A DNA stretch of 64,000 bases from assembly GCF_014207355.1 (NCBI RefSeq), contig NZ_JACHEF010000007.1, forward strand, positions 1 through 64,000. The letters are read 5' to 3'. A program made the translations under genes and the position numbers. The notes beneath the pieces were generated by a model, which saw only the letters and a list, made by a program, of their open reading frames with translations, had not been told where the DNA came from and made no database searches. Of this stretch, positions 1 to 64,000 are shown one piece after another. This stretch comes from Mesorhizobium sangaii. GTDB taxonomy: Bacteria > Pseudomonadota > Alphaproteobacteria > Rhizobiales > Rhizobiaceae. How positions within the stretch are numbered: position 1 is the first letter of the stretch; each line of letters starts with the position of its first letter.

Positions 1-3000
1 GTCACCGACAACGCATAGGCCGTCGTTCCGGCGCCGTCGGCGCCAAAGCTCGACGTCACCGTCACGATCGCCGCAGCGCTCGTTGCCGTCATCAGAGCCG
101 GGTTCAGCACACCGTCCGTCGTCGAGCCGTTGTTGGTCTCGTCAAGCGTCACCGAGCTGCCGACAACCGCGCTCGTGATCGACGGGCCATCATCCAGGAA
201 GGTCAGGTTGTTGCCGATATTCAGTGTCGCCGACTGATGATCGCCATCCTTGTCGGTGATCGTTGCGGTCAGCGTCACCAGATTGTCGGCGTTCAGGCTG
301 ACCGGCTCGTTCGGGTCCGTCGTCGGATGGACGACCGCCCGCTGCTGGTCGAGCGTCACATTGCCCGACGCATCGGTGCTGACCGTGAACACGATCACAC
401 CGCCGGCGCCCGCACGGCCGACCACCTGGCCAGCCTCGAGGCTCAGCACCACCGCCTGGCCGCTCGCCGTGTCGACCAGCCCGGTCGCGCCGGCGTTGAA
501 GGCAAGCGCATAGGTGATCGTGCCGGCGCCATCGGCGCCATAATTGGACGTAAAGGCGCTGGCGAAGCTCTGCGTGTCGTTGGTCGTCAGATCCGTCTCG
601 TCGACGCTCAGCGACGGCAGCTTCACATCGGCCAGCGCGACCGTCGGAGCATCGTCGTTGAAGGTTATGGTCAGCGCTCCCGGTGCCGTCGAGCCATCAG
701 CGTCGGTGATCACGTAGCCGAGGTTGACCGTCGCATTATTCTCGTCGTTCGGACCCTGTGCCTGAAGCACGTTGTCGAGCAGCGTCACCGTGTAGGAGCC
801 GGTGGCCGGATCGGTCACATGCACCGTGAACAGATCACCACGTGGACCTGTCGCCGTCAGCGTGTCGCTGGCGGCGTTCCAGCTGTAGGTGACGTTCTCC
901 TGGCCGACCGTCCCGCTGGTGCCGTCCAGCGTCGCAAACGAGAAGCCGTTGGAACCGGCGCCGTCGCCGCCAACGCTGCCGCCCAGCGTGCCGTTGTAGG
1001 TCGCTTCGCTGGCGCTGAGCGGAACCTCGCCGGCATTGGCGTCGATGTCGCCCGCCGTGCTTGCCGCATTGCCGCCGGCAACCCCGTCATCATCGACCGC
1101 GGCCGCTGCCGTGCCGGTCGTCGGATGGTTGGCGTCCGTCACCGCAAAGCTGATGCCGGCCGTCGCCTTGTCGCCATCGCCGTCCGTCACGGTATACGTC
1201 GCCGAGGCCGCACCGGCTCCAATGACCGGACTGTTGGCGGTGAATGAATAGCTACCGTCGGCCTTGACCTTGATAAAGCCGTCGCCGATGTCGATCGCCT
1301 GCGAGTAGCCGTCGCCGCCGAAGACCAGGGCGGTGGCGCCAATATGCGTCACCGTGGCGCCGTCGGCGCCGGCGACGAAGTCCAGCGTGCCGGTGATGGT
1401 CGCGCCTTCCAGAACATTCTGCGAAGCCTCGGTCGTGGCCGTCGGCACGTCGTCGACGATGTTGACCGACAGCGTGCCATTGACGCTTTGCGCGTCCTGG
1501 TCGGTGAGCGTGACGGTGAAGTTCTCGAACAGGCTGTTGGTGCCCTGGACGGCCGGATGCGCCTCATTGTCGAGGAGCGTGTAGGTGTAGCTCACCTGAC
1601 CGGTCGCGGCATCGTAGGCCGTCACCGTCAGCGTGTTGCCCAGCGCCGTCGTGAACGAGCCCGCCGTGAACGCGCCATTGGTGATGAAGGTGTGGCCGTC
1701 GATCGCCAGCGAGGCGATGCCGTCGGGCGAGGAAATGGCGAAGGTGCCGCCTTGCGTGGTGCTTTCCTTGGCAGTGTCGGAGCCGTCCGACTCACCGGAT
1801 CCACGGTTGGCCAGCAGGTCATTTTCGTTGACGACGACGTCGCCGCCACCGGCTGCCGGCGTCAGGTCACCGATCGTCGGTGTCGAATTGCCGATCGAGA
1901 TCGTCAATGTCGTATGCGACAGATCTCCGTCGCCGTCCTTGATCGTGTAGGTGAAAACGTCGTGGACGCCGCCAGGCGTGCCGGCATCGCGCACATAGCT
2001 GTAGGAGCCGTCCGCCTGCAGCGTCAGCGTGCCATAGGCGCCGTGGATCGGCGTGCCCAGTGTGACGCCGCTGTCCAGATCGGCATTGGTCGTGCCGGCG
2101 GCAACGCCCGCGACCTTCGCGTCATCGGCGCCCTTGGTGTCGGCGCCCGCCGCATTGCCGTCGCTGCCAGCGCCGCTGATCACATTGCCGCCTATAGGCG
2201 CGTGCGAACCCGCCGCCACCGCGTCGGTGTCGGCAACTGCCGTCGGTGCATCATCGATGATGTTGATGACCAGATTGCCGCCCGGGGCCGGATTGCCATT
2301 TGCATCCGTCACCGCGACCGGGAAGCTCACATTGGTGGCGTTGCCAGAGGTGTTGTCGAGAAGCGTGTAGGTGTAGTGGATGGTGCCGATGCCGGTCGCC
2401 GCATCGAAGACATAGCTCGCCGTCAGCGAGCCGGTCCCATCGGTGAAGGTCTGAGCCACATCGCTTAGCACATGGCCGTCGAGCGAGACCACCGACACGC
2501 CGTCAGGCGAAGTGAAGCCGATGTTGCCCGAGGTCGTCTCCGACGACGCGGACGCGTCCGACCCGGCGGGCTCACCGCCACGCGCCGGCAAGCCGGCCTC
2601 GTTGACTGTTGCCGATCCGATGAGGTCGATCGAGGGGGTGGAGTCTTTTTCCGCGACGCCAATCGTCAGCTCGCGCCGGTCCAGCAACCCGAACTGCAAG
2701 TCTGTCGGGGGCAACAGGGCCGAAAGACCGAACCCGTCGCCGATGCCGCCGGCGGGGATTTCGAAATTCCCGCCTGCACTGGGTGGCGAACCGCCCGGGC
2801 CGGCCGACATGGAACCGTCGGCGCCGAAGGCAACGTCGACATGGCTCGCCTCGAGCGCGGCGAGCAATGCAACGCGCGGCACCTCGACGTCGCCGATGAC
2901 GAAGGTCGGCACGTTCAAGGCGCCATCCTTGATGACGATCACCGAGCCGTCGGCCTGCTCGAGCACAAGGTTGTGGCCGTCGACCTTGATGTTGTCGATG

Positions 3001-3281
3001 GAAACGTTGGAAGGAAGTTTCACGATGTTGCTGGCGTCAGCCACATATTCTTGGGGTGCCGTCGCCGCGGGTGCGTTTGCTGTCGCCGGCGCTTCCGGCT
3101 TGGCGGGCGCTCCGCCAACATCAACCGGCACCGGTTCGGCCGCTGCCGGCGCGGGCTGCTGGGTCGAAGTTGCTTGTGCGACCAGGATCTCCCCCGGCGA
3201 TGCCTGACCATTGTGTTCGCTGGACGCGGAATGCTCGTTCAAGGAACCCGAAGAACTGTCCAACTCATTATTGGTGGTCAT
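1..3281 (-). CDS. Giant VCBS/T1SS-143-type repeat adhesin, N-terminal 1093 residues (partial)
   Basis: An open frame runs leftward from an ATG at 3279-3281 to the window edge without a stop, so the C-terminus is missing. Residues 1-80 are a low-complexity Ala/Pro/Gln-rich leader. Residues ~85-200 form a conserved-looking N-terminal module (SSGGNF-like 'SAGGNFEIP', then 'LLPPTDLQFG'), as in alphaproteobacterial large secreted adhesins. From ~200 on, Ig-like repeats follow, each ending in a DD-x-P signature ('INIIDDAPTA', 'VNIVDDVPTA', 'ITFNDDAPTV', 'LTFLDDGPSI') and containing 'SYTYTLLDN'-like strands. There is no Sec signal peptide, which fits type I secretion by the exporter encoded just right of it. 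The predicted role is a surface adhesin or biofilm matrix protein. The family is clear; the ligand and total length are unknown. Confidence 0.85.
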   Translation of the reverse strand, partial: MTTNNELDSSSGSLNEHSASSEHNGQASPGEILVAQATSTQQPAPAAAEPVPVDVGGAPAKPEAPATANAPAATAPQEYVADASNIVKLPSNVSIDNIKVDGHNLVLEQADGSVIVIKDGALNVPTFVIGDVEVPRVALLAALEASHVDVAFGADGSMSAGPGGSPPSAGGNFEIPAGGIGDGFGLSALLPPTDLQFGLLDRRELTIGVAEKDSTPSIDLIGSATVNEAGLPARGGEPAGSDASASSETTSGNIGFTSPDGVSVVSLDGHVLSDVAQTFTDGTGSLTASYVFDAATGIGTIHYTYTLLDNTSGNATNVSFPVAVTDANGNPAPGGNLVINIIDDAPTAVADTDAVAAGSHAPIGGNVISGAGSDGNAAGADTKGADDAKVAGVAAGTTNADLDSGVTLGTPIHGAYGTLTLQADGSYSYVRDAGTPGGVHDVFTYTIKDGDGDLSHTTLTISIGNSTPTIGDLTPAAGGGDVVVNENDLLANRGSGESDGSDTAKESTTQGGTFAISSPDGIASLAIDGHTFITNGAFTAGSFTTALGNTLTVTAYDAATGQVSYTYTLLDNEAHPAVQGTNSLFENFTVTLTDQDAQSVNGTLSVNIVDDVPTATTEASQNVLEGATITGTLDFVAGADGATVTHIGATALVFGGDGYSQAIDIGDGFIKVKADGSYSFTANSPVIGAGAASATYTVTDGDGDKATAGISFAVTDANHPTTGTAAAAVDDDGVAGGNAASTAGDIDANAGEVPLSASEATYNGTLGGSVGGDGAGSNGFSFATLDGTSGTVGQENVTYSWNAASDTLTATGPRGDLFTVHVTDPATGSYTVTLLDNVLQAQGPNDENNATVNLGYVITDADGSTAPGALTITFNDDAPTVALADVKLPSLSVDETDLTTNDTQSFASAFTSNYGADGAGTITYALAFNAGATGLVDTASGQAVVLSLEAGQVVGRAGAGGVIVFTVSTDASGNVTLDQQRAVVHPTTDPNEPVSLNADNLVTLTATITDKDGDHQSATLNIGNNLTFLDDGPSITSAVVGSSVTLDETNNGSTTDGVLNPALMTATSAAAIVTVTSSFGADGAGTTAYALSV

Positions 3282-3605
3282 TGCTGAAACCCCTCCGACA
3301 TTTCCCGGCAAGAGACATTGGCCACTTCTGCTTTGCAACAACCCCGCAATCTATTTCATATACTCCGATATGCTTGCCCCAGCATTTTTTGCGCGTTGGT
3401 AAACCTCGAACATATAACCTGATATATGCCGGCTTCCACGTAGCTCGCTTGCCGGAGGCTGGACCCGGTCTCTTGGTAAATAGAAGTATAAAATCAAATA
3501 AAATTTTAGATAAAATAGACAAAGCCACTTTTCGTAAAGTTATCTACCTTCCTTTCCAATAATTTGAGACAAGATTGGTAGCGTCCACAGTCAAAGGTGG
3601 GCGCT
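3282..3605. promoter_or_regulatory. Divergent promoter region between the adhesin and the LapG-like protease
   Basis: This 324-bp gap carries no gene. It separates divergent start sites, so promoters for both genes should lie here. The stretch at about 3475-3560 is strikingly A+T-rich for this genome. An AAAGG ribosome-binding site lies at 3593-3597, eight bases before the ATG at 3606. No specific operator was recognised. Confidence 0.5.
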
Positions 3606-4550
3606 ATGAAAAAAGAAAAAACAGTCCTGGGGAAAACCGGGCTCAAGGTGCTCCTGCTGACAATCGGCCTTGTCGGCCTGGCAGGACCATCGTTCGCAAA
3701 TGCCGTTTCCGGGGAGGCTGCCACTACCGGCACGCCTCTGGAAAGGGTCCTGACACCGCCCTGTCTCGGCGGTGTTTCGCTGGCGAGGCCGCAGCCTTGG
3801 CAGCCTGCAGCTCCTTACCGGATCAGCATGGTTTTCGGCAGCTACGGCCCGGCATTTGCTGATCGCGGGGATGGCTCGTCGACGGAGCGCAGAGGTGCCG
3901 GGATAGATCCGGTGCAGACGGCATCGATCATTCCCGGCGTATTCGGATCGGTTGCCTTGTCCATGCGCAATTTCCCCGTCTCGGCTCGTTGGGCGCCCGT
4001 CTACCGGGCAATCACCAGCTGCTCGGCAGGCAGCGCCTGCGAGCGCAAGAGTGCGGCTTTTGCCAGCATGGTCTCCGCTGCCCAGGGCAAGGGGTTCAGC
4101 GAGAAACTGTCCTTCGTCAACAGCAGCGTAAATCACCTGATTGCCTACAGGAAAGACAGCGTCGTCTACGGCAAACTCGACTATTGGGCAAAGCCATCGG
4201 AAATTCTCGAACGGCGAGCCGGCGACTGCGAGGATTTTGCCATCCTCAAGATGACGGCTCTGCTGAGAGCCGGCATCCCAACGCAAAGCATGGCGCTCGT
4301 CGTTCTGCAGGACCGCAAGCGAGGCTTCTTTCACGCGGTGCTGTCGGTGAGCACAGGCAGCGGCACGTTCATTCTCGACAGCCTCAGCAACACCGTCGTG
4401 CGCGATAGCGATCTTCCCGACTACGTTCCGCTCTATTCGTTCAGCACGGACCGGGCCTGGATCCACGGCTCGAAACCGGGCGCAGCCCAGATGGCTGAGA
4501 TCAAGGGCGGCTTCGCGACCGTCGCGCCGGGCGAAGGCTTTCAGCCATAG
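3606..4550 (+). CDS. lapG: LapG-type periplasmic transglutaminase-like cysteine protease (BTLCP family)
   Basis: In the Lap systems of Pseudomonas and others, LapG cuts the N-terminal retention region of a type I-secreted adhesin and so releases it from the outer membrane. This 314-aa protein has a signal peptide (hydrophobic 'VLLLTIGLVGLAG', likely cleavage after 'SFA'). The BTLCP core is visible: catalytic Cys in 'RAGDCEDFAILK', His in 'GFFHAVL' and Asp in 'ILDSL'. The start at ATG 3606 is chosen over an in-frame GTG at 3597 because AAAGG at 3593-3597 sits eight bases before it and overlaps the GTG. The gene is divergent from the adhesin and faces the secretion operon, so the adhesin is its likely substrate. 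No LapD (c-di-GMP receptor) gene is in the window. Confidence 0.85.
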   Translation: MKKEKTVLGKTGLKVLLLTIGLVGLAGPSFANAVSGEAATTGTPLERVLTPPCLGGVSLARPQPWQPAAPYRISMVFGSYGPAFADRGDGSSTERRGAGIDPVQTASIIPGVFGSVALSMRNFPVSARWAPVYRAITSCSAGSACERKSAAFASMVSAAQGKGFSEKLSFVNSSVNHLIAYRKDSVVYGKLDYWAKPSEILERRAGDCEDFAILKMTALLRAGIPTQSMALVVLQDRKRGFFHAVLSVSTGSGTFILDSLSNTVVRDSDLPDYVPLYSFSTDRAWIHGSKPGAAQMAEIKGGFATVAPGEGFQP

Positions 4551-4568
4551 ATTTCCCGGCAAGATCGG

Positions 4569-4659
4569 ATGTCGCCAAAAGTGGTTTTGCGACAATGGTT
4601 TACATGAAGCCAGAGCGTGAGCGCATCGGCTGAATCCAGTTCAACGTGACGCGTTCTAG
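4569..4659. repeat. Degenerate copy of the two-hairpin intergenic repeat
   Basis: The segment reads ATGTCGCCAAAAGTGG...GCGACAATGG...GCGTGAGCGCATCGG-CTGAATCC...CGTGACGCGTTCTAG. It aligns in order with both halves of the repeats at 11580-11683 and 39511-39614 but has lost arm symmetry. It lies between convergent genes, and its end overlaps the TAG stop of the RHH_4 gene. Confidence 0.6.
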
Positions 4660-5297
4660 CCGCCGAAGACGAACGCCATCAGCAACTCCGGCTCGACCAC
4701 CGGGGCCCGCACGACATTCAGATGACCTCGGTATCGACGTTCACCGGCGCCGATGACAAAGCCGGTAGCCACCGGCGCTTGGCCATTGGCGTCGAGCCGG
4801 GCGAATATGTCGGCTACATTGAGGTCCAGCGCCAGCTTGAGGTCATGACGCGCCTCATCGTTTGGGGCTATCGGCAACTGACGCTTGACCAGTTGCTGGA
4901 ACGGCGCGTTGAACGTCAGGATCTTCTTCGACGATGCCAAGGCAAAGGCTGGCGACGGGCAGGCGACCACTATGGCGTTGATGGTGTTGATCGACGCAAG
5001 CCTTCGCAAGGTCAGGTTTTCTTCCCCCAAACCACGCATACAGGCCACCCTGATTGCGGATGTCAGGTTGCCTGTCTGTGCCTGGCTTTCGGCAATCTCA
5101 TCGATGAGCATGCCGATCGTGCACTTCCTGCTTTCGGCCATCTGCTTCAGCGAGACCCAGAAGGCCCGTTCCAAACGGATGCCGCGTCGTACGCCGCCGC
5201 GTGCGACAACCCGAAATTCCAGCCCAAAATCCTCAGCCGTGACAGGAGGCAGCAGCCGCTCGTGACTTGGAAGAGGAGAGCTGGCGCTACCGCTCAC
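4656..5297 (-). CDS. Ribbon-helix-helix (RHH_4) protein with a possible PAS-like C-terminal part
   Basis: This 213-aa protein has an RHH_4-type segment at ~35-95: 'GIRLERAFWVSLKQMAE' as strand plus first helix, then 'GMLIDEIAES' and 'NLTSAIRVACMRGL'. RHH_4 proteins are small predicted DNA-binding proteins of alphaproteobacteria. Residues ~100-213 ('NAIVVACPSPAFALAS', 'ILTFNAPFQQLVK') look like a PAS-type fold, but this is weak. Its start overlaps the end of the upstream hlyD-like gene by 11 bp, so the two are probably translationally coupled. It is thus the last gene of the secretion operon and may regulate adhesin production. That role is inferred only from context. Confidence 0.7.
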   Translation of the reverse strand: MSGSASSPLPSHERLLPPVTAEDFGLEFRVVARGGVRRGIRLERAFWVSLKQMAESRKCTIGMLIDEIAESQAQTGNLTSAIRVACMRGLGEENLTLRRLASINTINAIVVACPSPAFALASSKKILTFNAPFQQLVKRQLPIAPNDEARHDLKLALDLNVADIFARLDANGQAPVATGFVIGAGERRYRGHLNVVRAPVVEPELLMAFVFGG

Positions 5298-6576
5298 TCA
5301 TCGCCTCCTGACGTGCCTTGTTGATCGGCTTCAACAGATAATTCAGGATCGTCTTGCGCCCGGTCTTGATGTCGACGGAACATATCATGCCCGGGATGAT
5401 CGAATAGGCCTTGCCGTCTCTTTCGAGTGTCGATTTGTCCGTCGACACGCGCACTTGGTAATAGGGTTCGCCTGTCTTCTGGTCGACCAGGCTGTCGGCC
5501 GTGATATTGGAGACCTTACCCTCGATGCCGCCGAAGATCGAGAAATCGTAGGCGGTGACCTTGATAAGTGCGTCTTGGTCCGGCCGGATGAAGGCGACAT
5601 CTCGCGGTGAAACCCGCGCCTCGACCAAAAGGGTCTCGGAGGTCGGGACGATGCCGGCCACGACCGCTCCAGGCTGGACGAAGGCGCCGACCGTGTTCAG
5701 CTCCAGCGTGTTGACAATCCCATCCACTGGAGACCGGATATCCGTGCGCGCGACCTTGTCGGTTGCGCCACGTATGGTCTCATCGACCACCGAGAGATCG
5801 GCCAGCGCCTCCGTCAGGTCGCTCAGAGCTTCCTGCTGCAACTGCAGGCCGAGCTCGTCGACCTGAAGCTGGGCTTCCGTGATAGCCCCCTTGGTTTTCT
5901 TGATGGTTTCACCGGCGAGGTTCAACTGCCCTTGCAGTTCGGTATGCTCACGCTCGACGCGGATCTGCTCAGTCCTCGCCATCAGCCCCTTCTTGACCAT
6001 GGAATCGACCAGCTCCTTTTCCTGGTCGCTAACAGCCAGATTCTTGGTGAGACGATCTAGATTGGCAGAGGCTTCGTCCAATTCATTCTGGCGCTGATCG
6101 AGGCGCGACTTGAGAACCGACAGCTTGACTTCGAAGTTTTCGCGGCGCGCGACGAGCAGCTTCTGCTCGTTTTCGCAGATTTCGGGCGCTGCCTTCTGGA
6201 TCTCGGGCGGACAGGGAAATGCGCCTTCGAGATTGCCACTCTGCTCGAACTGGAGCCGCGCAATGCGCGCCTGCAAGGCTCGCGCCTTGGCCTGCTGCTC
6301 GCCAAGGCTGGAGGTGTTGAGCGTGTTGTCGAGACGGATGATGAGATCATTCTTCTTCACGACCTGGCCAATCGTCACTGCGATTTCCTGGACGACACCG
6401 GCTTCGCTCGCCTGAATGATCTGGGTCTTGGAAGCGGGTATCACCTTGCCGTCGCCTCGCGCGATCTCATCGACTTCGGCAAAGGCTGCCCAGGCGACAA
6501 AAACAACGAAAAGCGCTCCTATGATGAATATGGACGCCGACGCAAAGAGCGGCGGCCTATCTTCCCTGGCAAGCAT
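5287..6576 (-). CDS. Type I secretion periplasmic adaptor (HlyD/LapC family)
   Basis: The adaptor links the inner-membrane ABC exporter to the outer-membrane TolC channel. The 429-aa protein has a single N-terminal membrane segment ('IFIIGALFVVFVAWAAFA'), then a first lipoyl-type half ('VIPASKTQIIQASEAGVV'), a long coiled-coil hairpin at ~95-275 and the second half with 'DIRSPVDGIVNTLELNTVG'. The C-terminal beta domain contains 'IIPGMICSVDIKTGRKTILNYL', the HlyD family's end signature. It is 41 bp downstream of the ABC gene and overlaps the RHH_4 gene, consistent with one operon. Confidence 0.92.
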   Translation of the reverse strand: MLAREDRPPLFASASIFIIGALFVVFVAWAAFAEVDEIARGDGKVIPASKTQIIQASEAGVVQEIAVTIGQVVKKNDLIIRLDNTLNTSSLGEQQAKARALQARIARLQFEQSGNLEGAFPCPPEIQKAAPEICENEQKLLVARRENFEVKLSVLKSRLDQRQNELDEASANLDRLTKNLAVSDQEKELVDSMVKKGLMARTEQIRVEREHTELQGQLNLAGETIKKTKGAITEAQLQVDELGLQLQQEALSDLTEALADLSVVDETIRGATDKVARTDIRSPVDGIVNTLELNTVGAFVQPGAVVAGIVPTSETLLVEARVSPRDVAFIRPDQDALIKVTAYDFSIFGGIEGKVSNITADSLVDQKTGEPYYQVRVSTDKSTLERDGKAYSIIPGMICSVDIKTGRKTILNYLLKPINKARQEAMSER

Positions 6577-6617
6577 TTCCTACGCCCCAACGCATTGGAT
6601 GCATTCAATTCGTTCTG

Positions 6618-8750
6618 TCAGGCGCTTGTTTTCTGCAACGCCTGTATAACTTGGTCCTTCGGTCCGTCAGCAACGATCTTGCCCTGCTCGATAACGATCA
6701 GGCGGTCGGCCAGTTCAAGCATGCTGAAGCGATGTGTGGACACGATCAACGTGGTGTCGCGGTCAAAGGCGACCTTGAGCTGCTTTATCAACTGGCGTTC
6801 CGATGCGAGATCCATCGAGCCCGATGGTTCATCCAGAAAGACGATTTTCGGCTTGGTCAGCAGCAGGCGTGCGATCGCCACCGTCTGCCTCTGGCCGCCT
6901 GAAAGATTGGTGCCACGCTCGCCGACATTCATGTCGTAACCACGCGGATGGCGTGACACGAAATCGTCGACGCCAGCCGCCTTTGCCGCTTCGATGATTT
7001 GCTCATCGGTAGCCTCCGGGCAAGCCATCAGGAGATTTTCCTTGATGGTGCCCGAGAACAGATCGCCAGCCTGCGCAACGATGCCGACAGCGGCGCGAAC
7101 CTCTGACGGGTGATACTGGCGAATATCGATCCCATCCAGCAGCAGCTCACCGGAGGTCGGCAGGAACAGCCTGCCGACCAGCCGACCCATCGTCGTCTTC
7201 CCTGATCCTATGCGACCGATGATGCCGATGCGCTCTCCCGGCTTCACCGTGAAATTCAGACCGGTCAAAACCTCGTTTTCCGAACCGGGATAGACAAACC
7301 CGACATTCCTGAACGCCATCGCCCCGTTGCGAATGGGTCGGTTGACGAAACCCACCGTGTCCGGCCGGTCCTCCGGCTGATCCATGATCGAGTTCACCAT
7401 CCTCAACGAAAGCATGGCCTGGCGAAACCGGGACAGCGTGATGGCGATCTGGCCGAGCGGCGCCACCGCCCTGCTCGCCAGCATGACCGTTCCTATGATT
7501 GCTCCTGTCGAGACATGTCCTTCCGAGAAGGCGTAGGCGCCGGCCACGACCAGGGCGACGGTCACCAGTTGTTGTATCGACTGGGTTATGTTGCCTGCGG
7601 CCGCCGAGAGCTGCTTGATCTTCTCGGACGTGTTGGCGGCGTTCTTGGAATGCTCTCCCCATTTTCGCAGCAGATACGCCTCGGCGCGCAGCGATTTGAT
7701 CGTCTCCAGCGTGGAAATGGATTCGACCAGCAGGGCCTGGCGTTGCGAAGCTTCGTTCATCGAGGCGGCGACGCGCTTGCCGATGCGGCGCTGGGTAATC
7801 AAGCCGACGATGACGGACATCACAAAGGCCAGCGCCGGTATGATCACCAGCCAGCCGCCTATCGCATAGATGACGAGAAGAAAGACGAAGACGAATGCCG
7901 TGTCGATGAACACGCTGATCGTGTTCGAAGTGAAGAACTCTCTGACGAACTCATATTGCGTGACTCGGTTCGCGTATTCGCCGGTCGAGCCGGGACGCGC
8001 CGACAGTGACGAGTTCAGCACTTTTTCGAACAGAAGATACGATATCCGAACATCCGCCTTCCGCCCGGCATAGTCGATCAGGGAGGCCCTGGCCGTCTTC
8101 AGAAGCAGATCGAACAGGATGACGGCACCGATGCCGATGGCCAGAACCCACAGTGTGGATATTGCCTTGTTCGGCAGGATCCTGTCGTAGACGTTCATCG
8201 TGAAGATGGGTGAGGCGATGGCCAGAACATTGATGAATATCGCTGCAAGGACGACTTTCGAATAGGTGCGCCAGAAGGCGCCCATCGTCCCCGTCAGCCA
8301 ATGGCGCCTTTCGATCTTCTGCGCCGAGCCGACCTTCATCGCTTCGGTGGCATTGGCGTAGGTGATCGAGAAGGACGCGCCGCCGCTGATATAGCTGGCA
8401 GCCAGCTCGGATCTGCTGATCGTGGTGCGGCCGTCCTCCTGGGGCGCGGTCAGGTATTCGCCCGGCTCGATCTCCGCGAGCAGGGCGACAGGCAACTGGC
8501 TGGCGCGAAACAGAATGGCGGGAAGATCGACGCGTCCGCGCAAGAAATCGCGATGACTGACGTCCTTGACCTCGAGGCCGATGCGCTCGGCAAGGTGCCG
8601 AATATCCTCTACCTCAATTCGCGTCTCTGAAATCGGCACCCCGGCAAACAGCACTGTCTCGGCGCTCGGCCTGCCAAGATAGCCGGCGACCGCTGAAAAG
8701 CAGGCTTTGAATGCCTCCTTGGGGGAGAGGATGTTGGGTTGCTGGTTCAC
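6618..8750 (-). CDS. Type I secretion ABC exporter with C39-like domain (LapB/HlyB type)
   Basis: This 710-aa protein exports the large adhesin across the inner membrane. Residues ~1-130 are a C39-peptidase-like domain without the catalytic DCG motif, so it should bind substrate rather than cut it. A six-helix transmembrane domain follows (~155-440), then the nucleotide-binding domain with Walker A 'GRIGSGKTTMG', Q-loop 'VGIVAQAGDLF', signature 'NLSGGQRQ', Walker B 'KIVFLDEPSGSMD' and H-loop 'IVSTHR'. In LapB-type exporters this fits adhesins with N-terminal anchoring. It is 39 bp downstream of the TolC gene and 41 bp upstream of the HlyD gene. Confidence 0.93.
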   Translation of the reverse strand: MNQQPNILSPKEAFKACFSAVAGYLGRPSAETVLFAGVPISETRIEVEDIRHLAERIGLEVKDVSHRDFLRGRVDLPAILFRASQLPVALLAEIEPGEYLTAPQEDGRTTISRSELAASYISGGASFSITYANATEAMKVGSAQKIERRHWLTGTMGAFWRTYSKVVLAAIFINVLAIASPIFTMNVYDRILPNKAISTLWVLAIGIGAVILFDLLLKTARASLIDYAGRKADVRISYLLFEKVLNSSLSARPGSTGEYANRVTQYEFVREFFTSNTISVFIDTAFVFVFLLVIYAIGGWLVIIPALAFVMSVIVGLITQRRIGKRVAASMNEASQRQALLVESISTLETIKSLRAEAYLLRKWGEHSKNAANTSEKIKQLSAAAGNITQSIQQLVTVALVVAGAYAFSEGHVSTGAIIGTVMLASRAVAPLGQIAITLSRFRQAMLSLRMVNSIMDQPEDRPDTVGFVNRPIRNGAMAFRNVGFVYPGSENEVLTGLNFTVKPGERIGIIGRIGSGKTTMGRLVGRLFLPTSGELLLDGIDIRQYHPSEVRAAVGIVAQAGDLFSGTIKENLLMACPEATDEQIIEAAKAAGVDDFVSRHPRGYDMNVGERGTNLSGGQRQTVAIARLLLTKPKIVFLDEPSGSMDLASERQLIKQLKVAFDRDTTLIVSTHRFSMLELADRLIVIEQGKIVADGPKDQVIQALQKTSA

Positions 8751-8789
8751 GATATGCCCGTAAGGACCCTCGCTGGACCCTGCACCGTC

Positions 8790-10238
8790 CTACTTCTTCC
8801 TCACTGGCGCAAGGATATCGAAAGGCAGGTCGTTCTTCTGCTCCGATGGTGTCCGCGCATAGGTCTCAGTGTCCGCGGTTTCTGGTGCGTTAAACTCGGA
8901 TCGTGCATAGGCCGTCGCTTGCTTTGCCGGCTGAAGACCCATCGTTTTCAGCAATTGACCTGTCGCAGCCAGAAGCCGGTATTGGGCGAACAGCGATGCA
9001 TAGGATGCTGTGTCCGCCAGCGTTGCCGTGTTGAACCGCGTATTCTGCGCATCGAGCACGTCGAGCAGCGATCGTTGCCCTACCTTGAATTGCTCGCGGT
9101 AGGACGAAACCAGCTTTTCACTGGAAGCGGCTTGCAGCCTGAGCGTCTTTGCAAGGTCGGCTTGCCGGAAACGGCGATCCCATGACGTGCGGACAGCCTC
9201 CTCGATTTCACGCAAGACCTGGTGATAGGCAAGCCGCTGTTCGCTGGCACGGCGGATCTGTTCCTGTTCATTGGCCTTGTCTATGCCGCCTCGATAAAGG
9301 TTCCAACGCAGCACCAGACGCGCCTGCAGGTCACTGGCGTCGCCATTGTCGCCGTCAATGTCATACCCTCCCCTGGCACGGCCTTCGGCCAGGACTTCGG
9401 GGCCGTATTTCGCCCGGGCCGCATCCACCATGGAAGCAGCAGCGGCGATATCGCTGGTGGCCATGTGAACGCGTGGATTGTTCTGTCGTGCCAGGCCCAG
9501 CGCATCATCAAGTGACCTCGGCAGTGCGGCGGCGACATCACCAGGCCTCGATGCATCGACCAGCGGCTTCCCGACGGTCTTGAAGAACCGGATCCTGGAG
9601 GCTTCCAGTTCTTCGGTCGCCTCCTGCATGCGTGCCTTGGCTGCGAACAGACGCTCTTCGGCCTGCTGCCGGTCGGCCTCGTTCAGCGCCCCGCCCGAGA
9701 TGCCTTGCCGGATGTCGCCGAGTATCGCCTGATGGAAACCCAGGTTCTTCTTGGCTTCGGCGACGATCGAAGCCTGCAGCATGTATTCAAGATAGTCCTG
9801 GACGACCGACAGACCGATGAATTCCGAGCGCTCCAGCACCCGGAAGGACGCTCCGTCGACCCGCGATGCCTGGCGGTTCAATTCCGCCCGCCGCGCTCCG
9901 CTGTCGAATAGCTTCTGTGTAACCACCAGATCCGCTTCTGCCGGATAGAGCGAATCGTCCTCTATCGACAGTGAGCGCCGGGACGAATTGTCGAGGCGAC
10001 GAACTCCGGCCGATGCCTCGACATCGACACTTGGAAGATAAAGGCCCTTGGCCTGCCGCAATTCGAACTCGATTGCTTCGCGGTTTTCAATTGCCTGTCC
10101 AATCTCGGGATTGGATTCCACAGCAACAGCCATCGCCTCCTTGAGCGTGAGCGCATGAGCACTCGCGCAGGTCAGCATTGTAGCCGCCATCAAAAGACCA
10201 AGGCGCTTGCCGACGGCCGAGATGCTTGTTTTATTCAT
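8790..10238 (-). CDS. TolC-family outer-membrane channel (LapE-like)
   Basis: The 482-aa protein is the outer-membrane exit duct of the type I system; in Lap systems this pore also holds the adhesin's N-terminus. The start is set at 'MNKTSISAVGKR' (ATG at 10236-10238) because a clean signal peptide follows ('LGLLMAATMLTCASAHA') and an AGGGTGGG ribosome-binding site precedes it; a longer frame to 10328 adds 30 unlikely residues. Duplicated TolC halves are visible: 'LTLKEAMAVAVESNPEIGQA' and 'SLDDALGLARQNNPRVHMA', with the typical 'YREQFKVGQRSLLDVLDAQN' in the second. It is the first gene of the leftward secretion operon. Confidence 0.92.
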   Translation of the reverse strand: MNKTSISAVGKRLGLLMAATMLTCASAHALTLKEAMAVAVESNPEIGQAIENREAIEFELRQAKGLYLPSVDVEASAGVRRLDNSSRRSLSIEDDSLYPAEADLVVTQKLFDSGARRAELNRQASRVDGASFRVLERSEFIGLSVVQDYLEYMLQASIVAEAKKNLGFHQAILGDIRQGISGGALNEADRQQAEERLFAAKARMQEATEELEASRIRFFKTVGKPLVDASRPGDVAAALPRSLDDALGLARQNNPRVHMATSDIAAAASMVDAARAKYGPEVLAEGRARGGYDIDGDNGDASDLQARLVLRWNLYRGGIDKANEQEQIRRASEQRLAYHQVLREIEEAVRTSWDRRFRQADLAKTLRLQAASSEKLVSSYREQFKVGQRSLLDVLDAQNTRFNTATLADTASYASLFAQYRLLAATGQLLKTMGLQPAKQATAYARSEFNAPETADTETYARTPSEQKNDLPFDILAPVRKK

Positions 10239-10604
10239 ATAACCCACCCTAAAGTTTCCCCCAGCACCCTTATTCGCGAGCGCTACACCAAGCCAAGGCC
10301 TGCCTCCGAGAACTATCCACAGTTTCACGAAATGTGTGAGGAATTATTGAATTAGCTGCTGCTAAATCGATGATTCAGGCCACAAGATTGTTAAATGTAA
10401 CAAAAATGGCACATAAGCATAGACCCCCTGCGATCGTATCCTGACGCTGCCAAGTGGGGAAAAGGACAAAAAACGGAAGGTGGTTAACCAAGGCGCGGAG
10501 AATCAAGCAGGGACAGCCGCTATTTGCGACCAAACCGAAGGCAGATCGCTGTTACAGCAGTTTTCGGGGGGTCAAGGATTGATTGAGTGAACGGACTGCG
10601 TTTC
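10239..10604. promoter_or_regulatory. Intergenic region holding the secretion-operon promoter
   Basis: This 366-bp gap lies upstream of the TolC-like gene and downstream of an IalB-family gene, both leftward. It should contain the secretion operon promoter. A-rich blocks occur around 10390-10420. No credible ORF, RNA or repeat was found. Confidence 0.4.
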
Positions 10605-11138
10605 TCAACGTGCGTTTAGCGCAGCCATGCGGTCGAGCGCCGAGGTCAGGCCGCCAAGCGACACCGGAAATGTCAGCTGGGTCTCCGCATCCGTCGTGAC
10701 ATTGAGCTTCAGCACCGAGCCTCTTCTCATCTTTGCAAGCGTCGGCGGATCAATGGAAAACACCGCGATGCAACCCGTCGGCAGGCAGGTCCTGAACCGC
10801 TGCTGGGACAATGGCGGCTGATCGTCTATCTGGGGCGTTATGCCGGCATCGAGCAATATGCCGAAGGGCAGAAGCAGGGTGGCCGTTGCAGAACCATCCG
10901 CACGCCTCTGAAGCTCCACGGCAAGAAGCCTTTGGCCGTTCTGCTGAACCTGGTCCTGCGAAAGCGAACAGGTCTTTGCATTCTCCCGAACGGAGCAGGC
11001 AACGCTCCAGTCCTGGAAGACTTCGCGCAGGGACGACGGTCCATCTGGAAGAGCCCCCTTCTGCTGCGCCGACGCGGGCGATATCAAAGAGAATAGGACT
11101 GCCTCGCATGTGGAGACGGCCTTGAGGCCACGCTTCAT
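10605..11138 (-). CDS. IalB-family (invasion-associated locus B) periplasmic protein
   Basis: IalB-family proteins are small secreted or periplasmic proteins of rhizobia and Bartonella; their biochemistry is not settled. The 177-aa product begins 'MKRGLKAVSTCEAVLF', with a signal peptide ending near 'SPASA'. Family marks are 'FQDWSVACS', 'KTCSLSQ', 'LLPFGILLDAGITPQID', 'RTCLPTGCIAVF' and 'SLGGLTSALD'. The start at 11138 makes a 4-bp ATGA overlap with the DUF4189 gene, so the two are co-translated. A longer frame to 11291 overlaps that gene and is rejected. Confidence 0.85.
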   Translation of the reverse strand: MKRGLKAVSTCEAVLFSLISPASAQQKGALPDGPSSLREVFQDWSVACSVRENAKTCSLSQDQVQQNGQRLLAVELQRRADGSATATLLLPFGILLDAGITPQIDDQPPLSQQRFRTCLPTGCIAVFSIDPPTLAKMRRGSVLKLNVTTDAETQLTFPVSLGGLTSALDRMAALNAR

Positions 11139-11527
11139 GTACAGACCCACTCGCGGATCTTGCATTTGTCTCCTGCCGCCTGGCAGGCCTGCAAGGCGAG
11201 GTCTTCCGCTTCCCGGCGGGTCTGGGCAGACTTTGCGCCCCACGGCGTGAGCCGGTCGGCTGCCTTCTCGGCCACGGCCAGCGCACCGCAATGATTGTAA
11301 GGGAAGCCGGTCTGGTCGTCGTCATCCCAATGGCGGTGATTGCGGAACACGGCGACGACGGTGCAGTTCTGTCCGCCCGCGTTCTCGCAATGCTTGAGCG
11401 CGGTGTCCGACGCCTCTTGCCGCTTGTCGGCGCCCCAGAAGAAGCCGTATTTTACATCGGCACTGGAATAGGCGATCGCCGCCCAGATGCCTTTCTCCTG
11501 CTGAGGTGGCGGAGCAGGCAATGCCAA
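11135..11527 (-). CDS. DUF4189 family protein with an apparently disrupted start
   Basis: DUF4189 proteins are small secreted proteins of unknown function. The 'WAAIAYSSADVKYGFFWG' opening, a Cys pair ('CENAGGQNCTVVAVF') and the Cys-rich C-terminus ('CQAAGDKCKIREWVC') fit the family. In this frame the nearest start is a TTG at 11525-11527, which lacks a full signal peptide. Upstream, the same frame reads 'DLWLLFLALPAPP', a signal-peptide core, but is closed by a TGA at 11552-11554. A well-placed ATG with GGAGGA (11553-11555) is one frame off. Removing one base would give 'MRSG' followed by 'LWLLFLALPA'. Either a real frameshift or a sequence error is likely. Confidence 0.65.
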   Translation of the reverse strand: MALPAPPPQQEKGIWAAIAYSSADVKYGFFWGADKRQEASDTALKHCENAGGQNCTVVAVFRNHRHWDDDDQTGFPYNHCGALAVAEKAADRLTPWGAKSAQTRREAEDLALQACQAAGDKCKIREWVCT

Positions 11528-11579
11528 GAACAGTAGCCACAGATCCCGATCTCATCGTCAGCAATCCTCCGCAGGGTTA

Positions 11580-11683
11580 ATGCATGTCGCCCAAAAGTGG
11601 CCCCGGTTTTGGGACAACGACATGCATAAAAACAAAGACCTAAAACGCGTCGCCCGAATCCCTTTCGACGCGACGTGCTTTAG
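11580..11683. repeat. Two-hairpin intergenic repeat, copy 1
   Basis: The first hairpin has 10-bp arms ATGCATGTCG (11580-11589) and CGACATGCAT (11618-11627), with inner CCCAAAA/TTTTGGG pairing. After a short AAAACAAAGAC linker the second imperfect hairpin runs from CTAAAACGCGTCG to CGACGTGCTTTAG. A near-identical copy is at 39511-39614, with degenerate or half copies at 4569 and 53389. It lies between two genes that both run leftward. Confidence 0.85.
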
Positions 11684-11701
11684 TGCCATGGCTTCGCCTT
11701 C

Positions 11702-12370
11702 TTACTTCGCCGCCGAAGCAACGGAGATCACCACGCAGCTGTTGCCTGTCGGCAGGAGAAGGGCTTCCCCCGCGTTGCCGCCAAGCTCGTAGACCTCGAC
11801 CCGGCCGAGGTGGTCGGTGATCTTGCTGCCTCTGGGAAGAATGGACGGGATGTCGGTGCAGGGGCTGGCGAACGGCGCCACCCGCACCATCGCCCCCTCG
11901 CAACCCGAAGCGGTGGGCGATGCGAAGACGACGCCGGCGGCCGGCCCGCTATATCGTTCAGTCGCATAGTCCATGCCGACAAAGGCCTGGACAGCGTGTT
12001 TGTCGGCGGCCTGGTCGTTCCACAATGATTTGACGCTGTATTTCGTGCCGGTCGTCAAAATCTGTCCGAGCACCGGAAAGATCGTCGAACAGGCCTGCAC
12101 GCCGGCTTGCTTGACGTGCTGTAGGAAGGGCGTGTCCGGAAGCGCCAGGTTGGCTGTCTCGGGCTGCGCGGCCGTCGCGCTGCCGACCAGGTTGGTAATC
12201 GCGGCATAGTTCCCGGCGACGAAGCCAAGGCCCGCCACGACCAGCGCCAACAGTGAAAATCCGAGGAGGCGCGGCCACCGCCGCCGCGCGGGTTCGACGA
12301 GTCTGCGCCTATCCGCCTCGACGGCCGGGCTGCTTCGTTTTGCGGACGTCAACTGGTCCTGCTGGCTCAT
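11702..12370 (-). CDS. Membrane-anchored protein of unknown function in the trimeric adhesin operon
   Basis: This is a 222-aa protein I do not recognise. Residues 1-35 are charged and cytoplasmic ('VEPARRRWPRL'). One membrane helix follows at ~36-58 ('LLGFSLLALVVAGLGFVAG'). The rest should be periplasmic, with Cys at 'ACSTIFP', 'SGCEGAM', 'SPCTDIP' and 'NSCVVIS', suggesting disulfides. It starts 13 bp after the IalB-like gene and is thus the third gene of the adhesin operon. An accessory role in adhesin assembly is possible but rests only on position. Confidence 0.7.
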   Translation of the reverse strand: MSQQDQLTSAKRSSPAVEADRRRLVEPARRRWPRLLGFSLLALVVAGLGFVAGNYAAITNLVGSATAAQPETANLALPDTPFLQHVKQAGVQACSTIFPVLGQILTTGTKYSVKSLWNDQAADKHAVQAFVGMDYATERYSGPAAGVVFASPTASGCEGAMVRVAPFASPCTDIPSILPRGSKITDHLGRVEVYELGGNAGEALLLPTGNSCVVISVASAAK

Positions 12371-12383
12371 GATGCTGCCCCGG

Positions 12384-12959
12384 TTATTTGACTGGCGAAA
12401 GGGCGTCTGTCAGCCCCTTGAGTGTTGCGGTCACGGTGATCGTCTGGCCGTCGACGGTCGAGTAGGAGATCGCCGGCGTCGCATTCTGCGAGATCTGTTG
12501 GCGCATCACGGGCCCCACCGGCAACATCCCGACACAGACCATTTCGTTGCAGCCGTTCAGGTGAACGTCGATCGCCTCGCTCCGCCCCTCGAACTTCAGC
12601 GACACCAGGCCGTCGCTCTTGGCGTTCGGCGCGGTGCGCAGGATCATGTACGGCTTGCCGTCCTGCGTGGCGGCCAGCGACCAGCTGAAGGCCATCTTGC
12701 CGGACGTGTCCTCGATGACCTGCGAGACATTGCAGACCTTCTTGCGAGCTTTGAGGTTCTCGTCGCAGATCAGTGTCCAATTTCCGAAGGGACGGATGGT
12801 GCGCTGGTAGTCCCCAAGCTTCACTTCGGGAGGCACCGCCACGTCCGAGGGCTTGATCCTGTATTGCGAGGCAACCTGCCCGGCAGCCGGCGCGAGCCCG
12901 CCGCAAAGCGCCAGGCAAGTCAGCACGGCAAAGCGGGCAAGGCTGGTTTGCCTGTTCAT
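12384..12959 (-). CDS. IalB-family periplasmic protein downstream of the trimeric adhesin
   Basis: The 191-aa product has a signal peptide ('FAVLTCLALCGGLAPAAG') and IalB features: 'PFGNWTLICDENL', 'KKVCNVSQVIED', a paired Cys segment 'LNGCNEMVCVGMLP' and 'ATLKGLTDAL' at the end. It shares these landmarks with the IalB-like protein at 10605-11138, so the locus has two divergent family members. It starts 7 bp after the trimeric autotransporter gene, so the two are surely co-transcribed. A periplasmic role during adhesin biogenesis is plausible but unproven. Confidence 0.85.
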   Translation of the reverse strand: MNRQTSLARFAVLTCLALCGGLAPAAGQVASQYRIKPSDVAVPPEVKLGDYQRTIRPFGNWTLICDENLKARKKVCNVSQVIEDTSGKMAFSWSLAATQDGKPYMILRTAPNAKSDGLVSLKFEGRSEAIDVHLNGCNEMVCVGMLPVGPVMRQQISQNATPAISYSTVDGQTITVTATLKGLTDALSPVK

Positions 12960-12966
12960 TCCCGCC

Positions 12967-15900
12967 TCAGTTCAGTGTGAAGCTGAGGCCGGCGCCAACA
13001 CCGACATGTCCCCCCGCGGCCGTGCCGGACAGGTTGCCACGGATGCGGCCATCCTCGCTGGTGTAGCCCGCACCGAAGGCAAAGGCGCCGGCGTCCCGCC
13101 AGAAGCCGCCACCCGCCGCGACGCTCAGCTTTCCGGGACGGTCATCGTAGCGCAGCGAGGCGGCGGCGAGCCCGATCGCTGCCGCCTGCCGTGCCTCGTC
13201 ACGTATGCCGCTGATATCCTGATTGAGCTGGCTCAGCTTCTGGTCGGTGTAATCATTGGCCTGCTGCAAGGTCGTGACGGCCACTTTGTCGGTGTAGTCG
13301 TTGGATGCATCGATGGCGTAGGCCACACGGTTGTCGGTATAGCTCTTGGTCTCGGTTATGCCCTTGTTCAACTGGTTGACATTGACCGCATCGGTGCCGG
13401 CGACACCGGGACCGACATTCGAGATGACCACCGGCGCGTTCACGTCTCCGCCCTGCAGCGTGATGCTGTTCTTTTTGCTGCCGTCCGGATTGGTGTCATA
13501 CACCACCGCATTCTGGGTGAGGTTTCCGACGCCGTCTTTCAGGTCCTCGATCGCCGTGTTCGTGGCGAAAAGCTGGGAGCCGTTTACCGCGTCGGTGCTG
13601 CCGGCCGAAACACGCCCGGCGGCGACATTGGTGATCGTCCTTTCGGCGCCGGCGGCGCCGACGCTGACGGTTCCGGCCGGAGCCGTCCCGGCATAGGCAT
13701 AGGTCTTGCCGTTGATGGTGGTGCTGGAGGTGCCGACCGCGGTCTGCGTCACCGAGCCCGAGCCCAGCGCCACGTCATTGGCATTGTTGGCCTTGGCGCC
13801 CTGGCCGAGCGCCACGGCACCTTGGCCCGTGGCTGTCGAACCATTGCCGGCGGCAAGGCTATTGGTGCCACTGGCCACGCTGGCTGGTCCGATAGCCACG
13901 CTGTCGGTGCCGCTGGCGGTCGAATCGGCCAGCGTCGAATTGGCGTGGAAATATTTGATGCCGGCGCCATTGTTGATGTTGGTCAGCGCATTATTGACGG
14001 CCGTGAACCCGTCATAGACAGTGGAGTAGGTGTTGCCCTGGATCGTATAGGTCGGCCCGGTGATCGAACCGTCGGGATTGACCGTGGTGCTGCCGCCGAA
14101 CAGGTTGCTGATGTTTTGCGACACACCGCGAAGCTGCGAGACGTTGACGGCATCGGTGTTGGCCGAGCCCGCCGCGACGTTGGTGAGCTTGCGTTCGGCT
14201 CCCGCGCCGCCGATCGACACCTCGCCGACCGAGGTCTGCGGGGCGGTGAGCGCAAAGGCCGTGTAGCCGGCCTGAGCGCCGACCGTGGTGACGGACTGAG
14301 CGCCCAGCGCGACGCTGTTGACGAAGGTGCTGTTGGCGCCGGCGCCGAGCGCCACCGACTGGATGCCGGACGCCAGTGAATTGGTGCCGAGCGCCAGTCC
14401 GTCGGCGAGCATGACATGGGCGTTCTGGCCGATGGCCGTTCCGCCGGGCGCCGTCTGGTCGACGATGGCGCCGTTGCCGATGCCGACACCATTGTCGCCG
14501 TTGACGACCGTCGTCGGGCCGACAGCAACCGACTCGGCGCCCACCGCGAGCGAGTCGCCGGCCGTCGAATTGGCATGGAAATACTTGGTCGACGTCGCCG
14601 AGACCGAGGCGATCACCCCCTGCAGCTGGCGCACGGTGACTGCATCCTGCGCTTGCGTGCCGTCGGCCACATTGGTGATCTGGCGGTAGGACGTGGCGGT
14701 GCCGACCGACACGGCGCCGAGCAGCGTCTTGTCGGTGGTGTTGTACTGGATGAAGTTGGATGAACCGGCCGCTATCTGGCCGGTGGCGGGCGCCACGGCC
14801 CGGTCGGACACGGAACCCGAACCAAGCGCCACGCTGCCGTCGATGCTGGCCAGTGTGCCGCGGCCGAGCGCCAGCCCGCTGGCGCCGGTCGCGGTCGCCT
14901 GGTAGCCGACAGCGGTGGAACCGACCCCTTGCGCGAAGGAATCGGTTGGCGCCAGTCCGGCCTCGTTGGTGCGGGCGTAGCGGATACCTATGCCGTTGGC
15001 GTCGGTATAGGCGGTCGAGGTGTCGCCGGCGATGTTGTTGATCGTGTTGCCAAGATTGGTGATGGAGCCGCCGATATTGGCAATGGCCGTGGTGTTGGCG
15101 GTCACCTGCTGGTTGGTGGCGAACAGTTGCGAGCCGTTGACCGCGTCGGTCGAGCCGCCATTCAACTGTCCGGCCGCGACGTTCTGGACCTGGCGCTCGG
15201 CCCCAGCCGACCCGACCGAGAAGGCGCCCGCCGGAGTGCCGCCGGCAAAGGTGTAGGCAGTGCCGCCGATCGTGGCTCCGCCGACATTGGTCGTTGCTCC
15301 TGACGTCGAATTCAGGCCGATCGCCGCATCGCCGGCATTGTTGGCCACGGCGTTGGGTCCGACCGCGACGGAATTCGTTCCAAGGGCCTGGGAATCCGGC
15401 AGGGCCGAATTGGCGTGGAAATACTTGATGCCGCCGCCGACATTGATGTTGTTGACGACGGCGCCGATGGCATCGACCGCCTGGTTGGTGGCGAAGAGCT
15501 GCGAGCCGTTGACCGCGTCGGTCGACGTCAAGCTGATCCGCCCCGCCGCCAGATTGGTGAGCGTGCGCTCCGCACCTGGCGCGCCGATGCTGACCGTCGA
15601 GGTCGGATTGGTGCCCTGGAAGGCATAGGTCGTGCCGTTGACCACGGCGCTTGCCGTGCCGACCGCCGCCGTGGTCACGGAACCGGAGCCCAGCGCCACG
15701 TCGCCGGAGCTTGCGGCCGCGGTAGCGCCGTTGCCCAGCGCGACATTGCCTGCGAGGCCGGCGGCACCAGCAGTCGAGCCATTGCCCAGGGCAACAGAGC
15801 CCTGCCCGATCGCCTTGTTGTTGTTGCCGATGGCGACAGCGCCCGCCGCCATATTGGCCGCGGTGGCGCTCGCCGTGCCATCGCTGTTGGCGATGTTGTT

Positions 15901-17613
15901 GGCGCCGCCAGTAAAGGCGCCGGTGCCGCTGGCATAACTGGGATCGCCGATGGCGACCGCGCCGTCACCAAAGGCTGTGTTGCCGGAGCCGATGGCGACG
16001 GCCGCGCCGCCATCGGCGTTCGCGCCGGTGCCGATGGCGACGGAGTCGGCGGTGATCGCGCCAGCGGCGGTGCCGATGGCGATGGCATTCACGTCGAGTG
16101 TCACCGCGCCCGCTCCGAGCGCTGTCGAGGCCGCTCCTGTCGCGGTGGCCGTTACACCAATGGCGATGGAACTATCGCCTGCGGCAGTGGCCACACGGCC
16201 ACCGGCGAACGCACGGTTCCCGCTTGCCTTGGCGCTGTCACCAACCGCGGTGGAGTTCGCACCCGTCGCGCTGGACTGGAAGCCCACGGCGCTCGATTCG
16301 GTGCCGCTGGCTACGGTGCCGATGCCAAGCGCGCTGCTGCCAGGTCCGCCGGCGTTGGCGCTGACGCCGGCAGCGAGAGAATTGTTTCCTGCCGCAGTTG
16401 CTCCGGACCCGAACGAGGAGGCGTTTGCGCCGCTGGCGACGGCGACGTTACCAACCGCTGTGCTGGCGGTGCCACTCGCAATTGAGGTGGTGCCCATGGC
16501 GATGGCGTCTTGCGCGCTCGCATTGGCTTGCTTGCCGACCGCCGTGCCGTCTACACCGCTCGCAGTGGCGCCCAGGCCCAGCGCACTAGCGTTCGCGGCG
16601 GTCGCCGCGGCGTTGTTGCCGAGTGCGGTGGCGGACACGCCCGTGGCCTGGGATCCCGAGCCAGCCGCGACCGAGCCGATACCGCTCGACACAGCCTGGT
16701 TACCCAGCGCCAATGCGAAATCGGCCGAAGCATTGGTGCTGGAGCCGAGCGCTGTCGCGTTCAGCCCTGTCGCGCTGGCCGATTTGCCCAAGGCAACGGC
16801 ACTATCCTTGTTGGCAACAGATGCCCAGCCTCCGGCGAACGAAAAGTTGCCGCTGGCCAAGGAGCTGGTGCCGACGGCAGTGGAATTGCCTCCCGAAGCG
16901 ACGGAGAAAGTACCCAAGGCGTTGGCGCCAGCCGCTATGGCTTGGGCCTGAACACCGAGCGCTACGGAATTGACGCCGTTTGAGATCGTGCCTTGGCCCA
17001 GAGCCATAGCGCCGCCTGTGCCTGTGGCCTGTGCGTTCAGGCCGAGAGCCACCGCATATTGCGCCGACGAAACGGATGAACGTCCTACCGCGATAGCGTC
17101 GGCCTGGGATGCCGTGACATCCGTACCGATGCCGATTGCGCTCGTCGCAGTACTACCTGTTCCGGCCACGGTTCGTGAGCCAAGATAGATGGAGTTGATC
17201 TGGGAGGCGAGCGACTGGAAGCCGATCGCAACGGCATTCTGGGCGCCCGCGCTGGCATTGGTGCCCTCAGCTATCGAGTCGGCTCCGTTTTGCACGGCTC
17301 CGGATCCAAACGCGATACCGCGTATCCCGTTCGCCGTGCCACCGCCGCCGAAAACCTGTGCTGATGCCGGCGTGGCGATGCCGCCCAATACGATCGCACC
17401 CAGCGCCGCCGCCAGCGCCCTGCCGCTGCCGAGCATGCCGAGTCCGGATCCCTTGCGGCGCATGCCGAGCACGCGATAGGCCATTCGCAGCACCGCCATC
17501 AGGCGGCGGCGGATCGAGCGCGAGCCATGATCGGCGCCGGCGATCCAATGCCCGGCGAAATGCCCTGCCTGACGCTGAACAAACGCACCGTTCGAAATGA
17601 GATTGTCGGTCAT
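12967..17613 (-). CDS. Trimeric autotransporter adhesin (YadA/BadA type)
   Basis: The 1548-aa protein is a type Vc trimeric surface adhesin. The long N-terminus (~90 residues) has an extended signal with a hydrophobic segment ('ALAAALGAIVLGGIATPASA'). Residues ~95-1400 are YadA-head 14-residue repeats ('AxAxGxxAxAxG', e.g. 'NSTAVGTSSLASGNFSFAGG'), interrupted by several neck/connector units ('ERTLTNLAAGRISLTSTDAV', 'DAVNGSQLFATN') and three or more 'GIKYFHANS' blocks. The C-terminus has a short coiled-coil stalk ('ISGIRDEARQAAAIGLAAAS') and the YadA anchor ending 'VGVGAGLSFTLN', with terminal Asn rather than an aromatic residue. It heads a leftward operon with an IalB protein and a membrane protein. 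Confidence 0.95.
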   Translation of the reverse strand: MTDNLISNGAFVQRQAGHFAGHWIAGADHGSRSIRRRLMAVLRMAYRVLGMRRKGSGLGMLGSGRALAAALGAIVLGGIATPASAQVFGGGGTANGIRGIAFGSGAVQNGADSIAEGTNASAGAQNAVAIGFQSLASQINSIYLGSRTVAGTGSTATSAIGIGTDVTASQADAIAVGRSSVSSAQYAVALGLNAQATGTGGAMALGQGTISNGVNSVALGVQAQAIAAGANALGTFSVASGGNSTAVGTSSLASGNFSFAGGWASVANKDSAVALGKSASATGLNATALGSSTNASADFALALGNQAVSSGIGSVAAGSGSQATGVSATALGNNAAATAANASALGLGATASGVDGTAVGKQANASAQDAIAMGTTSIASGTASTAVGNVAVASGANASSFGSGATAAGNNSLAAGVSANAGGPGSSALGIGTVASGTESSAVGFQSSATGANSTAVGDSAKASGNRAFAGGRVATAAGDSSIAIGVTATATGAASTALGAGAVTLDVNAIAIGTAAGAITADSVAIGTGANADGGAAVAIGSGNTAFGDGAVAIGDPSYASGTGAFTGGANNIANSDGTASATAANMAAGAVAIGNNNKAIGQGSVALGNGSTAGAAGLAGNVALGNGATAAASSGDVALGSGSVTTAAVGTASAVVNGTTYAFQGTNPTSTVSIGAPGAERTLTNLAAGRISLTSTDAVNGSQLFATNQAVDAIGAVVNNINVGGGIKYFHANSALPDSQALGTNSVAVGPNAVANNAGDAAIGLNSTSGATTNVGGATIGGTAYTFAGGTPAGAFSVGSAGAERQVQNVAAGQLNGGSTDAVNGSQLFATNQQVTANTTAIANIGGSITNLGNTINNIAGDTSTAYTDANGIGIRYARTNEAGLAPTDSFAQGVGSTAVGYQATATGASGLALGRGTLASIDGSVALGSGSVSDRAVAPATGQIAAGSSNFIQYNTTDKTLLGAVSVGTATSYRQITNVADGTQAQDAVTVRQLQGVIASVSATSTKYFHANSTAGDSLAVGAESVAVGPTTVVNGDNGVGIGNGAIVDQTAPGGTAIGQNAHVMLADGLALGTNSLASGIQSVALGAGANSTFVNSVALGAQSVTTVGAQAGYTAFALTAPQTSVGEVSIGGAGAERKLTNVAAGSANTDAVNVSQLRGVSQNISNLFGGSTTVNPDGSITGPTYTIQGNTYSTVYDGFTAVNNALTNINNGAGIKYFHANSTLADSTASGTDSVAIGPASVASGTNSLAAGNGSTATGQGAVALGQGAKANNANDVALGSGSVTQTAVGTSSTTINGKTYAYAGTAPAGTVSVGAAGAERTITNVAAGRVSAGSTDAVNGSQLFATNTAIEDLKDGVGNLTQNAVVYDTNPDGSKKNSITLQGGDVNAPVVISNVGPGVAGTDAVNVNQLNKGITETKSYTDNRVAYAIDASNDYTDKVAVTTLQQANDYTDQKLSQLNQDISGIRDEARQAAAIGLAAASLRYDDRPGKLSVAAGGGFWRDAGAFAFGAGYTSEDGRIRGNLSGTAAGGHVGVGAGLSFTLN

Positions 17614-17813
17614 GGTCCCTCTCCGCTGGCCGACATGGAAATGTCAGACAATTCCAGCTCAACGCAGGAAGACATGATTCCGGCCTGCCGTATTTCAGGA
17701 AATTGCTGTCTCGTGAGAAAAGAGGGGAGCAACTCGGCGGGAGTTAACAGTTAGTTACTTTAGTTCACGCTTGGATAAGCGACAATTGAACAACATTTCG
17801 GATGATGTTTTGC

Positions 17814-18266
17814 TTATTTTTTTGAACTAACCTTACTCTGGCGCGCCTGCAATGGCGTTGTTTTCCGATATTTCTTCATCATGGTGGTAAAGTGGCTCTG
17901 GCTCGAAAACCCGCTCAAATGTGCGACGTCCGCGATCGTCATGCGGTTGTCGGCAAGCAGCCTTTCGGCGAAGGCCAGCCGCAGATCGAGAACGTACTGA
18001 TGCGGCGGGGCGCCGAACGTCCTGGAGAAAGCCCGCACGAAGTGATAGGGCGACAGCCCGCAAACCGCAGCCATCTCGGCAAGCGTCAGCTTGCGCGCAA
18101 AGTTCTCGTTCAAGAATTCCTGCACCTTGCGTGCACTGCGTACGGAAAGCCCGCCTTTGACGTTCAATGCCGGCTGTCGCGCCGCATCTGTCCCGGACGT
18201 CCATCCCGGGGGATCATCATCGCGCCGCATTTTTCGGCCTCCTGATACCTCCCCGATGCACATCAA
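17814..18266 (-). CDS. Short AraC-family transcriptional regulator (HTH domain only)
   Basis: The 150-aa protein consists of a ~40-residue leader and an AraC-type double helix-turn-helix: 'KLTLAEMAAVCGLSPYHFVR' then 'TIADVAHLSGFSSQSHFTTM', ending 'KKYRKTTPLQAR'. It lacks the usual N-terminal effector domain. It lies 200 bp upstream of the trimeric adhesin gene on the same strand, so it may regulate that operon (inference). The start could be the first Met or Met13. Confidence 0.8.
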   Translation of the reverse strand: MMCIGEVSGGRKMRRDDDPPGWTSGTDAARQPALNVKGGLSVRSARKVQEFLNENFARKLTLAEMAAVCGLSPYHFVRAFSRTFGAPPHQYVLDLRLAFAERLLADNRMTIADVAHLSGFSSQSHFTTMMKKYRKTTPLQARQSKVSSKK

Positions 18267-18478
18267 CCTGACGGCGAATTGTCCGTTCCCTCAAGCAAAC
18301 AATTCGTGATCGATCGAACTGACTTATGACACAGAGCATGGGCACATTCGTGATGGACGTATCTTGGAAAATTCCGGAATCTTTGTAGGAAATTCCTGTC
18401 TTGGGTGACTGAGCAGCAGCTGTCGCCGCCTTGCCACACCAATGTATGTCGCTCGTTCTCAATGCGGCGTGCGGCTTT

Positions 18479-19097
18479 TCAGTTTCTGGCGGAAGCATAT
18501 GCGGTCCTGGGTGTTCTTCCCCTGTACTTCTTCATGGGCGCCAAATGGCTTTGGTTCAAAAATCCCGCCAGATAAGCGACTTCGGCAATCGCGAGTTCAC
18601 CATCGAGGAGCAGCTTTTCCGCGAAGTCCAGACGTAGGTTGATCATGTACCGATGTGGCGGCATCCCGAACGTCGTGGCGAACCTTGCTATGAAATGATT
18701 CGGTGAAACTCCTGCGACCGAGACGAGTTCGGCGACCAGTATTTTTCGCACGATGACGGCGTTCTCCCTGGTCGCCGACCAGGCCAGCCTGCTGTCCACA
18801 CCCGCCGGGTTGATGACGGGGCAGCCGACAGGCGCATGATACTCCGTCAGCCTGTCGCTGCCGAGCGAAGCGCGCAACTTGGCTGCCGGTGCCAGACACA
18901 ATCCCAACCGAATGTTCCCTGGCCTGGAACGTCTGCGATCCAGGACCGCGGCGGACGGAGTGTATCACGCTGCCCTGGGCCGTGGCCTTTCTGGGACCCG
19001 CACTTTCGGCGATGATGTCCAGAACGTGTCGTGTCGTTTGGTCTCGATCGACGCCGCGGGAATCGCCGCTCCCCCGAGCCTCGTCTGGGTATTTCAT
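18479..19097 (-). pseudogene. Decayed AraC-family regulator (frameshift and internal deletion)
   Basis: An AraC-type HTH is readable at the 3' end ('ILVAELVSVAGVSPNHF', 'ELAIAEVAYLAGFLNQSHL'), similar to the intact regulator at 17814. The last helix is one residue short ('SHLAPMKKYR' versus 'SHFTTMMKKYR'). Upstream, 'EYHAPVGCPVINPAGVDSR' resembles the N-terminal effector domain, but it joins the HTH after 'RENAVIV' without the ~100 residues expected between. Further upstream the matching frame shifts at ~18905: 'FQAREHSVG' lies in another frame and would connect to 'LCLAPAAKL' if one G were removed from a GGG run. The open frame 18479-18907 (142 aa) might still be translated. Confidence 0.5.
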
Positions 19098-19422
19098 TCC
19101 GCCTCGCCTGCGTTGCCGCCGCCTGAAAGCCCCTCCGCGTCAACCCGCAATCAGCGTATCGCGGCGGCCGGGGATAAGGAAGAACATTGTATACAACCGG
19201 AAAATTATGTTCTGGATGAAAGGCAAAGCAGGGATTGCTAAAGGAAGAAGCGAGGATTTTTGTTTCAAATGGCAAGGCCTTTTCCAGCCGCGCATTGCAT
19301 CTGATGGCATGAGCGAGGCATGCCTTTCCAGTGACTTGGGAGGAATTGAAAATATTCTCTTCAGCTACGCGTGAGCTCGGAGCCATGACGCGGCATGGGG
19401 TCAGCCTGTTCGTCGCGCTTGG
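19098..19422. other. Gene-poor stretch with no recognised feature
   Basis: About 325 bp between the decayed regulator and a small gene. Overlapping frames on both strands have no recognisable protein features. Base composition around 19180-19270 is more A+T-rich than the surroundings, in line with old non-coding or decayed sequence. Confidence 0.35.
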
Positions 19423-19620
19423 CTAGGAATCACCGCGACGCTTTTCGTACAAATCCCACGCAAGTTCCACAAAACCCAGAAGGACATCCTCTTCGTCCCA
19501 CCCGGCAGCCACCGCCGCCCGGACGATTTCGCGGATGTGAGGCAGCAATCGGCTCTGACATTCAGCCGCCAGGTCGACGGCGTCACCCACAGGAGGTCCA
19601 TCGAAGTTGAATTCCATCAT
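19423..19620 (-). CDS. Small acidic protein of unknown function
   Basis: The frame encodes 65 aa beginning MMEFNFDGPP, rich in Asp/Glu, with a predicted helix 'HIREIVRAAVAAGWDEEDVL'. A GGGGAG ribosome-binding site is well spaced before the paired ATGs (19618-19620 and the next codon). Good codon use and a clear start support a real gene. I do not recognise the family. Confidence 0.6.
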   Translation of the reverse strand: MMEFNFDGPPVGDAVDLAAECQSRLLPHIREIVRAAVAAGWDEEDVLLGFVELAWDLYEKRRGDS

Positions 19621-19855
19621 GCGGCGCTCCCCTCGCCATCGATCGATGTGTTACATCGTCAATTTCATTTCTGCTGATATACAACGACTCCGGAACCAAG
19701 CATAGGAAGCCTGGAGAACCGAAGCGGCGCGGGGACGACGCCAGGTCACGCGATCTCTTTGCTTCGCCAGGATTCTATCGGAGCTCGATCGGTTCGAACT
19801 CTTGGCTTCATTCGGATCGACCGTCTCATGCACGCCGACGCGACCGCGCCGTGAA

Positions 19856-20893
19856 CTAGATGTTCTCGCGAGTGTAGACCTCGAAGGGCAGGATCGTCGT
19901 GAAGTTGCCGCCTTCGTTCGGGGCCGAGACGGCGCGGACCATGCCGGCCAGCGCTTCCTGTGCGATGCGCGCCAACGGGTGCGAAATGACGAAGGTCAGT
20001 GTGCCGTCGAGAAGTGCGGCGCGGGTCGTGTCCATCAGTTCATAGCCGACGACGACGACGCTGCCGGCCCGCCCGGTGGACCGCAGCGCCGCTATGGCGC
20101 CGGTGATGCCGCCGCCGGCGACATAGAGGCCAGACAGATCCGGATTTTCGTTCAGGAGCTTTTCGGTCATTTCCTGGGCGATGGCGCTGGATTCGAAGGT
20201 CAGCTGGGGCTCCAGCAGCGTGAAGCCAGGAGCATGTTCGCGGAAATAGGAACGGAAGCCGCTCTCGTTCATCTCCTGGCAGCGGTAGCGATGGTTGCCG
20301 ACCAGGATGCCCAGTTTGCCGGGCGCCCGGCAGACATGCTCGAACACCCAGGCCGCCGTGCGCCCGACCTTCCAGCCATCCAGCCCGATGTAGGGAACCT
20401 GGCCTGTCGCCGATATCTGCGAGATCAGTGCGAACACCGGCACATTGCGATCATGCAGCGTGTCCACGGCCTGGGTGACGAGCGGATGGACCGCGGCGAC
20501 CACGCCAACGGCGTTGCATTCCGCGCCCAAGGCCAGCATGCGCGAGGCGACGTTCTGCGGCGACAGATCGTCAAGAAACTCGGTGCGCAGCTCTATCTCG
20601 CAGTCAGGCATCGTCGGCGCCACCGCACGTATCGCCTCGGCAATGTTGCGGTAGAAGGCGCGGCCGGGCTGATGCAGCAGGAAGCCGAACCGGTAGCGCG
20701 GCCGGGCGGCCGCTATACGGCTGCGCAGCGCGCCCATGCCGTAGAAACCGATCTGCTCCGCCGCCAGCATGACGCGCTCGCGCGTGCCCTGGCGAACGGC
20801 GCCCGAGCCGCTCAGCACCCGATTGACGGTGGCCACCGAAACATTGGCCTCGGCGGCAACATCCTTGATCGTCGGCCGCTTGTTCTGATCCAT
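19856..20893 (-). CDS. LacI-family transcriptional regulator
   Basis: The 345-aa protein has a LacI HTH at the N-terminus ('TIKDVAAEANVSVATVNRVL' and 'SGSGAVRQGTRERVMLAAEQ') and a periplasmic-binding-protein-like sensor domain (~60-335). The sensor half 'VGVVAAVHPLVTQAVDTL' and 'YIGLDGWKVGRTAAWVFEH' indicates the subgroup that binds sugars or inositol-like ligands. It is divergent from the hydroxylase/ABC transporter cluster and probably controls it; a candidate operator is at 20929-20962. Confidence 0.92.
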   Translation of the reverse strand: MDQNKRPTIKDVAAEANVSVATVNRVLSGSGAVRQGTRERVMLAAEQIGFYGMGALRSRIAAARPRYRFGFLLHQPGRAFYRNIAEAIRAVAPTMPDCEIELRTEFLDDLSPQNVASRMLALGAECNAVGVVAAVHPLVTQAVDTLHDRNVPVFALISQISATGQVPYIGLDGWKVGRTAAWVFEHVCRAPGKLGILVGNHRYRCQEMNESGFRSYFREHAPGFTLLEPQLTFESSAIAQEMTEKLLNENPDLSGLYVAGGGITGAIAALRSTGRAGSVVVVGYELMDTTRAALLDGTLTFVISHPLARIAQEALAGMVRAVSAPNEGGNFTTILPFEVYTRENI

Positions 20894-20928
20894 TTCGTCT
20901 CATCAGCCCGTAGCATTTGATACGAAGA

Positions 20929-20962
20929 TATCATTCGCCAGGCAGTCCTGAGACGAATGATA
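20929..20962. promoter_or_regulatory. Candidate LacI operator: 9-bp inverted repeat
   Basis: TATCATTCG (20929-20937) and CGAATGATA (20954-20962) are perfect inverted copies 16 bp apart in the gap between the LacI gene and the hydroxylase gene. The left arm is also half of a second symmetry, TGATA-N6-TATCA (20918-20933). Position and symmetry suggest autoregulation and control of the divergent operon. Confidence 0.5.
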
Positions 20963-21167
20963 CAATTCATTTGGAATAAACATTCTATTCTTGATTCATT
21001 TTGGATCAAGATGTTTATCTCGGGCAGAAGCAAAGAAGGCGCAAGCACCGCCAGCCCAGGGATAGAAGCAGCACAGCGCAGACAAGGTTCTGACCCTCCG
21101 CCCAACGGCGGTGCGAGGCAGCGTGCGCGTGCGAGCCATCCCAGGCACCGCGGGTGGAGGATCCGGG

Positions 21168-22175
21168 ATGGACGATCTCAAATACGGCGTGCGCGACAAG
21201 CGCGGCGACTGGAAGCCGAACGGGCGCATCGAGGCCGTGCCGTTGTGGAATTGGCCACCGAGGCTGCCGAAGATCCTGGCGTGGCTGCCCGGTTATATCT
21301 GGCCGTGGAATGCCTTCCACATGGCAACCGCCCTCCTCTACTGGTTCTATGTCGTCCCCGGCGTCGAGACGATGAAGACGCTGAGCTGGGGTTGGGCGCT
21401 CTGGCTCTACGCCGTCAACGCCGGGGCGATCCTCGTCTTCTACGGCATTTTCGAGCTGCGCTATTACGTAAGGCGCTCGCAAGCGACACGCTTCAAATAC
21501 AACCACAAATTCCCCGCCGATGCGCCTTCCGACGTGTTCTGGTTCCAGAGCCAGAACCTCGACAACTTCCTGCGCTCGTTCTTCATCACCATCCCACTAT
21601 GGACGGTGGTCGAAGTCATCTTCCTGTGGTGCTTTGCCAATGGCTACGTGCCGTGGGTCGGCTGGCAGGACCACCCCGTCTACCTCGTCGCGCTGGTGCT
21701 GGTCGCACCGGCCATCCATGAGGTGCATTTCTTCTTCATCCACCGTCTGATCCACTGGGGTCCGCTCTATCGCTGGATCCACTCAGTCCACCACAATTCG
21801 ATCAATCCGTCGCCCTGGTCGTCGCTGTCGATGCACCCAGTGGAAGGGTTCCTCTATCACGCGGTCGCCTTCTGGCACCTGGTCATCCCATCAAATCCGA
21901 TCGTCGCACTGTTCCAGCTGCACGTCGCCAGCTTCGGTGCCGTCAACGGCCATCTCGGCTTCGAAAAGCTGGAACTCACGCAGGACACAGCCGTATCGAG
22001 CCACGCCTACGCGCATTACCTGCACCATAAATATTTCGAGGTGAACTACGGCGGCGACGGGCTGATCCCGCTCGATCGATGGTTCGGCACCTTGCATGAC
22101 GGCACCAGAGAGGGCGACGCCATGATGGACGCCCGGTTCCAGAAAAAGAAGGAGCGCATGAACGCCAGGGCGTGA
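21168..22175 (+). CDS. Sterol desaturase / fatty acid hydroxylase family membrane di-iron oxygenase
   Basis: The family uses a di-iron centre held by His clusters to hydroxylate or desaturate substrates at the membrane. The 335-aa protein has several hydrophobic segments ('MATALLYWFYVVPG', 'WALWLYAVNAGAILVFYGIF', 'LVALVLVAPAI') and the expected His boxes: 'HEVHFFFIHRLIHW', 'HSVHH' and 'HAYAHYLHH'. The start at ATG 21168 is preceded by GGAGG; a longer frame to 21111 is less likely. It leads an operon of a sugar-type importer and, after a terminator-like hairpin, a Rieske ferredoxin that could supply electrons. The natural substrate is unknown. Confidence 0.87.
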   Translation: MDDLKYGVRDKRGDWKPNGRIEAVPLWNWPPRLPKILAWLPGYIWPWNAFHMATALLYWFYVVPGVETMKTLSWGWALWLYAVNAGAILVFYGIFELRYYVRRSQATRFKYNHKFPADAPSDVFWFQSQNLDNFLRSFFITIPLWTVVEVIFLWCFANGYVPWVGWQDHPVYLVALVLVAPAIHEVHFFFIHRLIHWGPLYRWIHSVHHNSINPSPWSSLSMHPVEGFLYHAVAFWHLVIPSNPIVALFQLHVASFGAVNGHLGFEKLELTQDTAVSSHAYAHYLHHKYFEVNYGGDGLIPLDRWFGTLHDGTREGDAMMDARFQKKKERMNARA

Positions 22176-22275
22176 CCGACGCCGGGCGAAGCATTGATCA
22201 CGCGACGCACCGGGAGGGGAGCGTTGAGACGAAGTTTTCCAATCCGTCTGATGACGGCAACCGGGAGGAAATGAA

Positions 22276-23256
22276 ATGAACCATATCACGAAGCTTTTGA
22301 CCGCGATGATGACGGCGGCCGTGGTGGCCACAGGTGCCACGGCCGCAATGGCCGATGGAGCGAAAATCTTCGTCATCGGCGGCAAGGCGGACGACCCGTT
22401 TTGGTCGAAGGTCAAGAAGGGTGCGGACGACGCCGGCAAGGTCACCGAACTGACCGGCGGCTCGGTGACCTGGCTCGGCCCGCAGAACTACGACAATCTC
22501 GGCCCGGATGCGGCCAAGCTGATCCGCACCGCGCTCAGCCAGAAGCCGAGCGCCATCGTCGGCCCGGACTGGGTACCCGAGGCCATGGATGACGCCTTCA
22601 AGGAAGTCGTTGCCGCCGGTGTGCCGCTCATCATCTACAATTCCGGCGGCATGGACGCAGCCAAGCGGCTCGGCGCCATGAACTATGTCGGCAACGAAGA
22701 ATACGCGGCCGGTCTCGGCGGCGGCGCCTATTTCGGCAGCCATGGCGCCAAGAATGTGCTGTGCGTCAACACCTTGCCGGGCTCCACCAACACGGAAGAC
22801 CGCTGCAAGGGCATCGCTGACGCCATCGCCAAGAGCGGCGGCAAATCCACCCAGCTGCCGCTGCCCTCATCGAGCTTCGGTAACCCGACCGCGGTCGCCG
22901 AGGCAATCAAGGCCGCCGTGCTGAAAGACAACACACTCGACGGCCTTATCACCATCAGCGCCGGCGACGCCAACAGTGCGGCCAACGCCATCACCCAGGC
23001 CAATCTTGGCGACAAGGTCAAGCTCGCTTCCTTCGACATGGACGAAACCGGCCTGCAGCGCATCAAGGACGGCACGCAGATGTTCTCGATCGACCAGCAG
23101 CCTTACCTGCAGGGCTATCTCGCGGTGTCGCTGCTCAACGGCTTCGTCAACTATGGGCTCGACCTGCCGACGAAGCCGGTGCTGACCGGACCGGGGATCG
23201 TCGACGCCGCCAATGTCGACGCGACAATGGGTGGCGCGGCGGCCGGCGCCCGCTAA
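22276..23256 (+). CDS. Sugar-type ABC transporter periplasmic binding protein
   Basis: The 326-aa protein has a signal peptide ('LTAMMTAAVVATGATAAMA') and the ribose-binding-protein fold ('IFVIGGKADDPFWSKVKKGA', 'VPLIIYNSGG', 'NYVGNEEYAAGLGGGAYF', 'DGLITISAGDANSAANAI'). A GGGAGG ribosome-binding site precedes ATG 22276 by seven bases. Such proteins bind pentoses, cyclitols, autoinducer-2 or rhizopine-like compounds. The specific ligand cannot be told from sequence. Confidence 0.9.
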   Translation: MNHITKLLTAMMTAAVVATGATAAMADGAKIFVIGGKADDPFWSKVKKGADDAGKVTELTGGSVTWLGPQNYDNLGPDAAKLIRTALSQKPSAIVGPDWVPEAMDDAFKEVVAAGVPLIIYNSGGMDAAKRLGAMNYVGNEEYAAGLGGGAYFGSHGAKNVLCVNTLPGSTNTEDRCKGIADAIAKSGGKSTQLPLPSSSFGNPTAVAEAIKAAVLKDNTLDGLITISAGDANSAANAITQANLGDKVKLASFDMDETGLQRIKDGTQMFSIDQQPYLQGYLAVSLLNGFVNYGLDLPTKPVLTGPGIVDAANVDATMGGAAAGAR

Positions 23257-23268
23257 CGCACCGCCGCA

Positions 23269-23410
23269 CCTTCTCCCCTTGTGGGAGAAGGTGGATCGGC
23301 GCGCAGCGCCGAGACGGATGAGGGGTGTTCGACGGATCACCGTCCTCGCCAAGCTGGAACACCCCTCATCCGTCGCCTGCGGCGACACCTTCTCCCACAA
23401 GGGGAGAAGG
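23269..23410. repeat. Nested palindromic repeat between binding protein and permease genes
   Basis: Outer arms 23269-23293 and 23386-23410 are perfect 25-bp inverted copies; inner arms 23313-23330 and 23357-23374 are perfect 18-bp inverted copies. Each outer arm is itself a hairpin (left: CACCTTCTCCC-CTTGT-GGGAGAAGGTG). The element fills the gap inside the transporter operon and resembles the REP-like palindromes of rhizobia. Confidence 0.85.
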
Positions 23411-23450
23411 GGGAGCCACGTTTCAAGCCATAACGCCAGGGACCACTTCG

Positions 23451-24518
23451 ATGACATCCCAAGCCCATGACCAACCCGCCGTGGTAGCGACTGCGCTACC
23501 CGCCCCGCATTCCTCGATGCCCTCGATCGGCAGCCTCGTGCGGCGCCCAGAGGTCGGCTCGCTGATCGGCATGATCGCCGTGCTGGTCTTCTTCTCGATC
23601 TTCGGCGGCGCCAACTTCATGTCGGCCGGCGGCGCCGCCAGCTGGCTCAACGTCGCCTCGGAACTCGGCATCATCGCTCTCCCGGTGGGGCTATTGATGA
23701 TCGCCGGACATCTCGATCTCTCTGTCGGCTCGATGATCCCCGCCAGCTCGATGACCATTGCCATCATCTCGGGCCACTATGACCAGCCGATCATCGTCGG
23801 CATCCTCGCCGCGCTCGGCCTCGGGCTGGCCGTCGGCTTCATCAACGGGGTCCTGGTGATCCGCACCAAAGTGCCGTCCTTCGTCGTCACCCTGGCGACG
23901 CTGTTCGCGTTGGCTGGATTGACGCTTGGGCTTTCGATCATCCTGTCCGGCAGCACCAGTGTCGCGCTGAAGAGCGGACCGATCGCCAAGCTTGTGCTTG
24001 GCGACTATCTCGGTGGCAAATTCCAGGTGACCCTGTTCTGGTGGATCGCCATCGTCCTGATCGTCGGTTTCATCCTGAACTTCTCGCGCTTCGGCAACTG
24101 GATCCTGGCCATGGGCGGTGACGCGGTCAGCGCCCGCAATGCCGGAATCCCGACGGATCGGGTCACCATCGCGCTGTTCATGAGCAGCGGCCTGTGCGCG
24201 GCCTTCGTCGGCATGTCGCAGGCTATCCTCTACAACAGCGCCCAGGTGGCCGCAGGGCAGTCCTTCATCTTCAACTCGATCATCGCGGTGGTCATCGGCG
24301 GCGTGCTGCTCACCGGCGGCTACGGTTCGGTGGTCGGCATCGTGCTTGGCACGCTGACCTTCTCCATCGTCAACCAGGGCATTTTCTACACCGGCTTCGA
24401 TGCCAACTGGGCGAGCCTGATCATCGGCGTCCTGTTGCTGGCGGCCGTGCTGATGAACAACACCTTCCGCACAATGGCGCTGACCTACGCGCCGCGCACC
24501 AAGTCGAGGGTCCGCTGA
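23451..24518 (+). CDS. Sugar-type ABC transporter permease (RbsC/AraH family)
   Basis: The ~355-aa inner-membrane protein has about ten hydrophobic helices and family motifs 'GHLDLSVGSMIPASSM', 'VLVIRTKVPSFVVTLATL', 'AMGGDAVSARNAGI' and 'SFIFNSIIAVVIGGVLLTGG'. It should form the channel for the substrate delivered by the binding protein. The start is set at 'MTSQAHDQ' (ATG 23451); the frame can be extended to 23325, but that part lies in the palindromic repeat. Its TGA shares one base with the ATG of the ATPase gene. Confidence 0.9.
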   Translation: MTSQAHDQPAVVATALPAPHSSMPSIGSLVRRPEVGSLIGMIAVLVFFSIFGGANFMSAGGAASWLNVASELGIIALPVGLLMIAGHLDLSVGSMIPASSMTIAIISGHYDQPIIVGILAALGLGLAVGFINGVLVIRTKVPSFVVTLATLFALAGLTLGLSIILSGSTSVALKSGPIAKLVLGDYLGGKFQVTLFWWIAIVLIVGFILNFSRFGNWILAMGGDAVSARNAGIPTDRVTIALFMSSGLCAAFVGMSQAILYNSAQVAAGQSFIFNSIIAVVIGGVLLTGGYGSVVGIVLGTLTFSIVNQGIFYTGFDANWASLIIGVLLLAAVLMNNTFRTMALTYAPRTKSRVR

Positions 24519-25342
24519 TGACCACGCCCTTGCTCAGGCTGACCGGGATCAACAAGTCGTTCGGACCGATCGACGTGCTTCACGACATTTCGCTGGAGGT
24601 CAACAGAGGCGAGGTGCTGTGCCTGCTCGGCGACAATGGTGCCGGCAAGTCGACGCTGATCAAGATCCTCTCCGGCGTCCATAGACCGACATCGGGCACG
24701 ATGGAAATGGACGGCAAGGCAGTCGCCTTCGACAGCCCGCGCGACGCCAGCGACCACGGCATCGCGACGGTGCACCAATTCGGCGGGACGTTCCCGCTGA
24801 TGAGCATCGGCCGTTCCTTCTTCGTCGGCGCCGAGCCGACACGGCGCTGGGGACCACTCACTATCTACGACCGCAAGCGGGCTAATGAGATCGCCGTCAC
24901 CGAGATGCGCCAGCTCGGCATCACCCGCATCGACGACGGCGATCGCCTGGTCGGTGGACTGTCCGGTGGTGAGCGTCAGGCGCTGGCGATCGCGCGCGCC
25001 GTGCATTTCGGCGCCAGCGTGCTGATCCTCGACGAGCCGACCGCGGCTCTTGGCGTCAAGGAGGCGGCGCATGTCCTGCGCATTGTCCTGCAAGCACGTC
25101 GCAAGGGCATCGCGGTCATCTTCATCACCCACAATGTCGTCCATGCCCTGACCGTCGGCGACCACTTCGCCGTCCTCATCAGGGGCGCCAAGGCCGCCGA
25201 CTTCCGCAAGGGCGAGAAAAGCCGTGAAGCGATCACCGACCTGATGGCAGGCGGCGAGCAGATGGCTGAACTCGAAGCCGAGATCGAGAGCTTCTCGGCG
25301 GCTGACGACAGGCAAGCGCCGCGCGACGCGAGCCATGCGTGA
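24518..25342 (+). CDS. Sugar-type ABC transporter ATP-binding protein
   Basis: The 274-aa ATPase has Walker A 'GDNGAGKSTLIK', Q-loop 'TVHQFGG', signature 'LSGGERQALAIAR', Walker B 'VLILDEPTAAL' and H-loop 'IFITHN'. It is a single ATPase domain, unlike the double RbsA/MglA proteins, so a homodimer is expected. Start ATG 24518 overlaps the permease stop by one base (TGATG). A frame extending to 24194 overlaps the permease and is not used. Confidence 0.92.
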   Translation: MTTPLLRLTGINKSFGPIDVLHDISLEVNRGEVLCLLGDNGAGKSTLIKILSGVHRPTSGTMEMDGKAVAFDSPRDASDHGIATVHQFGGTFPLMSIGRSFFVGAEPTRRWGPLTIYDRKRANEIAVTEMRQLGITRIDDGDRLVGGLSGGERQALAIARAVHFGASVLILDEPTAALGVKEAAHVLRIVLQARRKGIAVIFITHNVVHALTVGDHFAVLIRGAKAADFRKGEKSREAITDLMAGGEQMAELEAEIESFSAADDRQAPRDASHA

Positions 25343-25389
25343 ACCCAGTGAAGACGCCCATCTCCTCCTCCCGGGCATCTTCCTGTGCG

Positions 25390-25424
25390 GCCGGCGGAAC
25401 GCGTGGTTCCGCCGGCTGTCTTTT
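25390..25424 (+). terminator. Terminator-like hairpin inside the catabolic cluster
   Basis: GCCGGCGGAAC (25390-25400) and GTTCCGCCGGC (25406-25416) are perfect 11-bp arms with loop GCGTG, followed by TGTCTTTT. It lies between the ABC ATPase gene and the Rieske gene, so downstream genes may be attenuated or have their own promoter. Confidence 0.6.
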
Positions 25425-25456
25425 CGACCAACCCAAGAACAGACTGCAGGGCGACA

Positions 25457-25768
25457 ATGGCAAAGTGGATTGATGCGTGTGCGGCCGACAATATCGAGGA
25501 AGAGGACGTTATCCGCTTCGATCACGAGGGCCGGACATTCGCCATCTACCGTAGCCCCGACGATGCGTTCTTCTGCACCGACGGGCTGTGCACGCATGAG
25601 AAGGTGCATCTGAGCGACGGGCTGGTTATGGAATACAGGATCGAATGCCCCAAGCATAACGGCGTGTTCGATTACCGGACCGGCGAAGCGCTGCGCGCAC
25701 CGGTCTGCGTGAACCTTAAAACCTACAACACCAAGGTCGAGGACGGCCGCGTGTACATCGAGGTCTGA
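25457..25768 (+). CDS. Rieske [2Fe-2S] ferredoxin (MocE-like)
   Basis: The 103-aa soluble protein carries the Rieske cluster ligands Cys-x-His in 'LCTHEKVHLSDG' and Cys-x2-His in 'IECPKHNGVFDY'. It should pass electrons to an oxygenase. In rhizopine catabolism the related MocE works with MocD and the reductase MocF; here the neighbouring di-iron hydroxylase is the likely acceptor, and no reductase gene is present. Start ATG 25457 ('MAKWIDAC') is used; the upstream extension overlaps the terminator-like hairpin. Confidence 0.88.
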   Translation: MAKWIDACAADNIEEEDVIRFDHEGRTFAIYRSPDDAFFCTDGLCTHEKVHLSDGLVMEYRIECPKHNGVFDYRTGEALRAPVCVNLKTYNTKVEDGRVYIEV

Positions 25769-25769
25769 C

Positions 25770-26552
25770 ATGTCCGATACCTTCACCCTCGCGGCTTGCG
25801 CCGAAATGCTCTGGCGCGACCGGCCGATGGAATGGCGCGTGCGGCGCCTCACCGAAATGGGCTTCCAGGTCGGCCTCTGGAACTGGCCCGATCACGACCT
25901 CGCAATGCTCGAGAAATCCGGCGCGACCTTCTCGATCATGAACGGCTATCTGCGCGGCCGTCTCTCCGATGACGAGGGCGCCGCGGAACTGCTGAAGACA
26001 GCGAAGGAGACCGCGGTGGTCGGCAAGCGCCTCGGCGTCGCGCGACTCAACCTGCACGGCACCGGGTTGGGTGACGGCGGCCCGCCGGTCGCGCCCTGTG
26101 AGACCGTCACCGGCGCGATGTGGCTCAAGGCACGCGACACGCTGAACCGTATTGCCGACCTTGCCGAGGCCGAAGGCGTGACATTCACGCTGGAGAATTT
26201 GAACCTTCCGGTCGACCATCCCGGCGTGCCTTTCGCACGCGCCGAAGACACGCTTGCGCTGGTGTCTGATGTCAACCGGCCGGGCTTGCGCCTCAACCTC
26301 GACCTCTACCATGCGCAGATCGGCGAAGGGAATTTGATCGAGCTGTGCCGCGCCTGCCTGCCCTGGATCGGCGAGGTCCAGGTGGCCGATGTGCCGGGCC
26401 GAATGGAGCCCGGTACCGGCGAGATCAACTATCGCGGCATCGCCCGCGCGTTGAAGGATATGGGCTACCGCGGGCCGGTGGGCATGGAGGCGTTTGCCTC
26501 CGGTGACCCCGAGGCAGCACTGCAGGCCTTCCGTGAAGCTTTCACTGTCTGA
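25770..26552 (+). CDS. Hydroxypyruvate-isomerase-like TIM barrel protein
   Basis: The 260-aa protein belongs to the xylose-isomerase-like TIM barrel family (Hyi/OtnI type). Putative metal ligands are visible in 'FTLENLN', 'LNLDLYHAQIGEGNL', 'VQVADVPGR' and 'GMEAF'; the 'PGTGEINY' segment is typical of hydroxypyruvate/2-oxo-tetronate isomerases. It probably isomerises a hydroxy-keto acid or sugar intermediate. It starts two bases after the Rieske stop, so the two are tightly coupled. The exact substrate is unknown. Confidence 0.82.
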   Translation: MSDTFTLAACAEMLWRDRPMEWRVRRLTEMGFQVGLWNWPDHDLAMLEKSGATFSIMNGYLRGRLSDDEGAAELLKTAKETAVVGKRLGVARLNLHGTGLGDGGPPVAPCETVTGAMWLKARDTLNRIADLAEAEGVTFTLENLNLPVDHPGVPFARAEDTLALVSDVNRPGLRLNLDLYHAQIGEGNLIELCRACLPWIGEVQVADVPGRMEPGTGEINYRGIARALKDMGYRGPVGMEAFASGDPEAALQAFREAFTV

Positions 26553-26560
26553 GGAACGAA

Positions 26561-27373
26561 ATGGTCACCAAGAGCAACCGTCCCACCGTCGCCGACATCC
26601 GCGCCATGAAGGGCCGCGGACAAAAGATTTCCATGCTCTACGTCACCTCTATCGAAGAGGCGGCGGCAGCGTATGCGGCCGGCGTCGACATGCTTTCGAT
26701 CGAGGGCCGCTTCTTCTCGCCCGAGATGCGCGAGGCGGCCGGCCGCTGCTTCGTGCAGGTCGGGCTGCCCTACGGTCCTGCCGGCGATCTGGTCACCTCG
26801 CAGGATTATCTCAAAACTGCGTATCACTTCATGCGCATCGGCGGCGACTGTTTCTACTGCGCCGCCTCGCTCGATATCCAGAAGGCGCTCTGCGACAACG
26901 CCGTGCCGGTCGTCGCCCATGTCGGCCTGATCCCCTCCCAATGCACCTGGACCGGCGGCTTCAAGGCCGTCGGCAGGACCGCCGAGAGTGCGCGTGCGGT
27001 GTGGGATCACGTCAAGCGCCTGGAGGCCATCGGCTGCTTCGGCGCCGAGCTGGAGGTGGTGCCCGACCGGGTCGCCGAACTGATCACGAGGAATACGCCC
27101 CTGATCATGCTTGGCATGGGCGCCGGGCCGCATGCCGACGCGCAGTATCTTTTCAGCGAGGACGTGCTCGGCCATACCGTCGGCCACAGGCCGCGCCACG
27201 CCAAGACCTACCGCAACTTCGCCGCCGAGTATGAACGGCTGCAGCGCGAGCGCATCGCCGCCTATCGCGAGTTCATATCCGACGTGCAGACGGGCACCTA
27301 TCCCGAGCCGCAGCACGTCGTCCCCGTCACCGACGAGGAGCTTTCTGCTTTCAAGGCGTCGCTGGGTCTCTAA
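26561..27373 (+). CDS. Divergent PanB-like (ketopantoate hydroxymethyltransferase family) protein
   Basis: The 270-aa protein resembles PanB in fold marks: 'AGVDMLSIEG', 'PVVAHVGLIPS', 'GFKAVGRT', 'GAELEVVPDRVAELI', 'LGMGAGPHADAQYLFSEDVL'. PanB moves a hydroxymethyl group from methylene-THF to a keto acid, using Mg held by two Asp and a Glu. Here the first Asp seems kept (D43), but the second, usually in a D-L-P-F motif, is Gly in 'QVGLPYG', and the Glu region is not conserved. A different reaction in the same superfamily (for example a retro-aldol) is likely. It begins eight bases after the isomerase gene. Confidence 0.75.
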   Translation: MVTKSNRPTVADIRAMKGRGQKISMLYVTSIEEAAAAYAAGVDMLSIEGRFFSPEMREAAGRCFVQVGLPYGPAGDLVTSQDYLKTAYHFMRIGGDCFYCAASLDIQKALCDNAVPVVAHVGLIPSQCTWTGGFKAVGRTAESARAVWDHVKRLEAIGCFGAELEVVPDRVAELITRNTPLIMLGMGAGPHADAQYLFSEDVLGHTVGHRPRHAKTYRNFAAEYERLQRERIAAYREFISDVQTGTYPEPQHVVPVTDEELSAFKASLGL

Positions 27374-27462
27374 TGTTTTGCCTGGAAGCATTCAGCCTGT
27401 TCGACGCCGGGGCATGATCGGCCGCATTGCCTTCTGCAACCGCTCGCTGGATAGTCCCGGCA

Positions 27463-28926
27463 ATGTTCGAGACTCTGGCGACTCACTGGCCCCAAATCCT
27501 TGCGATCATCTCGGTGGTGATGGCGACCGCCGGCATCATCCACGTCGTCATGACCAAGGAGGATGTCCGCGCCGCCACCGGCTGGGTCGGCGTCATGGTG
27601 CTGTCGCCCATCATCGGCGTGCTGATCTACGCCGTCGCCGGTATCAACCGCATCCGTCGCGCCTCGATCAGTGCCCAGCGCCCGCTTACCGGCGGCGCGG
27701 TGTCCGCCAAGCATGAGCGCGACGTTGCCGCCGAAGAGGCCCTGATCGTCGAGCGATACGGGCAGCGGTTCACCGGTCTGCGGACTCTGGGCGACAGGGT
27801 CGCGCGGCGCGCGCTCCTCCCTGGAAATGCAATCGATGTACTGGAGACAGGCGACGAGGCCTATGCCGCCATGTGCGCGGCGATCGACGGCGCCGCGCGC
27901 AGCGTCCTGCTCGAGACCTATATTTTCGACAATGATGCCGTCGGCCAGGTCTTCGTCGAGGCCCTCGCCGGCGCCGTCCGGCGCGGCGTCACGGTCCGCG
28001 TGCTGATCGATGCCGTCGGCGCCCGCTACTCCGTTCCCAGCATCCTGGGTCATCTGCGCAGCGCCGACATCCCCGCCGATGTCTTCAACGGCAACATCGT
28101 CATGGGCCTGCGCCTGCCCTACGCCAATCTCAGGACCCACAGGAAGATCCTGATCGTCGACGGTAAGGTCGCCTTCACCGGTGGCATGAACATCCGCAAG
28201 GGCTTCTCGGCCGAGTTCGCCGGTTCCAACAGCGCCAGGGACACGCATTTTCGGGTCACCGGTCCGGTCGTCGCCGATCTCTTCTCGGTCGCTGCCGAGG
28301 ATTGGCGCTTCGCCACCGACGAGGCGCTGAAGGGCGATGCCTGGCGAATTGGGCCGCTGTCGCCGGCGCCCGGCCTGCCGATGCTGGTGCGAACGGTCGC
28401 GTCCGGCCCCGACGCCAGCATCGAGACCAACCACAAGCTGCTGATCGGCGCATTCTCCGTCGCCCGCAAATCGATCCGCCTGATGTCGCCCTATTTCCTG
28501 CCGGACCGTGAACTGATCAGCGCCTTGACCACCGCTGCAAGGCGCGGCGTCGAAATCGACATCGTGGTGCCGGCGGTGAACAATCTTTTCCTTGTCGACC
28601 GCGCTATGACGGCGCAGTTCGATCAGCTGCTGAAGAACTATTGCCGTGTCTGGCGCACGGAGGGACCGTTCGATCATTCGAAGCTGCTTTCGATCGACGG
28701 CGTGTGGGCCTATGTCGGCTCTTCCAACCTTGACGCCCGGTCGCTGCGGCTGAATTTCGAGATCGACCTCGAGGTCCTCGACGCCGGCTTTGCCAGCGAG
28801 ATCCAGGCGCGGATCGGATCGGCGCTCGCCACCGCAGTGCCGGTGACGCTCGACGCCTTGCGGGCCCGACCCTTCCTTATCAGGCTGTTCGACCGGGTAT
28901 TGTGGCTCGGTTCGCCCTATCTCTAG
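27463..28926 (+). CDS. Cardiolipin synthase-type phospholipase D family protein
   Basis: The 487-aa protein has two N-terminal membrane helices ('ILAIISVVMATAGIIHVVM', 'GWVGVMVLSPIIGVLIYAV') and two HKD catalytic motifs: 'HRKILIVDGKVAFTGGMN' and 'DHSKLLSIDGVWAYVGSSN'. This matches bacterial ClsA-type cardiolipin synthases, which join two phosphatidylglycerols at the inner membrane. The start at 'MFETLATH' (ATG 27463) is preferred to an upstream start at 27427 because it gives a compact membrane N-terminus. It lies just left of an EEP-family gene on the same strand, possibly as a two-gene unit. Confidence 0.88.
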   Translation: MFETLATHWPQILAIISVVMATAGIIHVVMTKEDVRAATGWVGVMVLSPIIGVLIYAVAGINRIRRASISAQRPLTGGAVSAKHERDVAAEEALIVERYGQRFTGLRTLGDRVARRALLPGNAIDVLETGDEAYAAMCAAIDGAARSVLLETYIFDNDAVGQVFVEALAGAVRRGVTVRVLIDAVGARYSVPSILGHLRSADIPADVFNGNIVMGLRLPYANLRTHRKILIVDGKVAFTGGMNIRKGFSAEFAGSNSARDTHFRVTGPVVADLFSVAAEDWRFATDEALKGDAWRIGPLSPAPGLPMLVRTVASGPDASIETNHKLLIGAFSVARKSIRLMSPYFLPDRELISALTTAARRGVEIDIVVPAVNNLFLVDRAMTAQFDQLLKNYCRVWRTEGPFDHSKLLSIDGVWAYVGSSNLDARSLRLNFEIDLEVLDAGFASEIQARIGSALATAVPVTLDALRARPFLIRLFDRVLWLGSPYL

Positions 28927-29036
28927 CCCAGGTTGGCGCGTGTGAAGCCTGCCTGTCATGGAATATATGCCGACGGCGCCTATTTTGACTGTAGCCCGGT
29001 TCCGAATTGAAGCCAGCGAGGACGAGCAGCACAGAT

Positions 29037-29837
29037 ATGCACAGAACTGGACGCAGCCTTCCGGCAAGCATGCTTCTATCCATTCGCGACCGCAGGATGC
29101 AGAAGGCAAACGCCGGTGCGCCCAAGCGAACAGGCACAACTGGAACGCTGGTTGCCTCCTACAACGTCCACAAATGCATCGGCCTCGACAGGAAGTTCGA
29201 TCCCGAGCGGACCAGCCGCGTCATCCGCGAAATCGATCCTGACGTGATTGCGCTGCAGGAAGCCGACAACCGCTTCGGCGACCGTGACGGGCTTCTCGAC
29301 CTGTCTCGCCTGGAGCATGAAACCGGCCTCGTGCCGGTGCCCATTGCAGCCAATGGCAAGGGACATGGCTGGCACGGCAATGTCCTGCTGTTCAAGAAGG
29401 GCGTCGTCCGCGACGTGCATCAGATCAGGCTGCCGGGGCTGGAGCCGCGCGGCGCCGTGGTGGCGGAAATCGATCTTGACGGAAACCGGACCCTGCGCGT
29501 CATCGCCGCCCATCTCGGTTTGCTGCGCCGCTCCCGCTCGCAGCAGGCCCGCGTCGTGCTGGATATCATGAACAGCCCCGATGCCACGCCGACGCTCCTG
29601 CTCGGTGATCTCAACGAATGGCGGCTCGGCAACCGCTCCGCGCTGAACACGCTGCATGTCACCTTTGGCCCGCTGCCGCCGGCAGTGCCGACCTTCCCGT
29701 CAAACCTGCCGCTGCTGGCGCTAGACCGCATCATGGCCAACCGGCACGGCATGATCTCGGCCGTGGAGGCGCATGACACGCCGCTTTCGCGGGTGGCGTC
29801 CGACCACCTGCCGTTGACGGCATTTGTGCGCCTGTAA
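29037..29837 (+). CDS. Endonuclease/exonuclease/phosphatase (EEP) family protein
   Basis: The 266-aa protein has EEP superfamily residues: Asn in 'VASYNVHKCIG', Glu in 'IALQEADNRFG', 'RVIAAHLGLL', Asp/Asn in 'LLLGDLNEWR', and the final His in 'VASDHLPLTAF'. EEP enzymes cleave phosphodiester bonds in DNA, lipids or small molecules. Being next to a cardiolipin-synthase-like gene hints at a lipid phosphodiester substrate (inference). The start is uncertain: 29007, 29037 or 29097 are possible; a GAGGACGAG stretch precedes 29037. Confidence 0.8.
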   Translation: MHRTGRSLPASMLLSIRDRRMQKANAGAPKRTGTTGTLVASYNVHKCIGLDRKFDPERTSRVIREIDPDVIALQEADNRFGDRDGLLDLSRLEHETGLVPVPIAANGKGHGWHGNVLLFKKGVVRDVHQIRLPGLEPRGAVVAEIDLDGNRTLRVIAAHLGLLRRSRSQQARVVLDIMNSPDATPTLLLGDLNEWRLGNRSALNTLHVTFGPLPPAVPTFPSNLPLLALDRIMANRHGMISAVEAHDTPLSRVASDHLPLTAFVRL

Positions 29838-29949
29838 GGCAAATTGTCCGCCGATGACGGCCAACCTGGCGTCCGCGGCTATGAAAAGCGATATTGGAAC
29901 GCTAAGCCTTCCCGCGAGTTCATATGATTGAACCCTAGGAGGACGAGAC

Positions 29950-30351
29950 ATGAAAAACCTATTCCTGGCTTCGGTGATGGCATTGGCCGCAACGGTCGCC
30001 GTCATTGCGCCAACGCAAGCAGCAAGCTTGATTATCCAGTCCGACGACAATCAGTATTCGCCGGACGAGTCCGATAACGGTGGCCAGATCATCATCCGCC
30101 GCCATCATGACCGGAATTACAATGACAACCAATATGGCGACGATCAGAACGACGGCGTGCAGTTTGGCGAGTATCGCCGTCACCACCGGCCCTATTACGA
30201 CAACCAGTATGGTGACGACAGCGTACAGTTCGGTGATTACCAAGGTGGCGAATATCGCCGCCACCACCGGCATCACCGCTGCCATATCGAACTGGTCAAG
30301 ACCTGGCGCCACCACCACAGGGTGATCGAGGAAGTCCGCGTCTGCGGCTGA
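29950..30351 (+). CDS. Secreted His/Tyr/Asp-rich small protein with internal repeat
   Basis: The 133-aa protein has a clean signal peptide ('LASVMALAATVAVIAPTQA'), so it should be exported. The mature part has two near-identical blocks, 'YNDNQYGDDQNDGVQFGEYR' and 'YYDNQYGDDSVQFGDY', each followed by a basic His patch ('RRHHRP', 'RRHHRHHR'). The end has two Cys ('HRCHIELVK', 'EVRVCG'). The alternation of acidic and His-rich segments suggests metal binding or self-association. AGGAGG precedes the ATG by nine bases. I know of no function for the family. Confidence 0.75.
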   Translation: MKNLFLASVMALAATVAVIAPTQAASLIIQSDDNQYSPDESDNGGQIIIRRHHDRNYNDNQYGDDQNDGVQFGEYRRHHRPYYDNQYGDDSVQFGDYQGGEYRRHHRHHRCHIELVKTWRHHHRVIEEVRVCG

Positions 30352-30364
30352 TCTCGCCCGGAAC

Positions 30365-30398
30365 AACCGGTCGGCGCAAGCCGGCCGGTTTCGTTTTT
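30365..30398 (+). terminator. Rho-independent terminator after the His-rich protein gene
   Basis: AACCGGTCGGC (30365-30375), GCAA loop, GCCGGCCGGTT (30380-30390), then TTCGTTTTT. The arms pair fully except for one G-U position. The GNRA-type loop and T-tract are typical. Confidence 0.8.
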
Positions 30399-30400
30399 GC

Positions 30401-30416
30401 CTCATCAATTGATGAG
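30401..30416. promoter_or_regulatory. Perfect 16-bp palindrome upstream of the RND efflux operon
   Basis: CTCATCAATTGATGAG is perfectly symmetric. It lies ~265 bp before the adaptor gene and just after the terminator, in a gap without a credible gene. It could be an operator for a dimeric regulator of the efflux operon, though the distance to the start is long. Confidence 0.35.
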
Positions 30417-30681
30417 TAGCTTGCGAACTAACGCCATTCGAAGTCGGTGATCTGCGACGCCGGAGGCAAGCCGGCGCCCGCTCGGCCTCCAAATCACTGG
30501 CTAGGCAGCTCGCCGACGAGCGGCATCCACTCCAACGCCATCTGCCCCGTGCCTGCCGGCACGACGCGACAGCAGAAACCGAGGCGAATGACCGCCGGCA
30601 AGGCCGGTCAAACCTGTCCAACTGTTAATTCGACTTGGGTCGGTTTCGGCCATATTGGTTGATGGGGGTGAAAGAGCCGCC

Positions 30682-32055
30682 ATGGACCAGCAGTTGGAAA
30701 TACCCCTGCAGACGCCCCTGCAAACGAATGTCGCGCAACGCCGTTCGCGCGGCTGGATTCCCTGGCTGATCTTCCTCGCCGTCGTTGCCGGCACCGGCGC
30801 GTACCTCTACCAGCGCCCGCAGGTCACCGCCAGGCAGCCGGGCAACAGGAGGGGGGCACAGCCGATGTCGATCGGCGCCGCCACCATCGAGAAGGGCACG
30901 ATAGACGTCACCCTCAACGCGCTTGGCACGGTGACCTCGCTCTCCACCGTCACGGTCAAGCCGCAGGTCACCGGCCCGCTTGTCCAAGTGAACTTCAAGG
31001 AGGGTCAGGACGTCGCAAAGGGCGACCTGTTGGCTGAGGTCGATCCCCGTCCCTACCAGGCAGCACTCGCCCAGGCCCAGGGCCAGCTGGCGCGCGACCA
31101 GGCGATGCTGAAGGACGCCCAGCTCGACCTTGCGCGCGACAAGACACTGGTGACCCAGGGCGCGGCGACGCATCAAACGCTCGACGCGCAGGTCGCCCTG
31201 GTCGCGCAGGACGCGGGCTCCATCCAGGTCGACCAGGCTTTGGTTCAGACCGCCACCCTCAATCTCGACAATTGCCGCATCCTGGCGCCGGTCGACGGCC
31301 GCGCCGGCTTGCGCCAGGTGGATGAGGGCAACTACGTGACGCCGGGCGATGCCAACGGCATTGTCGTCATCACAAGGCTGCAGCCGATCAGCGTCCTTTT
31401 CACCGTGCCCGAGGACGACTTGCCGGAGATCGCGCAGCGCATGCAGCAGGGCGCCACGCTGCCCACCACCGCCTTCGACCGCGCCGGCAACAAGAAGCTC
31501 GCCAACGGCCAGCTTGAAACCTTCGACAGCCAGATCGACCCGAGCACCGGCACCATCAAGCTGAGGGCGGGCTTCGCCAACGAAACGCGCATTCTCTATC
31601 CGAACCAGTTCGTCAACATCGAGCTGCTGGTGGACGAGCACAAGGACGTGGCGATCGCCCCGATCGCCTCGATACAGCGCGGCCAGCCTGGCACCTTCGT
31701 CTATCTGGTCAATCCCGACAGCACCGTCTCCGTGCGCAAGGTCACGCTTGGCGTCACCAATGGCGAGCACGTCGAGATCCTGTCGGGGCTGAACCCCGGC
31801 GACCGCATCGTCGTCGACGGCGCCGACAAGCTTCGCGACGGAGCCCATGTCAACCTGCAACAGGACGGCCAGACACAGGCTCCGGCACAGGCACCCGCGC
31901 AGGCCTCAACGCCTGCACCGGCAGGGACAGCGCCTCAACCACAGGCGCAGCCACCCGATCAGCCGGCATCCGAGACGCCGAAGCCGGACGACACCGGCAG
32001 GCACAAGGGCCAGGGCCGCAAGCATCGTCACGCGGAGTCCGGGCAGCAGCAATGA
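30682..32055 (+). CDS. mdtA: RND efflux periplasmic adaptor (MdtA-like)
   Basis: The 457-aa membrane-fusion protein joins the RND pump to an outer-membrane channel. It has an N-terminal membrane anchor ('[19 protein letters not shown]'), a first lipoyl half ('[19 protein letters not shown]'), an alpha-hairpin (~115-190), the second lipoyl half with '[14 protein letters not shown]' and beta-barrel part '[13 protein letters not shown]'. The last ~60 residues are Ala/Pro/Gln-rich and basic, a common MdtA tail. Start ATG 30682 ('MDQQLEIP') is chosen; an upstream TTG at 30655 is possible. Its end overlaps the next gene by 4 bp (ATGA). Confidence 0.9.
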
Positions 32056-35000
32056 GCCCATCGCGAGCCTTCATTCTGCGGCCGGTGGCGACATCGCTGT
32101 TCATGGTCGCCATCATGCTGTCCGGCCTGCTGGCTTACCGCTATCTGCCGGTCTCGGCGCTGCCCGAGGTCGACTATCCGACCATCCAGGTGCAGACCTT
32201 CTATCCGGGAGCAAGCCCGGACGTCATGACGTCCTCGGTCACCGCGCCGCTGGAAGTCCAGCTCGGGCAGATCGCCAACCTGAACCAGATGAATTCGGTC
32301 AGTTCGGCCGGCTCCTCGGTCATCACGCTGCAGTTCAGCCTGGCGATCTCGCTCGATGTCGCCGAGCAGGAGGTGCAGGCGGCCATCAACGCCGCCGGCA
32401 ATCTGCTGCCGGCCGATCTGCCGGCGCCGCCGATCTACGCCAAGGTCAATCCGGCCGATGCACCGGTGCTGACGCTCGGCCTGACATCGGACACGATGCC
32501 GCTGCGCGATGTGCAGCAGCTTGCCGACACAAGGCTGGCGCAGAAGATCTCGCAACTGTCGGGCGTCGGCCTGGTCAGCCTCAGCGGCGGCCAGCGCCCG
32601 GCCGTGCGCGTCCAGGCCGATCCGCGCAAGCTCGCCGCCTATGGCCTCAATCTCGACGATCTGCGCACCACACTGGGCAGCGCCAACGTCAACACGCCGA
32701 AAGGCAATTTCGACGGGCCGTCGCGGGCCTACACAATCAACGCCAACGACCAGCTGAAAAGCGCCGAGGAATACCGCTCGCTGATCGTCGCCTACAAGGA
32801 CGGCGCCCCGGTGCGGCTGAGCGATGTGGCAACGGTGGTCGACGCCACCGAGAACAACAGGCTGGCGGCCTGGATGAACAGCACGCCAGCGATCATCGTC
32901 AACATCCAGCGCCAGCCCGGCGCCAACGTCATCGAGGTGGTCGACCGCATCAAGGCGCTGTTGCCGCAATTGCAGGCGTCGCTGCCAAGCACCGTCGACG
33001 TCAAGGTGCTGACCGACCGCACCACCACCATCCGCGCGTCCGTGCGCGACGTCGAATACGAGCTGACGCTCGCCGTCATCCTCGTCGTGCTGGTCATTTT
33101 CGTCTTCCTGCGCAGCGCCCGTGCGACGCTCATTCCGAGCCTCTCGGTGCCCTTGTCGCTGGTTGGCACGCTGGGGTTCATGTACCTGTTCGGCTTCAGC
33201 CTCGACAATCTTTCGCTGATGGCGCTCACCATCGCCACCGGCTTCGTCGTCGACGACGCCATCGTCGTCATCGAGAACATCGCGCGCTATGTCGAGGAGG
33301 GTGCGACGCCGCTGCAGGCGGCGCTGAAGGGATCGCGGCAGATCGGCTTCACCATCATATCTCTGACCGTCTCGCTGATCGCCGTGCTGATCCCGCTGCT
33401 GTTCATGGGCGATGTCGTCGGCAGGCTGTTCCGCGAATTTTCCATCACGCTCGCCACCACCATCCTGATTTCCGCCGTGGTGTCGCTGACGCTGGTGCCG
33501 ATGGCCTGCGCCAAGCTGCTCAAGCCATTGTCGGCGGTGCGCGAGAACGCCCTGCAGCGCGCCAGCCGCGACTTCTTCGACTGGGTGATCAAGGGCTACG
33601 GCCGCGCGCTGACCTGGGTGCTCGACCGGCAGACGCTGATGCTTTTGGTCGCGGCGGCCACCCTGGTGCTGACGGCAGCACTCTACGTGGTCATCCCCAA
33701 GGGTTTCTTCCCGGTGCAGGATACCGGCGTCATCCAGGCCATCACCGAGGCACCGCAATCGGTGTCCTACGCCTCGATGGCCGAGCGGCAGCAAGAGCTG
33801 GCGGCCATCATCCTGAAAGACCCCGATGTCGACAGCCTGTCGTCCTTCATCGGCGTCGACGGCACCAACACCACCCTCAATGTCGGCCGCATCCTGATCA
33901 ACCTCAAGCCGCATGAAAAGCGCACCGCCGATATCACGCAAGTCATAGCAAGGCTGAAGCAGGCGACCGCCGCCACGGCCGGCGTCACCCTCTACATGCA
34001 GCCGGTGCAGGACCTGACCATCGACGGCACGGTCAGCCGTACGCAGTATCAATTCGTGCTGCAGGACGCCAATCCCGACGAGCTGACGCTATGGACGCCG
34101 AAGCTGCTGGCCAGGTTGAACACGCTGCCTGAGATCGCAGACGTCGCCAGCGACCTGTCGGATGCCGGGCTCGCCGTCTTCGTGGACATCGACCGCGACC
34201 AAGCGGCGCGCTTCGGCATCACGCCGGCGACGATCGACAACGCGCTCTACGACGCCTTCGGCCAGCGCATCGTCTCGACCATCTTCACCACATCCAGCCA
34301 GTACCGGGTCATTCTCGAAGCAGATCCCTCCTTGCAGGATTCGCTCAACGCGCTGTCGTCGGTCTACCTGCCGTCGTCGAGCGGCGGCAGTCCGGTGCCG
34401 CTGGCCGTGGTCGCCAGCACTCACGTCGCCACCGCACCGCTGCAGATCACCCATATGGGGCAATTCCCCGCCACCACAGTCTCGTTCAACCTGGCGCCCG
34501 GCGTGTCGCTTGGCGAAGCGGTCACCGCGATCCAGCAGGCACAAAGCGAGATCGGCATGCCGCTCAGCGTCATTACCAATTTCCAGGGAGCGGCGCGCGC
34601 GTTCCAGGCTTCGCTCGACAACACGCTGTTCCTGATCCTGGCGGCGGTGATCACCGTCTACATCGTGCTCGGCGTGCTCTATGAGAGCTTCATCCATCCG
34701 ATCACCATCTTGTCGACACTGCCTTCGGCCGGCATCGGCGCGCTGCTGGCGTTGATGATCGCCGGCGAGGACCTGACCATCATCTCGATCATCGGCATCA
34801 TCCTCTTGATCGGCGTCGTCAAGAAGAATGCCATCATGATGATCGACTTCGCGCTCGACGCGCAGCGCAACGAAGGCAAGGCGCCGCGCGAAGCCATCTA
34901 CCAGGCCTGCCTGCTGCGTTTCCGCCCGATCCTGATGACGACGCTGGCGGCGATGCTTGGGGCGCTGCCGCTGATGCTCGGTACCGGCGTCGGCTCGGAA

Positions 35001-35168
35001 CTGCGTCATCCGCTGGGCGTCACCATCGTCGGCGGCCTGCTCGTCAGCCAGTTGCTGACGCTGTTCACGACGCCGGTTATCTATCTCTGGTTCGATCGCC
35101 TTTCCGCCCGGCTGCAAGGCGTCCAGCCCGACCTTCCGCCTGCGTATGGTGCGGACGCCGCGCCATGA
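32052..35168 (+). CDS. mdtB: RND efflux pump subunit (MdtB-like)
   Basis: The 1038-aa inner-membrane transporter has the RND layout: TM1 near the start ('[20 protein letters not shown]'), a first large periplasmic loop, TMs 2-6, the duplicated second half and a conserved TM4 proton-relay motif '[20 protein letters not shown]'. In E. coli, MdtB and MdtC form a heterotrimer that exports bile salts, novobiocin and similar compounds. It overlaps both neighbours by ATGA (32052-32055 and 35165-35168). Orthology to MdtB versus other multidrug RND proteins is inferred from gene order. Confidence 0.9.
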
Positions 35169-38100
35169 ACCTGTCGGTTCCCTTCATCCGGCGTCCGGTC
35201 GCAACGACCTTGCTGACCTTCGGCCTGCTGGCGGCCGGACTCGTGGCTTTTCCGCAATTGCCGGTGGCGCCGCTGCCCGAGGTCGACTACCCCGTGATCT
35301 CGGTGCGGGCATCGCTGCCGGGCGCCAGTCCGCAGGTCGTGGCAAACACGGTCGCCAGCCCGCTCGAACGGCATCTCGGCGAGATCGCCGATGTCAACGA
35401 AATGACGTCGTCGAGCAGCGTCGGCAGCGCGAGCGTCACGTTGCAGTTCGGCCTCGATCGCGACATCGACGGCGCCGCGCGCGATGTCCAAGCTGCCATA
35501 AATGCGGCGCGCGCCGACCTACCGTCCAGCCTGCATTCCAACCCCACCTATCGCAAGGTCAATCCGGCCGACGCGCCGATCCTCATTCTCACCCTCACCT
35601 CCGACACTCTGTCCAAGGGGCAGCTCTACGATGCCGCCAGCACCGTGCTGGTGCAGAAACTCTCGCAGGTCGATGGTGTTGGCGAGGTGTCGGTAGGCGG
35701 CAGTTCGCTGCCGGCGGTGCGCGTCGAGCTCAATCCGCAGGCGCTCTACAATTACGGCATCGGGCTGGAGGATGTGCGCGCGGCCCTCGCCTCGGCCAAC
35801 GCCCACAGCCCCAAGGGCGCCATCGACGTCGGCCCGCAGCGCTATCAGATCTACGCCAACGACCAGGCCAACCATGCGGACGCTTATCGCTCGCTGGTGG
35901 TGGCCTATCGCAACGGCGCCCCGGTGCGGCTTTCAGACGTCGGCCAGGTCAACGACTCCGTCGAGAACATCCGCAATGCCGGTCTTGCCAACGGCAAGCC
36001 GGGGGTGTTGATCATCCTCAACCGCTCGCCCAACGCCAACATCATCGCAACGGTCGACCGCGTGAAGGCACTTATGCCGTCGCTGCGCGCCTCGATCTCG
36101 CCGGCCATCGATCTGTCGCTGGCGGTCGACCGCTCGACCACCATCCGGGCTTCGCTGAGGGAGGTCGCGCAGACGCTGATGATCGCCATCGGCCTGGTGA
36201 TCCTGGTCGTCTTCGCCTTCCTGCGCGATCTGCGTTCGGCACTGGTGCCGATCGTAGCGGTGCCGGTGTCGCTGGTCGGCACGCTGGGCGCCATGTACCT
36301 GCTCGGCTTCAGCATCGACAATCTGTCGCTGATGGCGCTGACGGTGGCCACCGGCTTCGTCGTCGATGACGCCATTGTCGTGCTCGAGAACATCTCCCGC
36401 CACGCCGCTTCCGGCATGGGCCGCATAGAGGCGGCGATCAAGGGGGCGCAGGAAGTCGGCTTCACCGTTCTGTCGATGAGCCTTTCGCTGATTGCCGTCT
36501 TCATTCCCATCCTGCTGATGGGCGGCATCATCGGCCGGCTGTTTCGCGAGTTCGCAATCACGCTGTCGGCCGCGATCCTGGTCTCGCTCGCGATTTCGCT
36601 GACCACCACCCCGATGATGTGCTCGATCCTGCTGCGCGGCGAAAGGGATCGCACCCATGGCCGTGTCTACCGCTTCAGCGAGCGCGTCTTCGACGCCATG
36701 CTGAGCGGCTACCGCCGGTCGCTCTCCTGGGCGCTGGACCATCCGCTGCTGATCATGGCGGTACTTGCGGCAACGCTCTGCCTTAATGGCTATCTCTACA
36801 TCACCATCCCCAAAGGGTTCTTTCCGCAGCAGGATACCGGCCGGCTTGTCGGCTCGATCCAGGCTGACCAGGCGACCTCCTTCCAGCTGATGTCGCAAAA
36901 ACTCAGCCAGTTCGCCGGCATCGTCAGCAAGGACCCTGCCGTCGATGCCGCTGTCGGCTTCACCGGCGGCGGCCAGACCAATTCCGGCTCGATGTTCGTG
37001 TCGCTGAAGCCGCTGGCCGAACGCAAGGTTTCCGCCGACCAGGTGATCGCCCGGTTGCGGCGCGAACTTGCGGTGGTGCCGGGCGCCACCCTCTTCCTGC
37101 AGGCGGTGCAGGATATCCGCGTCGGCGGGCGTCAGTCGAACGCGCAGTACCAGTACACGCTGCAAGGCGACAGTTTCGACGAGCTCGCGCAATGGGCGCC
37201 AAAACTCGCGACGGCACTGCAGACCGAGCCGAAGCTGACCGACGTCAACAGCGACCAGCAGAACAAGGGCCTGGAGGCGGATATCGTCATCGATCGCGAC
37301 ACCGCGACGCGCCTCGGCATCACCGTCGGCCAGATCGACAACACGCTCTACGATGCCTTCGGACAGCGCCAGGTTTCCACCATCTATGTGGCGCGCAACC
37401 AGTACCACGTCATCATGGAGGTGGCGCCGCAATACTGGCAGAACCCCGAAGCGCTGAAACAGGTCTATGTCAGCACGTCGGGCGGATCGGTGCACGGTTC
37501 GCAGGCGAGCAATGCCGTTGCCGGCACATTCGCCGCGCCGGGGCAGTCCGGCAGCGCCGCGGCCGCAGCGACGGATGCCGCGCGCAACCAGGCGACCAAT
37601 TCCATCACCAGCACCGGCAAGACTGCGGCATCGACCGGATCGGCCGTCAGCACCGGTGCCGAGACGATGGTGCCGTTGTCGTCGGTCGCGAGCTATGGCC
37701 CCGGCAGCACGCCGCTTTCGGTCAACCACCAGGGCCTGTTCGTCGCTACCACGCTGTCGTTCAATCTCGCGCCGGGCGTCGCGCTCAGCGACGGGGTCGC
37801 GGCCATCAACGCGGCGGCGGACCGCATCGGCATGCCGGCCACCATCCATGGCAGTTTCCAGGGCACGGCCCGGGTGTTCCAGGATTCGCTCTCAGACCAG
37901 CCGTTGCTCATCCTTGCCGCGCTCATCGCCGTCTATGTCGTGCTCGGCATCCTCTACGAGAGCTACGTCCATCCGCTGACCATTCTCTCCACGCTGCCCT
38001 CGGCCGGCGTCGGCGCGCTGCTGGCCCTGTCGGCCTTCGACATCGAATTCAGCATCATGGCGCTGATCGGCATCATCCTGTTGATCGGCATCGTCAAGAA

Positions 38101-38449
38101 GAATGCGATCATGATGATCGACTTCGCGCTGGCCGCCGAGCGCAACGAGAACAAGTCGGCGCATGATGCCATCTACGAGGCGTGCCTGCTGCGCTTTCGC
38201 CCGATCATGATGACGACCACGGCGGCACTGTTCGGCGCCGTGCCGCTGGCCATCGGCCTTGGCGAAGGCAGCGAACTACGCCAGTCGCTCGGCATCGCCA
38301 TCGTCGGCGGCCTGGTGCTGAGCCAGATGCTGACCCTCTACACGACGCCGGTCATCTACATCTATGTCGACCGCTTCGGCCGCTGGTGCCAGAGGCTGCG
38401 GTCGCCGGCGTGGCGCCCTTGGCAGCCCGGTGCACAGCCGGGAGAATGA
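35165..38449 (+). CDS. mdtC: RND efflux pump subunit (MdtC-like) with low-complexity insertion
   Basis: The 1094-aa RND transporter has '[18 protein letters not shown]' in TM4 and the usual two-fold layout. It is ~50 residues longer than its partner because of an Ala/Ser/Thr-rich stretch at ~770-835 ('[20 protein letters not shown]' onward) placed in the second periplasmic loop before '[12 protein letters not shown]'. It overlaps the upstream pump by 4 bp. No outer-membrane channel gene is adjacent; the TolC-like protein at 8790-10238 or another must serve. Confidence 0.9.
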
Positions 38450-38555
38450 GAACCGGCCGACGCAGAGAGTCCCAAACTCCTCTCTGCGATCAACGGCCTG
38501 TAACTTGGCCCGCCTCGGCCCTGCTCACCATGCCTGTGGACCGGGGTGGAACGTC

Positions 38556-38590
38556 TGGACACAAGCGGCGAAGGCTGAAAAAGTGGTTAC
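38556..38590 (+). promoter_or_regulatory. Duplicated promoter-like element, copy 1
   Basis: TGGACA (38556-38561), 17 bp, then AAAAGT. The block TGGACAC-AAGCGG-GAAGGCTGAAAA-GTGGTT recurs upstream of the paralogue at 39695. The two copies point to a duplicated promoter; the match to a sigma-70 consensus is modest. Confidence 0.4.
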
Positions 38591-38636
38591 GTCGTCTGGG
38601 TTGCAGCGGCTCGCTCGGAACACAAGGAGGATTTCG

Positions 38637-39506
38637 CTGAATCTGGAAGACATTGCCGGCCATCCAGCCCTGCATCGCTATGTTCAGGCACAGTCGCTGG
38701 CGCTGATCCGCATCTATGAAGAGAGCCCGCGGCTGGCTTCCATTTTCGCCACGCAGCAGCGTTGGCTGATGGGCCATGTCGGGCTTGCCATGCATTTCAG
38801 GCGTGACCCGCACGACCGCAGCAAGGAGCTGACGGTGTCGCGTTTCATCGAGGTCGTGCACCAGCACGCGGTGGCCAGCCGCAACACCGCGGACGCTTTC
38901 ATCAAGGAGATGCTGCACTACCACATCGCCGAATATGTGTCGGGCGGCGACGGGCGCACCCACCCCCTGCAGCCGACAGCGGCCACCGTGCAAACGTTTA
39001 CCGGCTGGGTCCTTGCCCATCTGCAGACGCTGGATCAGCTCGACGGCGGGGATCGCCTGACGAGGTTCCTGGAGCGGCCCGAGATGGTTGCCAGGCTGCA
39101 ACCTCTTGTGGCGGACGGCCTGCTTTCCTCCAAGCCGGTGCGCGAACCCAACCAAACCTTTTCCCTGTTCATCTGGCTCAACAATGGCGGCATCGTCATG
39201 GACTGGCTGATGTCCGGCATCGATCCCGATCATGCCGGCCTGGACCGGATTCCAACCAGCGTGGTTTCGATCGGCGAGTTCGCCAGATGGCTCAAGCTCT
39301 CGAGGACCCATCTTGCGCGCAAGCTGCGCGCGGCCGAGAGTCTCGGCAGCATCGGCTGGCTCGGCCCACGCGGCCATTCGGTGATGTGGGTGTCGAAGAC
39401 GTTCTTCCAGGAGTACATGACCGTCCAGGCCGCCAAGCTGGCCATAGTCGATGCCGCTTTCAACACCTGTTTTCCGCCCTCCGAGGCCTGCCGACCCTTG
39501 CCGTGA
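38637..39506 (+). CDS. Unrecognised protein, tandem paralogue 1, putative C-terminal winged helix
   Basis: I do not recognise the family. It is ~60% identical by eye to the gene at 39769 along its whole length ('IAGHPALHRYVQAQSLALI', 'SRNTADAFIKEMLHY', 'SLFIWLNNGGIVMDWL'). The C-terminal third ('VSIGEFARWLKLSRTHLARK' then 'GSIGWLGPRGHSVMWVS') looks like a winged-helix DNA-binding fold. The start is unusual: AAGGAGG at 38624-38630 is six bases before CTG 38637, and homology to the paralogue begins at that point. GTG 38583 and TTG 38601 are in-frame alternatives. It follows the efflux operon by ~190 bp, so it may regulate it (inference). Confidence 0.65.
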   Translation: MNLEDIAGHPALHRYVQAQSLALIRIYEESPRLASIFATQQRWLMGHVGLAMHFRRDPHDRSKELTVSRFIEVVHQHAVASRNTADAFIKEMLHYHIAEYVSGGDGRTHPLQPTAATVQTFTGWVLAHLQTLDQLDGGDRLTRFLERPEMVARLQPLVADGLLSSKPVREPNQTFSLFIWLNNGGIVMDWLMSGIDPDHAGLDRIPTSVVSIGEFARWLKLSRTHLARKLRAAESLGSIGWLGPRGHSVMWVSKTFFQEYMTVQAAKLAIVDAAFNTCFPPSEACRPLP

Positions 39507-39510
39507 CCCA

Positions 39511-39614
39511 ATGCATGTTGCCCAAAAGTGGCCCCGATTTTGGGACAACGACATGCATAAAATCAAAGACCTAAAGCGCGTCGCTTGAATCCGTTCAAAC
39601 GCGGCGCGCTTTAG
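39511..39614. repeat. Two-hairpin intergenic repeat, copy 2
   Basis: This copy is nearly identical to 11580-11683 across both hairpins (ATGCATGTTG-CCCAAAAGTGG...TTTTGGGACAACGACATGCAT, then AAAGCGCGTCGC...GCGGCGCGCTTTAG). It separates the two tandem paralogues. Confidence 0.85.
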
Positions 39615-39694
39615 GCCTGGCTTGGGAAATCGTCGAGGACGCGGGTCATGCAGCAAACCCACGATGCTGTGAACCGGCATCGGCGGACTGCTTC

Positions 39695-39730
39695 TGGACA
39701 CCGAAGCGGAAGGCTGAAAATGTGGTTTGG
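39695..39730 (+). promoter_or_regulatory. Duplicated promoter-like element, copy 2
   Basis: TGGACA (39695-39700), 17 bp, then AAATGT, with the same flanking bases (AAGCGG-AAGGCTGAAAA-GTGGTT) as copy 1 at 38556. It lies about 70 bp before the ATG of paralogue 2. Confidence 0.4.
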
Positions 39731-39768
39731 TCTTCGCAGCCGTCAGGCCGAATCGGAGCAGGGGGAGA

Positions 39769-40635
39769 ATGGCACTGACCTCGGAGCTTATTGCCGGCCA
39801 CCCGGCATTGTATCGCTGTGTCCGTGCCCAGGCGCAGGCGCTGATCCAGGCCTACGGAATGAGCCCTCGGCTCGCGTCGGTGTTCGCCACCCAGCAGCGT
39901 TGGCTGATGGCGCATATCGGCCTCGCCCTGCATTTCAGGCGGAAGCCCGATGACTACCGCAAGCAACTGACGGCGGCACGTTTCATCGACGTGATCCGCC
40001 AGAACGCCGTCGCCAGCCGCAACACTGCTGACGCCTTCATCAAAGAGATGCTGCATTACAATTTTGTCGAGCTTCTGCCGACGACGCAGGACGGCCGCAT
40101 CCGCCCGATACAACCCACAGTAAACACGCTGGAGACGGTTGCCGGCTGGATGATGGCGCATCTGCACACGCTGGACAGCCTCGACGGCGCGAACCGTCTG
40201 GCGACGTTCCTCGAACGGCCCGACGCGCTCGCCAGGGTGCAGCCGCTGGTGGCCGACGGCCTGGTCTCCTCCAGCCCCGTCCGCGAGCCCAGGCAGACGT
40301 TTTCCCTGTTCACCTGGCTCAACAATGGCGGCGTCGTCATGGACTGGCTGATAGCGAGCGTCGATCCCGATCATGCCGGCCTTGATCAAATCCCGACCGG
40401 CATCGTCTCGATCGGCGATTTCGCCAAATGGCTCAAACTGTCGCGAACCCATTTGGGGCGTAAGCTCCGTGATGCCGAGGACCTCGGCAGCGTCGGCTGG
40501 CTCGGCCAACGCGGCAATTCGGTGATGTGGGTGTCGGCCAATTTCTACCGCGAATACATGACCGCCCAGGCCGTGAAGCTGGCCATCATCGATGCCGCCT
40601 TCGTCGAAGCCTTTGGCTCGCCAGCAAGCAGATGA
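39769..40635 (+). CDS. Unrecognised protein, tandem paralogue 2, putative C-terminal winged helix
   Basis: The 288-aa protein is the paralogue of the one at 38637. It has ATG start 39769 after GGAG and AGGGGGAG stretches. Conserved blocks are 'IAGHPALYRCVRAQAQALI', 'SRNTADAFIKEMLHYNFVE', 'TFSLFTWLNNGGVVMDWLI' and 'KWLKLSRTHLGRKLRDAEDL', the last HTH-like. No signal peptide or membrane helix is seen, so it should be cytoplasmic. Function is unknown; a transcription factor is my best guess. A hairpin follows its stop. Confidence 0.75.
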   Translation: MALTSELIAGHPALYRCVRAQAQALIQAYGMSPRLASVFATQQRWLMAHIGLALHFRRKPDDYRKQLTAARFIDVIRQNAVASRNTADAFIKEMLHYNFVELLPTTQDGRIRPIQPTVNTLETVAGWMMAHLHTLDSLDGANRLATFLERPDALARVQPLVADGLVSSSPVREPRQTFSLFTWLNNGGVVMDWLIASVDPDHAGLDQIPTGIVSIGDFAKWLKLSRTHLGRKLRDAEDLGSVGWLGQRGNSVMWVSANFYREYMTAQAVKLAIIDAAFVEAFGSPASR

Positions 40636-40642
40636 TCGGTGC

Positions 40643-40666
40643 GGCATCCCCCCTGCGGGGGATGCC
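40643..40666. terminator. Hairpin between convergent genes
   Basis: GGCATCCCCC (40643-40652) and GGGGGATGCC (40657-40666) are perfect 10-bp arms with a CTGC loop. It separates paralogue 2 from the convergent aldehyde dehydrogenase. There is no clear T-tract on either side, so termination strength is unsure. Confidence 0.55.
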
Positions 40667-40682
40667 ATGTAGCCCGGCGGCC

Positions 40683-42197
40683 TTAGTCGATGTCGAACGA
40701 AACGCCTTGCGCAAGCGGCAACGCCTTGGAATAGTTCACCGTGTTGGTGGCACGCCGCATATAGGCCTTCCACGCATCGGAGCCGCTCTCGCGACCACCG
40801 CCGGTTTCCTTTTCGCCGCCGAAGGCACCGCCGATCTCGGCGCCCGAAGTGCCGATGTTGACATTGGCTATGCCGCAGTCCGAACCGTCGACACCGAGGA
40901 AGCGCTCGGATTCCTGCAGGTCGCGGGTGAAGATCGACGACGACAGGCCGGCGCCGACCGCGTTGTGCTCATCGAGCACGGCGTCGAAATCCGAATATTT
41001 CATCACATAGAGGATCGGCGCGAAGGTCTCTTCCGTCACCGGCGAAACCTGCTTCGGCATTTCGACCAGCGCCGGATGCACATAATAGGCATCCGGATGG
41101 CCGTTCTCGACCCGCGTGCCGCCGGTCACCTTGCCGCCATGCGAACCCGCCTCCTTCAGCGCCTTCTGCATGGCGTCGAACGCAGCCTTGTCGATCAGCG
41201 GTCCAACCAGTGAAGAGGTCTCCAGCGGATTGCCGACCGTCACGCTTTCGTAAGCCTTCTTGAGACGTGGAACCAGGGCGTCATAGACGCTGTCATGCAC
41301 GAACAGGCGCCGCAGCGTCGTGCAGCGCTGTCCCGCCGTGCCCATCGCTCCAAAGGCAATCGCGCGCAGCGCCATGTCGAGATCGGCGGTCGGGCAAACG
41401 ATGCCGGCATTGTTGCCGCCGAGTTCGAGCACCGCGCGGGCAAAGCGCTTGGCCAGGCGCGGGCCAACGTCGCGGCCCATGCGCGTCGAGCCGGTAGCCG
41501 ATACCAGCGGCACCTTGGGATGATCGACCAGAATCTCGCCGACGGCGCGGTCACCGATCAGCACCGGCGCAAGACCCTGTGGCGCGTCGGTGCCGAAACG
41601 CTTTACCGCGCGGGCAAAGATCGCTTCGCAGGCGAGTGCCGTCAGCGGTGTCTTTTCCGACGGCTTCCACACCACCGCGTCGCCGCAGACCAGCGCCAGG
41701 GCTGCGTTCCAAGACCACACCGCGACCGGGAAGTTGAAGGCGGAAATGACGCCGACGACGCCGAGCGGATGCCAGGTTTCCATCATGCGATGGCCCGGGC
41801 GCTCGGTTGCGATGGTCAGGCCGTACAATTGCCGGGACAGACCGACGGCGAAATCGCAGATGTCGATCATCTCCTGCACTTCGCCAAGCCCCTCGGACGG
41901 GATCTTGCCGACCTCGATCGAGACCAGCCGGCCAAGCTCGGCCTTGTGCGTGCGCAACTCCTCGCCGAGCAGCCGCACCAGTTCGCCGCGCCGCGGGCCC
42001 GGCACCATGCGCCACGCCTGGAACGCCTTGTGCGCGGCATCGATGGTCTTGGCCGCGTCGGCCGGCGAGATCGTCTTCAGCGCCGCGATCTGCTCACCCG
42101 TCACCGGGCTGCGCACAATCAGGTCGCCGCCGGCAAGCGCGTCCTTGGCCACACCCAGTTGCGCCAGAAGCTCGGCCGTTTCCTTCGCTATGGTCAT
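40683..42197 (-). CDS. amaB: ALDH7-type aldehyde dehydrogenase (aminoadipate-semialdehyde dehydrogenase)
   Basis: The 504-aa NAD-dependent dehydrogenase has the catalytic Cys in 'GTAGQRCTTLRR', the general-base Glu in 'AVLELGGNNAGIV', and the ALDH7 mark 'GAEIGGAFGGEKETGGGRES'. ALDH7/AmaB oxidises L-2-aminoadipate 6-semialdehyde to aminoadipate in lysine and pipecolate catabolism. The glutaryl-CoA dehydrogenase at 52181, which acts later in lysine breakdown, is on the same strand about 10 kb away. It stands alone here; specificity is inferred from family. Confidence 0.83.
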   Translation of the reverse strand: MTIAKETAELLAQLGVAKDALAGGDLIVRSPVTGEQIAALKTISPADAAKTIDAAHKAFQAWRMVPGPRRGELVRLLGEELRTHKAELGRLVSIEVGKIPSEGLGEVQEMIDICDFAVGLSRQLYGLTIATERPGHRMMETWHPLGVVGVISAFNFPVAVWSWNAALALVCGDAVVWKPSEKTPLTALACEAIFARAVKRFGTDAPQGLAPVLIGDRAVGEILVDHPKVPLVSATGSTRMGRDVGPRLAKRFARAVLELGGNNAGIVCPTADLDMALRAIAFGAMGTAGQRCTTLRRLFVHDSVYDALVPRLKKAYESVTVGNPLETSSLVGPLIDKAAFDAMQKALKEAGSHGGKVTGGTRVENGHPDAYYVHPALVEMPKQVSPVTEETFAPILYVMKYSDFDAVLDEHNAVGAGLSSSIFTRDLQESERFLGVDGSDCGIANVNIGTSGAEIGGAFGGEKETGGGRESGSDAWKAYMRRATNTVNYSKALPLAQGVSFDID

Positions 42198-42381
42198 TTT
42201 TGTCCCTTTCAGATCCCGTCGCCATCATATGGCGCCGGGTCAAGCCTTGCGCCATGTCGCCCGCGTGCCGAAAGGCACCCCAGGCACTGTCATGGCGTGG
42301 CATTACTCGTTTCAGGGGAAAATCACCACCCCGGCATGGTCCAAGCCGAGCGCAGACCCGTTGAACCAGACCGCGAGTCAA

Positions 42382-43656
42382 TCATTTCGCCGTGCGCGCA
42401 GGTCCTCGTGCGGCACCGTCTTTCATCAGGCGGTCGATATGCATGCGGATATGGGCCGCTTCCGCGGCCGTGTTGGCAAGCGCGATGGCGCGGTCGAAGG
42501 CGACACGCGCCTCTTCGCCCCGGTCAAGCTGCATCAAAAGGCCACCCTTGAGGCCGAAGAAGTGGAAATAGCCGGAAAGCCTCTGTTCGAGCGGCTCGAT
42601 CATGGCAAGCGCCTCTGCCGGTCCACGCACCTTTGAGACCGCGACCGCGCGGTTGAGCGTGATTACCGGAGACGGCTGCATCTGTTCGAGCAGGCTGTAG
42701 AGCAGGTCGATCTCCACCCAGTCGGTATCCTCCGCCTTCTCGGCCCGCGCATGCAGCGCGGCAATCGCCGCTTGCACCTGGTAGGGGCCGGGTTGGCGAT
42801 GGCGCAGCGCCTTGTCGACCAGCGCCAGGCCTTCGTCGATCATCTTGCGGCTCCACAGGCTGCGATCCTGGTCCTCGAGCAGCACGATCTCGCCGTCTTC
42901 ATCGAAACGGGCCGGCGCGCGTGCATGCTGCAGCAGCAACAGCGCCGTCAGCCCCATGATCTCCGGCTCGGTCCGGAACAACCTGAGCAAAAGCCGCGCC
43001 AGCCGGATCGCCTCCTCGCACAGCGGTGCGCGGGCCGGCGCCTCGCCGCTGTTGGTCGAGTAGCCCTCGTTGAAGATCAGGTAGACCATGGCGGCGACAG
43101 CGGCGAGCCGTTCCGAGCGCTCGACCGCGCCCGGCGTTTCGAACGGCACGCCGGCGTCCGCAATGCGCGCCTTGGCGCGGGTGATGCGCTGTTCCATGGC
43201 GCTTTCGCCGACCAGGAAGGCGCGCGCGATCTGCTTGACGGTGATGCCCGAGACGATGCGCAGCGCCACCGCGATCTGCTGCGTCGGCGACAGATCGGGA
43301 TGACAACAGATGAACAGCAGCCGCAAGATGTCGTCGCGATAATGCGCGCCGTCCAGCCGCTCGGCCATATCGCTCTCGGCATCTTCCAGGTCGGAGATCT
43401 GGTCTTCCTCCGGCATCGGCGCCTGCTTGGCACGCTTGCGCACCGCATCGATGCCGCTGTTGCGGCCGACAAAGATCAGCCAGGCCGCCGGGTCACGCGG
43501 CGGCCCGTTCTGCGGCCAGTTCTTCAAGGCTCTGAGGCACGCATCCTGGAAAGCTTCCTCCGCCGTATCGAGATCGCGGAAATAACGCAGCAGCGCGCCC
43601 ATCGCCTGCGGACGGGCGGTGTTGATTGTCGAGCTTATCCAGGCGAGCTCGGTCAT
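42382..43656 (-). CDS. ECF sigma factor with C-terminal TPR-like extension (ECF42 type)
   Basis: The 424-aa protein begins 'MTELAWISSTINTARPQ', has sigma region 2 ('YFRDLDTAEEAFQDACLRAL', 'AWLIFVGRNSGIDAVRKRAK') and region 4 ('IAVALRIVSGITVKQIARAF'), then a long helical C-terminal extension ('YLIFNEGYSTNSGEAP' onward). ECF42 sigmas have this fusion and pair with DGPF proteins instead of an anti-sigma; the partner gene lies immediately upstream. The start at 43656 overlaps that gene by 4 bp (ATGA). The longer frame to 43773 is rejected. Confidence 0.87.
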   Translation of the reverse strand: MTELAWISSTINTARPQAMGALLRYFRDLDTAEEAFQDACLRALKNWPQNGPPRDPAAWLIFVGRNSGIDAVRKRAKQAPMPEEDQISDLEDAESDMAERLDGAHYRDDILRLLFICCHPDLSPTQQIAVALRIVSGITVKQIARAFLVGESAMEQRITRAKARIADAGVPFETPGAVERSERLAAVAAMVYLIFNEGYSTNSGEAPARAPLCEEAIRLARLLLRLFRTEPEIMGLTALLLLQHARAPARFDEDGEIVLLEDQDRSLWSRKMIDEGLALVDKALRHRQPGPYQVQAAIAALHARAEKAEDTDWVEIDLLYSLLEQMQPSPVITLNRAVAVSKVRGPAEALAMIEPLEQRLSGYFHFFGLKGGLLMQLDRGEEARVAFDRAIALANTAAEAAHIRMHIDRLMKDGAARGPARTAK

Positions 43657-44027
43657 GCGGGAATCTTGTTGGCTTGAAACATCTGAACCGGCCGGATCTC
43701 GTAGGAGCCGCCGCTCGGGTTGACGTCGGACAGTTCGCGGGCGAACTCGACAGCCTCGTCGAGATCCGCGCATTCCAGCGTGTAGAAGCCGAGGAACTGC
43801 TCCTTGGTCTCGGCGAAAGGTCCGTCGATGACGACGGCTTCGCCCTTGACCTTTCTCAGCGTCGTTGCCGCCGTGGTTGGCAACAGCCGCGCCACCGGGC
43901 CAAGTCGTCCGGCCTGGACGTACTTTTCCTGGACGTTGAGAAGCTTGCCTATGACTTCATCGTCCTGCGCCTTGCTCCACGAGCTGACGACGTCTTCGGA
44001 AGCATAGCAGAGGATTGCGTAGAGCAT
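43653..44027 (-). CDS. YCII/DGPF-family protein paired with the ECF sigma factor
   Basis: The 124-aa protein has 'MLYAILCYASEDVV' at the start, the DGPF motif in 'VVIDGPFAETKEQFLGFYTL', and 'SYEIRPVQMF' at the end. DGPF proteins regularly accompany ECF42 sigma factors; their function is not established. Its stop overlaps the sigma start by 4 bp (43653-43656), so the two are translated together. Confidence 0.9.
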   Translation of the reverse strand: MLYAILCYASEDVVSSWSKAQDDEVIGKLLNVQEKYVQAGRLGPVARLLPTTAATTLRKVKGEAVVIDGPFAETKEQFLGFYTLECADLDEAVEFARELSDVNPSGGSYEIRPVQMFQANKIPA

Positions 44028-44134
44028 GGTTGGTCCTTTTCTCTGTCAAAGGACGAAACACTAGGACCGATCCCGACACGACGTCGATAAAAAAATCTGG
44101 GCGCTGCGCGTTTGGCAACCGCCCTTGCCGCCAG

Positions 44135-45241
44135 TCAGCTTTCGCGCACCTTCAGCCATCTCAGCACGAGAGCTTCCTCACCATCGAGGCCCTCTATCGA
44201 GCGCTTGCGCTTGTTGGCTTGCGCCATTTCGTCGAGCAATCGCCCCTTCGACCAGGCCTCGAACACCTGCGGGTGGATATAGCATTTGCGGCAGACGGCA
44301 CGTGTGTTGCCCAGCCGCTCGGCGACCTTGTCGATGACGCTGTTCATCACCCGCTTTTGCAGCGCCTGGCTTTCCGGCAATTCCACCTGCGCAAACAGTG
44401 ACGCGGCGTGGATGGTGCCGCCCCAGGTGCGGAAGTGCTTGGAGCTGAACGCATCGCCAGCGGCCTCCCTGATATAGCAGTTGACGTCCTCGGAACGGAC
44501 CGGCCGCCTGTTGCCGTCTTCATCGAGATACTGGAACAGTTTCTGGCCCGGCAGGTCCTGTGCGCCGCGCACGATCCCGGCGATGCGGCGATCGACCAGC
44601 TTGAGTTTCCATTCCTTGCCGGACTTTCCCTTGAAGGCGAAGCGCAGGCTTGAACCGACGATGTCGACGTGGCGGTCGCGCAATGTGGTCAGCCCGAAAC
44701 TCTTGTTGTCGCGCGCGTAGGCGGCGTTGCCGACGCGGATCATCGTGTTGTCGAGCAGCCAGACGACGGCGGCGACGACACGCTCGAGCGGCAGGCCGCG
44801 ACGGCGCAGATCGCTGTCGATCCGGCGCCGCAAGGCCGGCAGGCTTTCGGCAAAGGCGACAAGGCTCGAATATTTTGCGCCGTCGCGTTCTTCGGCCCAT
44901 TGCGGATGGTAGCGGTACTGCTTGCGTCCGCGCTGGTCCCTGCCGGTCGCCTGGATATGGCCGTCGGCGTCTGGCGAAATCCACACATCCGCCCAGGCCG
45001 GCGGAATGACGATCGCCTCGATGCGTGCCCGCGTGGCATCGGAAACAGGCCGCCCGTTCGGTTCCTTGTAGGAAAACCCCTTGGCTGACTTCAGCCGCCT
45101 TATGCCGGGCTCGGCATCGCTGACATAGGTAAGCGATGCATGATCGGCCGAAGTTTGCGCCTCGTTCTTCGGCGCCGCGTTCTTCGGCACAACATCCTCG
45201 TCAGCCGGCCGGCTGTGCGACAATCCGGATTTTTGCAGCAT
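44135..45241 (-). CDS. DNA topoisomerase IB
   Basis: The 368-aa enzyme relaxes supercoils through a 3'-phosphotyrosyl link. Visible marks are 'YRYHPQWAEERDGAKYSSL', 'RVGNAAYARDNKSFGLTTLR', 'SSKHFRTWGGTIHAA' with catalytic Arg/His, and the Tyr in 'GNTRAVCRKCYIHPQV' (Cys in the place of the common Ser before Tyr). The start at 'MLQKSGLSHSR' (45241) is preferred to 45295, which adds 18 residues. It is followed leftward by the DGPF gene after ~107 bp and is probably separately transcribed. Confidence 0.9.
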   Translation of the reverse strand: MLQKSGLSHSRPADEDVVPKNAAPKNEAQTSADHASLTYVSDAEPGIRRLKSAKGFSYKEPNGRPVSDATRARIEAIVIPPAWADVWISPDADGHIQATGRDQRGRKQYRYHPQWAEERDGAKYSSLVAFAESLPALRRRIDSDLRRRGLPLERVVAAVVWLLDNTMIRVGNAAYARDNKSFGLTTLRDRHVDIVGSSLRFAFKGKSGKEWKLKLVDRRIAGIVRGAQDLPGQKLFQYLDEDGNRRPVRSEDVNCYIREAAGDAFSSKHFRTWGGTIHAASLFAQVELPESQALQKRVMNSVIDKVAERLGNTRAVCRKCYIHPQVFEAWSKGRLLDEMAQANKRKRSIEGLDGEEALVLRWLKVRES

Positions 45242-45340
45242 GTCTGCTCCACGCAAATATCCGTAGATAAGCTGCGGGCCGATTGCTGGTTCCACGCATC
45301 ATCTGAAAAGCCGGCGACAGCACTGGCGCCGAGCCTGCTT

Positions 45341-46225
45341 TCAGGCTTTTTCGAGCACGACCGGAATGACGTCGACGGCCTGTTCGCCGACCTGTCCGCC
45401 GGTGGTCTTGAGCACACCGACGATCGGCGCCACGTCCGAATAGTCGCGGCCATGGCCGACGGTGATGTGGTCGTTGCTGGCGCGCATGCCGTTGGTCGGA
45501 TCGAATTCCTGCCAGCCGGCGTCGCGCCCGCACCAGGCCTTGACCCAGGCATGCATGGCATCGGCGCCTTCCAGCCGAGGCTTGCCCTTCGGCGGGATGG
45601 TGCGCAGGAAGCCGCTGACATAGCCGGCCGGAATGCCGAGCCCGCGCAGGCCGGCGATCATGATGTGCGAAAAGTCCTGGCAGACGCCGCGCTTCAGCCT
45701 GAAGGCATCGCTGGCCCGGGTCCGCACCGTGGTCGCTTCGCCGTCATAGGTGAAATCGCGATGGATGCGATTGCACAGGTCCATCGCCGTGCCGGCGGCC
45801 GAGCTGCCGACGCTGCCTTGCGCATAGAGGGTGATCGCAGCATCGATGCCGGCATGGGTGCTGCCCGTCAGAAAATGATGCGGTGCATCAGGCGCCAGCG
45901 ACCGCACCGCTGCGAGTTCCTGCCTGAGCCGGCCGATATCCGGTGACACGTCGAGCCCGGGCTCGGGCCGCGACACCGATACGCGTGCGCTCATCCTTAT
46001 GTCGAGCGCGTCATGTGCGTCGCGAAAGGCGATCGAGGTGACGTTGTTGCCGAAGAAGTCGGAGAAATCCGAACGTTCGTTGGGCGCCGGCGCGAAGGAC
46101 AATGACGCGGCGATGACACGCTGCACGCCGGGAATCGTCGATGGCAGCACGCGGATCTGGTGGCGGCCGCCGCCCGCCGCCGCGGCATAGTCGTAATGGA
46201 GATGGAGCCGGATATCGTAAAGCAT
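45341..46225 (-). CDS. Transglutaminase-like protein of the ATP-grasp/alpha-E cluster
   Basis: The 294-aa protein has the N-terminal beta domain of bacterial transglutaminase-like proteins and the catalytic Cys/His/Asp: 'LKRGVCQDFSHIMI', 'ADAMHAWVKAW', 'EFDPTNGMRASNDH'. It is cytoplasmic by the lack of a signal. It lies 66 bp downstream of the ATP-grasp/alpha-E gene on the same strand. In this conserved cluster, transglutaminase-like proteins are thought to cut or process the peptide made by the ATP-grasp enzyme; direct biochemical proof is lacking. Confidence 0.88.
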   Translation of the reverse strand: MLYDIRLHLHYDYAAAAGGGRHQIRVLPSTIPGVQRVIAASLSFAPAPNERSDFSDFFGNNVTSIAFRDAHDALDIRMSARVSVSRPEPGLDVSPDIGRLRQELAAVRSLAPDAPHHFLTGSTHAGIDAAITLYAQGSVGSSAAGTAMDLCNRIHRDFTYDGEATTVRTRASDAFRLKRGVCQDFSHIMIAGLRGLGIPAGYVSGFLRTIPPKGKPRLEGADAMHAWVKAWCGRDAGWQEFDPTNGMRASNDHITVGHGRDYSDVAPIVGVLKTTGGQVGEQAVDVIPVVLEKA

Positions 46226-46291
46226 GCGCTACTTTTCTTGTCTTGGCGCAGGGTCTTGTCGCAAAACCATCTGACCCTTTGCGGAACCTGC

Positions 46292-48703
46292 CTAGCCGAA
46301 ATAGGCTTTGGCGAGGCTGTTGTAGAGGCCGCCGATTTCATAGGCGAGATCGTCCAGCGCCTTGGCCGTCATGTCCGAAGGCTCCTTGATGGCAATCTGG
46401 GTGTTGAGCTGCAGGATCTCCTTGGCCGCCGGCGACATGTGCCCCTCGCCGCCGAGCGACGGCAACAGGCCGATCTCTGCCTTCAGCCTTTCGAGCTGGA
46501 ACAGGATGGAGCGCGGATTGAGGGGGTCGAGCGCCAGGAGATCGACCACCGTGCGCCGGCCGGCCTGCACCGGATATTGCCGGCGGTGGGTCATCACGCT
46601 GTCGCCGATCTCCAGCATCATGTCGAGCGCGCCGTCCGGCGCCTTGGCGCCGGTCAGCCGGGACAGCGTGCGGGCGATCTGGATGCCGCGCTCCAGCCGC
46701 CGGCCGATCTCGAGGAAACGCCAGCCCGCAAAGCGGTACATGTTCTCATGCAGCAGGCCCGAGAAACCAGCGAGCTTGCGCAGGATGACCGTCATGGCCC
46801 GTGTCGCGTCGTCGCCGGGCGCCACCGTCGTGGCGAACTGATGGATGGTCTTCGACAGATCCTTGAGCGCCAGCCAGCCATCGGGGGAGAACCGGTCGCG
46901 TATCTGCCCGGCGCTGTAGACGGCGCTATCCAGCGTGCCGATCAGCCCCGACGGGATCGCCGTCTCGACATCGATGCCGAAAGGCTCGAGATAATCCCTG
47001 ATGTCGGCAAGCAGCGGTATGTCGGGGTCGGAGGTCTCGGCGAGCCGCACATGATAGGCGCGCAGGATGCGCACCGTGTCTTCCGAGCGTTCGATGTAGC
47101 GGCCGAGCCAGGTCAGGTTTTCCGCCGCTCGGCTGGGCAGGCTGCCAGGCCTGGTGCGGATGAAGCTGTCGCCCTCTTGCGGCAGCAGCGTCTCGCGATC
47201 CACCGGTCTGTCGCTAACCACCCAAACGTCAGCCGCCTGGCCGCCACGCTGCATGGCAATCGCCGTCGGATCGAGCGACAGGCCGACGCGGGCAAAACCG
47301 CCCGGCATCACCGTCCAGCCCTCGGGCGTGCGCGCCAGATAGACGCGCAGGCTCGCCGGCCGGGGCTCCAGCCAGCCGCCGACAAAAACGGGTGTCGTCG
47401 AAAGCGTCACCGCTTCCTGGCCGACGAAGGCGCCGCCTTCGCCTTCGATGCGCGCCACCAGTTCCGCCCGCTCCCCGGCGGACAGCGCCGAGCCGAGCTT
47501 CGTCTGGTTGTCATCCTCGAAGGCAAGCCGTGTCGACAGCGCCGGACCGATCACCATGCGGTCGATATTCGCCAGCACATGCGCGCGTTCCGTCGCCTGC
47601 CCGCACCACCACGTCGCGACGCTCGGCAGCAGCAATTCCTCGCCCCGCAAGGCGCGCGAAATCTTGGGCAGGAAGGCGAGCAGCGCGCGTGTTTCCATCA
47701 GGCCGGAGCCAAGCGCGTTGACGGTCGCAACCGCACCCTGGCGGATCGCCTCGACCAGGCCCGGCGTGCCGATCTGCGAATCCGAGCGCAGTTCGAGCGG
47801 GTCGGCGAAGGCAGCGTCGAGCCGCCGCCACAGCACGCTGATCGGCATCAGGCCGGAGACCGTGCGCACCATCAGCCTGCCGCCGGAGACGGTCAGGTCC
47901 TCGCCTTCGAGCAGCATGATGCCGAGGTAGCGGGCGATATAGGCGTGTTCGTAGTAGGTTTCGTTGAGCGGCCCCGGCGTCAGGATGGCGACACGGCCGT
48001 CGGTTTCCTTGGCCATGCCGATCAGCGCATCGCGAAAACGGCGGAAGAATCCGGCAAGGCGATGCACATGCATCTCGCCGTAGATATCGGACAGCGCGCG
48101 TGTGGTGGCGACGCGGTTCTCCAGCGCAAAGCCGGCGCCGGATGGCGCCTGGGTGCGGTCGCCCAGCACCCACCATTGGCCGTCGGGCCCGCGGCCGAGT
48201 TCGAACGCGCAGAAATGCAGGAAATGCCCGCCAGCCGGCCTGGTGCCGACCACTGGCCGCAAATATTCCGGGCTGGCGGCGATCAGGCCCGCCGGCAGGA
48301 TGCCTTTTTCGACCAGCCGGTTCGGCCCGTAGATATCGGCAATCGTCTCTTCGAACAGTTCGGCGCGCTGCACGAGGCCGGCGCTGATCGCGGCCCACTC
48401 GCTGTCTTCGATGAGCAGGGGAATATGCGCCAGCGGCCATTCGCGCTCATTGGCGCCGGCCTTGTCATAGACGCGGTAGTAGACGCCGGCGTCGCGCAGA
48501 TACTGGTCGGCGCGGGCGAAGCGCTGGCCAAGCTTCTCAGCCCCCAGTTCGTCGAGTGCCTCGATGAAGTGCTTCCAGACTGGACGGGGAGTGCCTGACG
48601 CATCGACCATCTCGTCGACGACGCCGTCGATCGGTTGGTAGTGCTCCAGCAGGCTGTGGATCTGCGGCTTGCCGCGTACCCTTTTGTGATTCCCCTTTGC
48701 CAT
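46292..48703 (-). CDS. Circularly permuted ATP-grasp protein fused to alpha-E domain
   Basis: The 803-aa protein has a permuted ATP-grasp ligase at ~1-480 ('VYYRVYDKAGANEREWPLAH', 'GHFLHFCAFELGRGPDGQW', 'VAILTPGPLNETYYEHAY', 'NALGSGLMETRALLAFLP') and an alpha-E domain at ~495-803 ('SRAAENLTWLGRYIERSEDT', 'RFAGWRFLEIGRRLERGIQI'). In many bacteria the two are separate genes; here they are fused. ATP-grasp enzymes of this group are predicted to form peptide bonds, and alpha-E is a helical domain possibly serving as carrier or scaffold. Six bases separate it from the upstream gene. Confidence 0.9.
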   Translation of the reverse strand: MAKGNHKRVRGKPQIHSLLEHYQPIDGVVDEMVDASGTPRPVWKHFIEALDELGAEKLGQRFARADQYLRDAGVYYRVYDKAGANEREWPLAHIPLLIEDSEWAAISAGLVQRAELFEETIADIYGPNRLVEKGILPAGLIAASPEYLRPVVGTRPAGGHFLHFCAFELGRGPDGQWWVLGDRTQAPSGAGFALENRVATTRALSDIYGEMHVHRLAGFFRRFRDALIGMAKETDGRVAILTPGPLNETYYEHAYIARYLGIMLLEGEDLTVSGGRLMVRTVSGLMPISVLWRRLDAAFADPLELRSDSQIGTPGLVEAIRQGAVATVNALGSGLMETRALLAFLPKISRALRGEELLLPSVATWWCGQATERAHVLANIDRMVIGPALSTRLAFEDDNQTKLGSALSAGERAELVARIEGEGGAFVGQEAVTLSTTPVFVGGWLEPRPASLRVYLARTPEGWTVMPGGFARVGLSLDPTAIAMQRGGQAADVWVVSDRPVDRETLLPQEGDSFIRTRPGSLPSRAAENLTWLGRYIERSEDTVRILRAYHVRLAETSDPDIPLLADIRDYLEPFGIDVETAIPSGLIGTLDSAVYSAGQIRDRFSPDGWLALKDLSKTIHQFATTVAPGDDATRAMTVILRKLAGFSGLLHENMYRFAGWRFLEIGRRLERGIQIARTLSRLTGAKAPDGALDMMLEIGDSVMTHRRQYPVQAGRRTVVDLLALDPLNPRSILFQLERLKAEIGLLPSLGGEGHMSPAAKEILQLNTQIAIKEPSDMTAKALDDLAYEIGGLYNSLAKAYFG

Positions 48704-48709
48704 CGTTGA

Positions 48710-51700
48710 TCAGAGTCTTGCCGGCCGCCGAAGGTCAAGGGTCATCGGGAAATCTTCCGCCGGTTGTTCCTCACGCAACACATAGCCGGACGGCGTATGG
48801 CCGCGCGGTTCGAAGCGGGCGAGCCGCCGTGCCTCCGCCTCGTTGCCGTTGACCGGGAAGGTGTCGTAGTTGCGCCCGCCCGGATGCGCGACGTGGTAGA
48901 CGCAGCCGCCGACCGCGCGGCCCGACCAGCGGTCATAGATATCGAACACCAGCGGCGTGTTGACCGGCAGCGCCGGATGCAGGCCCGAAGCCGGCTGCCA
49001 CGCCTTGAAGCGGACGCCCGCCACCGCCACTTCGCGGTTGTCGGTGACCTTCATCGGCACGATGCGGCCGTTGCAGACCACCGCATGACGCTCCGGATTG
49101 AGACCTTCGGTCTTGACCTGCAGCCGTTCGACCGAGGAATCGACGAAGCGCACGGTGCCGCCGATCGCCCCTTGCTCGCCCATCACGTGCCAAGGCTCAA
49201 GCGCCTGCCGCAGCTCCAGCTTGATGCCGGCGTGCTGGACCTCGCCGCAGAATGGGAAGCGGAATTCGAGCTGGGCATCGAACCATTCCGGACGGAACGC
49301 GAAGCCGCTGAGCTTGAGATCGTCGAGCACGTCGAGAAAATCCGCCCAGACATGGTGCGGCAGCATGAAACGATCATGCAGCGAGGTGCCCCAGCGCACG
49401 AAGCGGCCGTCGACCGGGTTCTTCCACGCGCGGGCAATGATCGCCCTGACAAGCAACTGCTGCGCTAGGCTCATGCGCGCATTGGGCGGCATCTCGAAGC
49501 CGCGGAACTCGACCAGACCGAGCCGGCCGGTCGGTCCGTCCGGCGAGAACAGCTTGTCGATGCAGATTTCCGAGCGGTGCGTATTGCCCGTGACATCGGT
49601 CAACAGGTTGCGGAACAGTCGGTCGACCAGCCACGGCAAGGGTGCCCCGCCCTGGTCGGGATGCGGCACCTGCGCCATCGCGATCTCGAGCTCGTAGAGC
49701 GAGTCGTGACGCGCCTCGTCGAAGCGCGGCGCCTGGCTGGTCGGGCCGATGAACAGGCCGGAAAACAGGTAGGACAGCGACGGATGCCGCTGCCACTGCA
49801 GCACCAGGCTCTTCAACAAATCGGGCCGGCGCAGGAACGGGCTGTCATTGGGTGTCGCGCCACCGACCACGACATGATTGCCGCCGCCGGTGCCGGTGTG
49901 GCGTCCGTCGATCATGAACTTGTCGGCGCCAAGCCGGGTCTGCCGCGCCTCCTCATAGATCGCCGTCGTCGTCGCCACGCAATCCTGCCAGTTGGCGGCG
50001 GGATGGATGTTGACCTCGATGACACCGGGATCGGGCGCGACGCGGATGACATTGAGGCGCGGATCGTGCGGCGGGCCATAGCCTTCGATATGCACCGGCA
50101 GGCCGATCGCCCGCGCTGCATTCTCGGCGGCAGCGACGAGTTCGAGATAGTCTTCCAGCGCCTCGACCGGCGGCATGAACACGCAGAGCCGCCCGTCGCG
50201 CGGCTCGACCGAGAGTGCGGTGCGCACCGCGCCACCGATCTCGGTGATTTCCTGCTCGACCCGGTCCTGTTGGCCGCTTGCCGCCGTGAACGACACCGCC
50301 TGCTGGCGGCGCGCCATTTCATCGGCGCCTTCGAGTTCGGCCGGAGCCGCTACGGGCAGGATCGCCTCGCGCGCCGGCAGCGGGCCGCGTGGCAGCGAGG
50401 GATCGACCGGCACGATATAGGGGAACTGCGCCGGCGGCACATAGGGAAGCGTGCCGAGCGGCAAGCGATAGCCCACCGGGGAATCGCCTGGCACCAGGAA
50501 CAGCCGACCGCGCCGCGTCTTCCACTTCTCCGAACGCCAGCGTGGTCCCGATGCCTGGCTGTTCCAGCGCTGTACCGGCAGCACGTAACCGGACGGCTTG
50601 GTCAGCCCGCGTTCGAAGACTTTCGCCATGCGGCTACGCTCTTCCGGATCCTCCAGCTTGGAGTTGGACGGGTCGACATTGTCCGGCAGCTTGCCTTCCT
50701 TGAGCAGCCACTCGGCCGGATCCTCATAGGCTTCGCTGACCATGGATTTTTCGATGCCGAGCTCACCGGCAATCGCCGTCAGCAGGTCTTCGGCCTGTTT
50801 GGGCCCGACATCGGCCGCGCTCTTTTCGCGCGCGATCAGCGACGGGTCGCTCCACACCGGCTCGCCGTCGGCGCGCCAGTAGAGCGAGAAGGTCCAGCGC
50901 GGCAGGCTCTCGCCCGGATACCATTTGCCCTGGCCGTAGTGGAGAAAGCCGCCCGGCGCGAAGCGCTCGCGCAACCGTCGGATCAGCGCATCGGCCTTCT
51001 CACGCTTGGTCGGCCCGACCGCAGCGGTGTTCCACTCCGCGGATTCGAAATCGTCGATCGAGACGAAGGTCGGCTCGCCGCCCATGGTCAGCCGCACGTC
51101 CCCTTCGGCAAGTGCTGCATCGACCTTGTTGCCGAGTGCATCGAGCGCCTGCCAGCTTTCATCCGAGAACGGCTTGGTGATACGCGGATGTTCGGCTATT
51201 CGATCGACCCGCATCTCGAAGCCGAAATCGACATTGGCAAAGCTCGCCATGCCGGAAATCGGAGCGGCATTGCGGAAATGCGGCGTGGCGGCGAGCGGCA
51301 CATGGCTCTCGCCGGTGAGCAGGCCGGAGGTCGGATCGAAGCCGATCCAGCCGGCGCCGGGAAGATAGACCTCGCACCAGGCATGCAGATCGGTGAAGTC
51401 TATCGCCGTTCCCGGCGGTCCGTCCAATGCGACGAGATCCGGCTTGAGCTGGATCAGATAGCCGGACACGAAGCGCGCGGCGATGCCGAGGTTGCGCAGG
51501 ATCTGCACCAGCAGCCAGCTTGAATCGCGGCAAGAGCCTTTTTTCGCCGCCAACGTCTCTTCCGGCGAGAACACACCGGTCTCCATACGCACGATATAGG
51601 CGATTTCGCGCTGCAGCCGGGCATTGAGGTCGACGAGGAAATTGACGGTGTTCTTTGCGCTGCGGTCGATGGTCCCAAGCAACGCCGACAGCAGCGGACC

Positions 51701-52069
51701 GGCCGGTTCCGGCGTGCGGTAGATGGCGAGATCGTCGCGGATCTCTTCCGGATACTCGAACGGAAACGCCTCGGCCGACGGCTCGACGAAGAAATCGAAC
51801 GGATTGTAGACCGTCATGTCGGCGACGAGATCGACCTCGATCTTCAGTTCCGACACCGGCTCCGGAAAGACGAAACGGGCGAGGAAGTTGCCGTAGGGGT
51901 CCTGCTGCAGATTGACGAAGTGGTTTGCCGGCTCGACCTTCAGCGAATGGCTCAAGACCTTGGTGCGGGAATGCGGCGCCGGCTGCAGCCTGATGATCTG
52001 CGGCCCGAGAACAACCGGCCGGTCATATTTGTAATGGGTCAGATGGTAGACAGCTGCCAGAATTGCCAT
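48710..52069 (-). CDS. DUF2126 transglutaminase-like protein
   Basis: The 1119-aa protein has an N-terminal transglutaminase fold (~1-300: '[19 protein letters not shown]', '[20 protein letters not shown]', with Cys, His and Asp) and a long DUF2126 region with a glutamine-synthetase-like fold ('[20 protein letters not shown]', '[19 protein letters not shown]'). In the ATP-grasp/alpha-E cluster the DUF2126 part is predicted to be an amidoligase. It is the first gene of a three-gene leftward operon (DUF2126, ATP-grasp/alpha-E, transglutaminase). Confidence 0.9.
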
Positions 52070-52180
52070 GGGGCCCCGGAGTTCAGCGTTTCAAACGAAT
52101 TCGCTGAACCCTGACACAAATGGCGGCCATTCTCCAAGCAGAGATGTTGCGGTGCACCTAATTTAAGCAGGTGTGCTGGC

Positions 52181-53371
52181 TTAGAAAAACGCCTGCAGGC
52201 CCGTCTGCGCCCGTCCAAGGATCAGCGCATGCACATCATGCGTGCCTTCATAGGTGTTGACGGTCTCCAGATTCTGCGCGTGGCGCATGACGTGGTAGCC
52301 GATCTGGATGCCGTTGCCGCCATGCATGTCGCGGGCCTGGCGGGCGATGTCGAGCGCCTTGCCGCAATTGTTGCGCTTGACGATCGAGATCATTTCCGGC
52401 GCCATCTTGCCTTCATCCAGCAACCGCCCGACGCGCAGGCTGGCCTGCAATCCAAGCGCGATCTCGGTTTGCATGTCGGCGAGCTTCTTCTGGTAAAGCT
52501 GCGTGCCGGCCAGCGGCTTGCCGAACTGCTTGCGGTCGAGGCCGTACTGGCGGGCACGGTGCCAGCAATCTTCCGCGGCACCCATCGAGCCCCAGGAAAT
52601 GCCGAAGCGGGCCCGGTTGAGGCAGCCGAACGGACCGCCAAGGCCCTTGGCGTTCGGCAACAGCGCGTCCTCGCCGACCTCGACACCTTCCATCACCACC
52701 TCGCCGGTGATCGAAGCGCGCAGCGACAACTTGCCGCCGATCTTTGGCGCCGACAGCCCCTTCATGCCCTTTTCCAGCACGAACCCGCGGATCTGGTTGT
52801 CATGCGCCGATGATTTCGCCCAGACGACGAACACATCGGCGACCGGTGAGTTGGAAATCCACATCTTCGAGCCGGAGAGCTTGTAGCCGTTGGCCGTCTT
52901 CTCGGCGCGCGTCTTCATGCCGCCTGGATCGGAGCCGGCATCCGGCTCGGTCAGGCCGAAACAGCCGATCCATTCGCCGCTGGCGAGCTTGGGCAGGTAC
53001 TTCTTGCGCTGCTCCTCCGAGCCATAGGCGTAGATCGGATACATCACCAGCGACGACTGCACGCTCATCATCGAGCGATAGCCCGAGTCGACACGTTCGA
53101 CTTCCCGCGCCACCAGCCCGTAGGTCACGTAGTTGGCGCCAAGCCCGCCGAACTCCTCGGGAATGGTGATGCCGAGCAAGCCGGCCTCGCCCATTTCGCG
53201 AAAGATCGCCGTGTCGAAGGTCTCGTTGAGATACGCTTCCTCGATCCGCGGCGCGAGCTTGTCGGCGGCGAAGGCCGCGGCACCATCGCGCACCATGCGT
53301 TCGTCTTCCGAAAGCTGGTCCTCGATCAGGAACGGGTCTTCCCAGACGAATGCATTCTTGTCGGCGGCCAT
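52181..53371 (-). CDS. gcdH: Glutaryl-CoA dehydrogenase
   Basis: The 396-aa FAD enzyme of the acyl-CoA dehydrogenase family oxidises and decarboxylates glutaryl-CoA to crotonyl-CoA in lysine and tryptophan breakdown. Family marks are '[20 protein letters not shown]' (flavin/acyl binding), '[17 protein letters not shown]' and the catalytic Glu in '[20 protein letters not shown]'. It is divergent from a LysR gene, a common arrangement for gcdH. A half-copy of the intergenic repeat lies between. Confidence 0.92.
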
Positions 53372-53388
53372 GGCTCTCTCCCAACTGA

Positions 53389-53436
53389 TGCAGGTCGCCC
53401 AAAAGTGTCAGCGGTTTGGCATGACGACATGCATGA
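53389..53436. repeat. Half copy of the intergenic repeat (first hairpin only)
   Basis: ATGCAGGTCG-CCCAAAAGTG...GGTTTGGCATGA-CGACATGCAT matches the first hairpin of the repeats at 11580 and 39511; the second hairpin is missing. It lies between the divergent gcdH and LysR genes, a place where it could affect transcription. Confidence 0.7.
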
Positions 53437-53524
53437 AGCAAAATCTTGGCCCGGCTTATCGACCCGCGGCCTGAAAAAATCAAACGAAATTGCTTCGCCG
53501 ATCAATGAGCGTTAGTAATGGATC

Positions 53525-54415
53525 ATGAGTGTCCAGCGCCGCCTTCTGCCCAACATCAGCGCCCTTGCCGCCTTCGAGGCGGTGGCCCGCCTCGGCAGTT
53601 TCACCGCCGCCGCCCAGGAACTTGATCTGACCCAGGGCGCGGTCAGTCGCCAGATCAGGCTGCTGGAAGACCAGTTCAGCCGCCGGCTGTTCGAACGCGA
53701 CAGCCGCAATGTCAGGCTGTCGACGGCGGGCGAAATATACGCCGATGCGGTACGGTCGGCGCTTGGCCAATTGCGTGACGCCGCCCTTGGATTGATGAGC
53801 AATCGGCATAGTGGCATGCTGAACCTTGCCATCTTGCCAACCTTCGGCACGCGCTGGCTGATGCCGATGATCCCCGATTTCGTCGAAAGCAATCCCGATA
53901 TCACCATCAACTTCGTCACCCGCGTCGGCCGCTTCGACTTTGCCCGCGAGCGGCTGGATGCCGCCATCCACTACGGCCTGCCGGACTGGCCGGAGGCGGA
54001 CTCGACGCTCTTGGTGCGCGAAACGGTGGCGCCGGTCGTATCGCCCGAGTTCCTCGCCGGCCGCGCCATCGCCGCACCGGCCGATATCGGTCGCTTGCCG
54101 CTGCTGCACATGGCGACGCGCCCCGGCGCATGGACCGAATGGTTCGAGCATCAGGGCCTGAGCGCGCCGACAGGACCCGGCATGCAGTTCGAACAGTTCG
54201 GCACCGCCGCCCAGGCCTGCATGGCAGGGCTCGGCGTGGCGCTTTTGCCGCTGATCCTCATCGCCGGCGAATTGCAACGTGGCCAGTTGGTGCCGGCACC
54301 CGGCCAGCCGATGCAAAGCCGCAGCGCCTACTATCTCGTCGTCCCGCACGACAAGCGCGGCCACCCGCCGGTCGCCAGCTTTCGCGACTGGCTGCTCAAT
54401 CACCTGGCCAGGTAA
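53525..54415 (+). CDS. LysR-family transcriptional regulator (GcvA/GcdR-like)
   Basis: The 296-aa protein has an N-terminal winged helix ('ISALAAFEAVARLGSFTAAA', 'LDLTQGAVSRQIRLLEDQFS') and a LysR substrate domain ('LAILPTFGTRWLMPMIPDF', 'AQACMAGLGVALLPLILI'). GcvA-like regulators divergent from gcdH are commonly its activators; glutarate or a related acid would be the effector. Its stop TAA abuts the stop of the convergent tex gene with no base between. Confidence 0.9.
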   Translation: MSVQRRLLPNISALAAFEAVARLGSFTAAAQELDLTQGAVSRQIRLLEDQFSRRLFERDSRNVRLSTAGEIYADAVRSALGQLRDAALGLMSNRHSGMLNLAILPTFGTRWLMPMIPDFVESNPDITINFVTRVGRFDFARERLDAAIHYGLPDWPEADSTLLVRETVAPVVSPEFLAGRAIAAPADIGRLPLLHMATRPGAWTEWFEHQGLSAPTGPGMQFEQFGTAAQACMAGLGVALLPLILIAGELQRGQLVPAPGQPMQSRSAYYLVVPHDKRGHPPVASFRDWLLNHLAR

Positions 54416-56740
54416 CTACTTCCGCTTCAGCGCATCGGCCAGTGCCGCGCCGAATGCGCCTTGCTGCGCCGGCCGTTCCGGCTGGCGCTGCGGCGCCGGC
54501 GAACGCGGCGCTGGCTTGCCACCCGTGGTATCACGTGGCCCGCCCCTCGATGCACTTCCATCTCCGCCATCCCTGCGCATCGAGAGGGCGATGCGCTTGC
54601 GCTTGATGTCGACATCGACGACCCGCACCTTGACCACATCACCGGCCTTGACCACCTCATGCGCGTCCTTGATGAAACGGTCGGCCAGTTGCGAGACATG
54701 CACCAGCCCGTCCTGATGCACGCCGATATCGACGAAGGCGCCGAAGGCGGCGACATTGGTGACGGTGCCTTCCAGCAGCATGCCGGGCTTCAAATCCTTG
54801 ATGTCGTCGATGCCGTCGGCGAAGGTCGCGGTCTTGAAACCGGGGCGCGGGTCGCGGCCGGGCTTTTCCAGCTCCGCCAGGATGTCGCGCACCGTCGGCA
54901 AGCCGAAACGCTCATCGACGAAGACACGCGGATCGAGTGCCTTGAGCACGGCACTGTCGCCCATCAGCGCGCGCACGTCGCGGCCGCAGGCGGCGACGAT
55001 CTTCTTGGCCACGCCATAGGCTTCCGGATGCACCGACGAGGCATCGAGCGGCTCGCTGCCGTTGGCAATGCGCAGGAAGCCGGCGGATTGTTCGAAGGCG
55101 CGAGGTCCAAGGCGGGGCACCTTGAGCAGATCCTTGCGGCTGGCGAAAGGTCCAGTCGCGTCGCGATGCGCGACGATAGCGTCGGCCAGCGATGCGCCAA
55201 GCCCCGAAACGCGGGCCAGCAGCGGCGCCGAGGCGGTGTTGAGATCGACGCCAACGGCGTTGACCGCATCCTCGACCACCGCCTCCAGCGAACGGCCAAG
55301 CCGGTACTGGTCGACATCGTGCTGGTACTGGCCGACGCCGATCGACTTGGGCTCGATCTTGACCAGTTCGGCCAGCGGATCCTGCAGCCGCCGGGCGATC
55401 GACACCGCACCGCGCAGCGACACGTCGAGGCCGGGGAATTCCGCCGCCGCCGTCGCCGATGCCGAATAGACCGAGGCGCCGGCCTCGCTGACGATCACCT
55501 TGAGCGGCTTCGGCCCGCCATCCGCCGGCATGTCGGACAGCATGTCCGCCACCAGCTTTTCCGTCTCGCGGCTGCCGGTGCCGTTTCCGATCGAAATCAG
55601 CTCGACCTTGTGCAGGCGAATGAGTTTGGCCAGCTCCGCCTGCGTGCCCCGCACATCGTTCCGGGGCTGAAACGGATAGACCGTCGTCGTCGTTAGCACC
55701 TTGCCGGTGCCGTCGACCACCGCCACCTTGACGCCGGTGCGGATGCCGGGGTCGAGCCCAATGGTGGCGCGCGAGCCGGCGGGTGCGGCAAGCAGCAAAT
55801 CCTTCAGGTTGCGGGCAAAGACGTGGATCGCTTCCTCTTCCGCCCGCTCGCGCAGGTCGCGCATCAGGTCGAGCGTCAGGTGCAGCGACAGTTTTATCCG
55901 CCAGGTCCAGCCCGCCACCTCCATCAGCCAGCGGTTGCCGGGCAGGCTGCTGCCGATGGCATAGGCGTTGGCGATCATCCGTTCGACCGGCTTCATCGGC
56001 GACGTGTCATCGGCATCGACCTCGATGTCGAGCGACAGAACCTCTTCATTGCGGCCGCGCAGCATCGCCAGCGCGCGATGGCTCGGCACGGTCGCCCAGC
56101 GCTCGACATGGTCGAAATAATCGGAGAATTTCGCGCCGGCCTCCTGCTTGCCGTCGACCACCCGGGCGCGCATGAACGCGCGTTCCTTCATGTAGGTGCG
56201 CAATTTGCCGACAAGATCGGCATTCTCGGCGAATTGCTCCGACAGGATGTCGCGCGCCCCCTCGAGCGCTGCCTTGGCGTCGGCCACCTCATCGGTGACA
56301 TAGGCCAGCGCCAGCTCGGTCGGCACCAGCGACCGGTTGGCCAGAATGGCCTCCGCCAGCGGCCCTAGACCACGTTCCCTAGCGATCTCGGCCTTGGTCC
56401 GCCGCTTGGGCTTGTAGGGCAGGTAGATGTCTTCCAGCTCCGCCTTGGTGGTGGCGGCGACGATCTTGCCTTCAAGCTCGTCGGTCAGCTTGCCCTGCTC
56501 GCGGATGGAACCGAGGATGGTGTCGCGGCGCGCATCGAGCTCGCGCAGATAGGCCAGACGCTCTGAAAGCAGGCGCAACTGCGTGTCGTCTAGCCCGCCC
56601 GTCACCTCCTTGCGGTAGCGTGCCACGAACGGCACCGTCGCGCCCTCGTCGAGCAGTTCGATCGCCGCCGCCGCCTGTTCAGGCCGCGCCGTGATCTCGG
56701 TCGCGATGATGGCTGCGATGCGCTTGATGTCGGATGCCAT
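54416..56740 (-). CDS. tex: Tex-family RNA-binding transcription accessory protein
   Basis: The 774-aa protein has the Tex layout: N-terminal helical domain ('[20 protein letters not shown]'), YqgF-like core ('[19 protein letters not shown]'), helix-hairpin-helix ('[20 protein letters not shown]') and a C-terminal S1 RNA-binding domain ('[20 protein letters not shown]'), then a Gly/Arg/Pro-rich tail. Tex binds nucleic acid and RNA polymerase complexes. The start at '[11 protein letters not shown]' (56740) is preferred to 56815. Confidence 0.92.
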
Positions 56741-56867
56741 GTCGTTCCTGCTCTCGTCGAAAAGAGCGGCGACCATAGGCGCAGACGTGCCGTCCGCCAA
56801 CCGCCGCGTTTTCATGAGCCCGGCGGGTCCACAGGAAAGCGCGCGGCAATTTGGCTCGTCAGGGAGC

Positions 56868-58049
56868 TTAGATCATCCGGTTCAGCGCCTCGAAAAAGGC
56901 GACGATCTCGATATCCAGCGGATCGTCCACCGGCACCGGCTGCGACGACATCTTGGCGATCACAACCTCGCTCCTGGGATCGACATAGAGCCATTGGCCG
57001 TGGATGCCGATGCCGCAATAGGCGCCGCCCGGCAGACCTGTCTGGTACCATTTGTTGCGGTAGCGGCCCTTGGGGAACAGCGGCAGCATCGCGCCGCGCT
57101 GCCAGGCTTCCGAATTGCCGCCGGTGACGGTCGTGTGGCGCACCCATGCCTCCGGCACGATGCGCCGGCCATTGGCCGTGCCGCCTTGCCGCATCATCTC
57201 GCCGACGCGCGCCAGGTCGCGCGGCGTCACCGAAATGCCGCCGGCGGTGCGCGCCGTGCCTTCCATGTCGACGCCGATCGAGGCTTCGCTGACGGCGCCG
57301 AGCGGCAGCCACAGCTTGTCGCGCATCAGGTCGGTGAAGCGCTGGCCCGAGGCGCGCTCGAGCAGGATGCCGAGCAGGTCGGAATTGGGCGAGCGGTAGC
57401 GGAAGGTCTGGCCATGCGGCTCGGCAAGGCGCTGCAAGGTCAGGATGAACTCGCGCAGGCTCTCCGTGCCGCCGCCCGGATTCCACAGCGTTGCCCGGCG
57501 GTAGCGGGCAAAGGCACTTTCCGGATCGAGATAGGCCTCCTCGAAATCGAGGCTGACGCTCATGTCGAGCACGTGCCGCACGCTCGCGTCGGCATAGGCT
57601 GACCCGGCGGCTTCCGGAATGTAATGCGTCACCGGCGCTTCCGGATCGAACACCCCCTCGCCTTCCAATATGCCGGCGACAATGGCGGTCAGCGACTTGC
57701 TGATCGAAAAGATGATGTGGCGGGCGCCGAAATCCATATGCGGCGCGAACCAGTCGCCGATGACCTTGCCACCCTTCATCACCGTCAGCGCGTCGGTGTT
57801 CGAGCGTGCGAGAAAATCAGCCACCGTCTCCGGCGCGCCGGCGATCGCAACCTTATCGCCGAGCAAGCCGCTGATATCCTGTACTGGTGTCTCGACACCA
57901 CCCGGCGCGGCCGCCACGGGTGCCGTCGGCACCAACTCGCCTAGATTCTGGAACGACCATCGGTTGAACGGGTTTTCGCGCCAGTTCGCGAGCAGCACCT
58001 CATTGCGGCGGAAGCCGTATCGGGTCTCGAACGCGGTCTTGCCGGTCAT
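56868..58049 (-). CDS. Serine hydrolase of the beta-lactamase/NylB family
   Basis: The 393-aa protein has the catalytic Ser-x-x-Lys in '[15 protein letters not shown]' and the Tyr motif in '[16 protein letters not shown]', with '[11 protein letters not shown]' near the C-terminus. This matches class C-like esterases and 6-aminohexanoate-dimer hydrolases. There is no signal peptide, so it probably acts on an imported amide or ester. GGAAGG precedes its ATG. It is the last gene of a run including a paralogue and a polyamine-type ABC transporter, 36 bp after the paralogue. Confidence 0.85.
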
Positions 58050-58085
58050 GGCGTTTCCTTCCGGATCTTTTTTCTTTTTTGAGGT

Positions 58086-59282
58086 TCAGTTCAGTGCCGC
58101 GGCGATGGCATGCACGGCCTTCACCGTCGCCACCGAATAGGCGACATTGCTGAAATCCGGATAGGTCGAAAGCTTCACCACGACCATACTTGTGTTCCAG
58201 TCGATGTGGATCATCTGTCCGAACACGCCCCGGCACATCAGCGCGCGCGAGCGCGGGTCCTCGATCCAGAACTGGTTGCGGTAACTGCCTTCGGGCAGGC
58301 TGGGATTGAAGTCCGGCCCGTGTCTACCGTTCCGCGTTGCCTCGATCCAGTCGGCTGGCACCACGCCGCGGCCATTGTCGAGGATCAACTGGCCGAAGCG
58401 GCCATAGTCGCGAAGCGTCGCATTGAAGCCGCCATCGGCGACCGCATAGCCGGCATTGTCGACCGTGAAACAGGCGCTTTCATCAGCGCCGAGCTTTTGC
58501 CAGAGTTCTTCCGAAACCAGCTGCGGCAGTCGCTTGCCTGTCACCCGTTCCATGATGAAGGCGAGCACATCGGTCTCGATCGAGCGATATTCGAAGGCCG
58601 CACCATGCGGGCGGATCGTTTCCGTGAGGCCGAGGATCAGTTCGAACATGTGCGAGGGCCAGCGAAAGGCCGGATCGCTGCCCGGCGGCACCGGTTTCCA
58701 GCCGGTCGCGACATCGACCTGACCGATGTCGGAATAGCGGTCGGTGTATTCCTCGGAAAAACGCACCCCGCTCGTCATGTCGAGCACGTGCTGGACGCTG
58801 GCTCCCGCCCAGCCGGTGACGCTCAGTTCCGGCAGGTAGTCCGTCACCGGCCTCGCCGGATCGATCAGGCCACGCCCGACCAGTATTCCGAACACCGAGC
58901 CGGTGACCGACTTCGCCATCGATTGCGACAGATGCAGCGACCGCTCGCCCATGCCGTTGAAATAGCGCTCACAGGCTATCCTGCCGTCCTTGAGCACCAG
59001 AAAGCCGTCCGTATAGGTCTCGTCGAGCAATCCGGCGAGCGTCGTTGGCTGGCCCGTGCTGTCCTCGACCGCCAGTCCGTCGAGATCGACTTCGGCGCGT
59101 TCGAAGCGATGGCGATGGCCATTGCCGCGCCAGACTTCGGCGGTCGGCAGGAATTCGCGGACATGCTGGAACGCCCAGCGATTCCACGGCGGCCGGTCCC
59201 AGTCGAGCTTGGGCAGCACCATGGCGGGCGGCGAGCCCTGCATGATCGGCGGCCGCGGATCAGAATTGCGATAGGAGTCCAT
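58086..59282 (-). CDS. Serine hydrolase of the beta-lactamase/NylB family, paralogue
   Basis: The 398-aa protein has Ser-x-x-Lys in 'LHLSQSMAKSVTGSVFG', a Tyr motif in 'FEYRSIETDVLAFIMERVTG' and 'GVFGQMIHIDWN' near the end. It is clearly related to the protein at 56868. Its ATG is preceded by a 16-bp direct repeat that duplicates the GGGG ribosome-binding region. Cytoplasmic location is expected. Substrate is unknown; context suggests a compound imported by the adjacent transporter. Confidence 0.85.
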   Translation of the reverse strand: MDSYRNSDPRPPIMQGSPPAMVLPKLDWDRPPWNRWAFQHVREFLPTAEVWRGNGHRHRFERAEVDLDGLAVEDSTGQPTTLAGLLDETYTDGFLVLKDGRIACERYFNGMGERSLHLSQSMAKSVTGSVFGILVGRGLIDPARPVTDYLPELSVTGWAGASVQHVLDMTSGVRFSEEYTDRYSDIGQVDVATGWKPVPPGSDPAFRWPSHMFELILGLTETIRPHGAAFEYRSIETDVLAFIMERVTGKRLPQLVSEELWQKLGADESACFTVDNAGYAVADGGFNATLRDYGRFGQLILDNGRGVVPADWIEATRNGRHGPDFNPSLPEGSYRNQFWIEDPRSRALMCRGVFGQMIHIDWNTSMVVVKLSTYPDFSNVAYSVATVKAVHAIAAALN

Positions 59283-59320
59283 GAAAGCCCCGGTGAACGT
59301 GAAAGAAAGCCCCGGTGAAC
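59283..59320. repeat. 16-bp direct repeat at the translation start region
   Basis: GAAAGCCCCGGTGAAC occurs at 59283-59298 and again at 59305-59320, 22 bp apart. In the gene's orientation each copy ends with a GGGGCTTTC block, and one sits right before the ATG of the hydrolase at 59282. Confidence 0.7.
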
Positions 59321-59328
59321 ATCAAAAC

Positions 59329-59356
59329 GGACCCGGCGGCGTGTGCCGCCGGGTCC
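59329..59356 (-). terminator. Strong hairpin between binding-protein and hydrolase genes
   Basis: GGACCCGGCGGC (59329-59340) and GCCGCCGGGTCC (59345-59356) are perfect 12-bp arms with a 4-base loop. On the minus strand it is followed by GTTTTGATG. It should stop or lower transcription from the transporter genes into the hydrolase genes. Confidence 0.75.
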
Positions 59357-59368
59357 ATCGAAACGCAG

Positions 59369-60403
59369 TTACTTCTGCAGTTCGGTCCAGATCTTGGTGT
59401 AGATGTCCTGGATTTCCGGAGCACACATCTGCTGCAACTCGGCATGCGGCTTGTCGGCCGCCGGAATGACAACTTCCGGTGCGTCCTTCATGTCGGCAGG
59501 CATGTACTTGTCCGAGCCGACGATGGCGTTGGCGTAGCGGTGGAAAGCCGAGAGACCTGCCGCGTTTTCCGGATCCATGATGAAGTTCTGGAACAGCTTG
59601 GCGTTCTCGACATTCTTGGCCTCCTTCAGAACGACCACATTGTCGCTCCACAGGCCAAAGCCTTCTTTCGGATAGTTGTAGTGGATGGCTGGATTGGCCA
59701 GCCGCTGGCGCAGCGCCGACCCGTTCCAGTCGCTGGTCGCCTTGAAATCGCCGGCACCCATCTTTTCGATGGTGTTGTATTCCATCGCGATCCAGTTCGG
59801 CTTGGCGGCGACAAGCGTGTCGCGCACCTTCTTCAGCACTTCCTTGTCGGTGGTGCACTGCTGGCCGCCGACGTATTTGATCGCGGCGAAGATGACGTCG
59901 TTCATTTCAGGAACGACATTGACCTTGCCCTTCAGCTCGTCGGGCGTGTTGAAGATGATGCCCCAGCTGTCGGCCGGCCCCTTGTAGGCGTCGGTGTTGA
60001 CGACCACGCCGACAGTGCCCAGAGCCCACGGCACCGAATATTTGCGGCCCGGGTCGAAATCGGGATTGGCCCATTCCGGCGCGACATTCTTGAAGTTCTC
60101 CATCTTGCCCGGATCGGTCTCCAAAACGAGGCCTTCCTTGATCCAGATCGGCACGTAGGTCTGCGACGGAACCGCGATGTCGAAACCGGTGCCGCCCTGG
60201 CGAACCTTGGCAAGCGCGGTGTCGTTGGAATCGTAGTCGGTGATAGTTACCTTGATGTTGTATTTCGCTTCGAACTTCTTGATCACGTCGGGGCTGGTGT
60301 AGTTGCCCCAATTGTAGATGTTCAGTTCGCCGTCGGCGCGAGCCAGGCTCGTCGATGCGAGCAGCGCCAACCCCATGGCGGTCGCTGTTGTCTTCCAGTT
60401 CAT
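59369..60403 (-). CDS. Polyamine-type ABC transporter binding protein (PotD/PotF-like)
   Basis: The 344-aa protein has a signal peptide ('TAMGLALLASTSLARA') and PotD-type motifs 'ELNIYNWGNYTSPDVIKKFE', 'YDSNDTALAKVRQGGTGFDI', 'PWALGTVGVVVNTDA'. It should bind putrescine, spermidine or a related amine in the periplasm. The start at 'MNWKTTATAMG' (60403) has GGGAG eight bases upstream. It is the last transporter gene before the hairpin. Confidence 0.88.
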   Translation of the reverse strand: MNWKTTATAMGLALLASTSLARADGELNIYNWGNYTSPDVIKKFEAKYNIKVTITDYDSNDTALAKVRQGGTGFDIAVPSQTYVPIWIKEGLVLETDPGKMENFKNVAPEWANPDFDPGRKYSVPWALGTVGVVVNTDAYKGPADSWGIIFNTPDELKGKVNVVPEMNDVIFAAIKYVGGQQCTTDKEVLKKVRDTLVAAKPNWIAMEYNTIEKMGAGDFKATSDWNGSALRQRLANPAIHYNYPKEGFGLWSDNVVVLKEAKNVENAKLFQNFIMDPENAAGLSAFHRYANAIVGSDKYMPADMKDAPEVVIPAADKPHAELQQMCAPEIQDIYTKIWTELQK

Positions 60404-60428
60404 GGTGTTAACTCCCATTTTTTCAGAT

Positions 60429-61229
60429 TTAGGCGTGTTTCCTGCTGATGAAGAAGAACAACGTCACGATAGCGACCGACAAGAGCAGGAACACGGTCGA
60501 TATCGCGTTTATCTCAGGTGTTATGCCGCGGCGTATCTGGCCGAGCATGTAGGTGGGCAGCGTGTCCTGGCCGCCCGATTTGACGAATTCCGTGATGACA
60601 ACATCGTCGAGCGAGATGACGAAGGCCAGCATCAGTCCGGCCAGAATGCCGGGCCACAGCAGCGGCAGAGTGATGCGCCTGAAGGTTCGCCACGGCGTCG
60701 CATAGAGATCAGCGGCGGCACGCTCCAGCGTCAGGTCCATGTTCTCAAGCCGCGCCCGGATCGGCAGGTAGGCGAACGGAATGCAGAACGCCGTGTGCGC
60801 GGCAATCAGGTAACCAAGGCCGGAATAGCCGGTGAAGATCTTGATGCGCGAGAAGAAGATCAGCAGCGCCACGCCGGTGACGATCTCGGGAACCATCAGC
60901 GGCTGGTTGATCGCCGCGTATTTGAACGTCAGACCCGGATAGGGCGCCGTCCGCGTCGTGGCGAGCGCGGCCATGGTGGCGAAGATGGTCGAGAACACCG
61001 CGGCGGTGGCGCCGATCTGGAACGAGCGCAGGGTCGCATCGATGACCTGCGTGTTCTGCCACGCGGACTGGAACCATTTGAGCGAGAAACCACCCCATTC
61101 GGAGGTCGATGTCGCGGCGTTGAAGGCGTAGATGACCAGCACGACGATCGGCAGATAGAGCACGATGAAGCAGGTCGCGGCGATCGCCGTGAATCCCGGC
61201 TGATGCTTGATGGAAAAGCGATTAGCCAT
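60429..61229 (-). CDS. Polyamine-type ABC transporter permease (PotC-like)
   Basis: The 266-aa inner-membrane permease has six hydrophobic helices and the cytoplasmic loop 'ERAAADLYATPWRTFRRITL', the ATPase contact site. Start 'MANRFSIKHQ' (61229) gives an 8-bp overlap with the potB-like gene, stop at 61222. It pairs with PotB to form the channel. Confidence 0.9.
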   Translation of the reverse strand: MANRFSIKHQPGFTAIAATCFIVLYLPIVVLVIYAFNAATSTSEWGGFSLKWFQSAWQNTQVIDATLRSFQIGATAAVFSTIFATMAALATTRTAPYPGLTFKYAAINQPLMVPEIVTGVALLIFFSRIKIFTGYSGLGYLIAAHTAFCIPFAYLPIRARLENMDLTLERAAADLYATPWRTFRRITLPLLWPGILAGLMLAFVISLDDVVITEFVKSGGQDTLPTYMLGQIRRGITPEINAISTVFLLLSVAIVTLFFFISRKHA

Positions 61230-62142
61230 GACGCACCCCCGACTTGCCGGCATTGCGCACATAGGCAAGCAGCGCCACCATGACGATGATCATGACCGCG
61301 ATCGACAGCGCCGAGCCAAGTGGCCAGTTGCGGCCTTGACCGAACTGCAATTCGATCAGGTTGGACAGCATCATGTTCTTGCCGCCGCCAAGCACGCTTG
61401 GCGTCACATAGGCGCCGAGTGCTGGAATGAAGACCAGGATGGAGCCGGCGATGACGCCGGGTTTGACCAGCGGGAAAATGATCTTCCGCAGCACCTTGAA
61501 GCGTGTCGCGTAGAGATCATAGCCCGCCTCGACCAGGCGAAAATCGAGCTTTTCCATGCTGGCGTAGATCGGCAGCACCATCAGCGGCAGATAGACATAG
61601 GCCATGCCGATCAGGATCGCCGTATCGGTGTAGAGGATCTGGATCGGCGACGAGATGATGCCGAGCTTCAGCAGGATCGTGTTGACGATGCCTTCGTTGC
61701 GGATGATCTGCAGCACTGCGAAGGTGCGGATCAGAAGGTTGGTCCAGAACGGAATGGTGATCAGGAACAGCCAGAGGTCGCGGGTCTTTTCGCTGCGCGT
61801 CGCCATGAAATAGGCGGTCGGGAAGCCAAGCACCAAAGTGGCGATGGTCGTCACCACCGAAAGCTTGATCGAGCGCAGGAAGATGGTGACGTGGGCCGCG
61901 GCGACGGAAAGCGTATCGTCGAAGATATCGCGCTCCAGAAACACCGCTATCCAGGCTTCCGGCGAGAATTGCCACTTCACGTCGCCATAGGAACCTGGCG
62001 TCAGGAACGAATAGACGAGCACGATCAGCAACGGGCCGGTCGCGGCAAGAAAAATGACCAGCAGTGCTGGCGCTGACAAAAGCCAGCGATCGCGGATATC
62101 GCGCCGCTCCGCTGCCTTGGCGACTTCCTCTGCGGTCGCCAT
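61222..62142 (-). CDS. Polyamine-type ABC transporter permease (PotB-like)
   Basis: The 306-aa permease has an N-terminal helix ('LLSAPALLVIFLAATGPLLI') and the conserved loop 'VEAGYDLYATRFKVLRKIIF' that contacts the ATPase. It begins two bases after the potA-like gene and overlaps the potC-like gene by 8 bp, so translation is coupled. Confidence 0.9.
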   Translation of the reverse strand: MATAEEVAKAAERRDIRDRWLLSAPALLVIFLAATGPLLIVLVYSFLTPGSYGDVKWQFSPEAWIAVFLERDIFDDTLSVAAAHVTIFLRSIKLSVVTTIATLVLGFPTAYFMATRSEKTRDLWLFLITIPFWTNLLIRTFAVLQIIRNEGIVNTILLKLGIISSPIQILYTDTAILIGMAYVYLPLMVLPIYASMEKLDFRLVEAGYDLYATRFKVLRKIIFPLVKPGVIAGSILVFIPALGAYVTPSVLGGGKNMMLSNLIELQFGQGRNWPLGSALSIAVMIIVMVALLAYVRNAGKSGVRHG

Positions 62143-62144
62143 CG

Positions 62145-63245
62145 TCAGTCCTTCAAGACCTGAGCGGCGTCGCCGCCAATCAGGATGCCGACCTTGCCGC
62201 CCTGGACGATACCGTCGCCGGTGCCGCGGCTGTTCTGGCGCCGCACGATGAAGGGCTCGCCATCGGCGAGGCGCAGATGGAAATGCGTGTCGGTACCGAG
62301 ATAGACGATGTTTTCGACCGTGCCCGACAGCGAAGCGCTGGGGCTTGCGGCGCTCAACTGCGCATGTTCGGGGCGCACGACGATGGTAACCTTGCCCTTG
62401 GGGACCAGGCCCTCCGGCAGCGAGGCCGGTATTTCCGTGCCCGACGACAGTTTTACCGTCGCCCGGCCTGCCGAGACACCAACCACCTCGGCCTTGAGGA
62501 AGTTCGACTCGCCGATGAAATCGGCGACGAAGCGTTCCGACGGCCGGTCGTAGATGTCGCGCGGCGAGCCGACCTGCAGGATCTTGCCCGACGACATCAC
62601 CGCGATGCGGTCCGACATCGTCAGCGCTTCCTCCTGGTCGTGGGTGACGAAGATGAAGGTGATGCCGGTCTCGTGCTGCAGCCGCTTCAGTTCGATCTGC
62701 ATTTCCTTGCGCAGCTTGTAGTCGAGCGCCGACAAGGGCTCGTCGAGCAGCAGCACCTTCGGCTGTGGTGCGAGCGCCCTGGCCAGCGCCACACGCTGCT
62801 GCTGGCCGCCGGAGATCTGGCTGGTGCGGCGCGCGCTGAGCGCTTCCATCTTGACCAGCTTCAACATCGCGTCGACGCGCGCCTTGATCTCGGCCTTCGG
62901 CTTGCCCAGCATCTCCAGGCCAAAGCCGATATTCTCGGCCACCGTCATGTGCGGAAACAGCGCATAGGACTGGAAGACGGTGTTGACCGGCCGCTTGAAG
63001 GGCGGCAGCGGCGCGATATCCTGACCGTAGAGCAGGATTTCGCCGGCGGTTGGAAAGTCGAAGCCGGCAATCAGCCGCAGCAACGTCGTCTTTCCGCAGC
63101 CCGACGGGCCGAGCAGCGTAAAGAACTCATTCTCACGGATGGATACTGAGACCGTGTCGAGGGCAGCGACTTGGCCCTCTCCTGATCCGAAAATTTTGCT
63201 TACTTTGACAACTTCAATTGCATTCCGATCCGGTTTGTCCGGCAC
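62145..63245 (-). CDS. Polyamine-type ABC transporter ATP-binding protein (PotA-like)
   Basis: The 366-aa ATPase has Walker A '[19 protein letters not shown]', Q-loop '[12 protein letters not shown]', signature '[16 protein letters not shown]', Walker B '[12 protein letters not shown]', H-loop '[10 protein letters not shown]' and a C-terminal TOBE domain ('VVRPEHAQL'). It starts with GTG (63243-63245). It leads the transporter operon; the promoter should be in the 63246-63384 gap. Confidence 0.92.
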
Positions 63246-63384
63246 GATTACGCCTCACTGTTGACCCCGCTCTTGCTGGCGGAATTTTCCCCTGTTCGAT
63301 GTGAACACAAGGCCGGTATGTTGGCAAGCCCGGCACTGAATCACAGTTCAATTCGTAATTTGGCTAGCAAGCCTCATGCCACTG

Positions 63385-64000
63385 TCAGGTCTGATAGGTG
63401 ATCTTGCCGCCACAGATCGTCGTTACCGGATGCACCTTGTGCAAAGCCTCAGGCGCGGTCGCCTCGATATCGGCCGAGAGCACCACCAGATCCGCCATAT
63501 AGCCGGGTTTTATCGCGCCCTTGCGATGCTCGGCGAATTCGGCATAGGCCCCTTCGACGGTGTAGCCGGCTAGGGATTCATGCAGCGACAAACTCTGGTC
63601 CGGGTCGCCGTCCGCCCACGGTTTGCGCAACACTGCCGCCTGGATGCCCAGGAGCGGATCGATCGGCGACACCGGCCAGTCCGACGCGAAGACGACGCGC
63701 GCGCCGGCATCCTTCAAGGTCCGCCAGGCATAGCTCAACGGCCAGCGGGCCGGCCCGATGCGCGATACGGTCGGCTCCAGCGGAAAATCCATGGCGCCAG
63801 GGGGGTGCGGCGGCTGCATGGAGGCAATGACGCCGAGTTCGGCGAAACGCGGAACGTCGGTCGTGGTGGTGACCTCGATGTGCTCGATCCGGTGGCGGCT
63901 GTCGCGCTTGCCATTGGCCTTCTGCGCCGCTTCGTAGCCGTCGAGCACCGCGCGCACGGCGCCGTCGCCGATCGAATGCACGGCGATCTGCAGCCCGCGT
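63385..64000 (-). CDS. Amidohydrolase family 3 (YtcJ-like), N-terminus outside window
   Basis: The reading frame continues past the window's right edge, so only the C-terminal ~204 residues are seen. 'GLQIAVHSIGDGAVRAVLDG' has a metal-binding His, 'RHRIEHIEV' has another, 'VVFASDWPVSPIDPLLGIQA' has the Asp, and 'GAIKPGYMADLVVLSADIEA' is the typical barrel end. Such metal enzymes cleave amide or N-acyl bonds. It lies 139 bp upstream of the polyamine-type transporter on the same strand, so it may act on imported amides. Confidence 0.87.
   Translation of the reverse strand, partial: RGLQIAVHSIGDGAVRAVLDGYEAAQKANGKRDSRHRIEHIEVTTTTDVPRFAELGVIASMQPPHPPGAMDFPLEPTVSRIGPARWPLSYAWRTLKDAGARVVFASDWPVSPIDPLLGIQAAVLRKPWADGDPDQSLSLHESLAGYTVEGAYAEFAEHRKGAIKPGYMADLVVLSADIEATAPEALHKVHPVTTICGGKITYQT

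Follow-up and report, generated by a model that had tools for sequence, protein, structure and literature searches.

A giant type I-secreted (T1SS) adhesin, a LapG-type cysteine protease and an LssB/HlyD/TolC exporter are clustered at the start of a contig (C7) of Mesorhizobium sangaii, a soil bacterium whose genus comprises root-nodule symbionts, within the 64,000-nucleotide stretch of DNA analysed here (the window). We propose, with a probability of about one half, that these genes belong to a Lap-like T1SS adhesin system whose c-di-GMP input passes through GG, a degenerate membrane GGDEF protein encoded in the same locus and a receptor unlike either LapD or DvhD.

Locus organization

The adhesin gene (1..3281, minus strand) starts at position 3281 and its reading frame remains open to window position 1, so that only the 1,093 N-terminal residues are visible, in which Pfam and NCBIfam profile searches detect DUF5801/T1SS-143 repeats. 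The contig break thus falls inside the gene, and an adhesin fragment with RTX repeats at the end of contig C4 is probably its C-terminal part. The same contig end carries the genes for GG, for a binding-protein-like lipoprotein (LP) and for a small secreted protein (SEC), and the apparent lack of a c-di-GMP component in the window is therefore partly an effect of the assembly. The first-pass annotation had described adhesin, LapG-type protease and LapB/C/E-like exporter as packed together; profile searches recovered all three, and the presence of the cluster in 20 of 20 protease-bearing relatives fetched argues against chance proximity. Loci with a LapG-like protease beside T1SS genes carry the labels Mesorhizobium, Aminobacter, Rhizobium, Neorhizobium, Roseibium, Alsobacter and Rhizorhapis.

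Adhesin and protease diverge from a control region (3282..3596) of nearly constant length, with conserved blocks at both ends and 313-317 bp in 34 sequences. These comprise that of the window plus 33 selected, out of 80 loci, as close relatives; for L089 the start of the protease is extrapolated. A riboswitch in this region was rejected, as an Rfam search of 3282..3596 returned no match.

The protease gene (3597..4550, plus strand) encodes a Peptidase_C93 protein (Pfam, E=5e-22) with, by eye, a signal-peptide-like N-terminus. Among solved structures it is closest to two of LapG, 4fgo (3e-18) and 4u65 (2e-16), and 18 orthologues all share its C211/H246/D261 triad and its D210/E212 calcium pair without change. 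Three further C93 proteases are encoded in the genome, all of which match the Pfam model far better than the locus enzyme does; two of these paralogues align and lack the LapG-like P-[VL]-Y-S-F strand, and the third did not align.

On the minus strand follow genes for a TolC-family outer-membrane channel (8790..10328; PF02321, 125 bits), an LssB-type permease/ATPase (6618..8750; TIGR03375, 794 bits, cut-off 693) and a HlyD-family adaptor (5287..6576; TIGR01843, 368 bits, cut-off 209). The TolC-family protein scores 215 bits against TIGR01844, just under the cut-off of 225, and its start is uncertain (10328, or 10238 in the first-pass annotation): of 20 relatives, 6 show similarity from residue 31 onwards, equivalent to 10238, and 5 from a point before residue 5. 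The operon ends with a gene overlapping hlyD that had previously gone unmentioned and that encodes an RHH_4 DNA-binding-type protein (4656..5297, minus strand; PF13467, 2e-15), present in 20/20 relatives fetched and in 63 of the 67 loci with an exporter.

In its T1SS adhesin, LssB-type exporter, gene clustering and C93 protease of LapG type, complete with C-H-D triad and DCE calcium motif, the locus resembles the Lap system of Pseudomonas fluorescens (LapA, LapG, LapD, LapBCE). Unlike that system, it has no LapD, its window adhesin has no TAAG-type site and carries an N-terminal domain with no retention model among its Pfam and NCBIfam hits, RHH, LP, SEC and GG genes are added, and the protease scores 86.8 bits against the LapG equivalog NF045674, far below the curated cut-off of 320.

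Absence of LapD

That no LapD gene is visible here, as the first-pass annotation had noted, holds beyond the window: neither the locus nor the genome encodes a LapD_MoxY periplasmic domain joined to HAMP-GGDEF-EAL. Nor was there any sign of the LapD orthologue with matching co-occurrence which that annotation had considered might lie elsewhere, as PF16448, the LapD N-domain, is found in 0 of 61 Mesorhizobium genomes and gives no match in the organism's own. As a positive control, the same model matches in 83 of 299 Pseudomonadota genomes; all strong matches (E up to 1e-20) fall outside the host's class, the best value among the 15 genomes with a match from the host's own order or class is 3.4e-10, and the sampled genomes of the class hold no strong LapD match. 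The earlier suggestion that control of release may differ therefore stands as far as LapD is concerned, but the locus does retain a component of c-di-GMP type, GG, beyond the contig break.

We consider it very improbable that an unrecognised LapD with a diverged periplasmic domain controls the protease from elsewhere in the genome. The LapD contact positions of the protease are partly kept (V205 replaced by L, Y206 conserved), the genome has 19 EAL matches, some in proteins with a periplasm-sized N-terminus, and the available portion of a 2020 paper on rhizobial BTLCP-associated DDxP adhesin loci mentions "LapD-like" genes together with BTLCP in some Mesorhizobium T1SS clusters (PMC7730722). 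Against this, at two further contact positions A169 is replaced by F and Y176 is missing, the 61 genomes are devoid of PF16448, and the five EAL proteins whose N-terminus is of periplasmic size (L006, L013, L015, L016 and L018, three of them incomplete in the stretch read) retain, by crude regular expressions, GG(D/E)EF, ExLxR and DDFG, unlike LapD, and were rejected as stand-ins. In a further EAL protein, L020, the EAL motif is degenerate, but the stretch enclosed by two transmembrane segments is short. The same 2020 paper, as far as its available portion goes, describes neither an I-site protein with a degenerate GGDEF domain nor LP, SEC or any co-occurrence.

The locus also invites comparison with the Dvh system of Desulfovibrio vulgaris, in which a LapG-type protease is likewise retained and LapD is replaced by an unrelated c-di-GMP protein encoded in the locus (PMC13090378), a role that GG would play here. 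DvhD is a dCache-PAS-HD-GYP protein with a large periplasmic domain and DvhG is membrane-anchored (PMC13090378), whereas GG is a degenerate GGDEF protein almost without a periplasmic part and no membrane HD-GYP receptor with a periplasmic dCache domain was found in this genome. A DvhD-like receptor was rejected, the sole gene with HD_5 matches encoding no transmembrane segment by hydropathy.

A degenerate GGDEF protein co-inherited with the protease

GG is a 250-residue membrane protein whose two hydrophobic segments are joined by a very short loop; in its cytosolic GGDEF domain the catalytic motif has degenerated to GTSMF and the I-site RxxD is kept. This combination extends to its homologues, which form one clade in our tree (support 0.77): the I-site is found in 56 of 57 distinct sequences, the exception being a gap, and GG(D/E)EF in 2 of 57, as against 15 and 26, respectively, of the 30 other GGDEF proteins of this genome. 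The retention of GGEEF in a few relatives (L110, L114) implies that the family was once enzymatic. GG thus displays the pattern of an I-site receptor, a degenerate A-site with a conserved RxxD, although the presence of an I-site alone is no proof of c-di-GMP binding.

GG has an orthologue in every one of the 51 genomes, out of 61, that carry the protease (49 called by score and the remaining 2 by position) and in none of the 10 that lack it, and SEC and LP follow the same distribution (51 of 61, and 0 of 10 protease-less genomes). The two positional calls, G006 and G075, score 133 and 138 bits, close to paralogues (up to 136), the former being supported also by the tree. Because the cluster is gained or lost as a unit, the 51/10 split does not represent 51 independent events. 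GG and the protease share a contig in 29 of the 51 genomes, at distances of 6.8-29.8 kb, and GG lies on the contig of the protease or of SEC in 48 of 51; at least three gene orders include it within the locus, and in Rhizobium it has stayed there despite rearrangement. A second T1SS cluster adjacent to GG on C4 (546408-552887) was rejected as a general partner of GG, since L187 and L188 carry GG without it. SEC is modelled as a three-helix bundle, with a best Z of 7.6 that is common for helical bundles.

In being membrane-anchored, having lost the catalytic motif but kept RxxD, and being encoded beside a matrix-export locus, GG resembles PelD-type I-site receptors. PelD has a GAF domain and four transmembrane helices and contacts inner-membrane machinery; GG has neither the GAF domain nor the four helices, and its neighbour is a T1SS adhesin locus. 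GG could, as a c-di-GMP receptor, control export through a PelD-like contact with the T1SS, in which case expression would set the limit on the protease, as it does for HvyA, perhaps via the RHH protein and the divergent promoter common to adhesin and protease. We see this as a possible but distinctly less than even prospect. The very short loop of GG would suit an inner-membrane or cytosolic partner, the 313-317 bp control region is common to adhesin and protease, and an RHH protein is encoded in the exporter operon. HvyA belongs to the alphaproteobacterial C93 proteases, the Pfam family of the locus enzyme and its three paralogues, and, in the available portion of a study in Caulobacter, acts on capsulation and is controlled mainly through its abundance (PMC4241560). 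On the other hand, in 19 of the 20 loci of Rhizobium type the gene for LP, which would face the periplasm, divergently adjoins that for the protease, an arrangement that suggests that something periplasmic concerns the protease itself.

Adhesin N-terminus and candidate cutting regions

AlphaFold2 predicts one confidently folded domain in the adhesin N-terminus, residues 75-162 (2796..3059, minus strand), with a mean pLDDT of 84-91 per ten residues over positions 81-160. Compact, beta-rich with one helix, and conserved in 27 sequences, it is our candidate retention domain. For the model of the N-terminus, Foldseek finds nothing at E up to 0.001 and the Z values from VIA reach at most 4.7, the top match being RTX block V of adenylate cyclase toxin (3.2 Å over 73 residues); a profile of the region found no solved structure, and the Pfam and NCBIfam hits of the adhesin include no LapA-type retention module. 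The fold-match lists contain no retention-module structures and exclude nothing about a retention fold.

Just after the folded domain lies a conserved S-[AS]-G-x-[ND]-F motif (residues 168-173; 2763..2780, minus strand), with S168, G170 and F173 invariant in 27 sequences, which we put forward as the cutting region as a guess from its position. An alternative candidate, residues 45-56 (PAAAEPVPVDVG; 3114..3149, minus strand), combines in the disordered N-terminus a P-A-A stretch and the motif behind it, whose P50, P52, V53, D54 and G56 are nearly invariant (27 sequences). Both P-A-A stretches reported by the first-pass annotation (residues 45-48 and 71-73) are present, the second within a variable P/A-rich linker, and we agree that a textbook TAAG site is missing: residues 1-225 of the window adhesin contain no [TAP]AAG tetrapeptide, which occurs in 7 of 43 adhesin sequences at varying places, and no canonical cut site lies C-terminal to the folded domain. 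At the first stretch, 25 of 43 sequences have a di-alanine directly before x-[ED]-P, and two relatives (L105 and L111) show the textbook P-A-A-G. On sequence grounds it is a weak candidate, as this partly conserved A-A-x-[ED]-P stands before the folded domain and fits a Lap-type retention cut poorly; cleavage at this place would remove part of a disordered tail, the domain itself staying with the adhesin.

The missing [TAP]AAG site and a di-alanine whose cleavage would do no more than such trimming would also suit a maturation or quality-control protease without a direct part in c-di-GMP signalling, beside which GG would be a decaying pseudo-cyclase kept by linkage, and the three other C93 proteases of the genome, together with the other roles of such enzymes in Alphaproteobacteria, point the same way. 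We nevertheless regard this as unlikely, because a gene in decay would not be expected to lose its catalytic motif yet retain RxxD in 56/57 homologues, or to stay in the locus through rearrangements.

Proposed mechanism and implications

In the c-di-GMP-controlled Lap-like system that we favour, a large RTX adhesin would undergo two-step type I secretion through the LssB/HlyD/TolC exporter in Rhizobiales and be retained by its folded N-terminal domain, until the divergently encoded, calcium-dependent LapG-type protease cuts in the N-terminal region and frees it. The c-di-GMP input would most likely enter via the inner-membrane GG, which, having lost its catalytic motif and kept RxxD, may bind the dinucleotide and influence adhesin display by acting on the protease or on export. 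Because it is almost without a periplasmic part, GG cannot dock the protease in the manner of LapD; it probably works with the co-inherited LP and SEC, which are among the locus products able to face the protease in the periplasm. High c-di-GMP raises the extracellular levels of two large RTX/VCBS adhesins in R. etli, according to the available portion of that report, which need not concern this locus type (PMC9855851). More speculatively, and with perhaps one chance in a few, the inside-out switch of LapD has been split in Rhizobiales, such that the dead membrane GGDEF protein reads c-di-GMP and LP and the Cys-containing periplasmic SEC relay the signal to the protease, a third independent solution after LapD and DvhD in which an extracellular ligand might feed in as well, through LP.

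For the control of adhesin release in these alphaproteobacterial LapG-like/T1SS loci, within a class whose sampled genomes gave no strong LapD match, the locus supplies concrete co-inherited candidates (GG, LP, SEC and the RHH protein), and does so in a genus whose members live as root-nodule symbionts. Should GG prove to be the receptor, control of large adhesins by c-di-GMP would have been invented anew in a third architecture, and how cells attach to roots and leave them would become directly testable. Release from surfaces in Mesorhizobium may thus be wired differently from the textbook case.

A LapG-type protease locus without a recognizable LapD

The stretch analysed is the initial 64 kb of contig C7, in a 7.2-Mb genome. 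At its edge lies a T1SS adhesin gene on the minus strand, of which 1,093 N-terminal residues are seen: the frame starts at position 3281 and runs without a stop to the contig edge at position 1. A divergent region of 315 bp (3282-3596) separates this start from that of a C93 cysteine protease identified by profile match (3597-4550, plus strand). The gene of an RHH_4 protein (4656-5297, minus) ends the exporter operon, overlapping hlyD; beyond it, going from the contig edge, profile matches identify HlyD, an LssB-type ABC exporter and TolC on the same strand. In a structure-profile search the protease is closest to LapG structures (4fgo, 3e-18; 4u65, 2e-16), and its triad C211/H246/D261 and calcium pair D210/E212 are invariant in 18 orthologues; its score against the NCBI LapG equivalog model is 86.8 bits, below the cut-off of 320. 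The close packing of adhesin, LapG-type protease and exporter noticed in the first-pass annotation recurs in 20 of 20 relatives chosen for carrying the protease, with the adhesin recognized in 19. The protease-cluster association is not new, since one sentence of PMC7730722 already credits some Mesorhizobium clusters with BTLCP and LapD-like genes. The adhesin-protease divergent region is near-constant in length (313-317 bp, n = 34, window and close relatives), contains blocks of >95% conservation near the protease start and matches no Rfam family.

The RHH_4 protein is conserved with the exporter, and its C-terminal part appears PAS-like by eye, without a Pfam match. Neighboring the T1SS locus is a YadA-type trimeric autotransporter adhesin of 1,548 aa with head, stalk and anchor (12967-17613, minus), separated from it by two IalB-family genes (10605-11291 and 12384-12959); similar genes come after tolC in related loci L076-L079 and L081.

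In described Lap systems the c-di-GMP receptor LapD holds LapG inactive, and the first reading saw no such gene at the locus. The whole-genome homologue search that it suggested agrees, as the LapD_MoxY_N profile gave zero matches in this genome and zero across 61 Mesorhizobium genomes. In a positive control, the same model matched 83 of 299 Pseudomonadota genomes scanned; none of the strong matches, with E up to 1e-20 and mostly in frames of ~650 aa, falls inside the class, and for the order or class the best E-value among 15 matching genomes is 3.4e-10. LapD is shown to be replaceable in PMC13090378; neither its architecture nor that of DvhD, its replacement in Desulfovibrio vulgaris, was recognized among the genome's 19 EAL matches and the HD_5 matches of one gene without TM segments. 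At four LapD-contact positions of LapG, taken from the available portion of PMC4359373, the protease has two kept or similar residues and two changed ones. Possibly another c-di-GMP receptor is L020 (G000:C1:289656-290348), a GGDEF-EAL protein whose GGDEF is intact and whose EAL motif is degenerate; it has two TM segments.

A degenerate GGDEF protein travels with the protease

The surroundings of protease relatives (80 loci listed, out of a larger number) hold GGDEF-type proteins of ~255 aa whose N-terminal region is hydrophobic: of 20 such proteins listed, 18 have two or three hydrophobic windows there, and those of L083 and L084 have one. The genome's own orthologue, a membrane protein hereafter called GG, is encoded on another contig (G000:C4:552909-553661), 5.7 kb from the C4 end, where a DUF5801 adhesin with RTX repeats is represented by its C-terminal part, open to the contig edge. 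Relatives whose sequence reads through (e.g., L076, L084, L188, L195, L196) present the continuous order GG, SN, a binding-protein-like lipoprotein (LP), SLT in some, a small secreted protein (SEC), adhesin and protease, which in L076 and L084 runs on to RHH_4, HlyD, ABC and TolC. Given this synteny across the gap, the C4 end and C7 start are most likely two halves of one locus.

The lytic transglycosylase SLT and the uncharacterised 231-aa SN lie between SEC and GG (L187:10415-11182 and L187:12508-13203), SN being found in 9/10 other loci compared and SLT in 2/10. A second T1SS cluster (1,088-aa DUF5801 protein, ABC, HlyD; L186:5409-11888) adjoins GG in this genome and is missing from relatives L187 and L188.

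LP has ~400 aa. The copy in this genome shows weak similarity to binding-protein families, its ANF_receptor match of 1.7e-4 being below cut-off. Peripla_BP_6 is matched by 10 of 15 family members, at 1.8e-18 in L076, and a search with the family profile ties LP to the solved binding protein 4gnr (1e-8). SEC carries a signal peptide by eye and a W-A-S-E-x-K motif, and is predicted to form a three-helix bundle; its relatives lie beside exporters in L145 and L154. The open literature, available mostly as titles and abstract openings, yielded no account linking LP, SEC or a degenerate GGDEF protein with an I-site to loci of this kind.

In one fixed panel of 61 Mesorhizobium genomes, 51 carry a protease orthologue, with E-values up to 2.6e-53 against 2e-17 for the next best match, and 10 lack it. 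The same 51 genomes have GG, called by score in 49 (E up to 4.9e-49) and by position in two (G006 and G075), where it adjoins LP and SEC and its 133 and 138 bits are about paralogue level. SEC and LP match in exactly these 51 genomes and in 0/10 of the rest. GG and the protease share a contig in 29/51 genomes, 6.8-29.8 kb apart, and GG lies on the contig of protease or SEC in 48/51. Because the genes are present or absent together as a cluster, the 51/10 split shows one unit rather than 51 independent associations, and rearranged gene orders are the better evidence. Most Mesorhizobium compared have GG past the 3' end of the adhesin; it adjoins tolC in L109, L112, L115 and G005 and is close to the protease in L110, L114 and L117. 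In Rhizobium L131 and L134 it has tolC on one side and the 3' end of an RTX protein on the other. Of 20 loci labelled Rhizobium, Neorhizobium or Rhizobiales, 19 have LP as the divergent neighbor of the protease (L121, L123, L124, L126-L137, L140-L142, L144) and one, L149, lacks it; in three other Rhizobiaceae or relatives LP is next to the protease on the same strand (L138) or absent from the stretch examined (L118, L125). The exporter core is found in 67 of the 80 loci listed, accompanied by RHH in 63, LP in 34, GG in 23 and SEC in 17; many flanks are too short for the absence of a gene to be judged. In L128 (7172-9609) a divergent LP-protease pair stands without exporter genes within ~9 kb, and on this evidence LP and the protease may be the most tightly paired genes of all.

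GG retains an I-site and has lost its catalytic motif

GG scores 77.5 bits against Pfam GGDEF, and among the genome's 35 GGDEF matches only one partial match scores lower. Of 57 distinct homologues scoring 90 bits or more, 56 retain the I-site RxxD (the other has a gap there) and 2 retain GG(D/E)EF; in place of the catalytic motif Mesorhizobium members mostly carry GTSMF, GASMF or GNSMF, and Rhizobium members ATNEL or ASNEL. The genome's 30 other GGDEF proteins compared have GG(D/E)EF in 26 and RxxD in 15, so that an I-site as such is common, and its retention alongside a lost catalytic motif is not. In a tree, the 57 homologues group with the genome's own gene in a single clade (support 0.77), separate from those 30 proteins, and the GGEEF or GGKEF members L110, L114 and L117 fall outside the next clade (55 members, support 0.87). 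Judged from its sequence, GG looks like a former enzyme turned receptor, which would bind c-di-GMP.

Adhesin processing and a working model

AlphaFold2 predicts a compact beta-rich domain at adhesin residues 75-162, flanked by low-confidence regions at 1-74 and after 162; conserved outside it are EPVPVDVG (49-56) and S-[AS]-G-x-[ND]-F (168-173). The P-A-A stretches reported at the outset in place of a textbook TAAG are indeed what is found, [TAP]AAG being absent from residues 1-225 of this adhesin and present, at varying places, in 7 of 43 adhesin sequences. The first P-A-A stretch abuts EPVPVDVG; its di-alanine, directly preceding x-[ED]-P, is retained in 25/43 sequences, and it reads P-A-A-G in L105 and L111. 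Since LapG-type enzymes cut C-terminal to a retention domain (PMC13090378 and PMC6890996, both in part), two weak candidate cut sites emerge: residues ~46-48, with the right motif ahead of the domain, and the region after 162, rightly placed and devoid of di-alanine.

Going by its exporter's family and its own N-terminal domain, the adhesin would be exported via the LssB-type exporter and anchored by that domain, and the protease, by its family, would free it. We infer that c-di-GMP control enters through GG, from I-site retention, cluster fidelity and a report, in the accessible part of PMC9855851, that high c-di-GMP in R. etli leads to more of two large RTX/VCBS adhesins outside cells. Whereas LapD docks the protease, the GG loop is too small for such docking; GG may instead act on the exporter, or on the protease via LP and SEC.
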